NCBI GenBank assembly: GCA_026545225.1
Contig: CM048853.1
Span: forward strand, 13,704,755 to 13,768,754
Source of the DNA: Cornus controversa
Lineage: Eukaryota; Streptophyta; Magnoliopsida; Cornales; Cornaceae
Reading direction: 5' to 3'
Length of the DNA: 64,000 nucleotides
Every line of letters starts with the position of its first letter. Position 1 is the first letter of the stretch. Made by a program: the position numbers and the translations under genes. Positions 1-64,000 of this stretch are shown piece after piece. A model generated the notes under the pieces. That model had not been told where the DNA came from, made no database searches, and saw only the letters and a list, made by a program, of their open reading frames with translations.

Positions 1-54
1 CTTTATTTAAGTATAGAACCAGTATTTCTATTATTTAAATTTAGGGGTGTGACA
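1..54. mobile_element. Possible end of an LTR element cut by the window edge
   Basis: The segment ends in GGGGTGTGACA at 44-54. This is the usual terminal form of many plant Ty3/gypsy LTRs whose other end reads TGTCACACCCC. No partner end or target duplication can be checked because the element would lie to the left of the window. Confidence 0.3.
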
Positions 55-273
55 CTTCCTCTACATTATTCCCGAATGATTTAAAGTGCTAGTGCTTGTG
101 AAACTCAAGTGGTTGAAATCATGAAGAGCAAAATGACTTGGAGAAACTTCACTCAAAGAGTCAAATCAAATTATTAACTTAATAAGGAACCATTTTGATT
201 ATTGTGTAACAAGGTACCAATGTTATGGTTCTAAAATTTATACAACCATAACATTGATATGCAAGCTACAAAA
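55..273 (+). repeat. Direct repeat copy 1 (about 219 bp)
   Basis: Nearly identical to 1077-1295, with a handful of substitutions and about 1.02 kb between copies. Each copy contains a perfect 13-bp inverted repeat (here CAATGTTATGGTT at 218-230 and its complement at 244-256) with a 13-nt loop, close to the right end. The origin is unknown. It could be the ends of a decayed non-autonomous element or a local segmental duplication. Confidence 0.85.
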
Positions 274-1076
274 GAGGATGTCAACACAAACTTTCTCTTT
301 TGTTTTCCTTCTATTTCCTTTCTTTAAATTCACTTCTTCCAAATTACCACCTAGCTTGCCAATGACCATGTGCAGTACAATAACAAATTCCATTTACAAT
401 ATGTTGATTTTAATGAGTATCCTCAAACTAGCACCAACCAGTTCCTCTAAGGGTGACAATGTCACATTGTTGGCTCCATATAAGTAGCAAAGGCAGCAAA
501 CTCAGGAATGATAGTTATGTGGACACAAACACTAGTGCTTCAACAAATAGATTTTTTTAAATATTCTAGGAGCTCCCCGACAATAGATAATTAAATACAT
601 CACATAGACAAATAATCACAATGAAGGAAATAGGAGTATGTGTAATTGTGTCTATACATTTTTGTGCCTATGATTCTGTCATGTTTTTATACTCAAATTA
701 GCGACAATGATTAAATATACCACTGATGTCAAAAGTAAACAATAAATAAACAACTAAATTCAAAGAAGAAAACAAATAACTAAACAACTTAATTTAAGGA
801 AGAAAAATGCATGTAAGAAACAAACCAGCTATGTCAAAGCGTGACAAAGGGTTTTGAGCTAGCACAACGATTGATCAATAGCTTTGACCTATTTTCAATA
901 TTAATTCTGTTTTTTTCCTGCATTCCAATTTAACGAATTGTTACTTGCAAGTCTAGGTGTCAAAAACTACAACATACACTGAAAATCATTTCACACCATA
1001 TAAGCCGGACTCATGAAAATATCACGTACGACATCCCAATCCTACAGTATAACAATGTAGCAAGGACTTTTACGCG
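274..1076. other. No gene seen between the direct repeats
   Basis: AT-rich sequence with only short open frames and no recognisable protein. If the flanking direct repeats are element termini, this would be the element interior, but no primer-binding site or polypurine tract is evident. Confidence 0.6.
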
Positions 1077-1295
1077 CTTCCTCTACATTATTCCCGAATG
1101 ATTTAAAGTGCTAGTGCTTGTGAAACTTATGTGGTCGAAATCATGAAGAGCAAAATGACTGGGAGAAACTTCACTCAAAGAGTCAAATCAGATTACTAAC
1201 TTAATAAGGAACCATTTTGATTATCATGTAACAAGGTACCAATGTTATGGTTCTAAAATTTATACAACCATAACATTGATATGCAAGCTACAAAA
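1077..1295 (+). repeat. Direct repeat copy 2 (about 219 bp)
   Basis: Second copy of 55-273. The perfect 13-bp hairpin is conserved at 1240-1278. Substitutions between copies fall outside the hairpin arms. Confidence 0.85.
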
Positions 1296-3230
1296 TATTG
1301 AATAGGGTATCACCCAAGCCAGTCAAGTGACCAGAATTAACAAGAGTTTGAGGCCGAATTAATTTGAAGAAGCCTGTAATAATGTTTTTAAGCTGCATGT
1401 AATAGGCACCAAATTAATTAGAAGAAGCTTGTAATAAATATGTTGAGGATTGAAATCGAGGAAGCAAAACACTCAATCTCGAACCATAATTAACAAGAGT
1501 TACATAGGACTCATAATGTTATTAAGCAAAATTGAATAAAAATTATCCATTACATCCAAAATGGTACAAACACAAAAGCTAAAAACCCAAAAAGTTCAGT
1601 ACACAACAAAAATGTAAAGAATAATTAATGACTTTAAAGTAAGACTGTACAAGATAATGTCATGCTCTGATAATTTATTGTGGTCATGCAAAAGTAGTTT
1701 AAGTGAAGTCAGTCATATACCATGAAATACCAAATATTTTTAGGATTGGGATTTCAGAAAAGAATAGGAAATCAAATGAAATCTTATTTATGCATTTGGA
1801 ATAATTTGGAATTTAGAAAAGTAAAAGAGGAGCAGTCGAGTTGGGCATATTAATTGCAAAGTCTACTACTTATAAGTAATTTTTAAATATCATGAAATTC
1901 GGGCGTACCCCATTGAACAAACATGAAACTTAAGGAACATAGGGACATTCCTCACACTATATATAATAAGTTGGCTCTCGTAGATCTCTTATTTTCTCGC
2001 AAAGGTCACAGTAATATTCTGAATAATCATCATCATCGTCTGAATGGTCTTTGATGGGAGAATAAGTGAGGGTGAGTGAATGAATGTCCATGATGGCTAT
2101 ATTTAACTGTAAGATGACTATGTTTACTGTAAGTGGTAATTTCAGAACACAGCACAACCTGATGCTGAAATTGCATGGCACATAGCATAAGAATGGGAAA
2201 CTAATTAAAATAATCTTGTACAAATAACATATATAATAATAGATAAAAAAAATTAAACCAACTCATGAGGAGACCTTTTTTTCTTTTTCTTTTTTTTGTG
2301 TGTTTGTGCGCATGCTATTTTGAAACCAATGAACAAGGCTAAAGGTTTGTGATTCAATATGTGAAATAAATGCTCAAATGCACTTTCAAAAGAGGAGTAT
2401 GATTATACATATTGACATGTGACCTTCCTTAGAAGTGGTGACACCTAATATGGAGTTATCTTGAAATTATTGTACATCCTGAGGGCTTTTATGTGAATTA
2501 TTGGTGCTCTAGAAGCATTATATACCAATCATAGTGCTAAATTATTTTTAAACATGGATTATCATCACATGTTGATGTCATTTATAAATGATTCATTCAA
2601 CAGGGTCAGGGACTTGTAAGACTGTTCCCATTTTTATCTTTTAGCTAGTTTGTTCATATATATGAATGGAAAATATGGAGACCAAAGAATTCTCATTTTA
2701 ATAGCTTCATCTTTAATAAGTTAGGAATATTTTACAACTAAAATATGAGGTCATCAAACATAGAATAATCTCAAAATGTAGATTAAAGTTTAAGCAATTT
2801 TGACAAAATCTCCAAGGATATTTTTCTTTTTTTGGAAGGAGGTGGAGAATGAAAGCGCCTCCCAAGGAACCCTTCTTAATTGCATGGGAAGATCTTAACC
2901 ATGGAAAAAGTGAAAAACGTAGTGTCATGCCCTTTTAGTTCAAACTTTCAACTTGAGAAGATAGTTTTTGACTCAAAATTCAGTAATTGAACAAAAAGTT
3001 AGTACAAAAAATACTACAGATTGAGTTTTCATATACCACGTACAAAAGAGCCCCACTCCTTGTATGCTTTGCCAAGACCTTGCCCAATCTTTGACTGTTG
3101 ATCATCATCTTCAGACATGAGAATGGAGAATTCAGGAATTGCAACACAAGGAGAACCCATGAAGCTATTGGCCTGCACTGAGAGAGAGAGAGAGGATTGG
3201 GCTTGCACACCATTCCTACATGCATAGGCC
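1296..3230. other. No gene recognised
   Basis: AT-rich intergenic sequence. Short open frames give no recognisable domain. A (GA)n microsatellite lies at about 3180-3194, just outside the LINE tail that follows. Confidence 0.6.
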
Positions 3231-3870
3231 TTTTATTTTTTTTATACATAATAATTCATTAAAAGGTGCTCAAGAGGGGAGTCCTCCCGAGAAACTACAA
3301 AAAGCCGAACACAACCAACTATATGCTTAAGCTATCAATAAAGTCCACAACTTGACCACTCGATGTACAATTTTTTTCCGTTTACCCGGAAAAAAAACCT
3401 CAATATATTGTATTTGAGAGACTAAATAAGAGACTCCACGTCCTCAAAGCGCCTCATATTCATCTCTTGCCACAAACCCCACCATAAACAAAGGGGAGTT
3501 GCCCTCCAAGCTTCTCTAACTCGGCTATCCACTGTACACCCTCTCCAAGCTTCGATCATATCCACCGTGGAATTGGGAAACACCCAGGGCATACTAAATG
3601 CAGCCAAGAACATAGGCCAAACATCCCTTGCCACTAAACAATGTTAAGAAAAGATGATCGTTTCCTCCGACCTTTTTGCACATGCAACACCAATTCACCA
3701 TAATTTGACCCATTCTCCTGAGGTTATCTATGGTGAGAATCTTGCCTAAGGTAGTTGTCCAAGTAAAGAAGGCCACCTTCAAGGGGGCCTTTGTTCTCCA
3801 AATTGCCTTCCAAGGAAAGATGGAACCCGTGAAATCCAAAAGATTTCTATAAATCACAATCCAAATGATG
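3231..3870 (-). mobile_element. 5'-truncated L1-type LINE, 3' end with poly(A)
   Basis: On the minus strand the translation gives the C-terminal zinc-binding segment (zf-RVT) of plant LINE ORF2. Visible motifs include FPWKAIWRTKAPLKVAFFTW, then NWCCMCKKVGGNDHLF (a Cys-X2-Cys plus His site), then CLWWGLWQEMNMRRFE near the C-terminus. A frameshift near position 3620 separates two reading frames. The 3' untranslated part runs to an A-rich tail, seen as a T-rich run at 3231-3244, preceded by a short GGGA...TCCC hairpin at about 3283-3294. Everything upstream of zf-RVT (endonuclease and reverse transcriptase) is missing, as expected from incomplete reverse transcription. No target duplication was found. 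Confidence 0.8.
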
Positions 3871-5411
3871 TATGTACTACATTTGTAGTTAATCTCCGAA
3901 TGGTATTTGATGATTTACATTTTCTTACAGTCTTTCTAGTACTTAAGTTAATCTCTTAGATTGCTAGAGTTACTTTTTAGTATGAGGTTAGCATTGTTCC
4001 TCCAGGAAAAATCCCTCTTAGGGTTTCATTCATCATGTATTAATTCCGGCCCTTCAACAAAAGAATTTCAAATTTCATCTAACGACTAAAAGAAAGAAAA
4101 AAATTATACACATCAACATATATCTGTATATAAGCTATTTTTTCTTTTTCTTTTTTTTAAAAAAAAATTTAGGTTAATTTCTATATATAGGATTCATTAC
4201 GTAAAAATTCAGATTAGCAAGTATGAAGATACAAGTTCAAATTTGAGAACTTCAAAAGTTACATGGAGACTATGGAGTGTCACAATTGCTCATATATACA
4301 CATGTACATATTAATGGGTCAAAATAATTATTGAGATCATTTCTTACAGTCAATTACATGGATGTGGCAAAAATGAAATGAAATAAATAAAACATTTTAC
4401 GACTTTGCATAATATGTAAATAAAAAATTGAAAAAAAGCAATATTTCATAACCACCCATCTTTCTATAAATATTTTTTTTACAAAAAAATAGTGATTTTT
4501 TTTTTATTTCTTGACAAAGTCTTATGAATTTAAATTAATACCTTTTCTTTTCATATAAATTTTATGCATTTAAAATCATAAAATGGTAGTTTTAAAAACT
4601 TTCTTTAAAATATTTTATATTAGAAAATTAAAATTTTTTTCCTTTTTGATGAAAGTGGAAGTTATGAACCTTCGTGAATGAACAATATATAACTTTGAAT
4701 TTACAAAGTATCAGAGAGAACTTTGAATATATTATTAACTAACAACATAAGGAAATCTACGAAACTATTGCTATAAATAAGTCCATAATGGAACTTTATC
4801 TTCAAATTAAGAAAAAGATATGATAAAAAAACTTAATCACTAAAAACTATGAAGTACCAAAAATTAAAAGAATTAGAGTCTTTTGAAATCTTCAACAAAA
4901 AATTTGAAATATTCAATAGTCTTTCTATAGGACTAAAAAATGTAATTTTGGAGTTCACACAACCCGATGAGAGGGCTTAATCGATATAAATAAACCCTGA
5001 TGATATCGATTACCTGAATCCATTTTTTAGAATGACGTTGAACGAATTAGTACAGTGTGATCTCTAGTTTTATGTGCCTAGCCGTATTCGGTAAATGGTC
5101 CATAAATATAATTCACAATCTTCAAGGAGGATCTCTAAATTGTTCGAAGTCTCACTAGAGGGGCTCTGACTTGATGAACTGTTGGTTCAGTCCTACATTT
5201 TGTCTCGAGAACTAAGGAGAAAGTGGACTCAGCAGGAGAAGTATTGTACCATAAGAGAGGCAAAGAGGTCAACCTCTTTCAAGAATTATGGCAATGCAAT
5301 GTAGTTGGACTCTTATGTCGCCTCGAATGAATCATCCTCTTCACGTTGAATTACTAAATTTGGCTGAAAACATAACTAGTGGATTTTGATCGTTAAATTG
5401 TTTTCAATAAA
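3871..5411. other. AT-rich intergenic DNA
   Basis: Very AT-rich, with T and A runs at about 4135-4165 and 4480-4510. No coding region or RNA gene was recognised. Confidence 0.6.
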
Positions 5412-5482
5412 GAATATGTAATACCCCAGAAATTTGGACGTCAATTATTTTAAAGAATTTGAATTGCTTTATATTATTATTA

Positions 5483-5513
<31 letters not shown>

Positions 5514-6286
5514 ATTATTAATTCATGTGAAATGCCTTGTCTCTATATTTTATCGTTTTATGTGAGTTGCTTTTCCTTTATATGCATTTTATCATTTCAT
5601 GGGAATTGATAAGTTTGATTGTTATCATTTTATGTGGATTGTTTATGTTTTATAGATTCTATATTATTTCATGTGAATTTCTCTGTTTTTATTTTTATCA
5701 TTTTATGTGAATTATTTATTGATTATGTATTGTTTGATTTAAATCTTTTAAATGCTTTGGATTGGGTTAGGGAGGAATTTGGGTTGGAATGGTTGGGCTA
5801 GGGATATGCTTAAGTTGATGGGCCAGGGTTATGGTTATATTATTATTATTATTTAGTTTATTTAGTTTTTAGAAAAACAATAATAGAATAATAATAATTA
5901 AGACAAAAAGAAAATAAGAGACTAGGGTTTCTGCCATTTGCTTACGCATAGAAACCAAGGGAGTAAACGAAAGAGAGAAGGGAGTGAAGGAACGATCGGG
6001 TGAACGAGTTGTTGAATTGTCAAAGAGGCAAGTTCGAACTCTTCTCTTCTCCTTTGAATCTATATACATATGTATTATTTGTATATACATGTTGCTGGAA
6101 TATATATATAATATATATTAATTGTATAGACATGTTGCTAGAAATTTGTATACATTTAATTATGAAATTAAATGATTTTGCATGCTAAGAATAATTCTGT
6201 GAATTAAACATGAAGATTTTGGAGTTTTGGTACTGTTTTAGGGTATTTTTGCATATGTATATACATGTATATATGACTGTATAGGC

Positions 6287-6291
6287 GGGTG

Positions 6292-6332
<41 letters not shown>
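6287..6332. repeat. Compound TA/TG microsatellite
   Basis: Runs of TA followed by TG dinucleotides inside solo LTR A. The TA part is also present at the matching place in solo LTRs B and C with different lengths. Confidence 0.9.
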
Positions 6333-6889
6333 ACGAACATGAAATTTGGGTCTACTGTGTTTATCATTTTTGAGGGTTTTTATTCCAATCAATAGGTAGA
6401 TCTTGCTTCCTAGAACAATCCTTGCAAATTTGGTTGCGAACCGTTAGGTAGATTGACGGGAATCTGACTTTGAAATTTTAAATTTTCGAAACTTGAAATT
6501 GGGCATTTTTGAATTAGGCCACGAGAGGGCATGAATTTGGTACCAATGCGTAGCTTAGATCGAAACGAGTTCAATGGTATATTCATAAGCATTATTCAGT
6601 GCCCGGAAGTGACCGAAAAATGGTCGAAAAGTTCGGCCATCATTGTTGAGCGTGGGAGCTTCAGGTGAGGGAAAAAAAAAAACCCCCACGCACGCCACCG
6701 GCGAGTGGGAGCTTGTGTCGCCTGCTTCGGCTTCGGCCCATGGCTGAAAAAGTATTTTTGGGCTCCACTTGCGGGGGCCCACCTTTGGGTCTGATATGGG
6801 CACATTCCAAATTATTTTGGTATTTTTTTTGAATTTTTGAAATTTTTGGAAAAACTTGAAAATTTAGAAAATCATTTTTTTAAAATACT

Positions 6890-7480
6890 TTTATAATTCC
6901 AAAAATTCCCAAAATTTTATGTCAACTTCCTGGGAGTTTTAGGAACTTGGAATTTAAATTTTATGTCGAAATAATTTTCCCTTGTTTTTAAATTGATTTT
7001 TAAAGTGTCTAAAAATTGGGTTTTTCAGCTTCTTTAATTTTAGAAAATACTTAAAAAGTTTCAAAATTTTGCACATTTTTACTGTAACTTTCTGCAGGTT
7101 AAATACACTTGGGTTTAAATTTTCAACTCAAAATGAGTTGTCGTTGTAGTTCAATTGATTTTTAAAGTGTCCAAAAGTTGGGTTTTTCACATTTTGTTAT
7201 TTTAGAAAATACTTAAAAAAATATCAAAAATTCTCAAATTTTTAATGTAACTTCCTGGATGTTAAATGAACTTGGGTTTAAATTTTCATCTCAAAATGAG
7301 CTTCCTTTGGTGTTCAATTGATTTTTAAAGTGTCTAAAATTTGGGTTTTCACCTTCTTTCATTTTAGAAATTTTTTTTTAAAATTCTAGAAAATTCTAAA
7401 AAAATGCAGGTAACTTTATAGGAGTAAAATGCACCTGGGCTTTAAATTTCTAGTGAAAAGGAGTTTCCCTTGAGGTTGTA
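6890..7480 (+). repeat. 162-bp tandem repeats in solo LTR A (about 3.5 copies)
   Basis: The marker ATTGATTTTTAAAGTGT recurs at about 6992, 7154 and 7317, giving a period of 162-163 bp. Each unit also has a version of CTTGGGTTTAAATTT and TTTTAGAAAATACTT. Equivalent arrays lie at about 16360-16850 in LTR B and, reversed, at about 23100-23620 in LTR C. Confidence 0.88.
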
Positions 7481-7885
7481 TCGGTTGTATAAGTATGCCT
7501 CTGACTATGCTTTATTTGTCTTTGATTAGAAATTATTTCTTTTAAATTCCCGAGAGTATCAAAAAAAATTCAGGATGTTTAAACACGGTTTTAGGGACAG
7601 AATAGGCCCAGGAACTTAAATTCGAGTTAGGTTTTGACTCCCTTGAAGGTTTGGATAAATTGGAGGTTTGATTGAGTGTTTGCTTCTAAAGTGGTTAATT
7701 GTGTTATTTGATTTACTTTCATGTATTTTTCCTTTAAAGATATAAATGCCCATGAAATACTTGCTTATAGTTACTTGTAGACGATTTGTCTTATGGTGAT
7801 AATTTCATATCGGATAATTTGAATTACTTTGTTTGGGCAAATTAAAATCATAATGCACCTTGTTTATTTTATGTTTCATATTGGG

Positions 7886-8222
7886 AAGGTATCTATGCAT
7901 TTTATTTGGCATGTAAGGATTGCCCAGCGTGTCAGGATCGCCCATACCTAATAAGGTAATGCATTTTATTTGGCATGTAAGGATTGCCCGGCGTGGCAGG
8001 ATCGCCCATACCTAATAAGGTATCTATGCATTTTATTTGGCATGTAAGGATTACTCGGTGTGTCAGGATCGCCCATACCTAATAAGGTATCTATGCATTT
8101 TATTTGGCATGTAAGGATTGCCGTGCGTGTCAGGATCGCCCATACCTAATAAGGTATCTATATATTATATTTGGCATGTCAAGATTGCCTAGATTTAATA
8201 AAATGCATGCATATGTTTCTTT
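7886..8222 (+). repeat. 67-bp tandem hairpin repeats in solo LTR A
   Basis: Units start (GGCATGT) at 7908, 7972, 8039, 8106 and 8173, a period of 64-67 bp. Each unit can fold as two or three small hairpins: GGCA...TGCC, GGCG...CGCC, and ATACCT-AATA-AGGTAT. A diverged extra unit is visible at about 8335-8395. Some units here are mutated out of pairing (for example GGCA...TACT at 8039), unlike LTRs B and C. Confidence 0.9.
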
Positions 8223-9057
8223 ATTTTGAACTTAAAGAATGTGTTCATTGTTGAATGATAAAGGTTTGTTGGTACAATGTATAAGATGATTTTGATTTCT
8301 GAAAACATGAACTAGGTAGGAATGACCAGTATGTATATACCTATACCTATTAAGGTATCAAAGGATAAAATGGTGGCATGTTAGGATTGCTTAAACTTGA
8401 TATTATTTCATGTTATGTTTATTTCTGCTGAACTTAAGAAATGTGTTCACTTTTGCATAATAAGGATTTGGGTGGAACATTAAATAATGACTGTCGTTTT
8501 GGAAACATGAAACTGGATAAAAGAATAGCTTGTATGTTAAATCTATGGATTCCTTTTGTGTCCCTTATACTGGAGGTATGTATATTGGTTCTCTAATTGG
8601 GATATAGTAGATAGGACTTGCTCGTGGGTTTAACCCACTTGTTGATATTTCAGGTTTCAAATAGGTTCCACTACAAGGATAGAGTTTTATGATTGGTTGT
8701 GGTAGACATCTCTTCTCATCGGTCACAGGGTAGAAACCTATCATCTTATTCAAGGGTCAGACTATGAACTCTTTTGGAGATTTTGGTTGTTGGTTTTAAA
8801 TTAGAGTCTTAAACTTTTGTTTATTCTTGTTAAGGGGTCCTTGGGTTACGGGACTTCCAAATTGTATTACCAGGCATATAATTGTTTATTTATCCGTAAT
8901 TTCATTTCAGCGGAATTTTATGTTGAGCTTTTAAAAATTATTTCGTTCTATCTTTTGTCTTCTATGCTTGTTGCTATCAGTTATTAGTATCTCTCAGGTT
9001 TTGTGTAAGAGACTGGCCACCTCATGCGCGGAATTTTCTGGGGGGTATTTCAGAATA

Positions 9058-10430
9058 GATCTTGATGAGTCACAACATGCACGTAAAATTATGTCAGAAA
9101 AATTGTCATACATCAATTTATTTTATTTTTACTTTTCAGTGCTGATTTTCATGCCATTATGTATAGAAAAACAATTTATTGCTTTAAAATTTTCAAGAAT
9201 AATGAAACACCGACACATAATGTTGATTGAGTGTGGCCAAAAGAGTGTGATGTAGCAAATCTTAAAAAATGCAACTTGTGGCCAAAAGCTTGTCAAAGCC
9301 AACACCACCTCCAACTTTTTACCCGGGATGCCTCCCACCCCTTCAATAACATGGTACACCCGGTCACAATTTTCACCCCTTTTAAACATACCTTTTTTTA
9401 AAAAAAAACTAACATGATCCGAATCTTACTCGGCTGATGTGGCCCATATAGGTTAGGTTTGATCTCCATTAAAATTTTTTTTTTTTAAAAAGAACAAAAA
9501 ATATGTCACGCAGCCTAAATCATGTTGGAATTTGATTATCATTTAATTTAACATGTCAAGTTTGAACAAATTTGATTAAAAAAATCAATGCAAAATGTAA
9601 TATTTAATACTCCTATGTAGTTGTGTCAAATATTTCTTTTCATTATTATTTTGTCCTCACATATAACTCACACGCATAGTCATTTTGTTTTAAATGAGAC
9701 TTGAATTTTTAACTTTTTATCTTGGAAGATAAATAATATTCTAGTGAACATCATTTTGGTTCAAAGTTTGTTAAGACTATTTTCATTTAATAACAGCAAA
9801 CAATTAAAATTTGAGCTTAACTTCATCGATAATACTAATATAAATGAATTATGAGTTATGTCTTTAGTCTAAGTAACTTGGATTACTTATGCGTCTATAT
9901 AAAATTTATCTATGATAATATAATTGTATTTCAAGTTCTTGTCCCTGAATATAGCCGGGATAATTTTATGTAGTAAATGAGAATAAATATGATTTGTTTT
10001 TCCTTTTGACAAAAAAAATTACACATGCATTGAGTTAAGGGTTGTCAATAACAAAGTGATCTATTTTAATAATTTATTTTTCAATTTAGTTGAATTAAGC
10101 ATGTTAGACTATATATTTCCTATATATATATATTTATTTATTTATTTATATATTCCTAAACCAGATAGGTTTCTTACACCTTCTCCTAAGCCACGTAAAA
10201 CTAGAATCTCTTGTCTCCTAAGTTACTCAACCTTCAAGATTGCCTCTATGTATTTTTCATCAAATCAAATTCAATTCAATTCAATACAATCTTTCTTATA
10301 TTTCTAAGATTTCTAGGTATGCATAAATTGGATAAGTTCTGTGCTACTTTTGTTCACTCTACAGTGAAAAACCAAAGCTGAGAAATCTCTCTCCTCTCTC
10401 TCTCTCTAGAATTGTAATACGACTATACTG
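9058..10430. other. Intergenic, upstream of the NIP pseudogene
   Basis: AT-rich sequence with no recognised gene. A (CT)n-rich stretch at about 10388-10408 directly precedes the NIP start codon and looks like inherited 5' untranslated sequence. Confidence 0.55.
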
Positions 10431-11262
10431 ATGGCTGAGATATCAGGAGCGAATGGTAACCATGGAGTGGCTTTGAATATAAAAGATGATGATATGAATA
10501 ACCACCTTCCTGCCTCAGCATCCAAAACCAATGGAGACTCTGCAGGCTGCTTTGTTACTATACCTTTCATTCATAAGTTCATAGCAGAGGTGTTGGGTAC
10601 TTCTTGATATTTGTCGGTTGTGCCGCGGTGGTGGTGAATTCTGATAAGGACAAGGTTGTGACACTTCCGGGAATATCAATGGTCTGGAGACTCGTTGTGA
10701 TGGTATTGGTTTACTCTGTTGGCCACTTTAACCCCACCGTCACCATTGCCTTTGCCACCTGCAAAAGGTTTCCATGGAAACAGGTGCCAGCCTATGTATC
10801 TGTCTAAGTCCTTGGATCAACTCTTGCTAGCGGAACCCTCCGGCTAATATTTAAGGGGAAGCAGAATCATTTCGCCGGAACACTTCCGGCAGGGTCGATC
10901 TACAATCTTTCGTCTTGGAGTTCATAATCACATTCTACCTCATGTTTGTCATATTCGGTGTCGCCACTGATAATCGAGCTATTGGAGAACTTGCTGGGGT
11001 TGCCGTTGGGTCTACAGTTGTGGTAAATGTGATGTTTACAGGGCCAATTTCAGGAGCAGCAATGAATCCAGCAAGAAGTTTGGGGCCAGTAATTGTGTCA
11101 AACAATTGCAAGGCTATATGGATATACTTAGTAGCCACAACCTCTGGAGCCATAACAGGTGCTTGGGTCTACAATATCATCAGGTTCACAGACAAGCCCA
11201 TGCGTGAAATCACCAAGAATGCCTCTTTCCTCAAGACTTCAGGACGCAACGGATCTAACTGA
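10431..11262 (+). pseudogene. NIP-type (nodulin-26-like) aquaporin pseudogene, intronless
   Basis: Reads as a plant NIP subfamily aquaporin, a membrane channel for water, glycerol or metalloids. The N-terminus starts MAEISGANGN. Visible family motifs are FVGCAAVVVN (helix 1), YSVGHFNPTVTIAFATCKRFPW (first half-helix), and GPISGAAMNPARSLGP (second NPA box, intact). The C-terminus ends in FTDKPMREITKNASFLK. Breaks: a 4-bp loss after 10600 (GGT ACT then TCTTGA) gives an early stop. The ISGAH residues before the first NPA box are deleted and NPA reads NPT. A CAA-to-TAA type stop follows AYVSV near 10805. A 1-bp loss near 10896 shifts the frame. The whole coding length is contiguous, whereas plant NIP genes normally have several introns, so it is probably a retrocopy. 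A clear poly(A) tail or target duplication was not found. Confidence 0.88.
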
Positions 11263-11329
11263 CCAAGAAATCTCCATTTATGTAACTTCTTCAGACACTT
11301 TAGTGTAAACGAACAGCTTTCGGTCTTAC

Positions 11330-11665
11330 TGTCGCTTCAACGAGTTTGCTCTTTTGCACCTTCTTTGTATATGTTTCACAACCACTGTTGGTAACATCAC
11401 CGGATTGCTTTCACGAGCAAGTTTGCTCTTTTGCAGGTTCTTTGTATGTGTTTCGCTGCCACGATTAGTAACATCACCGGATTGCTTTCACGAGTCATAG
11501 CATTTGTGTGTCAAAGTCGCTGATTTCAATGAGCTTCTTTTCTGATTTTCAAATCAGTTTTCACTCCAACGAGCGGCTTTCGGTCTTTCCGACTGTTTTA
11601 TAGCTTCTTTGTGCATGTTCGCAGCCACAGTTGGTAACATCACCAGATTGCTTTCACGAGCGGCA
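11330..11665 (+). repeat. Short diverged tandem repeats downstream of the NIP pseudogene
   Basis: The block AACATCACC(G/A)GATTGCTTTC recurs at about 11393, 11471 and 11635, with the shared lead-in TTCTTTGTATATGTTTC or its variants. The first two units are 78 bp apart. It may be an expanded 3' untranslated segment; no function is suggested. Confidence 0.75.
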
Positions 11666-12645
11666 TTCAAAATTTTGTCTCCAAACTCAAGTTGGCTTCA
11701 TATAACTCACTGCGAATTACATATGCATTGAGAATTATTGTTCATGTCCAAAATGTGCTCCAAGCTCTTATTTTAAAATATTAAAATATCTTTCTTAAGC
11801 CAAATAATTCTTTCACTCAAGAAGTTCAGCAATATCGCACCAACTCTATAAATTCGTTTGATTTCTGAAAAATTGTAGGAATACAGAAGAAATTCAAAAA
11901 AAATAAGCACACTTATAAAGTATAGCAAAATAAACATTTTACATCATCTTAGGCTGGCCATAATGCCATTGGGTTTCTCTCACTTCACGAATGTTTGTAC
12001 CACATTAAATTTCTTTTTAATTCGTAAACTTTTTACCAATATTTTTGTTTATCGCAGATGATAGCTTTGGGTGTTAGGTTTGCTATGCCTATATTTCTCT
12101 TTTTGGATTGTATCTAATATATTTGTCTTTATGAACTATGAATTGACAATTTGACATTATCTTGGAAAATTGAGTAAAAATAACCATAGCAGGTTGAGTT
12201 ATATGTGTGTGTACGCACCTACAATTTCAAAACTGCTCAATTTGGTTGAAAAATTGGCAATTTAAGTTGGTATTTGGGCCTTTAAAGGAAAAGACAGGGA
12301 ATGGTACATTACAAACCTCATACTATGGTTTCAAAGCTCATTCTAATTTTTGTTTGTTCATTAGTTTTTTCAACTTCGAACTGCTTAAATCATTTTTGTT
12401 ATAAGTGATGGCTTATTACCAAAGTGAGAAATTCACAAAAATTGTTTTCAGATTTAAATAAAAGAGCAGAAAACCAGAAGAAAGAAAAGGTATTCCATTT
12501 TCTCCTTACTGAAAAATTAGTTTTAAATTCAAGTGTGTTTATATATAGAGAGAGTGTGCATGTATACATATACGAGTATATGTATATAATCTATTTGTCA
12601 TGTTGGGGTGCTGGTTGGTGGTGGTGGAAAGGGTGGAGTCAATTT
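11666..12645. other. No gene recognised
   Basis: AT-rich sequence with short open frames only. A TG/TA-rich stretch precedes the palindrome at 12646. Confidence 0.6.
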
Positions 12646-12689
12646 ATAGGCACGGACATAATATATATATATATTATGTCCGTGCCTAT
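12646..12689. repeat. Perfect 44-bp palindrome
   Basis: The two 22-bp halves (12646-12667 and 12668-12689) are exact reverse complements. Each has the outer arm ATAGGCACGGACAT and an inner TA run. It could extrude as a cruciform, or it could be a minimal fold-back element. No clear target duplication beyond TA was seen. Confidence 0.93.
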
Positions 12690-12989
12690 GACACTATCAA
12701 TGTAGAAGGAATCGCAACCGTTAGATTGTTAGATAGATTGATTTTAGACCATAAATAGACAAAGATATTTTGGACCAAGCTTAAATGTAATATAGATAGA
12801 AAGCAAGAATATTTTGTAATTAAATTCATATATATATATATATATAGATGAATCATGATATCTTTTAAAGGAATGAACAATTTTCATTAAACACCTGGGG
12901 ATAATCAAAAGCTACCACACATAAAATTGCATTAACAGAAATTATGCATCATCATCCAACTTCAAGCAATAACAATACTTCAATATATC
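12690..12989. other. No gene recognised
   Basis: AT-rich sequence with a TA microsatellite near 12827-12845. Confidence 0.55.
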
Positions 12990-13160
12990 ATGACCGGGAG
13001 AAGCTCTACAGTATGCTAGGCACCCCGTTATCGCGCGAACGTGATATGCCTTTTCCAATAGAAGCATGCCACACAGTTTAAAAATTACACATAAGCAAAA
13101 TAAGCAAACAACTAGGAATTAGTTACAGACATTTAACGGAGTTTGGATTTCCCTTCTGCC
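12990..13160 (+). repeat. Dispersed repeat, copy 1
   Basis: Contains CTACAGTATGCTAGGCA, then ATGCCTTTTCCAATAGAAGC, then GACATTTAACGGAGTT. The same blocks occur in the same order on the minus strand at 25062-25245. It is a fragment of an unknown repeat family. Confidence 0.8.
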
Positions 13161-14911
13161 AAATTTTTTGTCCCACCTCTCCTCTCTCAAATTCAAATTG
13201 AAATTCAAAATCGAAATCCCTTTCTCTCTCATCTTCTTAATTAGTCACAGAATTATCAAGAAAAAGAGGACGACTAACCGAGGAACATGACGACTAACCT
13301 TGGTACAAACCAAGTTTTGGGTACGTGTGTGCGTGTATATATATATATATGCCGATATAAAAGGAATCCATCAGTAAACTTTTGAAAATTTCTCATAAGT
13401 TATGACACTTTTAATTAAGCGTTTCAATTTTCAGTTACTTTGTCTTTAAATTCTAAGTGAGGACGGGGATAGAAGATTAGACAATGCGTAGTTTTTTATT
13501 ATACTAATTTGTGTTTCTTTAATTGGATTTATCAATATTTTTTTCTTTTATAGGTTCAATTTGATTCATCAATATATATATATATATATTTTTTTGGAAG
13601 TTAATTTCAAAGAGAAAGATTTGATTGGGATGGTAAAATGTTATAGGGCTTTTTGGTTTTCCACACTAGTCAGGATAAGGTAGGATAGGAGACCTTAGTA
13701 GACCCACTCTTAGCTTCTTATTTATTCTTATTTAGTATATATATTGATATAGATATGGATTTGTATTTGTATTTTTTTTTTGCATTTCCTTGGTAGTCGT
13801 TTGGAGTGTTAAGGCATATATATGACTTGTCAAAAGGTTTAAATGAATTAAACTTAGTAGAACTTTACTGTGATATCATTTGATTGCCACATGATCCTTT
13901 ATGCCATGTATGTCATCTCTTATTTTCAAAGCATTTTTTTTATTGGATTTGTGCACTAAATACAGTTTTGATTCTTTCAATTGGTTGGCATAAGCTAATA
14001 TGGATGGACTTTTTCGAATAAACCTTTGCCTTCCTTTTTTTTCTATGTTCCTTTTTTTCTAGCCCTGTTTTAGATTTCCACAAGCACATGACAAAGAAAT
14101 TGCTAAAAAATAAGTGACCATCAAACATTAAACCTTTCATAATGAAACCACAAAGGCAAAAAAAACTACTCAAGCTAACAAAGTACAACACTCCAACCTT
14201 GCCCAAGTGAAAGAAAGACCATGGATGCTAAAATACTCGTCACTTTTTCATCTATGCAAATATTCATCAAGTTTTCCATATTGTACCCTTGAATAAAATA
14301 ATAATAACAATGTAAGAAACAAAGTACAATAAAAATAATAGCTTTTCAAAAATTTCTGTATCTATACATGATTTAAATAGAAGAAAACAAAGTAATACCT
14401 TGATAAAGAGTCTTGGGTATTAGAGGTTGTATTAGAACCCATTTCAAATACATGACAATTAGGAGATAAATCTTGAAAACACAGGTTACAACAAGTATCA
14501 ATAAGTAACATTATTTCTTCCCAACATGAATACAAAAGGAAAAAAATGAATGACATAAAATATACCAGAAAAAATTGAATGTAAAATATACCATAACAAA
14601 ATGAATATCCCTCCTACCTCATTGGCATGAATCATTCTACTATAATTGAAAGAGTTTCCCTCAAAATTTCAACTCATACTTAAATCCTAATGTCATATAA
14701 AAAGTTAGAGATACAACATGAATGAAATGACATCAATTGATTAGGAAAAAAAATGGCATCAGTTTTCACATAGAATTAGAATTTAAGACGATACCAACCC
14801 CATTAGATGCACCTGGACGATGAAAGTTTGCATGCATTGGTGCATCAAACAAATGCATAGGTGGATGAGAAACCACAAGAAGATGTGGCACACCAAAGTA
14901 GTTTTGGGAAA
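13161..14911. other. No gene recognised
   Basis: AT-rich sequence with TA microsatellites at about 13336-13350 and 13573-13590. Short open frames show no known domain. Confidence 0.6.
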
Positions 14912-16359
14912 AACATTGTAATACCCCGAAAAATTTGGACGTCTATTATTTTAAAGAATTTAAATTTCTTTATATTATTATTATTATTATTTTTCAATTC
15001 ATGTGGAATGCCTTTATATGCATTTTATCATGTCATGTGAATTGTTAGGTCTTTATACAATTATTATTTTATGTGAATTGGTTGTCTTTATAAATTATTT
15101 CATTTCATGTGAATTGCTCTATTTTTATTTTTATCAATTTATATTAATTGTTTATTGATTGTGTATTATTTGATTTAAATATTTTAAATGCTTTGAATTG
15201 GGCTAGGGAGGAATCTGGGCTGGAATGGTTGGGCTAAGGATATGCTTAAGTTGTTGGGCCATGGTTATAGTTATATTATTATGGTTATTATTATTATTAT
15301 TTTTAGTTATTTAGTTTTTAGAAAATATAATAATAATAATAGAATAAAAATGATTAGGACAAAAGATAATAGAAACTAGGGTTTCTGCCATTTGCATTAC
15401 GCACAAAAATCAGGAGAATAAATGAAAGAGAGAAGGAGTTCGGGTGAACGAGTGTTTGAATCGTCAAAGAGGCAAGTTTGATTCTTCTCTTCCCCTTTGA
15501 ATCTGTATGCATAGTCTAGGTTTGAGGATTGTGTTTACTTTGAAGATTTGTATATAATTGTTTGTTTTTTTTTCTGTTGATAAAATTTGTGAGAATTAAT
15601 TATGATAATTGTATAGACATGTTGCTAGAAATTTGTATGCATTTAATTATGAAATTTAAATGATTTTGCATGCTAAGAATAATTCTGTGAATTAAACATT
15701 AGGATTTTGGAGTTTTGGTACTGTTTTAGAGTATTTTTGCATATGTATATACATATATATATGATTGTATAGGCGGGTATATATATATATAAACATGAAA
15801 TTTGGGTCTACTGTGTTTATCATTTTTGAGGGATTTTGTTCCGATTAAAAGGTAGATCTTACTTCCTAGAACAATCCTTGAAAGTTTCGTTATGAACCGT
15901 TGGGTAGATTGACGGAAAATTGAGTTTAAAATTTTAGATTTTCGAAACTTGAAATTGGGCGTTTTTGATTTAGTCCGCGAGAGGGGATAATTTTGGTATC
16001 AATGCGTAGCTTAGATCGATATGAGTTCAATGGTAATTTATATACGCGATTCGGTGCCCGGAAGTGATCGGGAAGTTTTCCTCCATTGTTGGGAGCGTGA
16101 AGCTTCAGGTGGGGAAGAAGAAGGAAAGAAAAAGAAAAAAAAAAAAGAAAAGGGGGGCCACCCGGCCGCCGGCGCGTGGGGGCGAGTGCCGCCGGCGCCG
16201 GTGGCCGGAAAAGTATTTTTGGGGCCCACTCTCGGGGGCCCACCTCTGGGTCCGATATGGGCCCATTCCGAATTATTTTATTATTTGTTTTGAATTTTTA
16301 AAATTTTTGGAAAAACTTGAAAATTAGGAAAATTATTTTTTAAAAATACTTTTAGAATT

Positions 16360-16850
16360 CTAAAAATTTCCAAATTTTTATGTCAACCTCCTGGGAGCTT
16401 GAGGAGATTGGGGTTTAAATTTCATGTCAAAATGATTTACCATTGTCTTTAAATTAATTTTTAAAATGTCTAAAAACTGGATTTTTCACCTTCTTTAATT
16501 TTAGAAAATACTTATGAAGTTCCAAAAATTCCCAAATTTTTACTGAAACTTTCTGGAGGCTAAATACACTTGGGTTTAAATTTTCAACTCAAAATGATCT
16601 TCCCTTGTTGTTCAATTTATTTTTAAAGTGTCCAAAAGTGGGGCTTTTCACTTTCTGTAATTTTAGAAAATATTTTTTATAATTCCAAAAATTCCCAAAT
16701 TTTTGCTGTAACTTTCTGGAGGTTAAATAAACTTAGTTTTAAATTTTCATCTCGAAATGAGCTTCCCTTAGTGTTCAATGAATTTTTAAAGTGTCTAAAA
16801 GTTGGGTTTTCACCTTCTTTTATTTGTTGAAAATATTTCAAAAATTCTAG
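16360..16850 (+). repeat. 162-bp tandem repeats in solo LTR B
   Basis: Same repeat as at 6890-7480, with about three recognisable units. Confidence 0.8.
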
Positions 16851-17171
16851 AAAATTCCAGAATGATTTAATAGGGTTCTGAGAAGTGGAATAGGCCAGAA
16901 ACCTAGATAAAATTTAGGTTTAAACTCCCTCGTAGAATTGAGTGCATTGGAGGTTAAGTTGGGAAATTGCTTCTATAATGGATGCTTGGGTTATTTGGTT
17001 TATTTGAATATATTTTCCTTTAAGGATATAAATGCCCATCAAATACTTGATTATAGTCTACTTGTGAACGATTTGTCTTATGATGATAATTTCATGTTGG
17101 ATGATTTGAAATAACGGTTGTGCAAATTTAAATCATAATGCACCTTGTTATTTTATATTGCATATTGGAAT

Positions 17172-17490
17172 GTATCTATGCATTTTATTTTGGCATGTAA
17201 GGATTGCCCGGCGTGTCAGGATCGCCCATACCTAATAAGGTATCTATGTATTTTATTTGGCATGTAAGGATTGCCCGGCGTGTCAGGATCGCCCATACCT
17301 AATAAGGTATCTATGCATTTTATTTGGCATGTCAGGATTGCCCGGCGTGTCAGGATCGCCCATACCTAATAAGGTATCTATACATTTTATTTGGCGTGTT
17401 AGGATCGCCCATACCTAATAAGGTATCTATACAATTTATTTGGCGTGTCAGGATCGCCCATATCTAATAAGGTATCTATATGTGTATGCA
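17172..17490 (+). repeat. 67-bp tandem hairpin repeats in solo LTR B
   Basis: Units start at 17192, 17259, 17326, 17393 and 17442 (spacing 67, 67, 67, 49). The last two units are shortened. In every unit the two small stems are either GGCA...TGCC or GGCG...CGCC and never a mismatched mixture. ATACCTAATAAGGTAT follows each, apart from a single ATATCT variant in the last. Confidence 0.9.
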
Positions 17491-18404
17491 CATGTTTTCT
17501 TTATTTTGAACTTAAAGAATATGTTCATTGTTGGATGATAAGGGTGTGTTGGAACAATGTATAAGATGATTTTACTTCTGAAAACATAAGCTAAATAGGA
17601 AATGACTAGTATGTATATATCTATACCTATTCAGGTATCAAAAGATTAAATGATGGCATGTTAGGATTGCTTAAACTTGATATTATTTTATATTATGTTT
17701 ATTTCTACTGAACGTAAGGAATGTGTTCACGTTTGCATAATAAGGGTTTGGGTGGAATATTATAAATATTGACCTGTTGTTTTGGAAACACGAAACTGGG
17801 TAAAAGAATAACTTGTAGGTTAAATCTATAGACTTATTTTGTGTCCCTTATACTGAGGGTATGTATATTGGTTCTCTGATTGGGATGTAGTAGATAGAAC
17901 TTGCTCATGGGTTTAACCCACTGTATTGATATTTCAGGTTTCAGACAGGTTCCACCGCGAGGATAGAGTTTTAGGGTTTGGTTGTAGCAGACGTCTCATC
18001 TCATCAGTTACAGGGTAGGAACTTGTCTTCATCAAGAGTCATACTATGAACTTTTGAGACTTTGATTGTTGGTATTAATTTTAGAATTTAAAAACTTTTG
18101 TTCTTTCTGGTTAAGGGGTCCTTGGGTTACATGACTTTCAAATTGTATTACCAGAATATATTTATTTATTTATCAATTATTTCAGTTCAATGGGATTTCT
18201 GTTTAGCTTTTAGCAATTATTCTATTTCTTTCTTTTGCATCTATGCTTGTTGCTATCAGTGGTTAATATTCCTCAGGTTTTGTGTATGAGACTGGCCACC
18301 TCATGCGCGAAATTTTTTGGGGGGTATTTCAAACATTCTTTATTTGGTTTTGTGCTTTGACCTACATGAATTAAATAACAACCAAAAAATTACATGAATA
18401 TTCT

Positions 18405-20494
18405 TTACAATATATATATAAACAAGTTAGATAAATCGATTTGAAGATATTTTAATGCTTTGTTACCTCTCTTTTGCTTTCGTTTCTTCCTTTCCATATG
18501 ACTTTTTATCCTTGCATTTGTTAATCCCTTTGCTCTAACACGTGGAGGATCTAATACATGCACTTCATCAAGAGAACCAATTGCATCACCAAGACTTGAC
18601 TCATCATTATTTTTGTTTAGATTGCAATGCTCCACAAGTCTTTTAGCTTCCTCCAACATTTCTTCCACTTTTTTCATAGCCACCTTTTTTCCTTCATCAG
18701 TTAAGACCAAATGATTGATAGCACGATATGATTGTTGAAGCAAATTGTTTCTTTCCAGTGTCAAGGAAGGTTTCCTCTTCGAGGTCGAATCATCAAAATT
18801 ATGGCTGCCATCTTTTGCACATTTTTTCCTCCTATTTAATATATATTAAGATGGTAATTTGGTGACACCCCATACATTTAAAACTTTAAGGGCATGATGA
18901 CACAACCACCCCACTGACTCAACCATCTTACAAGAACAAACAACGGTACAACTAGAGGAGTTGAACACTATATCATAATGTTTACTACGAGCTTCATCAC
19001 ACACACGATAAGTGTGGACTGTATTAACACTAGAAACATGCTCCATGTGCACTACTAAACTTGAAATAAACTCATCCTCAAATAGGTAGTAAATAATAAT
19101 AATGTAAACAACAACTACTTGCTTCAACATTTTACAATATATTACTCTGATTTGAACGCTACCGGTTTCACGACAGTAGTTTTCATACCTTTCAGCCAAA
19201 CACATCTTCTGACATTGTTCGTCATAGTGGTGCACAAATTCTCTCAAGGTCATAGCCTTACATGACATCTTATGAAGAACATTATTCATGCTCTCACTCC
19301 TTTGACTGCATTTTGTACAAAAAGTGAAAGTGCCTAAACTAAAGGTTGGGCACCACTTTTGTCGAACTTCATAAAGTGAATTGATCCAATTATTGTTTGA
19401 AAGATTAAACCTTCGAATCATCTCATGCCAAGTTGTTTCAAACTCCAACTCTATTTCACAATCATAAAATCACTTATTGAACATGCTCTTGAATTCACAA
19501 TCTACATACAGATTTTTGAGTTTTTGAGTGGCATTTTTTAAAATATGCCACGAGCAAAGACGATGACATGTGGTAGGAAAAACTTCCTAAATGGCATTCG
19601 CCATTTTTTGGCACTGATCAGTAAATATAGTCTTTGGAGCTTGATTCCCCATTGCTTCCAAGAATGTTTAAACAATCAAATGAATGTTTCCATTGTTTCA
19701 TGTAAAAGGAATGCAGAAGAAAAAAAGATACTCTTCTTGTGATGGTTGATTCCTACAAATGGAGCAAATATCATATTGTACTTGTTTGTTCGGTATGTGG
19801 TGTCAAATATTACCACATCCCCAAAACAATCATAATCCAATTTTGATATACCATCTCTCCAAAATAAATTTGCCGACTGACCTTCCTCGTCTAATTCACT
19901 ATGAAAAAACATGTGGTTTTCTATTTGACAATGCTTAAAATGATTTATCACACTTTAAGCATCTCCCCTTTCAATCAAATTTTTCTTCCTCTAATTCATA
20001 AAATTATGACAGTCTTTTTGTGTAAACCCAACATTTCCAGGACCACCAACTTCTTTAGTAAGATATGAATATGTCTTTACCCCTTTAAGACTCGCATCCA
20101 TCATTGAATTGATGATACTTGCACTGGCGGTATCTGTGCTTCTATTTATTCATTGTAAACCGGATGAAGGCACTGCAACCTATTCACCTTACCGACCTCT
20201 TTACCTTTTTCAGTTCACAAGGGTCACACCATCAAGATTCTTCCCTACCTTCGAACATGAAAATTCATGTTGCCTAATAACTTCACCAACACTATATCAA
20301 AATCTTACTTTTCGAACACTAAAACCTTTCCATATGGCATATCCATGTGAAAGCCTATATGCTTCCTCTTCATTACAAACTCTCACTCTAATTTTAAGTT
20401 TATCATTCTCTTCATCACCCACATATTTAGTCACTGTTAAATAATTCAAACAATGGCAAAATATATTAATAAAGTATCTACTATCATTGGCCAT
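18405..20494 (-). pseudogene. FAR1/FRS (FAR-RED IMPAIRED RESPONSE1-related) pseudogene
   Basis: Minus-strand translation follows the FAR1/FRS order, a family of transcription factors domesticated from Mutator-like transposases. The N-terminal FAR1 DNA-binding piece has EEEAYRLSHGYAIWKGFSVRK (about 20430-20310). A middle segment has GGPGNVGFTQKDCHNF. The MULE transposase domain has FGDVVIFDTTYRTNKYNMIF then FAPFVGINHHKK (about 19880-19740) and APKTIFTDQ. A SWIM-type zinc finger reads CSCKMVESVGWLCHH (CxC...CxH, about 18950-18890). The C-terminal signature is LDPPRVRAKGLTNARIKSHM (about 18555-18495). Several in-frame stops break it, at the tryptophan before TFLEAMG, after MANAI, after FNK, and after KLPS. 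Most breaks are single-codon changes, so the order is clear but the copy is dead. It could be a host FRS duplicate or an old Mutator-like transposase; the domain set favours FRS. Confidence 0.88.
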
Positions 20495-21554
20495 ACAATT
20501 GAATCTAACAATTGTGCATGCATAAACAAAGTATTAAGATATGTACCTGAATTAAGATTTTTACTTTCCATGAACGGTTGAGTGATGTCAACTTAATTTT
20601 TAAACAACACTAAGAACAATAAAAGAAAATATCAATGGTTTATAATAAGAAATTGTATCTAAGTAAATAAACTTAGCTCTTATAATAAATTCAAACATGT
20701 GTGTGCTTTACCTAAAAATAAGCAATAGCTTTCATAGAAAGGTTTGTCCATAATTGATCAATCCATCTATATATATCCAGAAAATGATAACTATAGCATA
20801 TATCAATAAGAATATACAATCCACTATTTACATACATATATACAAAAACAACACCTTAGTACCTTAATCTCCTCTTAGTATATCCTGCATCTAATACCAA
20901 AGTCCTTCTCAATGTACATCTATATAAACCAATCAAGTATTACGTTCCCCTACTCTCTATCTGTGTTCTTTCAATTCTGATAATCAACTCTACATAGAGG
21001 CAACAAGACCCACGCAAACCCAACTCTCCGATCTTATTACATATAAATCAGTGCGTCAAAAATAAAGAAAGGGCTTAATAAGATCAATAATAAAAGGAAT
21101 CAAGGCTCTAAAAAGGGATGTTAAGCCTAGTAACTTGGAAATATACACAAACTTAAAAAGAGACAATCGAAACCCAAGAGGTGTTAAGGGCACCGTGAGA
21201 TATGGAGGAGAGAAGAAAGCTCTATCTTTTACTATTGAGAGTATACATCTATATGTGTGTGTGTGTATATATATAAATATATATATATCAACCTATATAT
21301 TTTGTTTTTGAGAGTATACATCTATGTGTATATATATAGGTATACATACAGTATATATATATATATATGTATAGCGGCATATATATATACACACACACAT
21401 GTACCACTTAGTTTGTACAAAGGTTACTCGTCATCTTCTTAGTTAGTAATCCTCTTCCTCTTGATAACACTGTGTCATCCTCTACCTATTGATAACACTG
21501 TGATTAATTGAGAAGATGAGAGAGTAAGGTGAGAGAGTGGGAGATTGCTAGTTG
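20495..21554. other. Intergenic, with a TA/TG microsatellite
   Basis: No recognised gene. The stretch 21250-21405 is a mixture of (TA)n, (TG)n and (AC)n. Confidence 0.6.
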
Positions 21555-22424
21555 CTGAATGAAATACCCCCCAGAAAATTTTGCGCATGAGGTGGCCAGT
21601 CTCATACACAAAACCTGGAAGATACATACAACTGGTAGCAACAAGCATAGAATACAAAAGAAAGAAATAGAATAATTGTTAAAAGCTGAACAGAAATCCC
21701 ATTGAACTGAAATAATTGATAACTAAATAATTAAATTCTAGTAGTACAATTTGGAAGTCCCGTAACCCAAGGACCCCTTAACTAGAAAGAACAAAAGTTT
21801 AACACTTAAATTGAAATCCAAAACCAAAACCTCTAAATGAGTTCATAGTTTTACTCCTGAAGAAAAAAAAAAAATAGATTCCTACCCTGAGACTGGTGAG
21901 AGTAGATGTCTGTCACCACTAACCCTAAAACTCTATCCTTGCAGTGGAACCTGTCTGAAACCTGAAATATCAACAAAGTGGGTTAAACCCACGAGCAAGT
22001 TCTATCTACTACATCCCAATCAGAGAACCAATATACATACCCTCAGTATAAGGGACACAAACGAAAACAATAGATTTAACATACAAGCTATTCTTATTCC
22101 AGTTTCATATTTTCAAAACAACAATCATTAATTATAATATTCCACCCAAATCCTTATTATGCAAAAGTGATCACATTTCTTAATTTCAGCATAAATAAAC
22201 ATAACATGAAATAATATCAAGTTTAAGCAATCCTAACATGCCATCATTTAATCTTTTGATACCTTAATAGGTATAGATATATACATACTAGTCATTCCTA
22301 TTTAGTTCACGTTTTTCAGAAGTAAAATCATCTTATACATTGTTCCAACAAACCCTTATCATCCAACAATGAACACATTCTTTAAGTTCAAAATAAGGAA
22401 AACATATGCATACATGTATAGATA

Positions 22425-22690
22425 CCTTATTAGGTATGGGCGATCCTGACACGCCAAATAAAATGTATAGATACCTTATTAGGTATGGGCGATCCTGACA
22501 CGCCGGGCAATCCTTACATGCCAAATAAACCAAATAAAATACATAGATACCTTATTAGGTATGGGCGATCCTGACACGCCGGGCAATCCTTACATGCCAA
22601 ATAAAATACATAGATACCTTATTAGGTATGGGCGATCCTGACACGCCGGGCAATCCTTACATGCCAAAATAAAATGCATAGATACATTCC
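22425..22690 (-). repeat. 67-bp tandem hairpin repeats in solo LTR C
   Basis: Four units. Stems GGCA/TGCC and GGCG/CGCC are all correctly paired, and each unit carries ATACCTTATTAGGTAT. The leftmost unit is shortened in the same way as the terminal units of LTR B. Confidence 0.9.
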
Positions 22691-23099
22691 CATATGCAAT
22701 ACAGAATAACAAAGTGCATTATGATTTAATTTGCACAAACCGTTATTTCAAATCATCCAACATGAAATTATCATCATAAGATAAATCGTTCACAAGTAGA
22801 CTATAATCAAGTATTTGATGGGCATTTATATCCTTAAAGAAAATTACATTCAAGTAAATCAAATAGCTCAAACATCCATGAAAGAAGCAATTTCCCAACT
22901 CAACCTTCAATGCACTCAAATATATGAGGGAGTCTAAACCTAACTTTTATCTAGGTTTCTGGGCATATTCTACTACTAAGAACCCTATTAAATCATGCTG
23001 GAATTTCCTAGAATTTTAAAAATTATTATTCTAGCAAAAAGAAAATAAACATAATTCGAGGCATACTTTTACAACCAACACAATCACAAGGGAGGCTCA

Positions 23100-23620
23100 T
23101 TTTGACATGAAATTTAAAACCAAAGTGCATTTTAATCCTATAAAGTTACCTAAATTTTTCTAGAATTTTCTGGAATTTTAAAATATTTTCTAAAAATAAA
23201 AGAAGGTGAAAATCCAACTTTTAGACACTTTAAAAATAAATTGAACAACAAGGAAATATTATTTTGAGTTGAAAATTTAAACCTAAGTGTATTTATCCTC
23301 CAGAGAATTACAGTAAAAATTTGGGAATTTTTTCGAAATTATAAAAGTATTTTCTAAAATTACAGAATGTGAAAAACCCAACTTTTGGACACTTTAAAAA
23401 TTAATTGAACAACAAGGAAAGATCATTTTGAGTTGAAAATTTAAACCCAAGTGTAATTAGCCTTCAGAGAGATACAGTAAAAATTTCGGATTTTTGGAAA
23501 TTTCTAACTATTTTCTAAAATTAAAGAGGCTGAAAAATCCAGTTTTTAGATACTTTAAAAATTAATTTAAAGGCAATGGTAAATCATTTCGACATGAAAT
23601 TTAAACCCCAAGCTCCTTAA
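23100..23620 (-). repeat. 162-bp tandem repeats in solo LTR C
   Basis: Reverse complement of the array at 6890-7480. The marker ACACTTTAAAAAT recurs at about 23226, 23389 and 23551. Confidence 0.82.
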
Positions 23621-25061
23621 GCTCCCAGTAAGTTGATATAAAATTTTGAGAATTTTTAGACTTATAAAAGTATTTTTAAAAAATGATTTTTCCAGATTTT
23701 CAAGTTTTCCCAAAAATTTCAAAAATACAAAATAAATATCAAAACAATTCGGAATGGGCCCATATTGGACCCAGAGGTGGGCCCCCGCGAGTGGGGCCCG
23801 AAAACAATTTCCCGGCCACCGGCGCCGGCGGCACGCGCCCCCACGCGCCGGCGAACGAGTGGCCCCTTTTTTTTTTTTTTCTTTTCTTTTCTTTTTTTTT
23901 TTTTTCTTTCTTTTTCCTTCTTCCCCGGCTGAAGCTCCAGCGGCCAACAATGGAGGCCGAGCTTCCCGATCACTTTCCGATCACTTCCGAGCACCGAATC
24001 ACGCATATGAATATACCATTGAACTCGTATCGATCTAAGCTACGTATTGGTACCAAAATTATCCCCTCTCGCGAACTAAATCAAAAACGCCCAATTTCAA
24101 GTTTCGAAAATCTAAAATTTTAAACTCAATTTCCCGTCAATCTACCCAACGGTTCATAACGAAACTTTCAAGGATTGTTCTAGGAAGTAAGATCTACCTT
24201 TTAATCGGAATAAAATCCCTCAAAAATGATAAACACAGTAGACCCAATTTTCATGTTCGTATATATATATACACCCGCCTATACAATCATATATACATGT
24301 ATATACATATGCAAAAATAATCTAAAACAGTACCAAAACTCCAAAATGCTAATGTTTAATTCACAGAATTATTCTTAGCATGCAAAATCATTTAATTTCA
24401 TAAATAAATGCATACAAATTTCTAGCAACATATTTATACAATTAGCATAATTAATTCTCACAAAATTTATCAACAGAGAAAACAACATACAATTATATAC
24501 AAATTTCCAAAATAAACACAATCCTCAAACCTAGACTATGCATACGGATTCAAAGGGGAAGAGAAGAATCAAACTTGCCTTTTTCCTGACGAATCAACTT
24601 GTTCACCCGATCGTCACTCCATTCTCTCTTTCGTTTACTCTCTTTTAGTTCTGTGCGGCAAACCCTAATTTCTTCTTCTTTTCTTTTCCTTCTATTTTTA
24701 ATTATTCTTTTATTTATTTTCCTCAAACTAATTAAAAATCAAATTAATAATACTAACAATAGCAATAAAAATATTATTACAACCCTAGGCCCATCATTTT
24801 AAACATAACCTTAGCCCACTCATCCTAGCCCAAATTCCTCCCTAACCCAACCCAAAACATTTAAATAAAATAACACACAATTGATACCAATTCACATAAA
24901 ATGACAATATGTATGTATAAAAGACAAGCAACTCACCTACAATGATAATTTATATAAAAAACATTTAACATGAATTAATAAAATAAAGTAATAATGTAAA
25001 GAGATTAAATTGACACCTAAATTTTTTACGGTATTACACTGAAGTTGGTGAGGAAGTTGAG

Positions 25062-25245
25062 AAAACATGCGAAGGGAGATCGGGAAATCTAAATTTTTAA
25101 CTCTGTTAAATGTCTGTCTAGTAATCCTAATGGTTTGCCTTTGTGTAATTTTAAACTATGTAGCATGCTTCTATTGGAAAAGGCATACCACATTCACGTG
25201 ATGACAGAGTATGCCTAGCATACTGTAGACGTTCTCCATGACCAG
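25062..25245 (-). repeat. Dispersed repeat, copy 2 (inverted relative to 12990-13160)
   Basis: On the minus strand it carries the blocks CTACAGTATGCTAGGCATA, ATGCCTTTTCCAATAGAAGC and GACATTTAACAGAGTT in the same order as copy 1. It lies directly beside solo LTR C. Confidence 0.8.
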
Positions 25246-25358
25246 GCACTTGATGTTTGAAATTTTAATATAAATAAAATTATTTTTATAGTCAGACGCA
25301 CTATTTTTTAAAATTGAATTACAATGTGATTATCGTTAATTGATTGGTTGGAGTTATA

Positions 25359-25790
25359 CTTGTCAATTTGTGGTTGTAGTGGAAAAATCCCCCAGCTATT
25401 CGCAATGGGTCGTATAGGCCTATTAAAACACAAACAGGTTGGGTCCAAGAGAGATTAAGGCCAATTTTGAAAAGAGAAGTAAACCAAACCTCATGGAACA
25501 GCTTGAAAGGAAATAATGAGTCAGGTCTCCTAAAGAAGGCTACGTGGCCTAGCTTAACCATCAATCCAAGTTTTATTAGGAATTCATAAACTTGAGATAA
25601 AAGAAAACTGTAAATAAAGAAACTTGAGTCCTAAAAGGATTCAAGTTTCTTATTTGTATAAATAGAGGGGAAGATTAATGAAAAGGGATCCTTTTTTAAA
25701 AGAGAAAATTGTTTCTTTATTTTTGTTAGATTGGGTGTATGCTACAGATTGATTGAGCAAAAATTAGCCAAGCAATTTTTTGTACTAACA
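25359..25790 (+). mobile_element. LTR of a Tat-type Ty3/gypsy element (left boundary uncertain)
   Basis: The right end is fixed by CTAACA at 25785-25790 followed two bases later by a primer-binding site. A TATA box (TATAAATAG at about 25657-25665) and a 35-nt near-palindrome just before it mark the promoter. The left boundary (TGTCAATTTG at 25359) is a guess, since no second LTR is present to define it. Confidence 0.6.
25617..25651. promoter_or_regulatory. Near-perfect inverted repeat next to the LTR TATA box
   Basis: Arms AAGAAACTTGAGTCCT and AGGATTCAAGTTTCTT pair at 15 of 16 positions around a 3-nt loop. The TATA box begins about 6 bases after the right arm. It may be a transcription-factor site or a DNA hairpin; this is inferred from position only. 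Confidence 0.7.
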
Positions 25791-25793
25791 CTT

Positions 25794-25809
25794 TGGCGCC
25801 GTCTGTGGG
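25794..25809 (+). other. Primer-binding site, tRNA-Asp type
   Basis: TGGCGCCGTCTGTGGG directly after the LTR. This start is well known from Tat/Retand-type plant Ty3/gypsy elements, where minus-strand DNA synthesis begins. Confidence 0.75.
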
Positions 25810-25853
25810 AAGCATTTTATCATTTTCCTTCAAAGCTTGAACAATCCATAGTT

Positions 25854-26690
25854 ATGGTGGATACACAAAGAAATACTTATGATGTGGAAAATTTGGGGAA
25901 ACCCCTTAGGAATCAAAGGGAGTTATCACCGATACAACTGAATGTATAGGTGCCGCTGGATACAGTCGAATGTTCAATAATTGATCCAGCAAAATGATTT
26001 TGTGCCAACAGATCATCGATCTCCAAGCAAAGGTGGAACATACCAAAAGCGCGAGAGACCCTGGACAACAATGGAACGAGGGAGCCGGTTCAAGCAACCA
26101 ATCATTGAGCTCATCTTATCACAACCAGCCTGTAGGTAGTGATCCACAACTTAACTAGGTCAATGACAATCAGGTCAATCCCGCACAATTCTATTTGGAT
26201 TGGACAGCCCAGATGCAATGGGATATCGATGAATTAAAGGGCAACAGATCCTGCTATCCAACCGACTGAGTGTTCGCAACTAACAAGTTGGTCGAGTCTC
26301 CTTTCACAGAAAATATAATTGGAGCTGAAAGACCAAGAAGGTTTACCATGCCCAAATTCATTACCTTCAATAGGAGGAAAAATCCTATAGAACACATTTA
26401 TCAATTCTAGTAGAAGATGACTCTAGATGCGGAGAAAGATGTGATCATGTGCAAAATTCTTTCGTCCATCCTGTTAGGACCAGCGTTACTATGGTTTAAA
26501 CAACAACGACCTCGCTCAATCTTGAACTTCATAAGGCTTTGTGAGTTTTCATCGCTCAATACACTGAAAATCAATAATGAAGAAAGACTATCTCCTCATT
26601 GTTCAATATGAGACAGGTTAAAGGAAAAACCTTGAAATATTTTCAGACCCACTTTAATTTGGAGATGTCGATGATAGACTAATGCGATCA
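25854..26690 (+). pseudogene. Degraded gag of a Tat-type Ty3/gypsy element
   Basis: Starts at ATG 25854 (MVDTQRNTYDVENLG), shortly after the primer-binding site. Gag-like motifs follow in shifting frames: RRFTMPKFITF, NPIEHIYQF, then MTLDAEKDVIMCKILSSILL and LGPALLWFKQ, matching the capsid region of Retand/Tat gag. Multiple stops and frame changes make it non-coding. It ends where minus-strand gag of another element begins at about 26690, so the rest of this element is lost or was displaced. Confidence 0.72.
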
Positions 26691-27310
26691 GACTAAAATA
26701 GACACAAATGGCCTAATCGAATAATGAAGACCATTGACGAACCTCCATGTATTCTCTTCCTCATCTCTCACCACCTTAGGTGCAAAGCATGAAAGAGAAA
26801 TAAACTTGTTCTCATATTCAGTTACAATTATGCCGTTATAAACTAATTCCTCAAATTCTTTCCTAAGCGTTCTCCTATTCGGCTTAGGAAAATAATGCTC
26901 AAGGAATAGAGTCTTAAACTCTTCCAATGCCATTGTCTCAACATCATGTCGATCACTCACTGACTTCTACCATAATTCAACACCACCTAAAAACAAGTAT
27001 GTAGCAAGAATCACTTTCATCCCATCATCGGGAGTAGACATCATCTTTAGGTGTTTCTCTACTTGTTCCAACTAATTATTCGCTATCAATGGATCTGAAC
27101 ATCAAAACTAGGAGGCATCAACTTCATAAATTGAGTGATGAACTTAAAATACCTCTCACTTTCACTCTCTTCTAGTTGCACTACCGATTGTTGCACTTCA
27201 TTAACTACAATCTTCACAAAGTCTCTAAGGGCCACAGTCATATCAGTGACCAAATGGTTTCCCTCAGGGATTTCACCCCCAAGTGCCCCTCCTCGGCGTC
27301 TTGGTAGCAT
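26688..27310 (-). pseudogene. Degraded gag of a Tekay/Del-type Ty3/gypsy element
   Basis: The minus-strand start MLPRRRGGALGG matches the usual gag start of this lineage. Next comes LPPSFD-type sequence, then VEKHLKMMSTPDDGMKVIL and, after a stop replacing tryptophan, SVSDRHDVETMALEEFKTLF, EHYFPKPNRRTLRKEFEEL and FAPKVVRDEEE. This is the retrotransposon capsid domain, the structural protein of the particle. At least two stops interrupt it. The leader matching the repeats of the 40-52 kb element lies upstream at about 27640-27690. Confidence 0.8.
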
Positions 27311-27639
27311 ATTTCTATATAATCAAGATATAGATTAATAATAGTAAGTTATCTCATGCTATGTACCCAACACGATTAAACTACTATGCAACATATCAAC
27401 ATGTTATCACTTACGCATCTAATGCATAAACAAGTTTTTAAACACACATTTAATCGCATAAACATGTTCTCAAGTCAACACATAACATATAATGCATGTT
27501 ATCACATAAGCACTAACATATTATCATGTAAGTATACTTCAAATGCACCTAAATTCTCATATCAACTATGTCATGTCTACACGTGTTTCTAGGTTTTTAA
27601 CTCAAGGGTTCTAACTATTCTGAATCCACACGTGATCAA

Positions 27640-27695
27640 ACCCTCACCCTTCGTCTTTAGGTATTCGACCTAGTGCTCTGATGTAAATCTATCAC
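27640..27695 (-). other. Leader/primer-binding-site-like sequence of the Tekay-type element
   Basis: On the minus strand it reads CAGAGCACTAGGTCGAATACC then AAAGACGAAGG. It resembles the 102-bp leader units at 47480-47817. The first bases of the tRNA-iMet complement (TGGTAT) have decayed to TTACAT. Confidence 0.6.
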
Positions 27696-27699
27696 TCAA

Positions 27700-29460
27700 T
27701 GTACCATCTCAAATCCAGAATCGGGTTAGATTAGGCATTAATTCTAATTCAATCTGTGGTCTACAAATTGGATGAAGACTGGGCTTGCGAAGAGAGAGAC
27801 GAAGGGCTCTAGGAGAGGGATTTTATTTAGTAAGGGATTGTAGAGAGTATTCTAACGATAGTTTTAATTTGAGAGTGGTGGTTTAATGGCTGTGATTTAA
27901 TATGGGATTTTGTAGCTTGGTCCTCAATTGTTTATTGTAGTTTCTTTTTTTATTTTTTGATAAAATTAATTGTATATTTGATGTTACTTTAAAAAAAAAA
28001 AATTTATATTTCACATTTCACATACCTCCAAACGCGCTTCACTCTCTTATTCTCCTTAGGAAAAAAAAAATTCCAAAACACACAAAATATTATTCTAATA
28101 TCATATTTATCATTCTCTCTCTCACTTTATTTACAAGACAACACCACATTCCTCATATCAATACTCTTTCACATTTTCTATATCATCAAAGCTTCTCTTT
28201 GAAGATTTATAATTATTTTTAAAGAGGACTTGGAGATAAATGCATAGATTTGTGGATGTGCTTAGTACTATCTTCCTTACAAAAAAAAAAAAACAAACAC
28301 GACCACCCCAAAGTAAAACTTGTGATCGTTTTATTTAAAATGACTTAGATGTGGTCACTAAAAAACTATTTTAACTTTTTATCACCGCTGCAACATACAC
28401 GCGGTGACTAAAAATCACTTGTATGAGCAATCTAGAAGAAAAGTTATATTTCTCTTTGATTAATTTATATATTTAATAATGTTACCATTGTCCATGTTCC
28501 AAAATATAAGCAACAAGTTTTAATATGAAACTCAATTGAAAAATATTTAATAATGTTATCCTCTTCGTTTCAATTGCAAAGAAGAGTGTCTCTCCCATAA
28601 TTCTCAACTAGATGATTGTATAGATGGATTTAATTTTTAAATAAAAAAAAGCTTTGGGTGACAGGTGTTTGGTCTTTTGTTGGTGATTCGAGGGATGTCA
28701 TGTTGCTTGGTTAAGAGAGAGGGTGAGAAAGTGAGGAAGAAAATAAAAGGAATCCCAGGCTAACATAGAAGGGCAAATATAACATTAGAAAATGTTTTGT
28801 CTGGTTTAGGGACTTTTTCATAATTTGATTTTAGGATAATAGGATGACGGAGCTCCTTAGAACTTTTGTGGAACGCGAATATCAACATTAATCTTTACAA
28901 AAACTTGCAATGTTGCAATTATATTGCAATCACTTGCTATTGCTCATTTGGGAGAATTAGGCTTAACTAGCTAAGATTTATCAAAAATACATCCATCTTT
29001 TTGGTGTTTTCAAAAATTACACTAGCCTCTTTCATTTGAGCAATATTAATAAAACATGTGACACTACAATTTTAACTTACACTTTGGTAGTATCACATTG
29101 ACAAATCTCTAAAAATGTAACCCTACCAAATCTGAAACTTTCTTGATTTCCACCATTTTAACCTGATAGATTGTTTTATCTTTTTAAAACTTGTTTTCAC
29201 TTGTAACACATATAACATATTGTGTTCTTGTTTTTCATCCTTCTCATTTTGACCCACGAAGACAGAGGATACAAAGCATGCAAATCCTTCCTCTACGATC
29301 AATAATTTGCCCGAGTGTTACATTAGTGGTACCTTGGCCTTCACAAATAACTCAATACTTGCACAATATCAAAATCCTCTAATAGCAAACAACCTTGAGA
29401 GAGTCAATGCAACATCACCAACACTGGCTTAGCAATGAAGTATTCAATTGACAAAAGAAA
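27700..29460. other. No gene recognised; possible transposon scraps
   Basis: AT-rich sequence. A piece at about 28325-28430 has GTGGTCACTAAAAAAC and GCGGTGACTAAAAATC, reminiscent of CACTA-type subterminal repeats, but neither terminus nor transposase is visible. Confidence 0.45.
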
Positions 29461-30240
29461 CTTTTTTTTCCTAAGCAAGATATTATTAACCAAAAACAAC
29501 ATGATACAAGAAATTAGAGGGGCACACCCTTCTAAAGACAACAATACATTTTAGAAACACCCACTTCCAAAAACCAGCTAGCAAAAAAAAGAACAAAAAG
29601 AAAAACACATTCAAGGGAGCAAACTAGTCTAGGACAACACAGGACCACCCCACAACATAATCATCCAAGGAAGAATTAAAAAACTATTAAAACTACAAAC
29701 TTAAGCCACCAAACCATCCACAATGTCTTGAAGTTGCAATCCCAACATATCAGTTGTTTCCCAAATGATTTTCCTGTCCACCTAAGAAGCATTATGAATA
29801 GTAGCATTATGCAGAGCTTGATTCCTGTTCCACCAAATGTTCCACACTGTGGTGGTGAATAAATATCTAAGGAACTTACTTCTAATGGATTTCCTTTTAC
29901 AGTTTGTGAGGAACCACTGGATTAGAAGCTCAAAGGAGGTCACATCCCTCCAATTCCACTGCAACAGGTTATTAAACCAATTCCATAATTCTTGAGCATA
30001 AACACATTTGAAAAAAAGATGTTCGACTTCATCACTGACAACTATGCAATTGTGACACACAGCCACTAGAATAATACCTTTATTCTGCAAATTATACAAG
30101 GAAGGGAGTTTATTCTGAATCATGAGATTAGTTGTGATATAAGCAGTAGGTTTACTGTCATTCCACACTAAATGAGCCCAAGGTTTCTTAGAAGAATGGG
30201 CTCTACATGCCTCCCAAAAAGACTTAAAATAGGTTGCTCC
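29461..30240 (-). mobile_element. 5'-truncated LINE, zf-RVT end
   Basis: Minus-strand translation gives the C-terminal zinc-binding region of LINE ORF2: NKLPSLYNLQNKGIILVAVC, then CHNCIVVSDEVEHLFFKC (Cys-X2-Cys, His, Cys) and ELWNWFNNLLQ, ending near VWNIWWNRNQALHNA. This open frame is about 128 codons without a stop. The 3' untranslated part ends in an A-rich tail, seen as the T run at 29462-29470. It belongs to a different subfamily from the LINEs at 3.2 and 52.7 kb, judging by sequence. Confidence 0.75.
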
Positions 30241-30530
30241 ATGTTTTCATGTAAGATTCATTAAACCATAATCAGGCAGGCTAACTCTTTTTAAAATAAA
30301 AAATTTGTTTCATTCCTGATTCATTCAATTTACCATTTCATAACCACTTTTATCTCAACCATCAACAGTTGAAACTGGTGCATGAGCTTTATATAATTAA
30401 TTTTGTTGGCACTTTTGTTTCTTATTTGAGTATTGCAAAAGTTTATAATTTGATTTATTTCATTCGATTTGAGTTGATATATCGGCAAAATACCTTTTGA
30501 CCATTCTATGCTCACACCACTCCCATTGAA
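30241..30530. other. No gene seen
   Basis: Short gap between the LINE and the gypsy remnant; nothing recognised. Confidence 0.5.
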
Positions 30531-31760
30531 CCATTATGACAATTCGAGACTTGACTGAGGCCCAAACCATAATGGAACAAAGAGTTCAAACAGTAGAATA
30601 GGGTCCTTGCCAGTTTAAAAGAATTAGTAAACCAACTTTATAATGTGATTCATTCAAATCATGGTGCCCAATTGACTGAAATATGTAAGCAACTTTCCCA
30701 ATTGGTAACAATGCTAGGAAACAACCTATTGAGGATCAGAGGGGTGAAAATTTTGATTCCCCAAATTTTGCACACGATCCTAGTGATAGTCAGTAATAGT
30801 TTCCTCACACCCAACAGGGGTTACTTCCCATTCTGAGAGTCCCCCAAAATCATCAAGGTCAAAACCCCACTTTTAGGGAGAGTCAAGTCTAGAAAAATAA
30901 TAGGGGATCTCCAGTTATTCACCCACATCAGGTAACAGATCGTAGACATTTGCCAAAGAGTCTAGTGGATATAGATGAGATTGAGTCCTCTTTAGGAGAT
31001 GAGCTTGAAGATTACCAAAGACCAGCTCATCTAGAAGATAGGAATCAGAATAGGGGAAATCCATACCTTTAAGACCCGCATAGAAATTTTCGTAATGATT
31101 TTGGAGACATAACAAAAAGGGTCAAAGTTGATGCCCCTAGCTGACATAGATGACTATTTTGATTAGTATGACATGTTAGATAACCATAGTGTCCGCTTTG
31201 CCGGGATGAAGTTAGTTGGTTCTACCAAGTGTTATGGGCAATGAATTACAAGAAATCTCGATCGTCTAGGAGAACCACCTATTTTGTGGTCAAAGATGAA
31301 GCAAAAGTTAAAAGAAAAATATCTTCTAACATATTATAGAAGACAATTGCTTAATCAATGGATGAATCTGCGACAAATGTCTTATTGTGTCTTTGATTAC
31401 CTAGCTCGCTTTGAAGAGCTTTTCATGCGATGTGACATTCTTGAGGAATCTTGGGTAACTGTAACCAAGTTCATAAATGGATTGAGACCTGAAGTTAAGA
31501 AAGAGGTCAATTTACACTCACCTGACACATTAGAGGAAGCCTATCACAAGGCTTTAGAAGTTGAGAGATATAACAGAGTTCCTAGCACCAGGTGAATGAC
31601 TTCCCATGTCGGGGAGTCTCAACAATCCAGAACAGTTACCTTTGAGAGTTCTAAGGGAGTTCCATAGTCAGGAGCAGCTATCTCTCAAGGTAGTAACAAT
31701 CTGAATCCAAGAGATAACACTTCTAAGAGTACGAAAGTTACAATCTCAAGCTCTCGTTAG
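30531..31760 (+). pseudogene. gypsy gag remnant
   Basis: Frames in succession give IRDLTEAQTIMEQRVQT, then a long spacer, then the capsid part WSKMKQKLKEKYL, RQLLNQWMNLRQM, FDYLARFEELFMRCD and FINGLRPEVKKEV (31284-31595 open). Stops at several places, including TGA after PSTR at 31593, end the frame. Confidence 0.78.
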
Positions 31761-31775
31761 AGTGGGTCCACTATT

Positions 31776-31820
31776 GAGTATTTTAATTGCTATGGCAAGG
31801 GTTATATTGCTTCTCGTTGT
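31776..31820 (+). pseudogene. Decayed gag zinc knuckle
   Basis: Reads YFNCYGKGYIASRCP. The family form is CFNCxGxGHIAxxCP. The first cysteine and the histidine are both replaced by tyrosine, so the CCHC nucleic-acid-binding site is lost. Confidence 0.7.
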
Positions 31821-31967
31821 CCACATCATACATTGACCCTAGGCAATAAGATAGAGGATCCTACCCTCAACAATGATGTTAACCAGGTGGTTGACCCCTT
31901 AGTAATGTTAGGTTCTGAAGAGGAAATTGAGGAATATTAGCGAAATGATGACTCCCGCATCAATGTT

Positions 31968-32390
31968 GTGAGGTGCCTCTTATCGATTCCTACAGGGAAT
32001 AACGATTGGAAGCACACTAGTATTTTTCACACTTTTGTTAAATGCGGGGAAGAAGTTTGTAAAGTCATCATTGATGGAGGAAGTACTATGAATATGGTGT
32101 CCAAATCAGGAGTTACCAAGATAAAGCTTAAACTTAAACGACATCCACACCCATACAAGGTAGCTTGGGTGGATGAGACTTCTTTACCAGTCACAAAGAG
32201 ATGTTTGGTCCCAATTTAGATGGGTGACTATATCGACCAAATATGGCGTGACGTCCTACATACAATGGATGTTGCTCATGTACTCTTAGGTCGCCCTTGG
32301 TTGTATGATTTGAATGTAATCAACCATGGAAAGGAGAACACCCATGTCTTCAAGTATAATGGGAGAAATATAACTCTAAATCCTACAAAA
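31968..32390 (+). pseudogene. gypsy aspartic protease remnant
   Basis: Retropepsin-like: VIIDGGSTMNMVS is the active-site loop (usual form IIDSGS...N) and HVLLGRPWLYD is the flap-end motif. The catalytic Asp is kept and the following Ser is replaced by Gly. A TAG at 32217-32219 splits the domain. Confidence 0.78.
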
Positions 32391-32559
32391 CCCATTGAAA
32401 AAGATAGAGGATGTAGGTGTTCCCCTCAAGCCCGTAAGAAGAAACAACTCCATTTTTTAAATGGGAAGAATTTTGAAAAAGAAGGTGAAGAGTCTGGTTT
32501 AATGCTAGCCCTTGTGGCTAAAGAAGTTTCTTCAGTTCCATCTGATATGGTAGTGACTC

Positions 32560-33270
32560 CACCACCTGAAGTCACTAAATTTCTTAAGGATTTTCAAGAT
32601 GTGATATCGAAAAAGTTACTAGACGAGTTGCCACCTATGCGGGACATCCAACACGTCACTAATCTAGTCCTAGGATTACAATTGCCAAATCTTCCACATT
32701 ATTGCATGAATCCTAGGGAACGTGTTGAGATGAAAAGGTAGGTTGATGGACTATTGTAGAAAGGTTTCATTTAAGATAGTCTTAGTCCATGTGTCGTTCC
32801 TGTACTTCTAACTCCTAAGAAACATAGCTCATAGAGAATGTGTGTGGATAGTCGTGCCATTAATAAGATCACTGTCAAGTATAGATTTCCTATTCCTCAT
32901 CTTGACGACATATTGGATCTAGTGGCAGGCTCCCAATGGTTCTCCAAGATTGACTTGCGCAGTGGGTGTCATCAAATCCGAATTAGGCCTGGCGATGAGT
33001 GAAAAACTGCGTTTAAAACTCAAGATGGATTGTATGAATGGTTAGTCAGGCCTTTTGGGTTGTCCAATGCTCCTAGAACATTTATGAGGGTTATGACCCA
33101 AGTTCTTCATCCATTCATAAGAAAATTTTTGGTAGTTTATTTTGATGATGTATTAATTTGTAGCCGGTCTAAGAGAGAGCACTTAGGTTATCTTAGTCAT
33201 GTTCTTGAGATCTTAAGAGATGAAAAGTTATACGTGAATCTCGAAAATGTTTATTCATGTATACCGAAGT
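32560..33270 (+). pseudogene. gypsy reverse transcriptase remnant
   Basis: Motifs in order: [76 protein letters not shown], and the catalytic VVYFDDVLI. At least five stops (for example before VDGLL, within SS*RMCVD, and E*KTAF) and a frameshift near 33260 inactivate it. Confidence 0.85.
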
Positions 33271-33960
33271 GATTTTCTTAGGATTTATTATATCTGCGCG
33301 TGCTATTGCAGCTGACTCCCAAAAGGTTAAAGCTATTATAGAGTGGCCAGAACCAAGTTCTATCTCTGAGGTTCACAACTTTCATGGTTTAGCCACTTTT
33401 TATAGACGCTTTATCAAGGGGTTCAATTCCATCATGGCTCCCATTACAGACTGCATGAAAAAAGGGGAGTTCCGATGGACCGCTGTTGCATCTAGAGCCT
33501 TCATGGAGGTTAAACAAAAGATGATTGAGGCACCAGTCTTACAACATCTTTACTTTAATAAAGTCTTTGACGTTGCATGTGATGCGTCTAGATTAGGTAT
33601 CGACAATGTCTTAAGTCAAGAAGGCCACCCTACTGCGTACTACAGCGAGAAGCTTAGTGAGGCTAAACAGAGGTAATCCACATACAAAAAATAATTTTAC
33701 ACTATTGTACAGGCACTTCGCCATTGGCATTACTATTTGTTACCTCAAGAGTTTATCTTGTATTTTGATCATCAAGCCTTGAGGTATCTTTAGTTTTAGA
33801 GAAAATTAAATGTTAAACATGCGAGATGTGTTGCCTTCCTTCAGGAGTACACTTTTGTACTCAACCATCGTGCTGGTATAGAGAATAAACCAGCTGATGA
33901 CCTCAGTCTAGTCATAGGGTTACTTCAGGCTATGAGTACTCATGTGATAGGATTGGAGAG
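33257..33960 (+). pseudogene. gypsy RNase H remnant
   Basis: The connection region has FHGLATFYRRFIKGF. RNase H has VFDVACDASRLGIDNVLSQ and HPTAYYSEKLSEAK, then after stops HWHYYLLPQEFILYFDHQAL and HRAGIENKPAD. The first catalytic Asp (in ACDAS) is present. Confidence 0.82.
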
Positions 33961-34732
33961 GGTGAAAGATGATTATGCTACTTGTCCTGACTATGGTATC
34001 ATATTTTCAGAGGTTCAAAATGAAAACCGTCATGATTATGTTGATTTTGTTATTCGAGATGGTTATCTATTTCGAGCCTCTCGACTTTGCATTCCCCGCA
34101 CTTCACTTAGAGACTTTCTAGTCTAGGAGTTACATGTAGGGAGACTTGCTAGTCATTTCAGTAGGGATAGGACTATTGCCTTAGTTGAGGATAGATTTTA
34201 CTGGCCATCCCTAAAGAAAGATGTTGCCCAAGTGGTATCCCAGTGTCGCACTTGTCAGTTAGCAAAAGCTAAGAAACGAAATACTGGTTCATACTTCTTC
34301 TTGTACCATATACACCATGGAAAGACGTTAGTATGGATTTTGTCCTTGATCTACCTAAGACCGCGAGAGGGCATGATTCTATTTTAGTTATTGTGGACAA
34401 ATTTTCTAAAATAGCACATTTTATTCCTTGTAGTAAAATAGCTAATGCCTCTCATGTGGCTAAATTGTTTTTCAAGGAATTGTTCGGCTCCATGGGTTGC
34501 CTACTTCCATTATGTCGGACCGCGATGTCAAGTTTGTTAGTTACTTTTGGAAGACACTTTAGAGGCTTTTTGGGACGACCTTAAAATTTTCCTCCACTTT
34601 TCATCCTCAGACTGATGGTTAAACTGAGGTTGTTAATTGGAGCTTGGGAGACTTGCTTCAATGTCTAGTAGGAGAGTGTCAGGGTACATAGGATCTATTG
34701 TTGCCAACTGCAAAATTTGCTTATAATAATTT
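33960..34732 (+). pseudogene. gypsy integrase remnant, truncated
   Basis: The HHCC zinc domain reads LHVGRLASHFSRDRTI then YWPSLKKDV and CRTCQLAKA. The core has [20 protein letters not shown] and [12 protein letters not shown], with the first catalytic Asp in MDFV. A frameshift after FKELF near 34480 leads to [11 protein letters not shown] with the second Asp, then FHPQTDG. The frame ends around KFAYNNF, where the copia LTR starts. Confidence 0.82.
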
Positions 34733-34939
34733 TGTTAGAATCACCAGCTATAACTATTATCCTAATTTTATGGGATTGTATTCTAGGCTGTTAGTTTTTG
34801 GATAGTATATTCTAGATTTATAGGCTGTTAGTTTCCAGATTTGTAAGCTGTATATTCCAAATTTATAAGCTATTTTTTGCCTATATATGTTGTCCCTGTA
34901 CATTGCTAAAAATAGATCAAAAATTCCCATTATTTCACA
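34733..34939 (+). mobile_element. Ty1/copia LTR (about 207 bp)
   Basis: Begins TGTTAGAATCACC inside the gypsy integrase, ends TTTCACA, and is followed at once by a tRNA-iMet primer-binding site. No second LTR is visible. The sequence just after the site is not recognisably gag. Confidence 0.72.
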
Positions 34940-34951
34940 TGGTATCAGAGC
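34940..34951 (+). other. Primer-binding site, tRNA-iMet type
   Basis: TGGTATCAGAGC, the standard plant copia primer-binding site, directly abutting the LTR end. Confidence 0.8.
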
Positions 34952-35099
34952 TAAATGCTCTCTAGAATTTGTGTAAATTTGTGGCCTGCATTGCCTCATA
35001 AAAGGAATTTCTTCCAATTTTTTTCTGGCCTATATTGCCATTTTCTTGCTTTCTCTAGTTCTATTTTTTCTAGCCTGCTTTGCCATTATTCCAGAACTA

Positions 35100-35935
35100 G
35101 TTTTCCTTTTCAATTGGAAGACCATCTAATAGACTTGTTTCTTCTAATAAGTTCAACACGTATTTCCTTTGAGACAAGTTTATACCTTCCTTAGATCTAG
35201 CAAATTCAATGCCCAAGAAATATCTGAGTTTACCCAAGTAGTTAGTGTGAAATTGATGCTACAGAAATGACTTCAACTTAGCAACGCCCTCAAAGTCATC
35301 ACCTTTGATAACAATGTCATCCGCATACACTATAAGAAAAATGAAACTTGCTCCAATATGTTGTTGAAATACTGAATGATTTGTCTGGCATCCACTAAGG
35401 CCAAATTCTAATGTTGCCTCAAAAAGATTTCTGAACCAAGCCTTTGGGGATTGTTTCAACCCATATAGAGCCTTCTTTAGGCAAAAAAACATTGTGACGA
35501 TACTCCCCCAAAGCAACAAAGCCAAGTGGTTGCTCCATATAGACCTCTTCAACTAAGTTGTTGTGTAGGAAGGCATTTTTGACATCCAACTAAAATAAGG
35601 GCTAGTTAAGATTTGAAGTAAGAGAAAGTAGAACTCGAATTAAAGAAATCTCGGTAAAAAGGTCTCATCATAATCAACCCCATAGGTCTGCGTATAACCC
35701 TCAGCAACAAGCTGAGCTTTGAATCGCTCAATAAAACCATTAGGAAGATATTTGACAGTATATACCCACTTACAACCAACAAGCTTGGTACCAAAAGCTA
35801 GTGGAACAAGTTCCCACGCTCCATTACAATGTAAGGCATCCATTTTAATTTCCATTGCTTTCCGCCAAGCTAGATCAAATAAACCATCTTGCACATTCTT
35901 TGGAACAAGAGTGATACCATTGCATTAACTCTTTG
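35100..35935 (-). pseudogene. Ty1/copia reverse transcriptase remnant
   Basis: The minus strand gives the start of copia reverse transcriptase: WRKAMEIKMDALHCNGAWEL, KLVGCKWVYTVKYLPNG and AEGYTQTYGVDYDETF. After an internal loss it continues with CLKKALYGLKQSPKAWFRNL, VYADDIVIKGDD (the catalytic YADD) and RYFLGIEFARSKEGINLSQR. Stops and a shift near 35600 break it. It points toward the plus-strand copia LTR at 34733, so the two pieces cannot be one intact element in their present arrangement. Confidence 0.85.
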
Positions 35936-36079
35936 GAGGCAAGTTCTTCTCAATTGGTCAGAATTGATGAAGATTAAGATTTAACTCATAAGTATGAGTT
36001 GCACATGATTCACATCTACACCAAGAGAAAGGGAAATGATAAATAAAATTAAGGTTACATATTTATTTATTTTTTGGAC

Positions 36080-36331
36080 TGTTCAATTTTGAGCGTTACA
36101 TTCGTATTTTCTTATTCTAGGGTTCCTTAGAATTTGAATATGATATTGCTTATAAATGAGGCCATATGTAATAAGGTTTCATTATGTTTATAAAATTAAA
36201 TTATTGTGAGTCTCTAAAAATCTCTCTTCCCTATTCTTCTTTCTCTCAATCTATCCATGCTCTTCTTATCCCTTTTTATTTTTTTCATCTCATTCTTCTA
36301 TCTTCTCAACCCAGTAATTTAGTATCAAAGC
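36080..36331 (+). mobile_element. Probable copia-type LTR end with degenerate primer-binding site
   Basis: A TATA-like box (TTATAAATGAGGCC at about 36151) is followed by a pyrimidine-rich transcript start region and TAGTATCAAAGC at 36320-36331, two changes from TGGTATCAGAGC. The left end (TGTTCAATTTTGAGCG) is a guess. Confidence 0.45.
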
Positions 36332-36469
36332 ATTTTTGTCTTGCATCAGAGCATCTTCCCATCCTACATCACCTCTAAATCAGGTACTTTCTTGAAGCCT
36401 CTCCATTGTTCTCTAATGGAGTTATTCACATGAGTATGTTCTAGCCAAAATAAGCAATCATTGGATCTA

Positions 36470-36570
36470 GGGCGGCAAATGAACTGAGTCAAGCCGAGCT
36501 TTAGTCTGGTTGGGCTCGGCTCATAACCCGCTCGTTCATTCTTTTGTTCAACTCGAACTCAATAAATAAA
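36470..36570. repeat. Dispersed GC-rich repeat fragment
   Basis: Contains CAAGCCGAGCTTTAGTCTGG then TTGGGCTCGGCTCATAACCC. Similar short pieces with GAGC(C/T)GGGC or GGCTCAAGCTCAG occur near 61655 and 62185. The family is unknown to me. Confidence 0.4.
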
Positions 36571-37629
36571 TTAAGAGAAGAGGTTATTTTACTTTAAGGG
36601 GTATTCTGCACCTTCTACTCGCTCATTATTTCCTCATAAATACCCTGACTTAGAGGGGAGATTGCAACAATCAATAAGAGATGTTATACAAATCCAAGCA
36701 AACCTTCACGTGTCTCTCTAAAAATATGTTTCCCAGCCCAGTTCCCGCACCTTCCCCCCCTCTTCCCAACAACCCAGAACATGCACATAGTGTATCAACT
36801 CTTTAGTAACCTATATAACCAATCTCAAATGAAAGTGTGGCCTTTATCCTACAGCCCTGTGATATAGTCCTAATTTTAGGTTATGTATTAATTAGAAATT
36901 CTTTTGTTTTTTGGAAAGTAATTAAGGGAATTCTTATTAGGACCTTTCTATTCAATTTATTAAATTCCTTCCTAATCATTAGGGGGCTAAGAACATTGAT
37001 GTAGAGGTATCATGATTCGAGCAAAGGACGTTCCTTACCATGCATCATGTTAAGAATAAAATATTTTAACAGCTTAAAACATCAAAAAGCATTGTAAATT
37101 TGTTATTTACAGCACCAACAGTCCCAACAAATCAATTCCCTCTCTCTTCCTCTCTCCCCCTCCCCTCCTTGCTCTTTCCCTCCATTTTCTACTCTCCATA
37201 AAAAATGGCCCATAAATCCCTCCCTCCTCTCTTCCCTCTCCCCTTACAAACTCCCAAAAAAAAAATTTATATAGCTTAGAGGGTCCTCTAGAAGTTTGTA
37301 TATGCTAAGACCATTCATGATTAGTGGGCCCACAATTATTGGCCAATGATTCCACAAGTCATACCTAATTGTGATGCACATTGAAAACTCTCCAGCACTT
37401 TGAAAATCCACACTCACTCTCACTCCTAATTAGCTCTTAATAACCCCACCTCTCATGCTTAATGCTTAAATTAACTCTTATAGACTCCCATGGTATCTCT
37501 CTACCTCCAAATTCACCTTGTTATTTTTTTTTTACTAGAGGATTGTTCCCACCCGAACCTAGACTATTCCCCACCAAACACGTGACAGGCCCCAATGTCC
37601 TACACCAATTTTAATACAAGATGAACCTC
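36571..37629. other. No gene recognised
   Basis: Pyrimidine-rich stretches at about 37138-37260. Nothing coding was seen. Confidence 0.55.
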
Positions 37630-38300
37630 TGTGAGACCTCAACTATAAAGACCAGGTTCAATTTTAACCCGTTTCTTTTTCTATTATTATTTATTTATTT
37701 TTCAAAAATGCATTTAAGTGTTTAAGCATGTGTTTTATATATAAATATCATGTGTTTGTACTTATTTTTAAGTCCAGGGAGCTTTCCGAGTCATTCGGCT
37801 CATTTTGGGATTTTTGGGTCGACGGGGCCTGAGATGCCAAACGAGTGGGTCCAGGAAATCAGAAAATTTTTGAAATTATTTTTTTTTTAAACCATTTAAG
37901 AGATTAAAAGAGAGATGGAATGAATTTCAGAACCATAAACATTTCCTAAATTGAAAACGAAGTCAGGAGGGTACGTTAAGTGATGTAGGGGCGTTTTGGT
38001 CTTTTCACATGTTGGATATTATAAATATCACAAGATAAATATTTGGGCATTAATTTGGAGACCAAACAGCGCCATCTCTCTCACCCTCTTGTCTTTCATC
38101 TCTTCTCTCTTTCTATAAGATTTGGAGCCCTAAAAGTGTGATTTGTGAAGTGCTGCAGAAGGACGAAGTGTTTTACAAGGCAAGAGTTTCGATTTAATCG
38201 GTTCGAAGTCAAATTTGGACAATTTTTGATTCAGTGGATTTAGGTTTTTTGTTTGGAAACTCTTTGAGGTTTGTGTGAGTATGTTGGATTTTTAGGGCAT
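37630..38300 (+). mobile_element. Left part of a Ty3/gypsy LTR
   Basis: Starts TGTGAGACCTC, a common gypsy LTR start, and continues through a polypyrimidine transcript-start-like stretch (about 38080-38115). The block TTGAAAACGAAGTCAGGA then GGTACGTTAAGTG at about 37953-37983 matches, on the other strand, the block at about 56090-56130, so both belong to related LTR families. The right end is not defined. Confidence 0.55.
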
Positions 38301-38445
38301 CCGGCTAGGCTTACAAGTGTTTAAATGGTGTATTATGTTGATCAGCATGATATAATGTATAATTTTATATGATGCTAATGATGGTTATGTGCTTATGTGC
38401 CACATTCTCAGTAAGCAGTTTAGTGGCCTTACGAATCATATTAAA

Positions 38446-38580
38446 TGCACTAGTTTATTTAATATATAGCTTCAATTTCAATATGATTCCTTAATCAGAA
38501 AACTTTCAATGCACTACTTTACTTAATATATAGCTTCAATTTCAATATTATTCCTTCATTAGAAAACTTTCAACTTTTCT
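38446..38580 (+). repeat. Two tandem units of about 68 bp
   Basis: AATGCACTA then TTTAATATATAGCTTC and AGAAAACTTTCAA occur in both 38446-38512 and 38513-38580 with a few substitutions. Confidence 0.8.
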
Positions 38581-38639
38581 TGTGTTATTTTGTTGCATAA
38601 TGTAATGTTTCATCTTATTCTAAGTCCTATTGTATCCCA

Positions 38640-39095
38640 CAGAAACCAAAAACTTAAATCATGAGAATAGAGTGGATCTCATGGTGTGTCTTTCCATTTA
38701 ATCCACTTCTCCATTGATTCTGTTGAGTTGAGGTTTGTGGGTCCTGGAAGACCCATTGAAATAGCAAAGGCCGAGGCTTGCTCTCTCCAACAAGCATGGT
38801 GTGTTTAGTATGTTGCATCACTAATCTTGCAGCTCTGATGCCATCTCTCACATACCTCATGGCAGCAACAGCTCCAACCTCCATGCTTGCCTACACATGC
38901 CATAACAAACCCAACTCTAGATTGGATTGTCATTTTAAATGTATGAAGAGTAAAACTTATTAACAAGGAGTACAAAGTGCTCACATAAGAAACAAGCAAA
39001 CGGTGGTTACCCCATTCATAACCATAGCATCAATTGTAGTTTCTCCATTCCATTCTCATCTGGACTTCCACCAGGTCCAACTGTCCATACGAAAA
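38640..39095 (-). pseudogene. Fragment of an N4-(beta-N-acetylglucosaminyl)-L-asparaginase-type gene
   Basis: Two exon pieces of a plant aspartylglucosaminidase-like Ntn-hydrolase, an enzyme of glycoprotein asparagine breakdown. The upstream piece (39011-39095) encodes GPGGSPDENG then ETTIDAMVMNG. The downstream piece (from 38890) encodes [20 protein letters not shown] then [17 protein letters not shown]. They are separated by a 120-bp GT...AG intron (38891-39010) in phase 0. Breaks: a 5-bp tandem duplication (AATGG twice) in the first piece shifts the frame, and a small indel after LLVGE shifts the second, after which an out-of-frame copy of the usual [10 protein letters not shown] region can be read. 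The catalytic threonine region is absent. The retained intron means it arose by DNA duplication rather than reverse transcription. Confidence 0.83.
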
Positions 39096-40421
39096 TTATA
39101 TCAAAATTATAGGTACCCCTATTGACTACAAATATCAACGTTAAACACAATGAATAGTTGCATACACAAGCAACCAACTATCTAAATAGTAGATAAAATA
39201 ATTAGTCAAATCACTATCAAATGAAATCAAATGCATGTTTGATAAATCTACACCCATCATTAGCTAACATTGAATCTTTGTTTCTTCCAATTCTATTCAA
39301 ATAGGTCATGATCAAAAGGAATGCAACTAACCTTGTGTAACAAAAATATGAAGTGATTCTGATTCACTTGGCCACAGTTACATCCTTATAAAATCGCCAT
39401 AGGGACTGAAATTCTCTTCTAAACCAGGGAATTAGATCTTGTAGGGATGCTTAAGAATTAAATAACATTCAAAATCTCTGAGTATTATTGACCTCCTAAT
39501 GTCGGACGATAAACGCTCAATACCAACTAAAGTCAGACAAGAAAAAGAAGTGCAAGAATAAAGGTGAGAAAAATAATGGAGGAAAGTGAGCTTAGAAAGT
39601 TGTAATAATTCTCAATTCAGGTAGTAAAGGATGAGAAGAACAAGACTAGAGGTGGGAAAGATAATGGAGGAAAGTGATTTTGGAATGTCACACTAATTCT
39701 CAATTCAGATCTATGTAAATATATTACATAAGGCCTAAGGGCCTTTTATGAACAACTAACTAAAAATGAGAGGGGGGGGGGGTTGAATAAGAAATAAACC
39801 AAAAATCCCTAAAAATAAAATAGAAAATAGCCCAAGTAAATATCTCTGTGCCTAAGCCTAACAAAGGTGTGAAATACATAATGATTTCCATCAATTTCTG
39901 TAATGAAACCAACTAGATGCCACACAAGAAAGAGAGGGTATGAGAAGACAAAAGAAAGGGGATGAGAAATTTTGAGAATATGAGATGAGAAGGGAAAAAG
40001 AGAAGGGTATGAGAATATAAACAGAAAGTGATGAGAATAGCTAAAATAAAGGTGAGAAAAATAATGGAAGAGAGAGATCATTTAAAGGCACATTGTCAAT
40101 TTAAGTTTGCATAATTCTATTACATAAGAGCCTTTTACACATAACAAACTGAAACACTAAAACCACCAAGGATTATAGTAACAATGGTATCGTCTCTACC
40201 TCCCAAAGTGGAAGATTAAGGGTTGAAGTCCTCATGGAGCAAAGTGGATGTGTGTGTCATTTGCCTAAGAAACAAAATAACTAAGCCAAAAACCTTAAAA
40301 ATAAATGTTCATCCTTGCTCCTATGCCAGACATAGGTGCCACATATCTTGGAGAATGATGATCTGCTTGATAGCATATCTACCCAATATTTCTCCTTCAA
40401 CTAGTTAATTTATCATTGGCC
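39096..40421. other. No gene; short direct repeats
   Basis: The block GGTGAGAAAAATAATGGA recurs at about 39563 and 40050, with a variant at 39650, alongside repeated CTCAATTCAG and TTACATAAG segments. A run of about 12 G lies at 39771-39782. No protein was recognised. Confidence 0.6.
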
Positions 40422-40625
40422 TCCTTTGTCACGACCCGAAATCCGGACCGCCGGGACTCCCCCGGACCGGCCCGAAGCCCAGGTTGCGAACCCGTTTACT
40501 CAACCTCACGCTATAACCACCACCTGATCATACAATCTCAATTTCCTATTATTTTACAAAAATTGGGCATGACCCATTCTAAATAATCAACTCCTGGCAT
40601 ATTACACCTGCTTTACAATTCATAT

Positions 40626-40700
40626 GGACACTTCTGGGCACGTGTCCCCCCAGCATTTATATCAAACAATCAAAATGGACACTTCTGGGCTCGTGTCCCC
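40626..40700. repeat. Two 51-bp units, each with a GGACAC...GTGTCC hairpin
   Basis: GGACAC at 40626-40631 pairs with GTGTCC at 40642-40647. GGACAC at 40677-40682 pairs with GTGTCC at 40693-40698. The loops differ by one base. The pair is repeated in the other LTR at about 48017-48091. Confidence 0.85.
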
Positions 40701-41414
40701 CCAGCATTTCTACCACATGCATAATATAATCAAAAGAATACATGTCTCAGTCCTTGAATGTCCGTATTATATACATATACATCACATGAATGTAATACAT
40801 CTGAAGGGATTGGCTCAACATAATTACTTCATACATTAATCCAAATGTACAACATTCATCTACTATCCTGAACATAAATTAGATTCTAAGGAATCTAACT
40901 ACTACCTCTGCAATTGGCGCTATCAGTTTCCCCAACTGACTCCATAATCGTCAATACCTGCAAAACCTGGGAGGGGGTGAGCTCAAAGGCCCAACAAGGT
41001 ATGTAGAACCATACTATCATCGCAGCAGCAGGTCGATCCTCACATATTCTCAAAACTATACATGCACTTAAATATATCATGATATTTAAAGTCATGCCCC
41101 TCCTAGCATACAAGAATCAACAATGCATATGGAAATCCTAGCACATATGAACATATAAATCAACTTCATATGATTTTCAAAAATCATTTTTCAACATGCT
41201 TGAAAATAGTAAAAATCCAACATCAATATGTATGAAGGACACAAGTATCCACGCATTTACATGACCAATATAAATCAATCACTACGTCATCTACCCTATA
41301 AGTACCAATCTCAAATGCGATATGAATGCTTTTAAATCGTACAACATGCTTAACAGTCAATCATGTAAACATAAAGGTATTTACACCTTCTTCGATTCTA
41401 ACTCGATACATAGG

Positions 41415-41494
41415 CATGATCGATCCACTTCGACGATCATGTGGTGTTAAGTCACTCTAACGACACCAAAGTGTTGGTTAACTCCGTCGACACT
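41415..41494. repeat. Three consecutive hairpins with unrelated stems
   Basis: 41415-41441 pairs CATGATCG with CGATCATG. 41442-41468 pairs TGGTGT with ACACCA. 41470-41494 pairs AGTGT with ACACT. The units are 25-27 nt with no gap or a 1-nt gap. The same set occurs at 48806-48885 in the other LTR. Confidence 0.8.
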
Positions 41495-41808
41495 CGTGGG
41501 ATAGGACAACTCCAATAGTCACACAAATCAAGGTATTCGTAGTTAATGTTCTAACTAAATTGTGCAATCCTTCATGAGATATTATAACATGCACATAAAA
41601 GATGGTATAACATGCTAGCAAGAAGAAAACAAAAGCATCACTCTACATTCCCAGTTCTAGTCATAGTCATAGTCATATGATCAAGCACTAACAGATCAAG
41701 CGAATTTCAACTCCGGTATTCAAGAGGCTAATCATATTTTGTTCCATCATTTTCAATAAAACATAAGCTACAATTTAAGCATATAATTCCGGGCGTTGTC
41801 CGTAGTTC

Positions 41809-41963
41809 CGTGCATTTATCGAAATAAATCACGTAGATTCCGTGCACTTACAGAAGTAAGTCACGTAGATTCCGTGCACTTACACCAGGTAAGTCACGTA
41901 GATTCCGTGCACTTACACAAGATAAGTCACGTAAATTCCGTGCACTTGTTAAAACAAGTCACG
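41809..41963. repeat. Five-unit tandem hairpin array (32-33 bp period), copy in 3' LTR
   Basis: Hairpins lie at 41809-41833, 41841-41865, 41873-41898, 41906-41931 and 41939-41963. Each has an outer stem CGTG/CACG, a single bulged C, and an inner 6-bp stem. The inner stem is ATTTAT/ATAAAT in unit 1, ACTTAC/GTAAGT in units 2 and 3, ACTTAC/ATAAGT (one mismatch) in unit 4, and ACTTGT/ACAAGT in unit 5. Loops are 4-5 nt; in the transcribed sense unit 1 has a UUCG loop. The paired changes keep the stems while the sequence varies. Confidence 0.92.
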
Positions 41964-44900
41964 TAGCACTGCCGGTTTTACGGGCTACTAACCCGATGGA
42001 ATCCGACACCACTTGGCCAAGTTTAGGATAGTTTCCCTTCATTTTCCGGCACAACCCCGTCAACTAAATCAATTTCCAAGCAACAAACATTCCAACAATC
42101 CCATATACACATGTATGTCAATTCCTGCATATAAATCATATATGCTTACAATCCTCTAATCTAGCATATATTATTCATGCTTTCCACTCAACACATCCAT
42201 GTATTACAGGTAACTAGTCTGCATCCCACTCACACCTCCAACGCATACTCACATATATACCAAATCCTGCATATAAGTCACCTATGTACATAAACTAGCA
42301 TAATGTAATCATACTCCCATTCAATGCACACACTGGTTACAGATACTTAGCGTGTATCCGTTTCTACATAGATCCCCATATAATCACGTGAATGTCATTT
42401 CCCACTCTTATATACAATGCGGATGCATATACACTTATCATATTATTTTCGTGTTCTAATCCATGCTCATTAATACTACAAAGAAGTATATGGCATATCT
42501 CCTGTCACAACTCACTACATATAGCCCATATGTGTATAACACATGCATATTATACCACTTATGCATACAACTTCAAGATCAGCATACTTTACTCATGTCC
42601 CACCCAATACATACATTTAGAACATAGAAACAGCATGCATTCAACAACTACATTCCCATATATAAACACACATGTGTCACATCCTGTATATAATCACATA
42701 TGCACGTATACTAGCACAAATAGAATCATACTATCATTCCGTGCATGCATTTACTACAACAATCTAGGATGTATTCAAATCACAATATATATAACCATAA
42801 TATATTCTATCATTCGTAAATGTATTATGCACACATATCACACTTAACATTTATCGTGCTTCTCAAGTACTCATCAATGTTATATTCAAATTTAGCATGC
42901 GTTTCTACATTGCAACCATATCTATATATATATATAATCACGTATATATATATATATATATTTAACATCATGCATAAGGATCATATATGCATGCAAGGCA
43001 ACATCAAGCTAAATATACATATATAATTTAGCATACTTTACATGGCTCAATCCCTAAATATGCATATAACAATGCAAATCGACATTTGAATCTAACAATG
43101 CTCTTACTCTCCAAGCCCACACATATATATATACCCACATGTATTTATCCTCACACCCCACGTATATATATATATATAAACACCTTTATATATATATATA
43201 TATATGCACATATATATATATATGCAAACACCACATATGACTAAATTAAGCACATATGTAAAATTAATCAGCATAATTAAAATATGCATAGAGATAGAGG
43301 CAAGAATCAACTTGCCTTAGGTCCAGCTTTCAACCGGTCCATGCCTGCAAATCGGCCTCTACCAAGTCCGGTCCGGTCCAATCCCTCGTCAAAGTTAACA
43401 CAACCGACCCAAAACACGAGCTATAATATCTTGTTATGCAAGACCCTCAAGCCAACCCCAAGGCCGGCATCTCCAAACCATCCAATCGAAGCTCCAAGCT
43501 TCGGCACTTTTGTCGACCCCGAGGCCGAACCCATCAAATCAGAACCCTGGCTGCTACTCCAAGCAACTCCCATGACATGCCTAGCTGAGACCAACTGAGA
43601 CCTCCTAATATTCAACCCCCGTGGTTACCTCTTCACGGCCCAACCACGAAACCATCCATTCGGCAGTTAGCCTCTAACCGGCCCCCAACCCAAATCAATC
43701 ACAAACCTATACATTTGTAGATCTCCAACATTGCAGCCCAAAATTATGGTTGCTCAAACAAACTCAACAACTACACACCAAACAATCCACAACCAAACAC
43801 AACCCGGCTATCTGCCGAGTTTCATCCCGAATCCCCATCGAGAATTACAACCATGGAAGCAAACCCAGCCAAACCATGAACCCAACTCAACTCAACAACT
43901 CACCTCAACTGAACCAACGACCCAGCAGGAACCATCAAAGCCTCGGCTTCCACTGTGAACATCCACCATAGCCGTGAGCCTCCAATCACCATACCCAAAT
44001 GGAACCCATTCAAAAACCATACCCAACCAACCAGCAACTGAACCCAACGGCTCACCGTAACGGATCTACTAGCCGAAGCCTCCAATCGGACCGAACACAA
44101 CCCATCGACCACCTCTGTCTCAAGCCCAGACAGCCTCGTACCGCCGTCCTACTCCACGGCCGGAAACACCTCCATCTTCGCAGACCCAGTCACCGTGAGC
44201 GTCACCGTCGGGATCATCGCCGGTTGAACCTTCCACCGAACCGGAGAACTCCACCCAGTCGCAAGCAGCTCGGTCGAATCGAGCCGTCACGCAACGCCGG
44301 ACATCACTGCCGTGGGCAACCACGGTCACCGTCGCCGTCGCTGCCGAAAACGGCCCCCGTCGCCGCTGATCGGCCGCCGGAACCGATTCCCCCTCTCGGC
44401 AGCTCTCTCTTTCCCTCTCGTTTCCCTCTCTCTCCCCGACTTCCTCTCTTCTCTCTCCCTTTTCTTTTTCCTTTTCTTCTTTTCCTTTTCTTTTCTTTCT
44501 TCTTTTTCTTTTCTTCTTTTCTCCTTTTCTCTTCTCCAGCCAACCCACGTGGGTCACTCTCCTTCTTTTATTTTAAACCCCCTTTTTCTTGCACTACTCA
44601 CAGCCACATATTAATATATGTATAAGTATATCCACATACCATATACACACTTACACCCATCCTCCTATACGTATATATGCCCATACATATACACACTTTT
44701 ATGTGTATATATAATAATGTATATACTTAATAGATATATTTATAATTTGATATAAATATATCCCACATATATATATATATACCTATATATATATATATAT
44801 ACGCATCCTCCGGCATTACTATAATTCCATGTACAAAATCTTCTCAATCTCTTTATTTATATACATAAAATTCCATACATATAAACATCCACTTCTATAA

Positions 44901-45032
44901 ATATATATATATAATTCCATTTATATATATATATATATCCACATATTTTTTTTTCGAAATTAATTTATTCGAAAAAAATTAAATCCGGTCAAAATCCACC
45001 CGGAACCGGTCAAAAAAATTCCAATCCTTACA

Positions 45033-45050
45033 ACCTCCCCTCCTTCAAGG
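45033..45050 (-). other. Polypurine tract
   Basis: The minus strand reads AAGGAGGGGAGGT immediately before the 3' LTR (TGTAAGG). This is the plus-strand primer site. ATTTCGAGGACGAAATT, a block common just upstream of the polypurine tract in Tekay-type elements, lies at about 45051-45067. Confidence 0.88.
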
Positions 45051-47475
45051 AATTTCGTCCTCGAAATTAGCATAGTCATGGTCTTTCCAAACTAATCCTT
45101 ACCAAACGTCATTCTCGCCAATGATCGTCACTTTTCCTTTCCACATACCCTAGGCGCTACACTTGCAACACCTAACTCATAATTCTCAACTCTTGCACAA
45201 CAGCGCATCTCGACTGCCGTAAGGAAATATAACTACTTCCGTGACATGGCTGAGTGACTCCTAAGCCCATGTACGGTTCACTCATGAAAACCTTCGAAGC
45301 ACTTGCTTCGTAGAGTCCACAGTCTCTACCTCAAGACCTACCCCAGTCCATCTCTACCTCTAGTCTAAGGCCACACCTTTGACTAATCATACCAATCACT
45401 CACAGTGATACTTCCCTATAATCCGGGATCATCAATACTCAAAGTCATTCTTTTAATATCCAACATAACTCTCAATCTCTGGCATACCATTCCCGGGCTT
45501 AGTCTAATACCCTGGGCATCATCACAACACAAACCGCATCAATCCAGTGCACATCACAAGCGCACTCACCAGCAAGGCACATGATAGTGTACCTGCCAAT
45601 ACAAACCACATAAGCAGTGTACTTGCCGCAGCAAGCCACATAACTCTGCCCAGTCTCATAGACCACAACCCACTGGAATCCAATGCCAAGTCTAGGATCT
45701 TACATCCCACTGATTTCACACTCTCATTACTCAAGAGAACCATTTCCCATTTTCATCGTTCACACCAAGGAATCAGTTGACAATTAGAGAGAATTCCTTT
45801 CATATTAGCACTTCACTTTAGACAACCCTTACCAATGAAAGTTTGAGGTCACCTACAGTAACCAAACAGCAACCATACAGTGGCCGCAGCCCACTGCATC
45901 TACATATCCACTGCGTCCACCTCTCCCCTTCATGGTAAGAAACTATCCTCACTTCAGATACCATATGTCAGGGTCCTCATCCATTATCAACTTATCCTTC
46001 TCTTAACATCATATCCACACTTTGATCCAACTGCATCAATCATGCGCATAACACAGTACCCTACTAAGGTCAAGGCACATGAAGAGTGCACCTGTCCAAA
46101 ACAAATCATCCAGTCCTGTCCATTTTCATGGACTACATTCCGTTGGCATTTAGTGCCAAGATTAGGGTTTTACATACCCTTAACTTCACAATCTCATTTA
46201 CCCGTCCATTGATCCTAACGGACGTTTTCGACTGTTCGGGTATTTATCCATTCCTTTCCAGCATCTCACTTGACACACCAAGATCCTGACTGCTTCTTCT
46301 AGGATCCCACAAATCCTTCCACGCATTACTGACTCCAAGAATTAGGTCAATTCTGAGTCCTCAATAATCGTGCAAGAGTGCAACGCAAATCTGGACTATC
46401 AAACTCTCAGTTTGGGAAAGTCCCAAGGCACTTCATGCCCTTCTTCATCCACACTAGACTCTTACTCCAAAGTCTATCACAACATGTCTATTTCAACATC
46501 ATAGTTCGTTCAACTCCAAACCTCTACCTAGGTTTGCCAATTCCTAAGACTGAAATTTCTAGGTGACTACATGTCACTACTAGCCATGTGACGCCAAATG
46601 TAACACAAAAGGGTAATGCACAGTCACATAAGTCACGCATAGCACATAGCATATAATATACAACATGTTAATCAAATAAACACATACCATGCATGATATG
46701 AAATATGATGCATCAAATCAAATCAAAATCCTAGCCCTCGAGCTAACACTAGGAAAATACCACTGTCCGTACACGGTCTCAGTACTTCCTCTGCCTGAGC
46801 AAGTGTGAAACACGGCCCAGTCCCCCTACTACACACATACTAGAACACAAACTCTAGAGCGGTTCAAACCAACCTACTCTCATCCTCTGTACTCATTGGT
46901 AAACACCTACCAATCCATCCACATCTGTAGTCTCAGGTAGCAACCTTGACTATCTACACCAATCACTTTCAGTGACATATCCCTACTATTGGGAATTCTT
47001 TATATGTCGTCATCCGGACGAAACAACTCAACGTCTACAAGAGCCAGCGTATTGTAAGAGAAACGCTAATCCAAGAAAAATGTTTGATCAGGCCATTTTT
47101 CTCAGTTAGCCCAACTCCGGCAATATGCCTTCCTTGTATCCCATCTCAATCTCAATTGCCAACCTCGGCAATACACTCATCAATCTCCTAAGTCCCTCAG
47201 TATTTCTAAGGACTTAAATACTCGCAACATCCCTTGCGGTATCTATTCATTGCTCACTAATGAGACTTAATCACCAAATCAAAGGTCTAAACTCAACCAA
47301 TTCTGGGAGTTATTACCAATCAAAACCAGTTTCGCACACCAACACTTTGATCTTTCATTAGGATTGCTCACATCGAGCAAGTCATTCCACTATCATCCAT
47401 AGGTAATCAAACCCATCATCTAGACAACTATCAACCATTGCCTATCTCCAAATCAACACATGATTTGACCATCTG
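45051..47475 (-). other. Interior of the non-autonomous element, no coding potential recognised
   Basis: Open frames are short and match nothing I recognise. Diverged internal duplications are visible. The block near 45570-45725 (AAGGCACATGATAGTG, then AATGCCAAGTCTAGG) reappears at 46070-46200. The block CCAATCACTCACAGTGATA at about 45390 reappears as CCAATCACTTTCAGTGACA at about 46957. The interior seems to have grown by local duplication. Confidence 0.7.
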
Positions 47476-47476
47476 C

Positions 47477-47817
47477 CCTTAGGTATTCGAACCTACGATT
47501 TTGATACCCTAGGTTTTTCAAACCTATTGCTTTAACAGCAATCCAGAGTTCCTCAAATCCTCAGCCTTCACCCGTCGCCCCTAGGTATTCCAACCTAGTG
47601 CTCTGATAGACACCATTCTGGCATCAGGTACATAATCCAATATTCTCAAACCATACACGTGATATGTCTATTCCCTTCATCCCTAGGTATTCCAACCTAG
47701 AGCTCTGATACCATGTTGTTGGTATCAGAGACTTGATCTAACCCCCATAATTCCAAATATTATCTGAACACCACCCGTCGTCCCTAGGTATTCTGACCTA
47801 GAGCTCTGATACCATGC
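47477..47817 (-). repeat. Four 102-bp tandem leader units, the last containing the primer-binding site
   Basis: The plus-strand block AGGTATTC(N)2ACCTA recurs at 47481, 47583, 47685 and 47786 (spacing 102, 102, 101). Each is followed by a version of GAGCTCTGATACCA, which is intact in the two units nearest the LTR and progressively decayed in the two farther ones. In unit 3 a second inverted GGTATCAGAG follows. Confidence 0.9.
47803..47814 (-). other. Primer-binding site, tRNA-iMet type
   Basis: The minus strand reads TGGTATCAGAGC, three bases from the LTR end (47818). It fixes the element's orientation as minus. Confidence 0.9.
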
Positions 47818-50800
47818 TGTCACGACCCGAAATCCGGACCGCCGGGACTCCCCCGGACCGGCCCGAAGCCCAGGTTGCGAACCCGTTTACTCAACCTCAC
47901 GCTATAACCACCACCTGATCATACAATCTCAATTTCCTATTATTTTACAAAAATTGGGCATGACCCATTCTAAATAATCAACTCCTGGCATATTACACCT
48001 GCTTTACAATTCATATGGACACTTCTGGGCACGTGTCCCCCCAGCATTTATATCAAACAATCAAAATGGACACTTCTGGGCTCGTGTCCCCCCAGCATTT
48101 CTACCACATGCATAATATAATCAAAAGAATACATGTCTCAGTCCTTGAATGTCCGTATTATATACATATACATCACATGAATGTAATACATCTGAAGGGA
48201 TTGGCTCAACATAATTACTTCATACATTAATCCAAATGTACAACATTCATCTACTATCCTGAACATAAATTAGATTCTAAGGAATCTAACTACTACCTCT
48301 GCAATTGGCGCTATCAGTTTCCCCAACTGACTCCATAATCGTCAATACCTGCAAAACCTGGGAGGGGGTGAGCTCAAAGGCCCAACAAGGTATGTAGAAC
48401 CATACTATCATCGCAGCAGCAGGTCGATCCTCACATATTCTCAAAACTATACATGCACTTAAATATATCACGATATTTAAAGTCATGCCCCTCCTAGCAT
48501 ACAAGAATCAACAATGCATATGGAAATCCTAGCACATATGAACATATAAATCAACTTCATATGATTTTCAAAAATCATTTTTCAACATGCTTGAAAATAG
48601 TAAAAATCCAACATCAATATGTATGAAGGACACAAGTATCCACGCATTTACATGACCAATATAAATCAATCACTACGTCATCTACCCTATAAGTACCAAT
48701 CTCAAATGTGATATGAATGCTTTTAAATCGTACAACATGCTTAACAGTCAATCATGTAAACATAAAGGTATTTACACCTTCTTCGATTCTAACTCGATAC
48801 ATAGGCATGATCGATCCACTTCGACGATCATGTGGTGTTAAGTCACTCTAACGACACCAAAGTGTTGGTTAACTCCGTCGACACTCGTGGGATAGGACAA
48901 CTCCAATAGTCACACAAATCAAGGTATTCGTAGTTAATGTTCTAACTAAATTGTGCAATCCTTCATGAGATATTATAACATGCACATAAAAGATGGTATA
49001 ACATGCTAGCAAGAAGAAAACAAAAGCATCACTCTACATTCCCAGTTCTAGTCATAGTCATAGTCATATGATCAAGCACTAACAGATCAAGCGAATTTCA
49101 ACTCCGGTATTCAAGAGGCTAATCATATTTTGTTCCATCATTTTCAATAAAACATAAGCTACAATTTAAGCATATAATTCCGGGCGTTGTCCGTAGTTCC
49201 GTGCATTTATCGAAATAAATCACGTAGATTCCGTGCACTTACAGAAGTAAGTCACGTAGATTCCGTGCACTTACACCAGGTAAGTCACGTAGATTCCGTG
49301 CACTTACACAAGATAAGTCACGTAAATTCCGTGCACTTGTTAAAACAAGTCACGTAGCACTGCCGGTTTTACGGGCTACTAACCCGATGGAATCCGACAC
49401 CACTTGGCCAAGTTTAGGATAGTTTCCCTTCATTTTCCGGCACAACCCCGTCAACTAAATCAATTTCCAAGCAACAAACATTCCAACAATCCCATATACA
49501 CATGTATGTCAATTCCTGCATATAAATCATATATGCTTACAATCCTCTAATCTAGCATATATTATTCATGCTTTCCACTCAACACATCCATGTATTACAG
49601 GTAACTAGTCTGCATCCCACTCACACCTCCAACGCATACTCACATATATACCAAATCCTGCATATAAGTCACCTATGTACATAAACTAGCATAATGTAAT
49701 CATACTCCCATTCAATGCACACACTGGTTACAGATACTTAGCGTGTATCCGTTTCTACATAGATCCCCATATAATCACGTGAATGTCATTTCCCACTCTT
49801 ATATACAATGCGGATGCATATACACTTATCATATTATTTTCGTGTTCTAATCCATGCTCATTAATACTACAAAGAAGTATATGGCATATCTCCTGTCACA
49901 ACTCACTACATATAGCCCATATGTGTATAACACATGCATATTATACCACTTATGCATACAACTTCAAGATCAGCATACTTTACTCATGTCCCACCCAATA
50001 CATACATTTAGAACATAGAAACAGCATGCATTCAACAACTACATTCCCATATATAAACACACATGTGTCACATCCTGTATATAATCACATATGCACGTAT
50101 ACTAGCACAAATAGAATCATACTATCATTCCGTGCATGCATTTACTACAACAATCTAGGATGTATTCAAATCACAATATATATAACCATAATATATTCTA
50201 TCATTCGTAAATGTATTATGCACACATATCACACTTAACATTTATCGTGCTTCTCAAGTACTCATCAATGTTATATTCAAATTTAGCATGCGTTTCTACA
50301 TTGTAACCATATCTATATATATATATAATCACGTATATATATATATATATATATATTTAACATCATGCATAAGGATCATATATGCATGCAAGGCAACATC
50401 AAGCTAAATATACATATATAATTTAGCATACTTTACATGGCTCAATCCCTAAATATGCATATAACAATGCAAATCGACATTTGAATCTAACAATGCTCTT
50501 ACTCTCCAAGCCCACACATATATATATACCCACATGTATTTATCCTCACACCCCACGTATATATATATATATAAACACCTTTATATATATATATATATAT
50601 GCACATATATATATATATGCAAACACCACATATGACTAAATTAAGCACATATGTAAAATTAATCAGCATAATTAAAATATGCATAGAGATAGAGGCAAGA
50701 ATCAACTTGCCTTAGGTCCAGCTTTCAACCGGTCCATGCCTGCAAATCGGCCTCTACCAAGTCCGGTCCGGTCCAATCCCTCGTCAAAGTTAACACAACC

Positions 50801-52427
50801 GACCCAAAACACGAGCTATAATATCTTGTTATGCAAGACCCTCAAGCCAACCCCAAGGCCGGCATCTCCAAACCATCCAATCGAAGCTCCAAGCTTCGGC
50901 ACTTTTGTCGACCCCGAGGCCGAACCCATCAAATCAGAACCCTGGCTGCTACTCCAAGCAACTCCCATGACATGCCTAGCTGAGACCAACTGAGACCTCC
51001 TAATATTCAACCCCCGTGGTTACCTCTTCACGGCCCAACCACGAAACCATCCATTCGGCAGTTAGCCTCTAACCGGCCCCCAACCCAAATCAATCACAAA
51101 CCTATACATTTGTAGATCTCCAACATTGCAGCCCAAAATTATGGTTGCTCAAACAAACTCAACAACTACACACCAAACAATCCACAACCAAACACAACCC
51201 GGCTATCTGCCGAGTTTCATCCCGAATCCCCATCGAGAATTACAACCATGGAAGCAAACCCAGCCAAACCATGAACCCAACTCAACTCAACAACTCACCT
51301 CAACTGAACCAACGACCCAGCAGGAACCATCAAAGCCTCGGCTTCCACTGTGAACATCCACCATAGCCGTGAGCCTCCAATCACCATACCCAAATGGAAC
51401 CCATTCAAAAACCATACCCAACCAACCAGCAACTGAACCCAACGGCTCACCGTAACGGATCTACTAGCCGAAGCCTCCAATCGGACCGAACACAACCCAT
51501 CGACCACCTCTGTCTCAAGCCCAGACAGCCTCGTACCGCCGTCCTACTCCACGGCCGGAAACACCTCCATCTTCGCAGACCCAGTCACCGTGAGCGTCAC
51601 CGTCGGGATCATCGCCGGTTGAACCTTCCACCGAACCGGAGAACTCCACCCAGTCGCAAGCAGCTCGGTCGAATCGAGCCGTCACGCAACGCCGGACATC
51701 ACTGCCGTGGGCAACCACGGTCACCGTCGCCGTCGCTGCCGAAAACGGCCCCCGTCGCCGCTGATCGGCCGCCGGAACCGATTCCCCCTCTCGGCAGCTC
51801 TCTCTTTCCCTCTCGTTTCCCTCTCTCTCCCCGACTTCCTCTCTTCTCTCTCCCTTTTCTTTTTCCTTTTCTTCTTTTCCTTTTCTTTTCTTTCTTCTTT
51901 TTCTTTTCTTCTTTTCTCCTTTTCTCTTCTCCAGCCAACCCACGTGGGTCACTCTCCTTCTTTTATTTTAAACCCCCTTTTTCTTGCACTACTCACAGCC
52001 ACATATTAATATATGTATAAGTATATCCACATACCATATACACACTTACACCCATCCTCCTATACGTATATATGCCCATACATATACACACTTTTATGTG
52101 TATATATAATAATGTATATACTTAATAGATATATTTATAATTTGATATAAATATATCCCACATATATATATATATACCTATATATATATATATATACGCA
52201 TCCTCCGGCATTACTATAATTCCATGTACAAAATCTTCTCAATCTCTTTATTTATATACATAAAATTCCATACATATAAACATCCACTTCTATAAATATA
52301 TATATATAATTCCATTTATATATATATATATATCCACATATTTTTTTTTCGAAATTAATTTATTCGAAAAAAATTAAATCCGGTCAAAATCCACCCGGAA
52401 CCGGTCAAAAAAATTCCAATCCTTACA
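47818..52427 (-). mobile_element. 5' LTR of the non-autonomous element
   Basis: 4610 bp, offset by 7391 from the other LTR up to the TA run at about 50336 and by 7395 after it. Acting as the 5' LTR on the minus strand, it should hold the active promoter somewhere past 52427. The many TA runs make the TATA box ambiguous. Confidence 0.95.
49200..49354. repeat. Five-unit tandem hairpin array, copy in 5' LTR
   Basis: Same as 41809-41963, with no difference seen between the two copies. Confidence 0.92.
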
Positions 52428-52432
52428 TCCTT

Positions 52433-52668
52433 CATGTCTTTAGATACCAATTAAAGGAGTAACCATACTCATTTTCTAGAAGGAAAGGTGGTACAATTGA
52501 AATTCTCTCCTAATGTATTTCAGCAGTTGTAAGTAATATCCCCTCCCCCCTCTCTCTTTTCCCCTTAACGTTGCCTCAGCTTTCATATGAGCTCAATGTC
52601 CTGAATCATCCACTACAATACGTATTAAACATTCAACGAACCTTACTCCTTTCCCCAAGATATCATAT
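52433..52668. other. Flank of the insertion, no gene
   Basis: Sequence that was continuous with 40421 before insertion. It has a pyrimidine-rich stretch at 52540-52566. No protein was recognised across the restored junction. Confidence 0.5.
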
Positions 52669-53460
52669 ATTTTTTTTTATAAATAAAATTGTATTAGAAG
52701 GCATTCAAACGGGGAACACATCCCGCAAAACTACACAAGGACCAAATAGGACACCTAAGCTCTCAAAGTATCCAAGAAATCAAATATTTTCCCCATGGAT
52801 TTACAATTTCTCCCAACAACCCAACAAAAAAGAGAACTAATAATGGTGAATTTCAGTGCTCCCATAGAAGACTCCTCAACCTCAAAGGATCTCCTATTTC
52901 GCTCCATCCATAGACGCCACCAAATGCACAAAGGCGCCACCCTGCAACAATCACGGGCTTGGGACCCAACTGTACAACCTCTCCAAGCCTTAATCAAACC
53001 TTTAGAGGAGCGAGGTATAACCCATTAGACCACAAAAGGTCCCAAAAGCAAACTCCAAGAGTCCCGAACCATAAGGCAATGTAATAAAAGATGATCAATC
53101 GACTCTTCGTCTCTCTTACACATGTATCACCAATTGATTTCGATATGACCCCTCTTCCTCAAATTATCAAAAGTCAAGATCCTTCCCAAGACAGCAGTCC
53201 AAACAAAGAAGGCCACCTAGAAGGGGGCCTTGGAACACCACATTGCTTTCCATAGGAAATTAGGCCCCGATGCACCTATTAGCCTCCTATAAAAGGAACA
53301 GATACAAAATCTCCCCTGAGCTGAAGGCACCCACATTAGGGAATCAAGCCCTCTGCTAACATCCTGGCAATACACTAACTCCAAGAACCCAAAAGAATCC
53401 TCAGGCTCCCTATCCCGCCCCAATTTTTGACTCCAAAAAACTGAGGGTGAACCCATCCAT
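52669..53460 (-). mobile_element. 5'-truncated L1-type LINE
   Basis: Minus-strand motifs: YRRLIGASGPNFLWKAMWCS then KAPF (start of zf-RVT), a cysteine-containing segment at about 53100-53150, then MIKAWRGCTVGSQARDC and CIWWRLWMERNRRSFE. These are the same segments as in the LINE at 3.2-3.9 kb, so the two belong to one family. Several frame changes are present. The 3' end has an A-rich tail (T run at 52669-52678) preceded by a short GGGA...TCCC hairpin, as in the first copy. Confidence 0.8.
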
Positions 53461-53861
53461 TAAACCCCAATGGACCATCTTAACTCTTAATTTCTACAAA
53501 AGCTTAATTACGTGCACACTCATGTAAGTGTGCAACTCAGCATCAACCAATCCCAATGGGCCCCACATTTGGCCTCACATACCTATCCAATCACCTCTAA
53601 CTATCTATCATTCCCTAATTTTTGACACCCTGTGTAGAGTGGGGGAAATGGGGTGAACAGTCAACATTAAACTGACTTGCTCATATGAATCCCTTAAGTT
53701 CCGACACTCAAACTCTTTGTGTAATTGTAATACTAAACTAAAAATTATTCTAATTGAAAGAGGATTCAAAAATACTCAATTTAAAAAAAATAATCACCTC
53801 AATCAGAGTTCTAACAATAAAGTTATGCCCCGTCAAAATTGTGGCGTCGAGCAGTAGCACA

Positions 53862-54030
53862 CAGGAACTTCCAGGTGTCTGGAAATTCTTTCAGGCGTCT
53901 GAAACTATTTTAAGACATTTGAAACTAGTTCCAAACATCTGGTTTCATGCCCAATCAAGGTTTTGAAGTCTCGGGAACTTCGAGGCGGCTGGGGGCCATA
54001 ATTTCAGATGTCTGAAACTTCTTCACCAGC
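53862..54030. repeat. Cluster of small hairpins with varying stems
   Basis: TCCAG-GTGT-CTGGA, TTTCAG-GCGT-CTGAAA, a degenerate TTTTAA...TTTGAAA, CCA-AACATC-TGG, and TTTCAGA-TG-TCTGAAA. Loop sequences are similar, and the stems switch between CCAG/CTGG and TCAG/CTGA forms. Confidence 0.7.
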
Positions 54031-54902
54031 TATGAAACCTCCTATTTGTCATCCAAACCACATCCAAATCACATCCTAATGCCCTAAAGTCCATATATAA
54101 ACATCAATGCATTACCCAACATATAAATGAAGCATAGTTTATTCATTCTTACATCTTGAATCATATATTCCATCCAAATCATACATCTCTCATACATAAT
54201 CCTCTAAGTTCACCACCTCAAGAGAATTACATTTATAAGCTCAAAAGCCTAAGGAATTCAACTCAATTTACATGTTCCAAAACACGCATTCGGTTCATAA
54301 ATCTCATGAAAATGTACCAACCATCCATTTCATAAACAAGTTTATAATTTACAAGTCCTTCTCAACGTCCTTATATAACGTAGTCCAAATACAAGCAAGT
54401 TACATATTATCCAGATGTAACCACAATTATAACAAAGTCATGTGCCACAAGTCCATAGTCATTTCATGAATTACATGAACATAATCCAAAAGCATTACAA
54501 TTTATCTATAACTACAATGAAAACGTAAGTCAACGTGCCACAAGCAGGCATGGACAGCCATAACTATAATATCCCAAAATAAGCAAAAATGCTACAAGGG
54601 ACTCCGCTTGATCACATAATTCATGTCCATCATGGGTGTCTTATCTGTAAAAAGATTAAGAAAAAAGGGGTGAGCACCACAGCGGCTTAGTAGAGATACC
54701 CCAACCTACCTAGGTGCCGACTCGACACCAACCTACATGAATATATGTCACTACATTGCACGTATCATCCAGCATATACCATGTTCATTCATAAGTAATG
54801 CATATTTAAAGAAATGCATTAAACATATAGTATGCTTCACAAATAAGCATGTAAGAAAAATTATAACCTTATCTCTCTCTCAGACTCAATCTGATACCTT
54901 AA

Positions 54903-55260
54903 CATGATTTAGACCAATCATATGACCTGGGACGCCTCCCACAACCATTCCACAACTTTGACCTACACTACCAATGTTGTACTCATGGGGCAATATTTTG
55001 GTTTGCCCATTGGTGATTATATCATTTCAAAATCGTCACCAAATATTTGTCTACTCAAGGTGATTAGACCATCTCAGCACCGTCACCGAGTATTAATTAT
55101 CTCCAGTTGGTTAGACCATTTCAGCACTGCCACCAGGCATAATTTAACTCAAGGTGATTAGACCATTTTAGAATCGTCACCAAGTACTAGATGGCTTAAG
55201 GTGGTTAGACCATTTTAGAACCACCACCAAGCATAATTTGACACAAAGTGATTAGACCAT
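54903..55260. repeat. 47-bp tandem hairpin repeats
   Basis: GGTGATTAGACC or its variant starts at 55012, 55059, 55106, 55153, 55200 and 55247, a period of 47 bp. Stems: TTGGTGA/TCACCAA (55010-55042), GGTGA/TCACC (55059, 55153), and GGTGGTT/AACCACC (55200), where A-T changes to G-C on both sides. The unit at 55106 and the last unit are broken. A related hairpin, ATGATT-TAGACC-AATCAT, lies at 54904-54921. Confidence 0.82.
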
Positions 55261-56439
55261 TTTTCCCTATTTCTTCACAACGACCCCATACATGCATTTT
55301 GAACACACAATGATCAATCATATAGAGTTCATGCTTCATAATGCATAAGCTAGTTGTCACAAACACATAGTATGTATCCCATTTCTCATAACCACACATA
55401 TAATCACCTATACATGTAAATCCTAGCATACTATTCACATATGCTAAAAATCACCAAGTAGCACAATTTAGTCATGCTCCATACGATACATACATTTACA
55501 ACAATTGACTTGCATACATTTACACTCACCATATCAACACATAAACACAAATGTTACACAAATGCACATCACATTTAGGCACATAAGCATATATGCTCTA
55601 TCCTTCCATATTTTGTGCATTTACCCCTCATATCATGTATACTATAAGATACATATCATTTGCATACAAGAGACTCAAGGGAAGGGGAGGACCCCATATC
55701 CCACCCCTCTCACCACTCTTAATCATGCAATACATAACCTCACCTCTCACCGTTTCACCCGAAACACTAGAATCGACATCTAAGCAAGAAGGAGAACTCC
55801 TACCTCAAAATTGAAAGCCTTCCAAGCATTTCACCAAAATTTTAGCGATGTCTACCTTGGTAGAACTTGTGTTTTTTTGGTTCAAATTGAAGCTCGTGTC
55901 GTCCCCTACATATCTCCCTTCTTCGGCGAAACCCGAATCACCACCGAAGCTAATCGAAATCTAAAGAGAAGGGAGAGAGGAGAAGAGAAAAATGTTAGAG
56001 AGAGAAGATCAACTGTGAGAATGATTGAATCTCACTCAGCCACATGTTTTAAAAGTGGTTTAGGGCTGAAATGACTATTTCACCCCTAGCCACTTAACAT
56101 ACCTTCCCGAGTTTCGTTTTCAATTTTAAAAACTCCTACAGCCTCGAAATCACTTCCTCTACTCTCTAAAAATTTCGTCTAAGTCATTCTATAAAATAAA
56201 TATTTTAAAAAAATTTCAGATTCCCGGCCCCACTTAAGTCGCATCCAGGGCCCTAGTTTGACCAAAAAGTCAAACTTCTCCAAATCTTCTGAAAACTTAC
56301 CAAAACGTTTAAAACAATTTCCAAACATGTTCCACACACTCAAAACATGTTAATCATCACTCAAAATGCATTTATAGCAATTATGACGTGAAAATAGAAA
56401 CTGACCAAAATTGGTCACGATCTCTACACTCCCAATCCT

Positions 56440-57660
56440 GAAAGTGCCTCAAGAAGCACACATCCCAAGTCATCCTGCCACTATCGAGACAATAACAGTT
56501 GACAAGCAAGACATACCTATCAGAAGCAATCCAGAAAGTCTCAAAAAAGGGCTAGCCAATTAACAGTCATCACACCAAAGGTCCTCCCAAAAGCAGATTT
56601 CCCTTCCATCTCGGGCCTTAAAACAAATATGTTTAGAAAATTTATCCCACCCCTTCCGGATAAACCACCAAACACCAACCCCACCTGGGGTCCTCACCTC
56701 CAAGGAGCACCAACCTCCCCTCTCCTCCTTAAATCTACAAGAGATAATTCTCCTCCACAGACTCTACCTCTCCACCCTAAACATCCATAGCCACTTCCCC
56801 AAAAAAGCTTTATTGAAGGGCCCTAATCTCCTGATCCCTGAGCCACCCAACTAGATCGGCTTTCAAACCTGCTCCCAATTAACAAGATAGTATTTGAACT
56901 CATCTTCCATACCACCCCATAAAAAGTTTAGTTGAAGTCTCTTTATATTTTCCACCATTGAGGCAAGAATTTGAAATAGAGAAAGAAAGTATGTAGGAAG
57001 ACTTAACAGAGTACTCTTCATCAAATTTAGACACTTGTCAAGTACTCTTCATCAAAGTCAGACACCCCCTTTTGATAAGTTCTGTTTCTTCCAGCCAGCC
57101 AAGCACATTGCAATCCTCTGCACCCTTGGTCCCAAAAAGACCTTCTCCACACTTGGGTACCCAAAGGAAGTCCCAAATAGGTCATAAAAAAGAATCCTAT
57201 TTTGCATCCCAAAATGTGAGCCAAGTGATCAACCTCTTGAACCACTCCCACAATCATAACCTCACTTTTCCCTAGATTTACCTTCAGCCCTGAAACCACC
57301 TAGAAGCACATCAAGACCCCACTCAGTTACCTCAGCTAACTTACATCGGCATCGCAAAACACTATGGTGTCATCCGCAAAGAGCTAGTGAGAAATCTCCA
57401 TCTGCTTGATCAGATCCCTACCTACATTGAACCCTCTGAAGATGCCTCCATCATAATAATAAAAAGGAAAGGGGATCCCCCTGCCTCAACCCTCTAGAGC
57501 TTGCAAACAAACCAGAAGGGACCCCATTGACCAGCACCTAAAATTTCACTGTAGAAATAAAGAATTGGATCTATCCCCTCCATCTCTACAAACCCCATCC
57601 TCTCCAAAAGATATATCAGAAAATCCCAACTCACGTAGTCATAAGGCATTGTGGATAGAT
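56440..57660 (-). mobile_element. Degraded L1-type LINE ORF2, reverse transcriptase and downstream region
   Basis: Minus-strand reading: YDYVSWDFLIYLLERMGF (RT motif), then a decayed GLRQGDPLS-type block, FLFIIMMEA, VSGLKVNLGKSEVMIVGVVQ, HILGCKIGFFFMTYLGLPLG and RRIISCRFKEERGGW. The usual FADD catalytic block near 57380 is decayed. Stops and frameshifts are frequent. The N-terminal endonuclease is not present. It is too degraded to tell whether it belongs to the same family as the other LINEs. Confidence 0.8.
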
Positions 57661-57897
57661 GATATGTTCATTCCTTAACCGTAAACATGCTAGTATACAT
57701 ATTATTTCTCTCTTTCTTCCTTTTTTTTTAGGGGGGTGGGGGAGGTAAACATGCTAGTCTACACCAACCATTGTTTCATTATTAATATAACTTAACATCA
57801 TATTATATTTTAATTAGTTTATCTATAAAATACTATATAGCTTAGCATATATAAAAGTAATAATAACTTAATAAAATTATATTACATTTTCATCTTT

Positions 57898-58094
57898 TGA
57901 GAAAATCAGATATGAAAATGAATCCTAAAAAAATTGTGAATAGAGAAGAGTTTCTGGAAAAAATATTATCATCATTGAATCATTGAATGAGTTTTTACAG
58001 GATATTTATACATCTTTTTCCAGGAAAAGGAAAAGGAAGCTACCCTATTCTAGGAAATCATTAATTACAGGAAACAAATTCTCCAACACCCCCC
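57898..58094 (-). mobile_element. Copia 3' LTR with polypurine tract
   Basis: The minus strand has a purine tract (GAGGAGGGGGGGG), then TGTTGGAGAATTTG as LTR start at about 58094, and a TATA-like TGTATAAATATCC inside. The end near 57898 is uncertain. It forms the 3' end of the copia remnant above it. Confidence 0.65.
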
Positions 58095-59035
58095 CCCTCC
58101 TCAAGTTGGTGAGTAAATGCTCTTCATTTCCAACTTTCTTGTGTTAGATTGGAATGGTCGAGCTACAAGTCCCTTGGTCAATATGTTGGCTAACTGTCTT
58201 TCTGAGGATATGTAGGGAGTGTATACTAACCCACTATCCAGCTTCTCCTTGATAAAATGGCAATCAACTTCAACATGCTTAGTTCTTACAAAGCCTTTTT
58301 CAATCTACAAACTTTTTTCCCTTTGAAATTTCCTTCCAGACTACATGGTATCTCCATATAAACCTCCTCCTCTAAATCTCTATAAAGGAATGCATTTTTT
58401 ACATCAAACTGCTACAAAGGCTAACCAAGGTTAGTAGTAAGAGATAACAATATATGAATAGTGTTCCTTTTTGCTACTAGAGTGAAGGTTTCCTGGTAAT
58501 ATATCATGTGAGTCTGAGTATAACCTTTAGCCACTAATATTGCCTTATACCTCTCAAGTGACCCATCTGCCCTATATTTCATGGTAAATACCCATTTACA
58601 TCCAACCTATTTTTTTATTGCGGGAAGATCAACAATCTCCCAAGTACTTTTTTTTTTAGCGCACTCGTCTCTTCTAGCATAGTCTTCCTCCAATTCTCAT
58701 TCCCTAGTGCCTCTTGAACAGTTTTGGGTACATCAATGAAGTTAAGCTTGGTAACAAATGCTTTGTGAGATGCAGAAAGATTATAAAATGAAACCAAGTT
58801 GGTTAAAGGATGTTGGGTGCATTGTCTTTTACCTTTTCGAACAGCAATGGGTAGATGGAGATTTTCAAACTCATTAGAATTATAATCAAGTTATTTCTCA
58901 GTACCTTCTTCAGACTTAATAACTAGAGCAGCAGTTAGTGGTTCTGGAATTGATTGTATCCTCTTGGAGTACACTTTGAGTGGTGTAGCATGGTACTCTC
59001 TCTGTGTCAAACAGACTGAGGTTCCATGGACTATT
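58095..59035 (-). pseudogene. Ty1/copia pol remnant (reverse transcriptase to RNase H end)
   Basis: Minus-strand motifs in order: PLKVYSKR, SNEFENLHLPIAVRKGKR, SFYNLSASHKAFVTKLNFID, VPKTVQEALGNENWRKTM, KWVFTMKYRADGSLERYKA, AKGYTQTH and QFDVKNAFLYRDLEEEVYME. After a large internal loss it has RTKHVEVDCHFIKEKLDSGL then ERQLANILTKGL at the RNase H end, a stop, and the polypurine tract. The catalytic YVDD part is in the deleted segment. Confidence 0.85.
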
Positions 59036-59798
59036 ACTTGGAACAATCATAAATCATAGTATATATATATATCCACATCATTTTTCCATGGAAGTCAAGC
59101 CACAAATCGACCCATTAGGATGGAAAATGAATTGTGTTGTACATAAGGTAAGAAGACTCGTTTTTGAAATTCATAAAATGAAAGAAATATGTTCTTTCAT
59201 AAGTAACATGTAAACAGAATAATTCCAAGGGGGAAGAGTTGCTTAGTAACTACGCTTGTGAGATTGGTTTTGAGTTCTATTTGTCTTCCTTAAGGCTGGG
59301 CTCATAGAAAGATTAAAATTGGTATATAGCAATGGTCCTGTCACTCTATCCAAAATAAATTAGACTTGCCCAAAAAGTAAGAAAACCTTTCTAGTTTTCC
59401 AAACAAAAAAAGAAGGGAAAAAAAAAACATGTAAAACACACTGAAATAATTCCATTACCTTGATATTCATGTTCTCGATGGAAACAAGGATGAGTTGAGA
59501 AATTATTAAATATTGGGTACCTGTCAATACAGACAACTTAGCGCCCAGCCAATAAACACTCAGCAATTTTATTTGGTAACGATACAACACCATTACACTA
59601 GATACTATATTGTCAGTACTCCAGGAATACCCCACAAGAGACAATTTTCTTTGATAACAGTAAAACACCATTACACCACCATTACACGAGGTACTACATT
59701 GTTAGTATTCCAAGAATACCTAAGAAGAGAGCCCCAATGAGAGAGTGTGTGAGAGATTATTCTTAAACCTAGTGTTACAACAATAAGAAACCACTGAG
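59036..59798. other. Intergenic downstream of the amine oxidase; small repeats
   Basis: No other gene recognised. A pair of diverged repeats (AACACCATTACAC then ACTCCAGGAATACC at about 59587-59635; ACCATTACACGAGG then ATTCCAAGAATACC at about 59680-59726) lies here. The 3' untranslated region of the amine oxidase should extend into this stretch; no clear polyadenylation signal was assigned. Confidence 0.5.
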
Positions 59799-60009
59799 TT
59801 AAACCGCCATCTTATTGGAACAATTAGACCACTTAACATCATTGGGGGGTTTTACTTTGAGCACCGGATTGTGGTCAAAAAAATTGGCTGGCCGGAGCTC
59901 AAACCCGCTGCTCACTGTTGGCATCACCGGAAAATCTTCTTGGTATGGTACATGATGAAAGCCCAACGTGTACCATAACACAATGTCTCTGTTTTCAATC
60001 TCCCTATTC
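59799..60009 (-). CDS. Amine oxidase last exon
   Basis: Begins after TTGCAG with [20 protein letters not shown], carries the third copper His, then [21 protein letters not shown], and ends with TAA at 59799-59801. Confidence 0.94.
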
Positions 60010-63000
60010 CTGCAATATAATTTAACAATATCAATTAACAACCTTAACCCATTATTATGTCGGATGTATAAATGATCCACGTCTTGGAAGATTCACTCAG
60101 AATCAAGATTCAAACAAAAGGCATAGAAAAGAAACCTGATTCTTGTCAATTAGCAATTCATTAGAAAACAATCCATGAATTAACTATTTACCTGAAACTT
60201 CAACTAGAACTTTAGACAAAAAATCAGTTGAAATCTTTGAACCGAGGCCATATGATATAGAAATCCAGCCTAGACTAATGCATTGGTCAGATCTTGAAAT
60301 CCTAAGTCACCAGCTAATAAACAATTTTACTGAAGAACAATCATTAAAAATTTCTGACATAGTTGAAATTCAAGCTTCAGGGAAAAATCTCTATTTTAAA
60401 AACAAGCGAGCAGTACCCCAAAAATGGCAAAAGGAATTTCCAAATAACCAAGATTGGCATAATTTTTTTAGACTAAGTTTTAGAGAACCTAGATCCTTAG
60501 AAAAAAGAGAACCTAGCAGTAACTCAAACCAAGAAACTATTGCTATGAAAAATGTACAACAACAACATCAGCCAAGCCTTTTTCCGAACTACTTGGAGTC
60601 GGCTATATGAATTCTATGTTTCCATTTTCATAGGATTCATGTTCATATTGGTTATGACAGAGTTTTATGCCGGCTGTCAAGTCATAATGTTATGAAAAAT
60701 GTACAAGTTCCGATATTACCTAGAACCACTTATAAAAGAGAAAATATAAACTCTTCTCAAATATATTATTTTCAACTAGGGAAAGAAGATATAATATTTT
60801 CTCCAAGCCATGGAAAGAAGAAACATACACATATCAAAGTTGGATCACCTTAGCTCTGATCAAACGGTCCATACCTGAGGTTCCATACAGCTAAGTTGTC
60901 ATCACCTCGGCTCTGATCAGCATATAATCCTCCTGCCCATTTTTCAGACTCATTATACGGTGTGACCCACACATTGTACTTAGTAAAGGCCCCACGCATT
61001 TGGGCATAATCATCGTCCGTTAAAAGTGGACCCACTGTGGACCCCGGGATCAGACGATAGCCAACATGGTTCCCCACCTTGGTCTTCTTGTTGGGATTTA
61101 CAACTAACAGCTCAGCTGGGCACAAGCCAAGCTGAATCCTCGCATCAGACTCAGTCTGAGCCATTTCACTTACAGCCGTCCAATAACTCTTCCTTGGAGA
61201 TCTGTTGTCAGTTACACGCACAGTTTCCAAGCTAGTCTTGACAAAGGAGTTATCATCACCGTCCACATCGAGATCAAGGTGGTAGATCACAAAATGATCG
61301 TGGTATGCACCAAGTGTGTTTTCTGCCAGCAATGTACCATAGACTTCCTCTTCTATCTGGTCTTTGTGGGTGTACTTTGAACCCCTCACTTCTAGCAGAC
61401 CAGTTAGTCCAACCTGTGAGATGCACACATTGAGTCTATTGTTCACAAGACATAATGTCATTTGAACAATGTACTAATATCAATGCTTATCTGCTCATTA
61501 AGTAATGAACATAATACATGCCTTATATTAAAAAACAATATTATAATTTTGAAAAAGTTGTGTACCCATTTATCGATAAAGAATGTAATAATATATAATG
61601 AAAATGATGATATTAATAAGTAATGCAAAATAATATATTTTGAATTAACAAGTTGAGCCGGGCCAATCCCAAAATAGACATGTCCTTAACTAATGTCAAG
61701 CTTAAATTTCTAAACTTGTCACCATAACATGAATGAGCTCAACTCAACCTCGACTCCACTTGACTCAATTGTAATCCTAATTATTTGTTTAGTGGTGCAT
61801 TTAAAATTCATCGAAGCAATGACTTGGCTAATGCTCCATTTGAATTCAAGGATTTAAAATGAATGTAAACGTTCAATCATTTAAATGCTTACAACAAAAT
61901 ATGAATGATTTAAGTTTTTATAGTGATTTGTGAGTTATATCCATGGATTTCAAATAACAAGACAGAAGGAGTTACCAAAGGGCCTCTAGCTCAATGGTAT
62001 AACCTCCTCACCCTCAAAGAGGAGGGGAGGGGTTCGAGCCCCAATGTGGGCAAAGTGCGTGTGAGTATTTACATGATAAAAAAAAATATATATATATATA
62101 TATAGGAGTTGTTTGAAATCCATGGCAGCAGAAACTCTAACCACACAATAATGCTTAGGAACATGGACTTGTGTAACTGAACAGGCTCAAGCTCAGCTTG
62201 GCTTGGTCATTTTCCGTCTTAATAATGCTTGCAATAAATATCTCTCTAACCTAATAATACCTTAAGTTTCAATATCCAACCTCAATAGACAAATCTTTTA
62301 TTTAAACTCAAATCTATCCGTTTCAAATCTTTCAGTTATCCAAATGGAGTCTAATAGTTTCATAACTCACAGTAACTTTGATGGAGCCACATTGCTTAAA
62401 TTCCCAATCAACTATGTAGTCATAGTTACCAACAGCTGATACCATTCTTACCACCAAGCTCACTTCTGGTCTAACCTCTCTTATCTGCAAAACAATTCCA
62501 ACTTTCATTCATATAACTTTCCAAGCTTATTATGGTGGAAAAATACTAAAACCAGTTGGAATTTCACTTACCACTTTCCCTGGAACTGAACCTTCAGTAT
62601 GGCGCCATATGACATCACCGGCGTAGCGCTCGAATAAACAGAACACATTCAAAATCTTTCCTGGTGTGCCATCCTGCCCAGTGAAGTAACCATCCATGAA
62701 AACTGCATTTTCTGGGCAGTCCCTCAATGACTCAAGTGGCACTGCACAGAGACCGAACCCATATTCACCAGCATCAAAGAATGTCCTAAGGTACCATTCT
62801 TCAGTTAGATCCATGTATGGCACAAAGAGCTCGGACACGAACCCTTTATAGAGAACTCGACGATATTCATCCTTGTCGAGGTCATAGATCGATGCTAAGG
62901 ATATCACTGGACCTGCTCGCATGTCGAATGATAGATGGAAATCCCAATTAGCCCACCTAATTGTAGTGACAAATTAAGAGCTGTCAGTCAAATGTGTGAA

Positions 63001-64000
63001 TCGATCAACGTTTGATGTTAAATTGTAATTTCTGACTAATGCATGATTGTCCAGTCTCATCTATTGGAATTTAAGAATCCTGTGGGTTCTACTATATCAC
63101 AACCAATCCAATTAATGAAGTTGGAAAATCACAAGAAGGGGACAGTATTGCAAAAAATAACATAAAAGAAAACAAGAAGAACAATAAAAACACAGATTTA
63201 CGTGTTTTCCCCAAAACTAGAAAACTTCCGTCGATGGAGTATCCGAGATCTAAGAGATGCTATTCATGAACTGTGTGAATAGAATCAGCATTTGATGTTA
63301 AATTCTAATTTATGAGTAATGCACGATTGTTCAATCTCACCTGTTGGACGAAACAATCACGTGGCTTCCACTGTATCACATCCAATTAATGAAGTTGAAC
63401 AATCACAAGAATGGGGACAGTATTGCAAAAAATAACACAAAAGAAAACCATATCAACAATAAAACACAAATTTCCGTGGTTCATCCAAAACTAGAGTTAC
63501 GTCCACAGAGTAACCGAGATTTCACCATAATGAAGAGCAAACGAATTACAGAATAACCAAGATCTCACCAGTCATTATAATGAAGAGCAAACAGATTACA
63601 GACCCTCCACTATACTCTTATAGAATTAGAGCAACATAAGTGTGAAAATAGCAAAACATCCCCAAAAATGCGGACTGCACACTGCCTATCAGACCGTCCA
63701 TATCATGGTTCTTGTGACTAACAATTTTACCTGATTGTATGTCCATTGATGGTGAAACTTGGTCCTTCTGGTTGCAATACTGTTATGCCCTTCAAACGTG
63801 GACCGAAAGGCGGCTTCTGCTTCGATTCTCTGTAGTCCGTTCCATCTGCATTCGGTACTGGAACCATCAACCTGTCATGGTATCCCTTGATCTTCATCTC
63901 ATCAAGATCAACGATCACTGTTATTCCCTCTATAGGCCTCATGTACAGATTAACAGTCCCATCCAAGTAATAACACATAACTTTGACCATCCTATTAGTC
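59799..64000 (-). CDS. Copper-containing primary amine oxidase, 5'-incomplete gene
   Basis: It oxidatively deaminates primary amines such as putrescine to an aldehyde, ammonia and hydrogen peroxide, using copper and a self-made topaquinone. Plant forms usually act in the apoplast or peroxisome. Five exons join cleanly at GT-AG borders: 64000-63731, 62956-62572, 62484-62371, 61413-60875 and 60009-59799. They give 505 codons with no stop, against roughly 650-760 in full-length plant enzymes. Visible residues: catalytic-base Asp in [10 protein letters not shown]; the topaquinone precursor Tyr in [12 protein letters not shown]; copper ligands in the His-X-His of GAYHDHFV and the His of [10 protein letters not shown]. 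The C-terminus is [12 protein letters not shown]. The N-terminal part with any signal peptide lies beyond the right edge. Whether it is apoplastic or peroxisomal cannot be told from what is visible; the C-terminus is not a typical SKL-type signal. All key residues are present, so the visible part looks functional. Confidence 0.95.
60180..60605 (+). pseudogene. Unrecognised coding remnant inside an amine oxidase intron
   Basis: An open stretch of over 120 codons on the strand opposite to the gene. It includes [59 protein letters not shown] and [16 protein letters not shown]. Its composition and length suggest part of a real protein, possibly from a mobile or virus-derived element, but I do not recognise the family. 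The last part runs into the CAACAACA-rich repeat tail at 60555, so the end is not original coding sequence. It lies within the 865-bp last intron (60010-60874). Confidence 0.4.
60552..60690 (+). mobile_element. Non-LTR retroelement tail fragment
   Basis: The sequence ACAACAACA followed by AGCC then TTGGAGTCGGCTATATGAAT resembles the 3' region shared by many plant non-LTR retroelements (RTE-type LINEs and dependent SINEs). Only this part is present. Assignment is from memory of the motif. Confidence 0.45.
60875..61413 (-). CDS. Amine oxidase exon 4
   Basis: Starts [16 protein letters not shown] after CACAG and includes the copper ligand pair in [16 protein letters not shown]. Ends LAVWNL plus two bases of Arg at an AG|GTATGG donor. 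The preceding 957-bp intron holds a SINE. Confidence 0.94.
61941..62125. repeat. Inverted-repeat foldback split by a SINE
   Basis: The left arm CCATGGATTTCAAATAAC (61941-61958) and right arm GTTGTTTGAAATCCATGG (62108-62125) pair at 17 of 18 positions. With the SINE and one target copy removed, the arms enclose a loop of only about 12 nt. Confidence 0.8.
61974..62103 (+). mobile_element. tRNA-derived SINE with target duplication
   Basis: It has a tRNA-like head and an A-run plus TA tail, flanked by the 7-bp direct repeat AGGAGTT (61967-61973 and 62104-62110). Polymerase III A box TAGCTCAATGG lies at 61987-61997 and B box GGTTCGAGCCC at 62031-62041. It sits in the 957-bp amine oxidase intron on the opposite strand to the gene. 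Confidence 0.8.
62371..62484 (-). CDS. Amine oxidase exon 3 with the topaquinone site
   Basis: A 38-codon exon ([18 protein letters not shown] then [20 protein letters not shown]) between TTTGCAG and a GTGAGT donor. The Tyr of NYD is the residue converted to topaquinone. The intron between exons 2 and 3 is only 87 bp. Confidence 0.94.
62572..62956 (-). CDS. Amine oxidase exon 2
   Basis: The acceptor TTAG|G at 62957/62956 completes the split Arg, giving [15 protein letters not shown]. Contains [19 protein letters not shown], followed by DAGEYGFG with the catalytic base. Ends PGKV at a GTAAGT donor. Confidence 0.94.
62957..63730 (-). other. Amine oxidase intron with diverged internal duplication
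   Basis: A block around 63000-63240 (TTTGATGTTAAATTGTAATT, GCATGATTGTCCAGTCTCA, GGGGACAGTATTGCAAAAAA) is repeated at about 63290-63500 with small changes, so the intron has grown by tandem duplication. No gene was seen. Confidence 0.75.
63731..64000 (-). CDS. Amine oxidase exon 1 of those visible (partial at the edge)
   Basis: Encodes [20 protein letters not shown] and [15 protein letters not shown], the start of the D3-D4 region, and ends FTINGHTIR. The donor AG|GTAAAA splits the Arg codon. The exon continues past position 64000. Confidence 0.93.

Follow-up and report, generated by a model that had tools for sequence, protein, structure and literature searches.

A tandem array of bulged hairpins in the long terminal repeats of a young non-coding retrotransposon of Cornus controversa, a candidate signal of the sense RNA

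Why does a retrotransposon carry, inside its long terminal repeats (LTRs), a row of short hairpins whose stems differ in letters from unit to unit and still pair? The question is raised by a 64,000-nucleotide stretch of Cornus controversa DNA (hereafter the window; contig 9, 13704755-13768754, of a searched genome of 771.7 Mb in 61 contigs), in which an earlier note described five tandem hairpins in a young LTR and saw in their paired stem changes the signature of selection on structure, with quasi-palindrome correction as the alternative. The array is probably a signal folded in the RNA of the element. To our knowledge, how the proteins of coding elements come to select non-coding LTR elements is poorly understood in plants, and a short, repeated, conserved hairpin in coding and non-coding elements would be a concrete candidate signal, open to deletion, mutation, and rescue.

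The array lies in a complete LTR element spanning window 40422-52432 (Table 1), which is a young non-coding LTR retrotransposon with the features of a LARD. A TSD encloses a pair of long direct LTRs, each with TG..CA ends, and both a primer-binding site and a polypurine tract are present, assigned by motifs that we take to be characteristic; the former is presumably of the initiator-Met tRNA type. No Pfam match at E 0.01 was obtained for the one stop-to-stop frame of at least 110 aa in the internal domain, which runs antisense, and four LTR frames also run against Pfam gave one sub-cutoff match (DUF4638, E 0.006). The sense strand of the window element is minus, because of the placement of the primer site and polypurine tract and the strand of the gag-pol pieces in a coding relative (below); the plus strand, on which the hairpins had originally been read, is thus the wrong reading strand. 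G exceeds C in the sense strand across the whole element, and therefore strand composition gives no location for the transcription start. The description of the LTR as young holds, since the two LTRs, aligned over about 4,606 bp, differ by three substitutions (all C/T) and a single TATA indel of 4 bp. At 1.3e-8 substitutions per site per year, the insertion age is estimated at some tens of thousands of years. By the primer site, a stretch like CCTAGGTATTCNNACCTAGAGCTCTGATACC recurs imperfectly several times within window 47461-47817; the primer-site complement occurs both at 47702-47713 and at 47803-47814, with an inverted repeat of it at 47702-47730.

Table 1. Features of the LTR element and its hairpin arrays, in window coordinates
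Feature	Position	Strand	Remark
TSD TCCTT, left	40422..40426		element end
3' LTR, 4606 bp	40427..45032	-	TG...CA ends
Hairpin H4, last in sense order	41809..41833	-	inner stem ATTTAT/ATAAAT
Hairpin H3	41841..41865	-	ACTTAC/GTAAGT
Hairpin H2', young duplicate of H2	41873..41898	-	ACTTAC/GTAAGT
Hairpin H2	41906..41931	-	sense ACTTAT/GTAAGT, closing U·G pair (C·A on +)
Hairpin H1, first in sense order	41939..41963	-	ACTTGT/ACAAGT
Polypurine tract AAGGAGGGGAGGT, adjoining 3' LTR	45033..45045	-	presumed from motif
Internal domain, without recognised coding domain	45033..47817	-	
Primer-binding site TGGTATCAGAGC, 3 nt from 5' LTR	47803..47814	-	presumed from motif
5' LTR, 4610 bp	47818..52427	-	
Identical five-hairpin array of 5' LTR	49200..49354	-	
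TSD TCCTT, right	52428..52432		element end

Sequence reading and Tandem Repeats Finder placed the repeat array at 41801-41966 and 49192-49357, corresponding in the 5' LTR to sense positions 3071-3236. Within it, five tandem 10-bp hairpins, each with one bulged base, occupy 41809-41963 and recur in the other LTR, as had been reported; the surrounding 211 bp are identical between the LTRs. Each unit reads, in sense, CGTG, an inner 6-mer, a loop of 4-5 nt, the matching 6-mer, a bulged G, and CACG, with spacers of 7 nt between units in the order H1-H2-H2'-H3-H4. A scan for Watson-Crick hairpins on the plus strand (a stem of 10 bp with at most one bulge, a loop of 3-6, and at least three G/C among the first 11 bases) gave 12 matches in the window, eight of which are the array (four per LTR); six locally shuffled windows gave 1, 0, 0, 0, 0, and 0. 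The scan misses the fifth unit of each LTR because of its C·A on the plus strand. This unit (41906-41931) had been recorded as having one mismatch, which is correct for the plus strand; on the minus strand the pair becomes G·U, so that all five hairpins are fully paired in the sense RNA. Compared with dinucleotide shuffles, RNA folding gave z -4.3 for the plus strand (0/200 shuffles as good) and z -3.0 for the minus strand (1/200). The array of five tandem bulged hairpins is thus confirmed, with the inner stems as listed in the earlier note. Rfam gave no match above the gathering score in window 40300-52600, the viral contigs and plasmids searched contained no match, and two exact 18-mer matches in prokaryote genomes were taken as chance. 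A search of the open literature by the letters of the array and LTR ends, and by 'tandem hairpins' with retrotransposon terms, returned no paper.

Two genome searches with array-bearing queries yielded at least 42 and at least 40 matches, 14 of the latter new; the best 40 of 100 and of 85 candidates, respectively, were scored, and the copy numbers are therefore lower bounds. Copies without the array fall outside this sample because the queries carried it. Array places were fetched in sets of 38 and 13, plus one inside the copy L053, and units were counted by eye, as an automated counter also caught chance hairpins in the flanks. Among the first 38 places, 28 have four units, eight have five, L030 has seven through repetition of its H2-H3-H4 block, and L046 has about eight. 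The 14 added copies have four units each, L078 missing the 3' arm of H1 and L068 having an enlarged H1 loop. The four-unit order is H1 (RCTTGT/ACAAGT), H2 and H3 (ACTTAC/GTAAGT), and H4 (ATTTAY/RTAAAT), and the four can be made out in this order in the arrays read, including those with only about 76% identity to the query, although some arrays have broken pairs or have lost an arm. Some young copies (L019-L023) have lost H2 or H3 from a five-unit state. Comparison of the copies shows that the array is old, with four hairpins whose order is fixed, and that the fifth unit of the window element is a young duplication. The paired unit-to-unit differences that had drawn attention to the array are consequently old and inherited, since four-unit copies keep one hairpin order; if arms are simply dealt out among four typical units, the chance that all of them pair is 0.03, which is not strong evidence alone. 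L017 (C4:18011990) and L019 (C4:18019388) lie 7.4 kb apart, are equal at 637 of 638 aligned bases, and carry five and four hairpins, the difference being one 33-nt unit; they are apparently the two LTRs of one element. Elsewhere, L026 and L027 (C1:108369401 and 108374721) are inverted array copies 5.3 kb apart with 637/637 identical fetched bases, and L065 and mirror-image LTR matches lie between them, an arrangement that is possibly a large palindrome.

The earlier statement that the element has no coding capacity is true of the window copy, but the same array also stands on both sides of a decayed coding relative. Six stop-to-stop pieces of L053 were run against Pfam; one had no match, and the others gave Retrotrans_gag (3.5e-10), RVP_2 (4.1e-38), RT_RNaseH (1.2e-18), and SH3_Tf2-1 (6.2e-24), with no match to RVT_1 or a chromodomain among the six. 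From these matches, the coding relative appears to be of Ty3/gypsy type; the family may be Del/Tekay, a tentative assignment made on motifs. The decayed gag-pol pieces are spread over several frames and run in the same direction as the array sense, with the array of L053 on one side and that of L047 on the other, and we read these two arrays as belonging to the two LTRs of the coding relative. Among eight copies whose surroundings were fetched on both sides, a second array was found only for this relative. Downstream of the coding relative, at L053 about 2143-2167 (minus), a primer-site motif comes after the LTR, which suggests a tandem or recombined element arrangement.

Identity among 12 older copies is 0.87-0.90 in the array and 0.77-0.87 in about 100 columns on either side, falling at the ends of the fetched stretch to 0.38-0.55 upstream and 0.71-0.76 downstream; the array thus sits within a wider island of identity. 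Among 28 copies, changes per non-CpG site were 0.38 in outer stems, 0.5 in the bulge, 0.83 in inner stems, 0.86 in spacers, 1.73 in loops, and 1.03-1.74 in flanks, and the 16 non-CpG columns right after the last hairpin (0.81) were as slow as the inner stems. Among 42 copies, the values were 1.0 (bulge), 1.19 (outer), 1.73 (inner), 2.05 (spacer), 3.12 (loop), and 2.2 (flanks); in both sets, the flank rates were measured on the columns used for building the tree. Loops are fastest and, at non-CpG sites, outer stems are the slowest stems; the CpG sites of the outer stems decay rapidly. The bulge is kept in the aligned copies, with four substitution events over its four sites in the whole 42-copy tree, and L073 lacks one base beside it. 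Slow stems with fast loops are as expected of a structured RNA, and the inner stems are only somewhat slower than spacers and flanks.

Covariation across copies, by which the earlier note proposed to judge the structure, was not above chance. The four-unit alignment excludes L030, L046, the five-unit copies L011-L018, and the window, and L069, L072, and L075 show a slight misalignment, which affects an edge or a single hairpin. With 28 copies, three pairs had changed on both sides versus 2.0 in shuffles (149/500 shuffles reach this), and 96.5% of cells were paired versus 96.3%. With 42 copies, the counts were 1/24 inner pairs versus 0.93 and 4/16 outer pairs versus 3.44 in column shuffles. The fold returned by RNAalifold differed in part, and its covariation term was no more than -0.4 in size. 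As the majority of copies are dead and have decayed since they inserted, selection would be visible only on branches common to copies. Changes were therefore divided into internal and tip branches, by Fitch reconstruction on a single FastTree tree built from about 320 flank bases per copy. In the inner stems of 28 copies, the pair was kept in 7/8 internal and 16/31 tip changes (p 0.11; tallied on a root other than the midpoint, which put reversals on the L044 branch). In 42 copies, it was kept in 14/16 internal and 29/63 tip changes (Fisher p 0.004). The antisense control, in which A·C was counted instead of G·U, gave 7/16 versus 26/63 (p 1.0), and the outer stems, where CpG decay dominates, gave 13/20 versus 30/68 (p 0.13). 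In 1000 neutral tree simulations, with divergence, CpG excess, and the share of transitions matched, the internal keeping of 0.875 was reached in 10, the internal-minus-tip difference in 22, and its antisense version in 649; tip keeping was as simulated (0.46 vs 0.48; 583/1000 at least as high). Unpaired changes as frequent as paired ones, which the earlier note would have counted against selection, are thus found among private tip changes (34/63 unpaired) but not among shared ones (2/16). Selection on sense-RNA pairing is supported, but modestly, the claim being limited by the Fitch reconstruction, the single tree, and the several statistics examined. The comparison of internal with tip branches, together with the antisense control, provides a usable test of RNA structure in transposon families where decay swamps covariation.

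The folding-energy tests are weak. The old set comprised 12 copies in the first of them and in the identity comparison above (L038 was left out, although it belongs there) and 27 in the later ones. Inner-stem A·C cells in sense numbered 5 versus 16 expected in the 12 copies (48/1000 simulations as low) and 14 versus 35 in the 27 (35/1000). Summed hairpin energy was lower in sense than in antisense in 27/28 copies and in 27/27 older copies, the latter also in 101/1000 simulations. For the 12 and 27 copies, respectively, simulations reached the sense energy in 34 and 98 of 1000, the sense-minus-antisense energy in 44 and 130, and the share of inner cells paired in 137 and 191; the G·U minus A·C statistic of the 27 copies was reached in 382/1000. 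When each copy's own changes were placed at random, only 4/12 old copies folded better than 95% of placements.

As the best account, to which we give about an even chance, the array is a conserved, cis-acting tandem-hairpin module of the sense RNA. It would be an old module in the LTR of a Ty3/gypsy family, common to coding and non-coding members, and the sense transcript would form a row of four (in the window, five) separate hairpins, each with a near-constant CGTG/CACG outer stem, a single bulged G, a 6-bp inner stem, and a free loop. In the active lineage, inner-stem changes would pass via G·U with pairing kept, and after insertion the copies would decay neutrally. Selection on structure, as the earlier note proposed, is accordingly favoured but not proved, the lineage test being positive for sense RNA only and the covariation null. 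A leading rival, which we consider rather unlikely, places the function in the duplex: units of 32-33 bp (about three helical turns) with opposite CACG/CGTG cores would bind a host factor in an enhancer-like array. The hairpin symmetry would then reflect dimeric sites. Tandem boxes in the U3 region of tobacco Tnt1 act as an enhancer, promoters reside in LTRs, and the slowness of the outer CGTG/CACG stems at non-CpG sites and the differing unit number among copies would both suit such a role. A duplex site, however, explains neither the sense-only pairing of lineage changes nor why pairing is kept though the letters of both arms differ between units, and the spacer changes almost as fast as the flanks (2.05 vs 2.2 per site).

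Two further readings dispense with selection. The array may be a neutral relic of a tandem palindrome that the ancestor passed on to all copies and that is conserved through the youth of the family alone. The near-neutral keeping of pairs at the tips (29/63), the classical covariation null, and neighbouring columns almost as conserved as the array agree with this idea, but the rate order of loop, spacer, and stems and the positive lineage test do not, and we judge it unlikely. Quasi-palindrome correction or slippage, in which the array is a replication product whose arms template each other, would leave the structure equally unselected and is consistent with covariation no higher than in shuffles and with the exact unit steps in number (L017 vs L019; the repeated block of L030). 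Under this process, changes should come in pairs with no intermediate states, and the bulge should disappear. The bulge is retained, H4 pair 6 has U·G intermediates (among 42 copies, C-G 10, U·G 18, U-A 10, C·A 3, G·G 1), loops evolve faster, and stems more slowly, than the flanks do on average, and single-arm changes, including G·U states, are common and persist in clades, as at the first inner pair of H1 (G·U 21, A-U 20, G·G 1 of 42). The alternative offered by the earlier note is thereby disfavoured and appears distinctly improbable as the origin of the structure, while slippage may still act on unit number. Finally, the hairpins could hide the GTAAGT/GTGAGT donor cores in the right arms of H2 and H3 and so keep the genomic RNA unspliced. 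These letters are the core of a 5' splice site, ACTTAC matches the letters of the 5' end of U1 snRNA, and a one-arm A-to-G change in H2 of 9/42 copies preserves both pairing and the donor core; the upstream bases, however, are unlike the exon end of a donor and H1 has no core, and we judge such masking very improbable.

As for the function of the sense-RNA module, its most likely job would be to offer the Gag/nucleocapsid of the element itself a series of binding sites, in packaging and possibly dimerisation, and the non-coding element would be recognised through it by the proteins of the coding relative. Our leading guess is that a shared Gag packages the RNA, by analogy with the 5' RNA domain of Ty1 and retroviral packaging signals, 5' structures that serve packaging and dimerisation (PMC5454406, PMC8096270); they are a model by function alone, and homology is not expected. 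We infer that the array is transcribed, bound by Gag, and used in packaging, and its position may lie outside the RNA of the element. Loop-loop contact in the array is not evident because the loops are its least conserved part. As a speculative extension, which seems doubtful, Gag would read the tandem-hairpin handle unit by unit, non-coding giant-LTR elements and coding relatives would share one replication machinery through this common tag, and the unit number (four to about eight, apparently unequal even between LTRs) would act as a tunable dosage.

Among known systems, the window element resembles LARDs such as Sukkula of barley, which in the accounts available have very long LTRs and a non-coding internal domain. 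These are assumed to be mobilised by the proteins of a coding relative, and the same may be proposed here; the tandem hairpin array inside the LTR, found also beside a decayed coding relative, sets the window element apart, no such array being mentioned for LARD LTRs in those accounts. In the accessible text of a survey, Del/Tekay chromovirus LTRs are long, often have a CpG island, and bear conserved terminal att-type ends (PMC4029996). Long LTRs are a point of likeness to the present family. The words 'hairpin' and 'tandem' do not occur in that text (PMC4029996). The LTR ends here, GGGTCGTGACA, have GGG at -9 to -11 by plain count, which is not necessarily the numbering of the survey (att type A: -8 to -10). 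Family-specific tandem repeats are also found in the plant gypsy elements Retand/Tat, where they lie between pol and the 3' LTR rather than inside the LTR, and the text available on them contains neither 'hairpin' nor 'secondary structure' (PMC11963269). Tandem arrays of another kind occur elsewhere in the window: three long related repeats (5417-9052, 14917-18331, and 21560-24865), one of them inverted and most of their aligned pieces about 81-87% identical, contain 162-bp and 67-bp tandem arrays.
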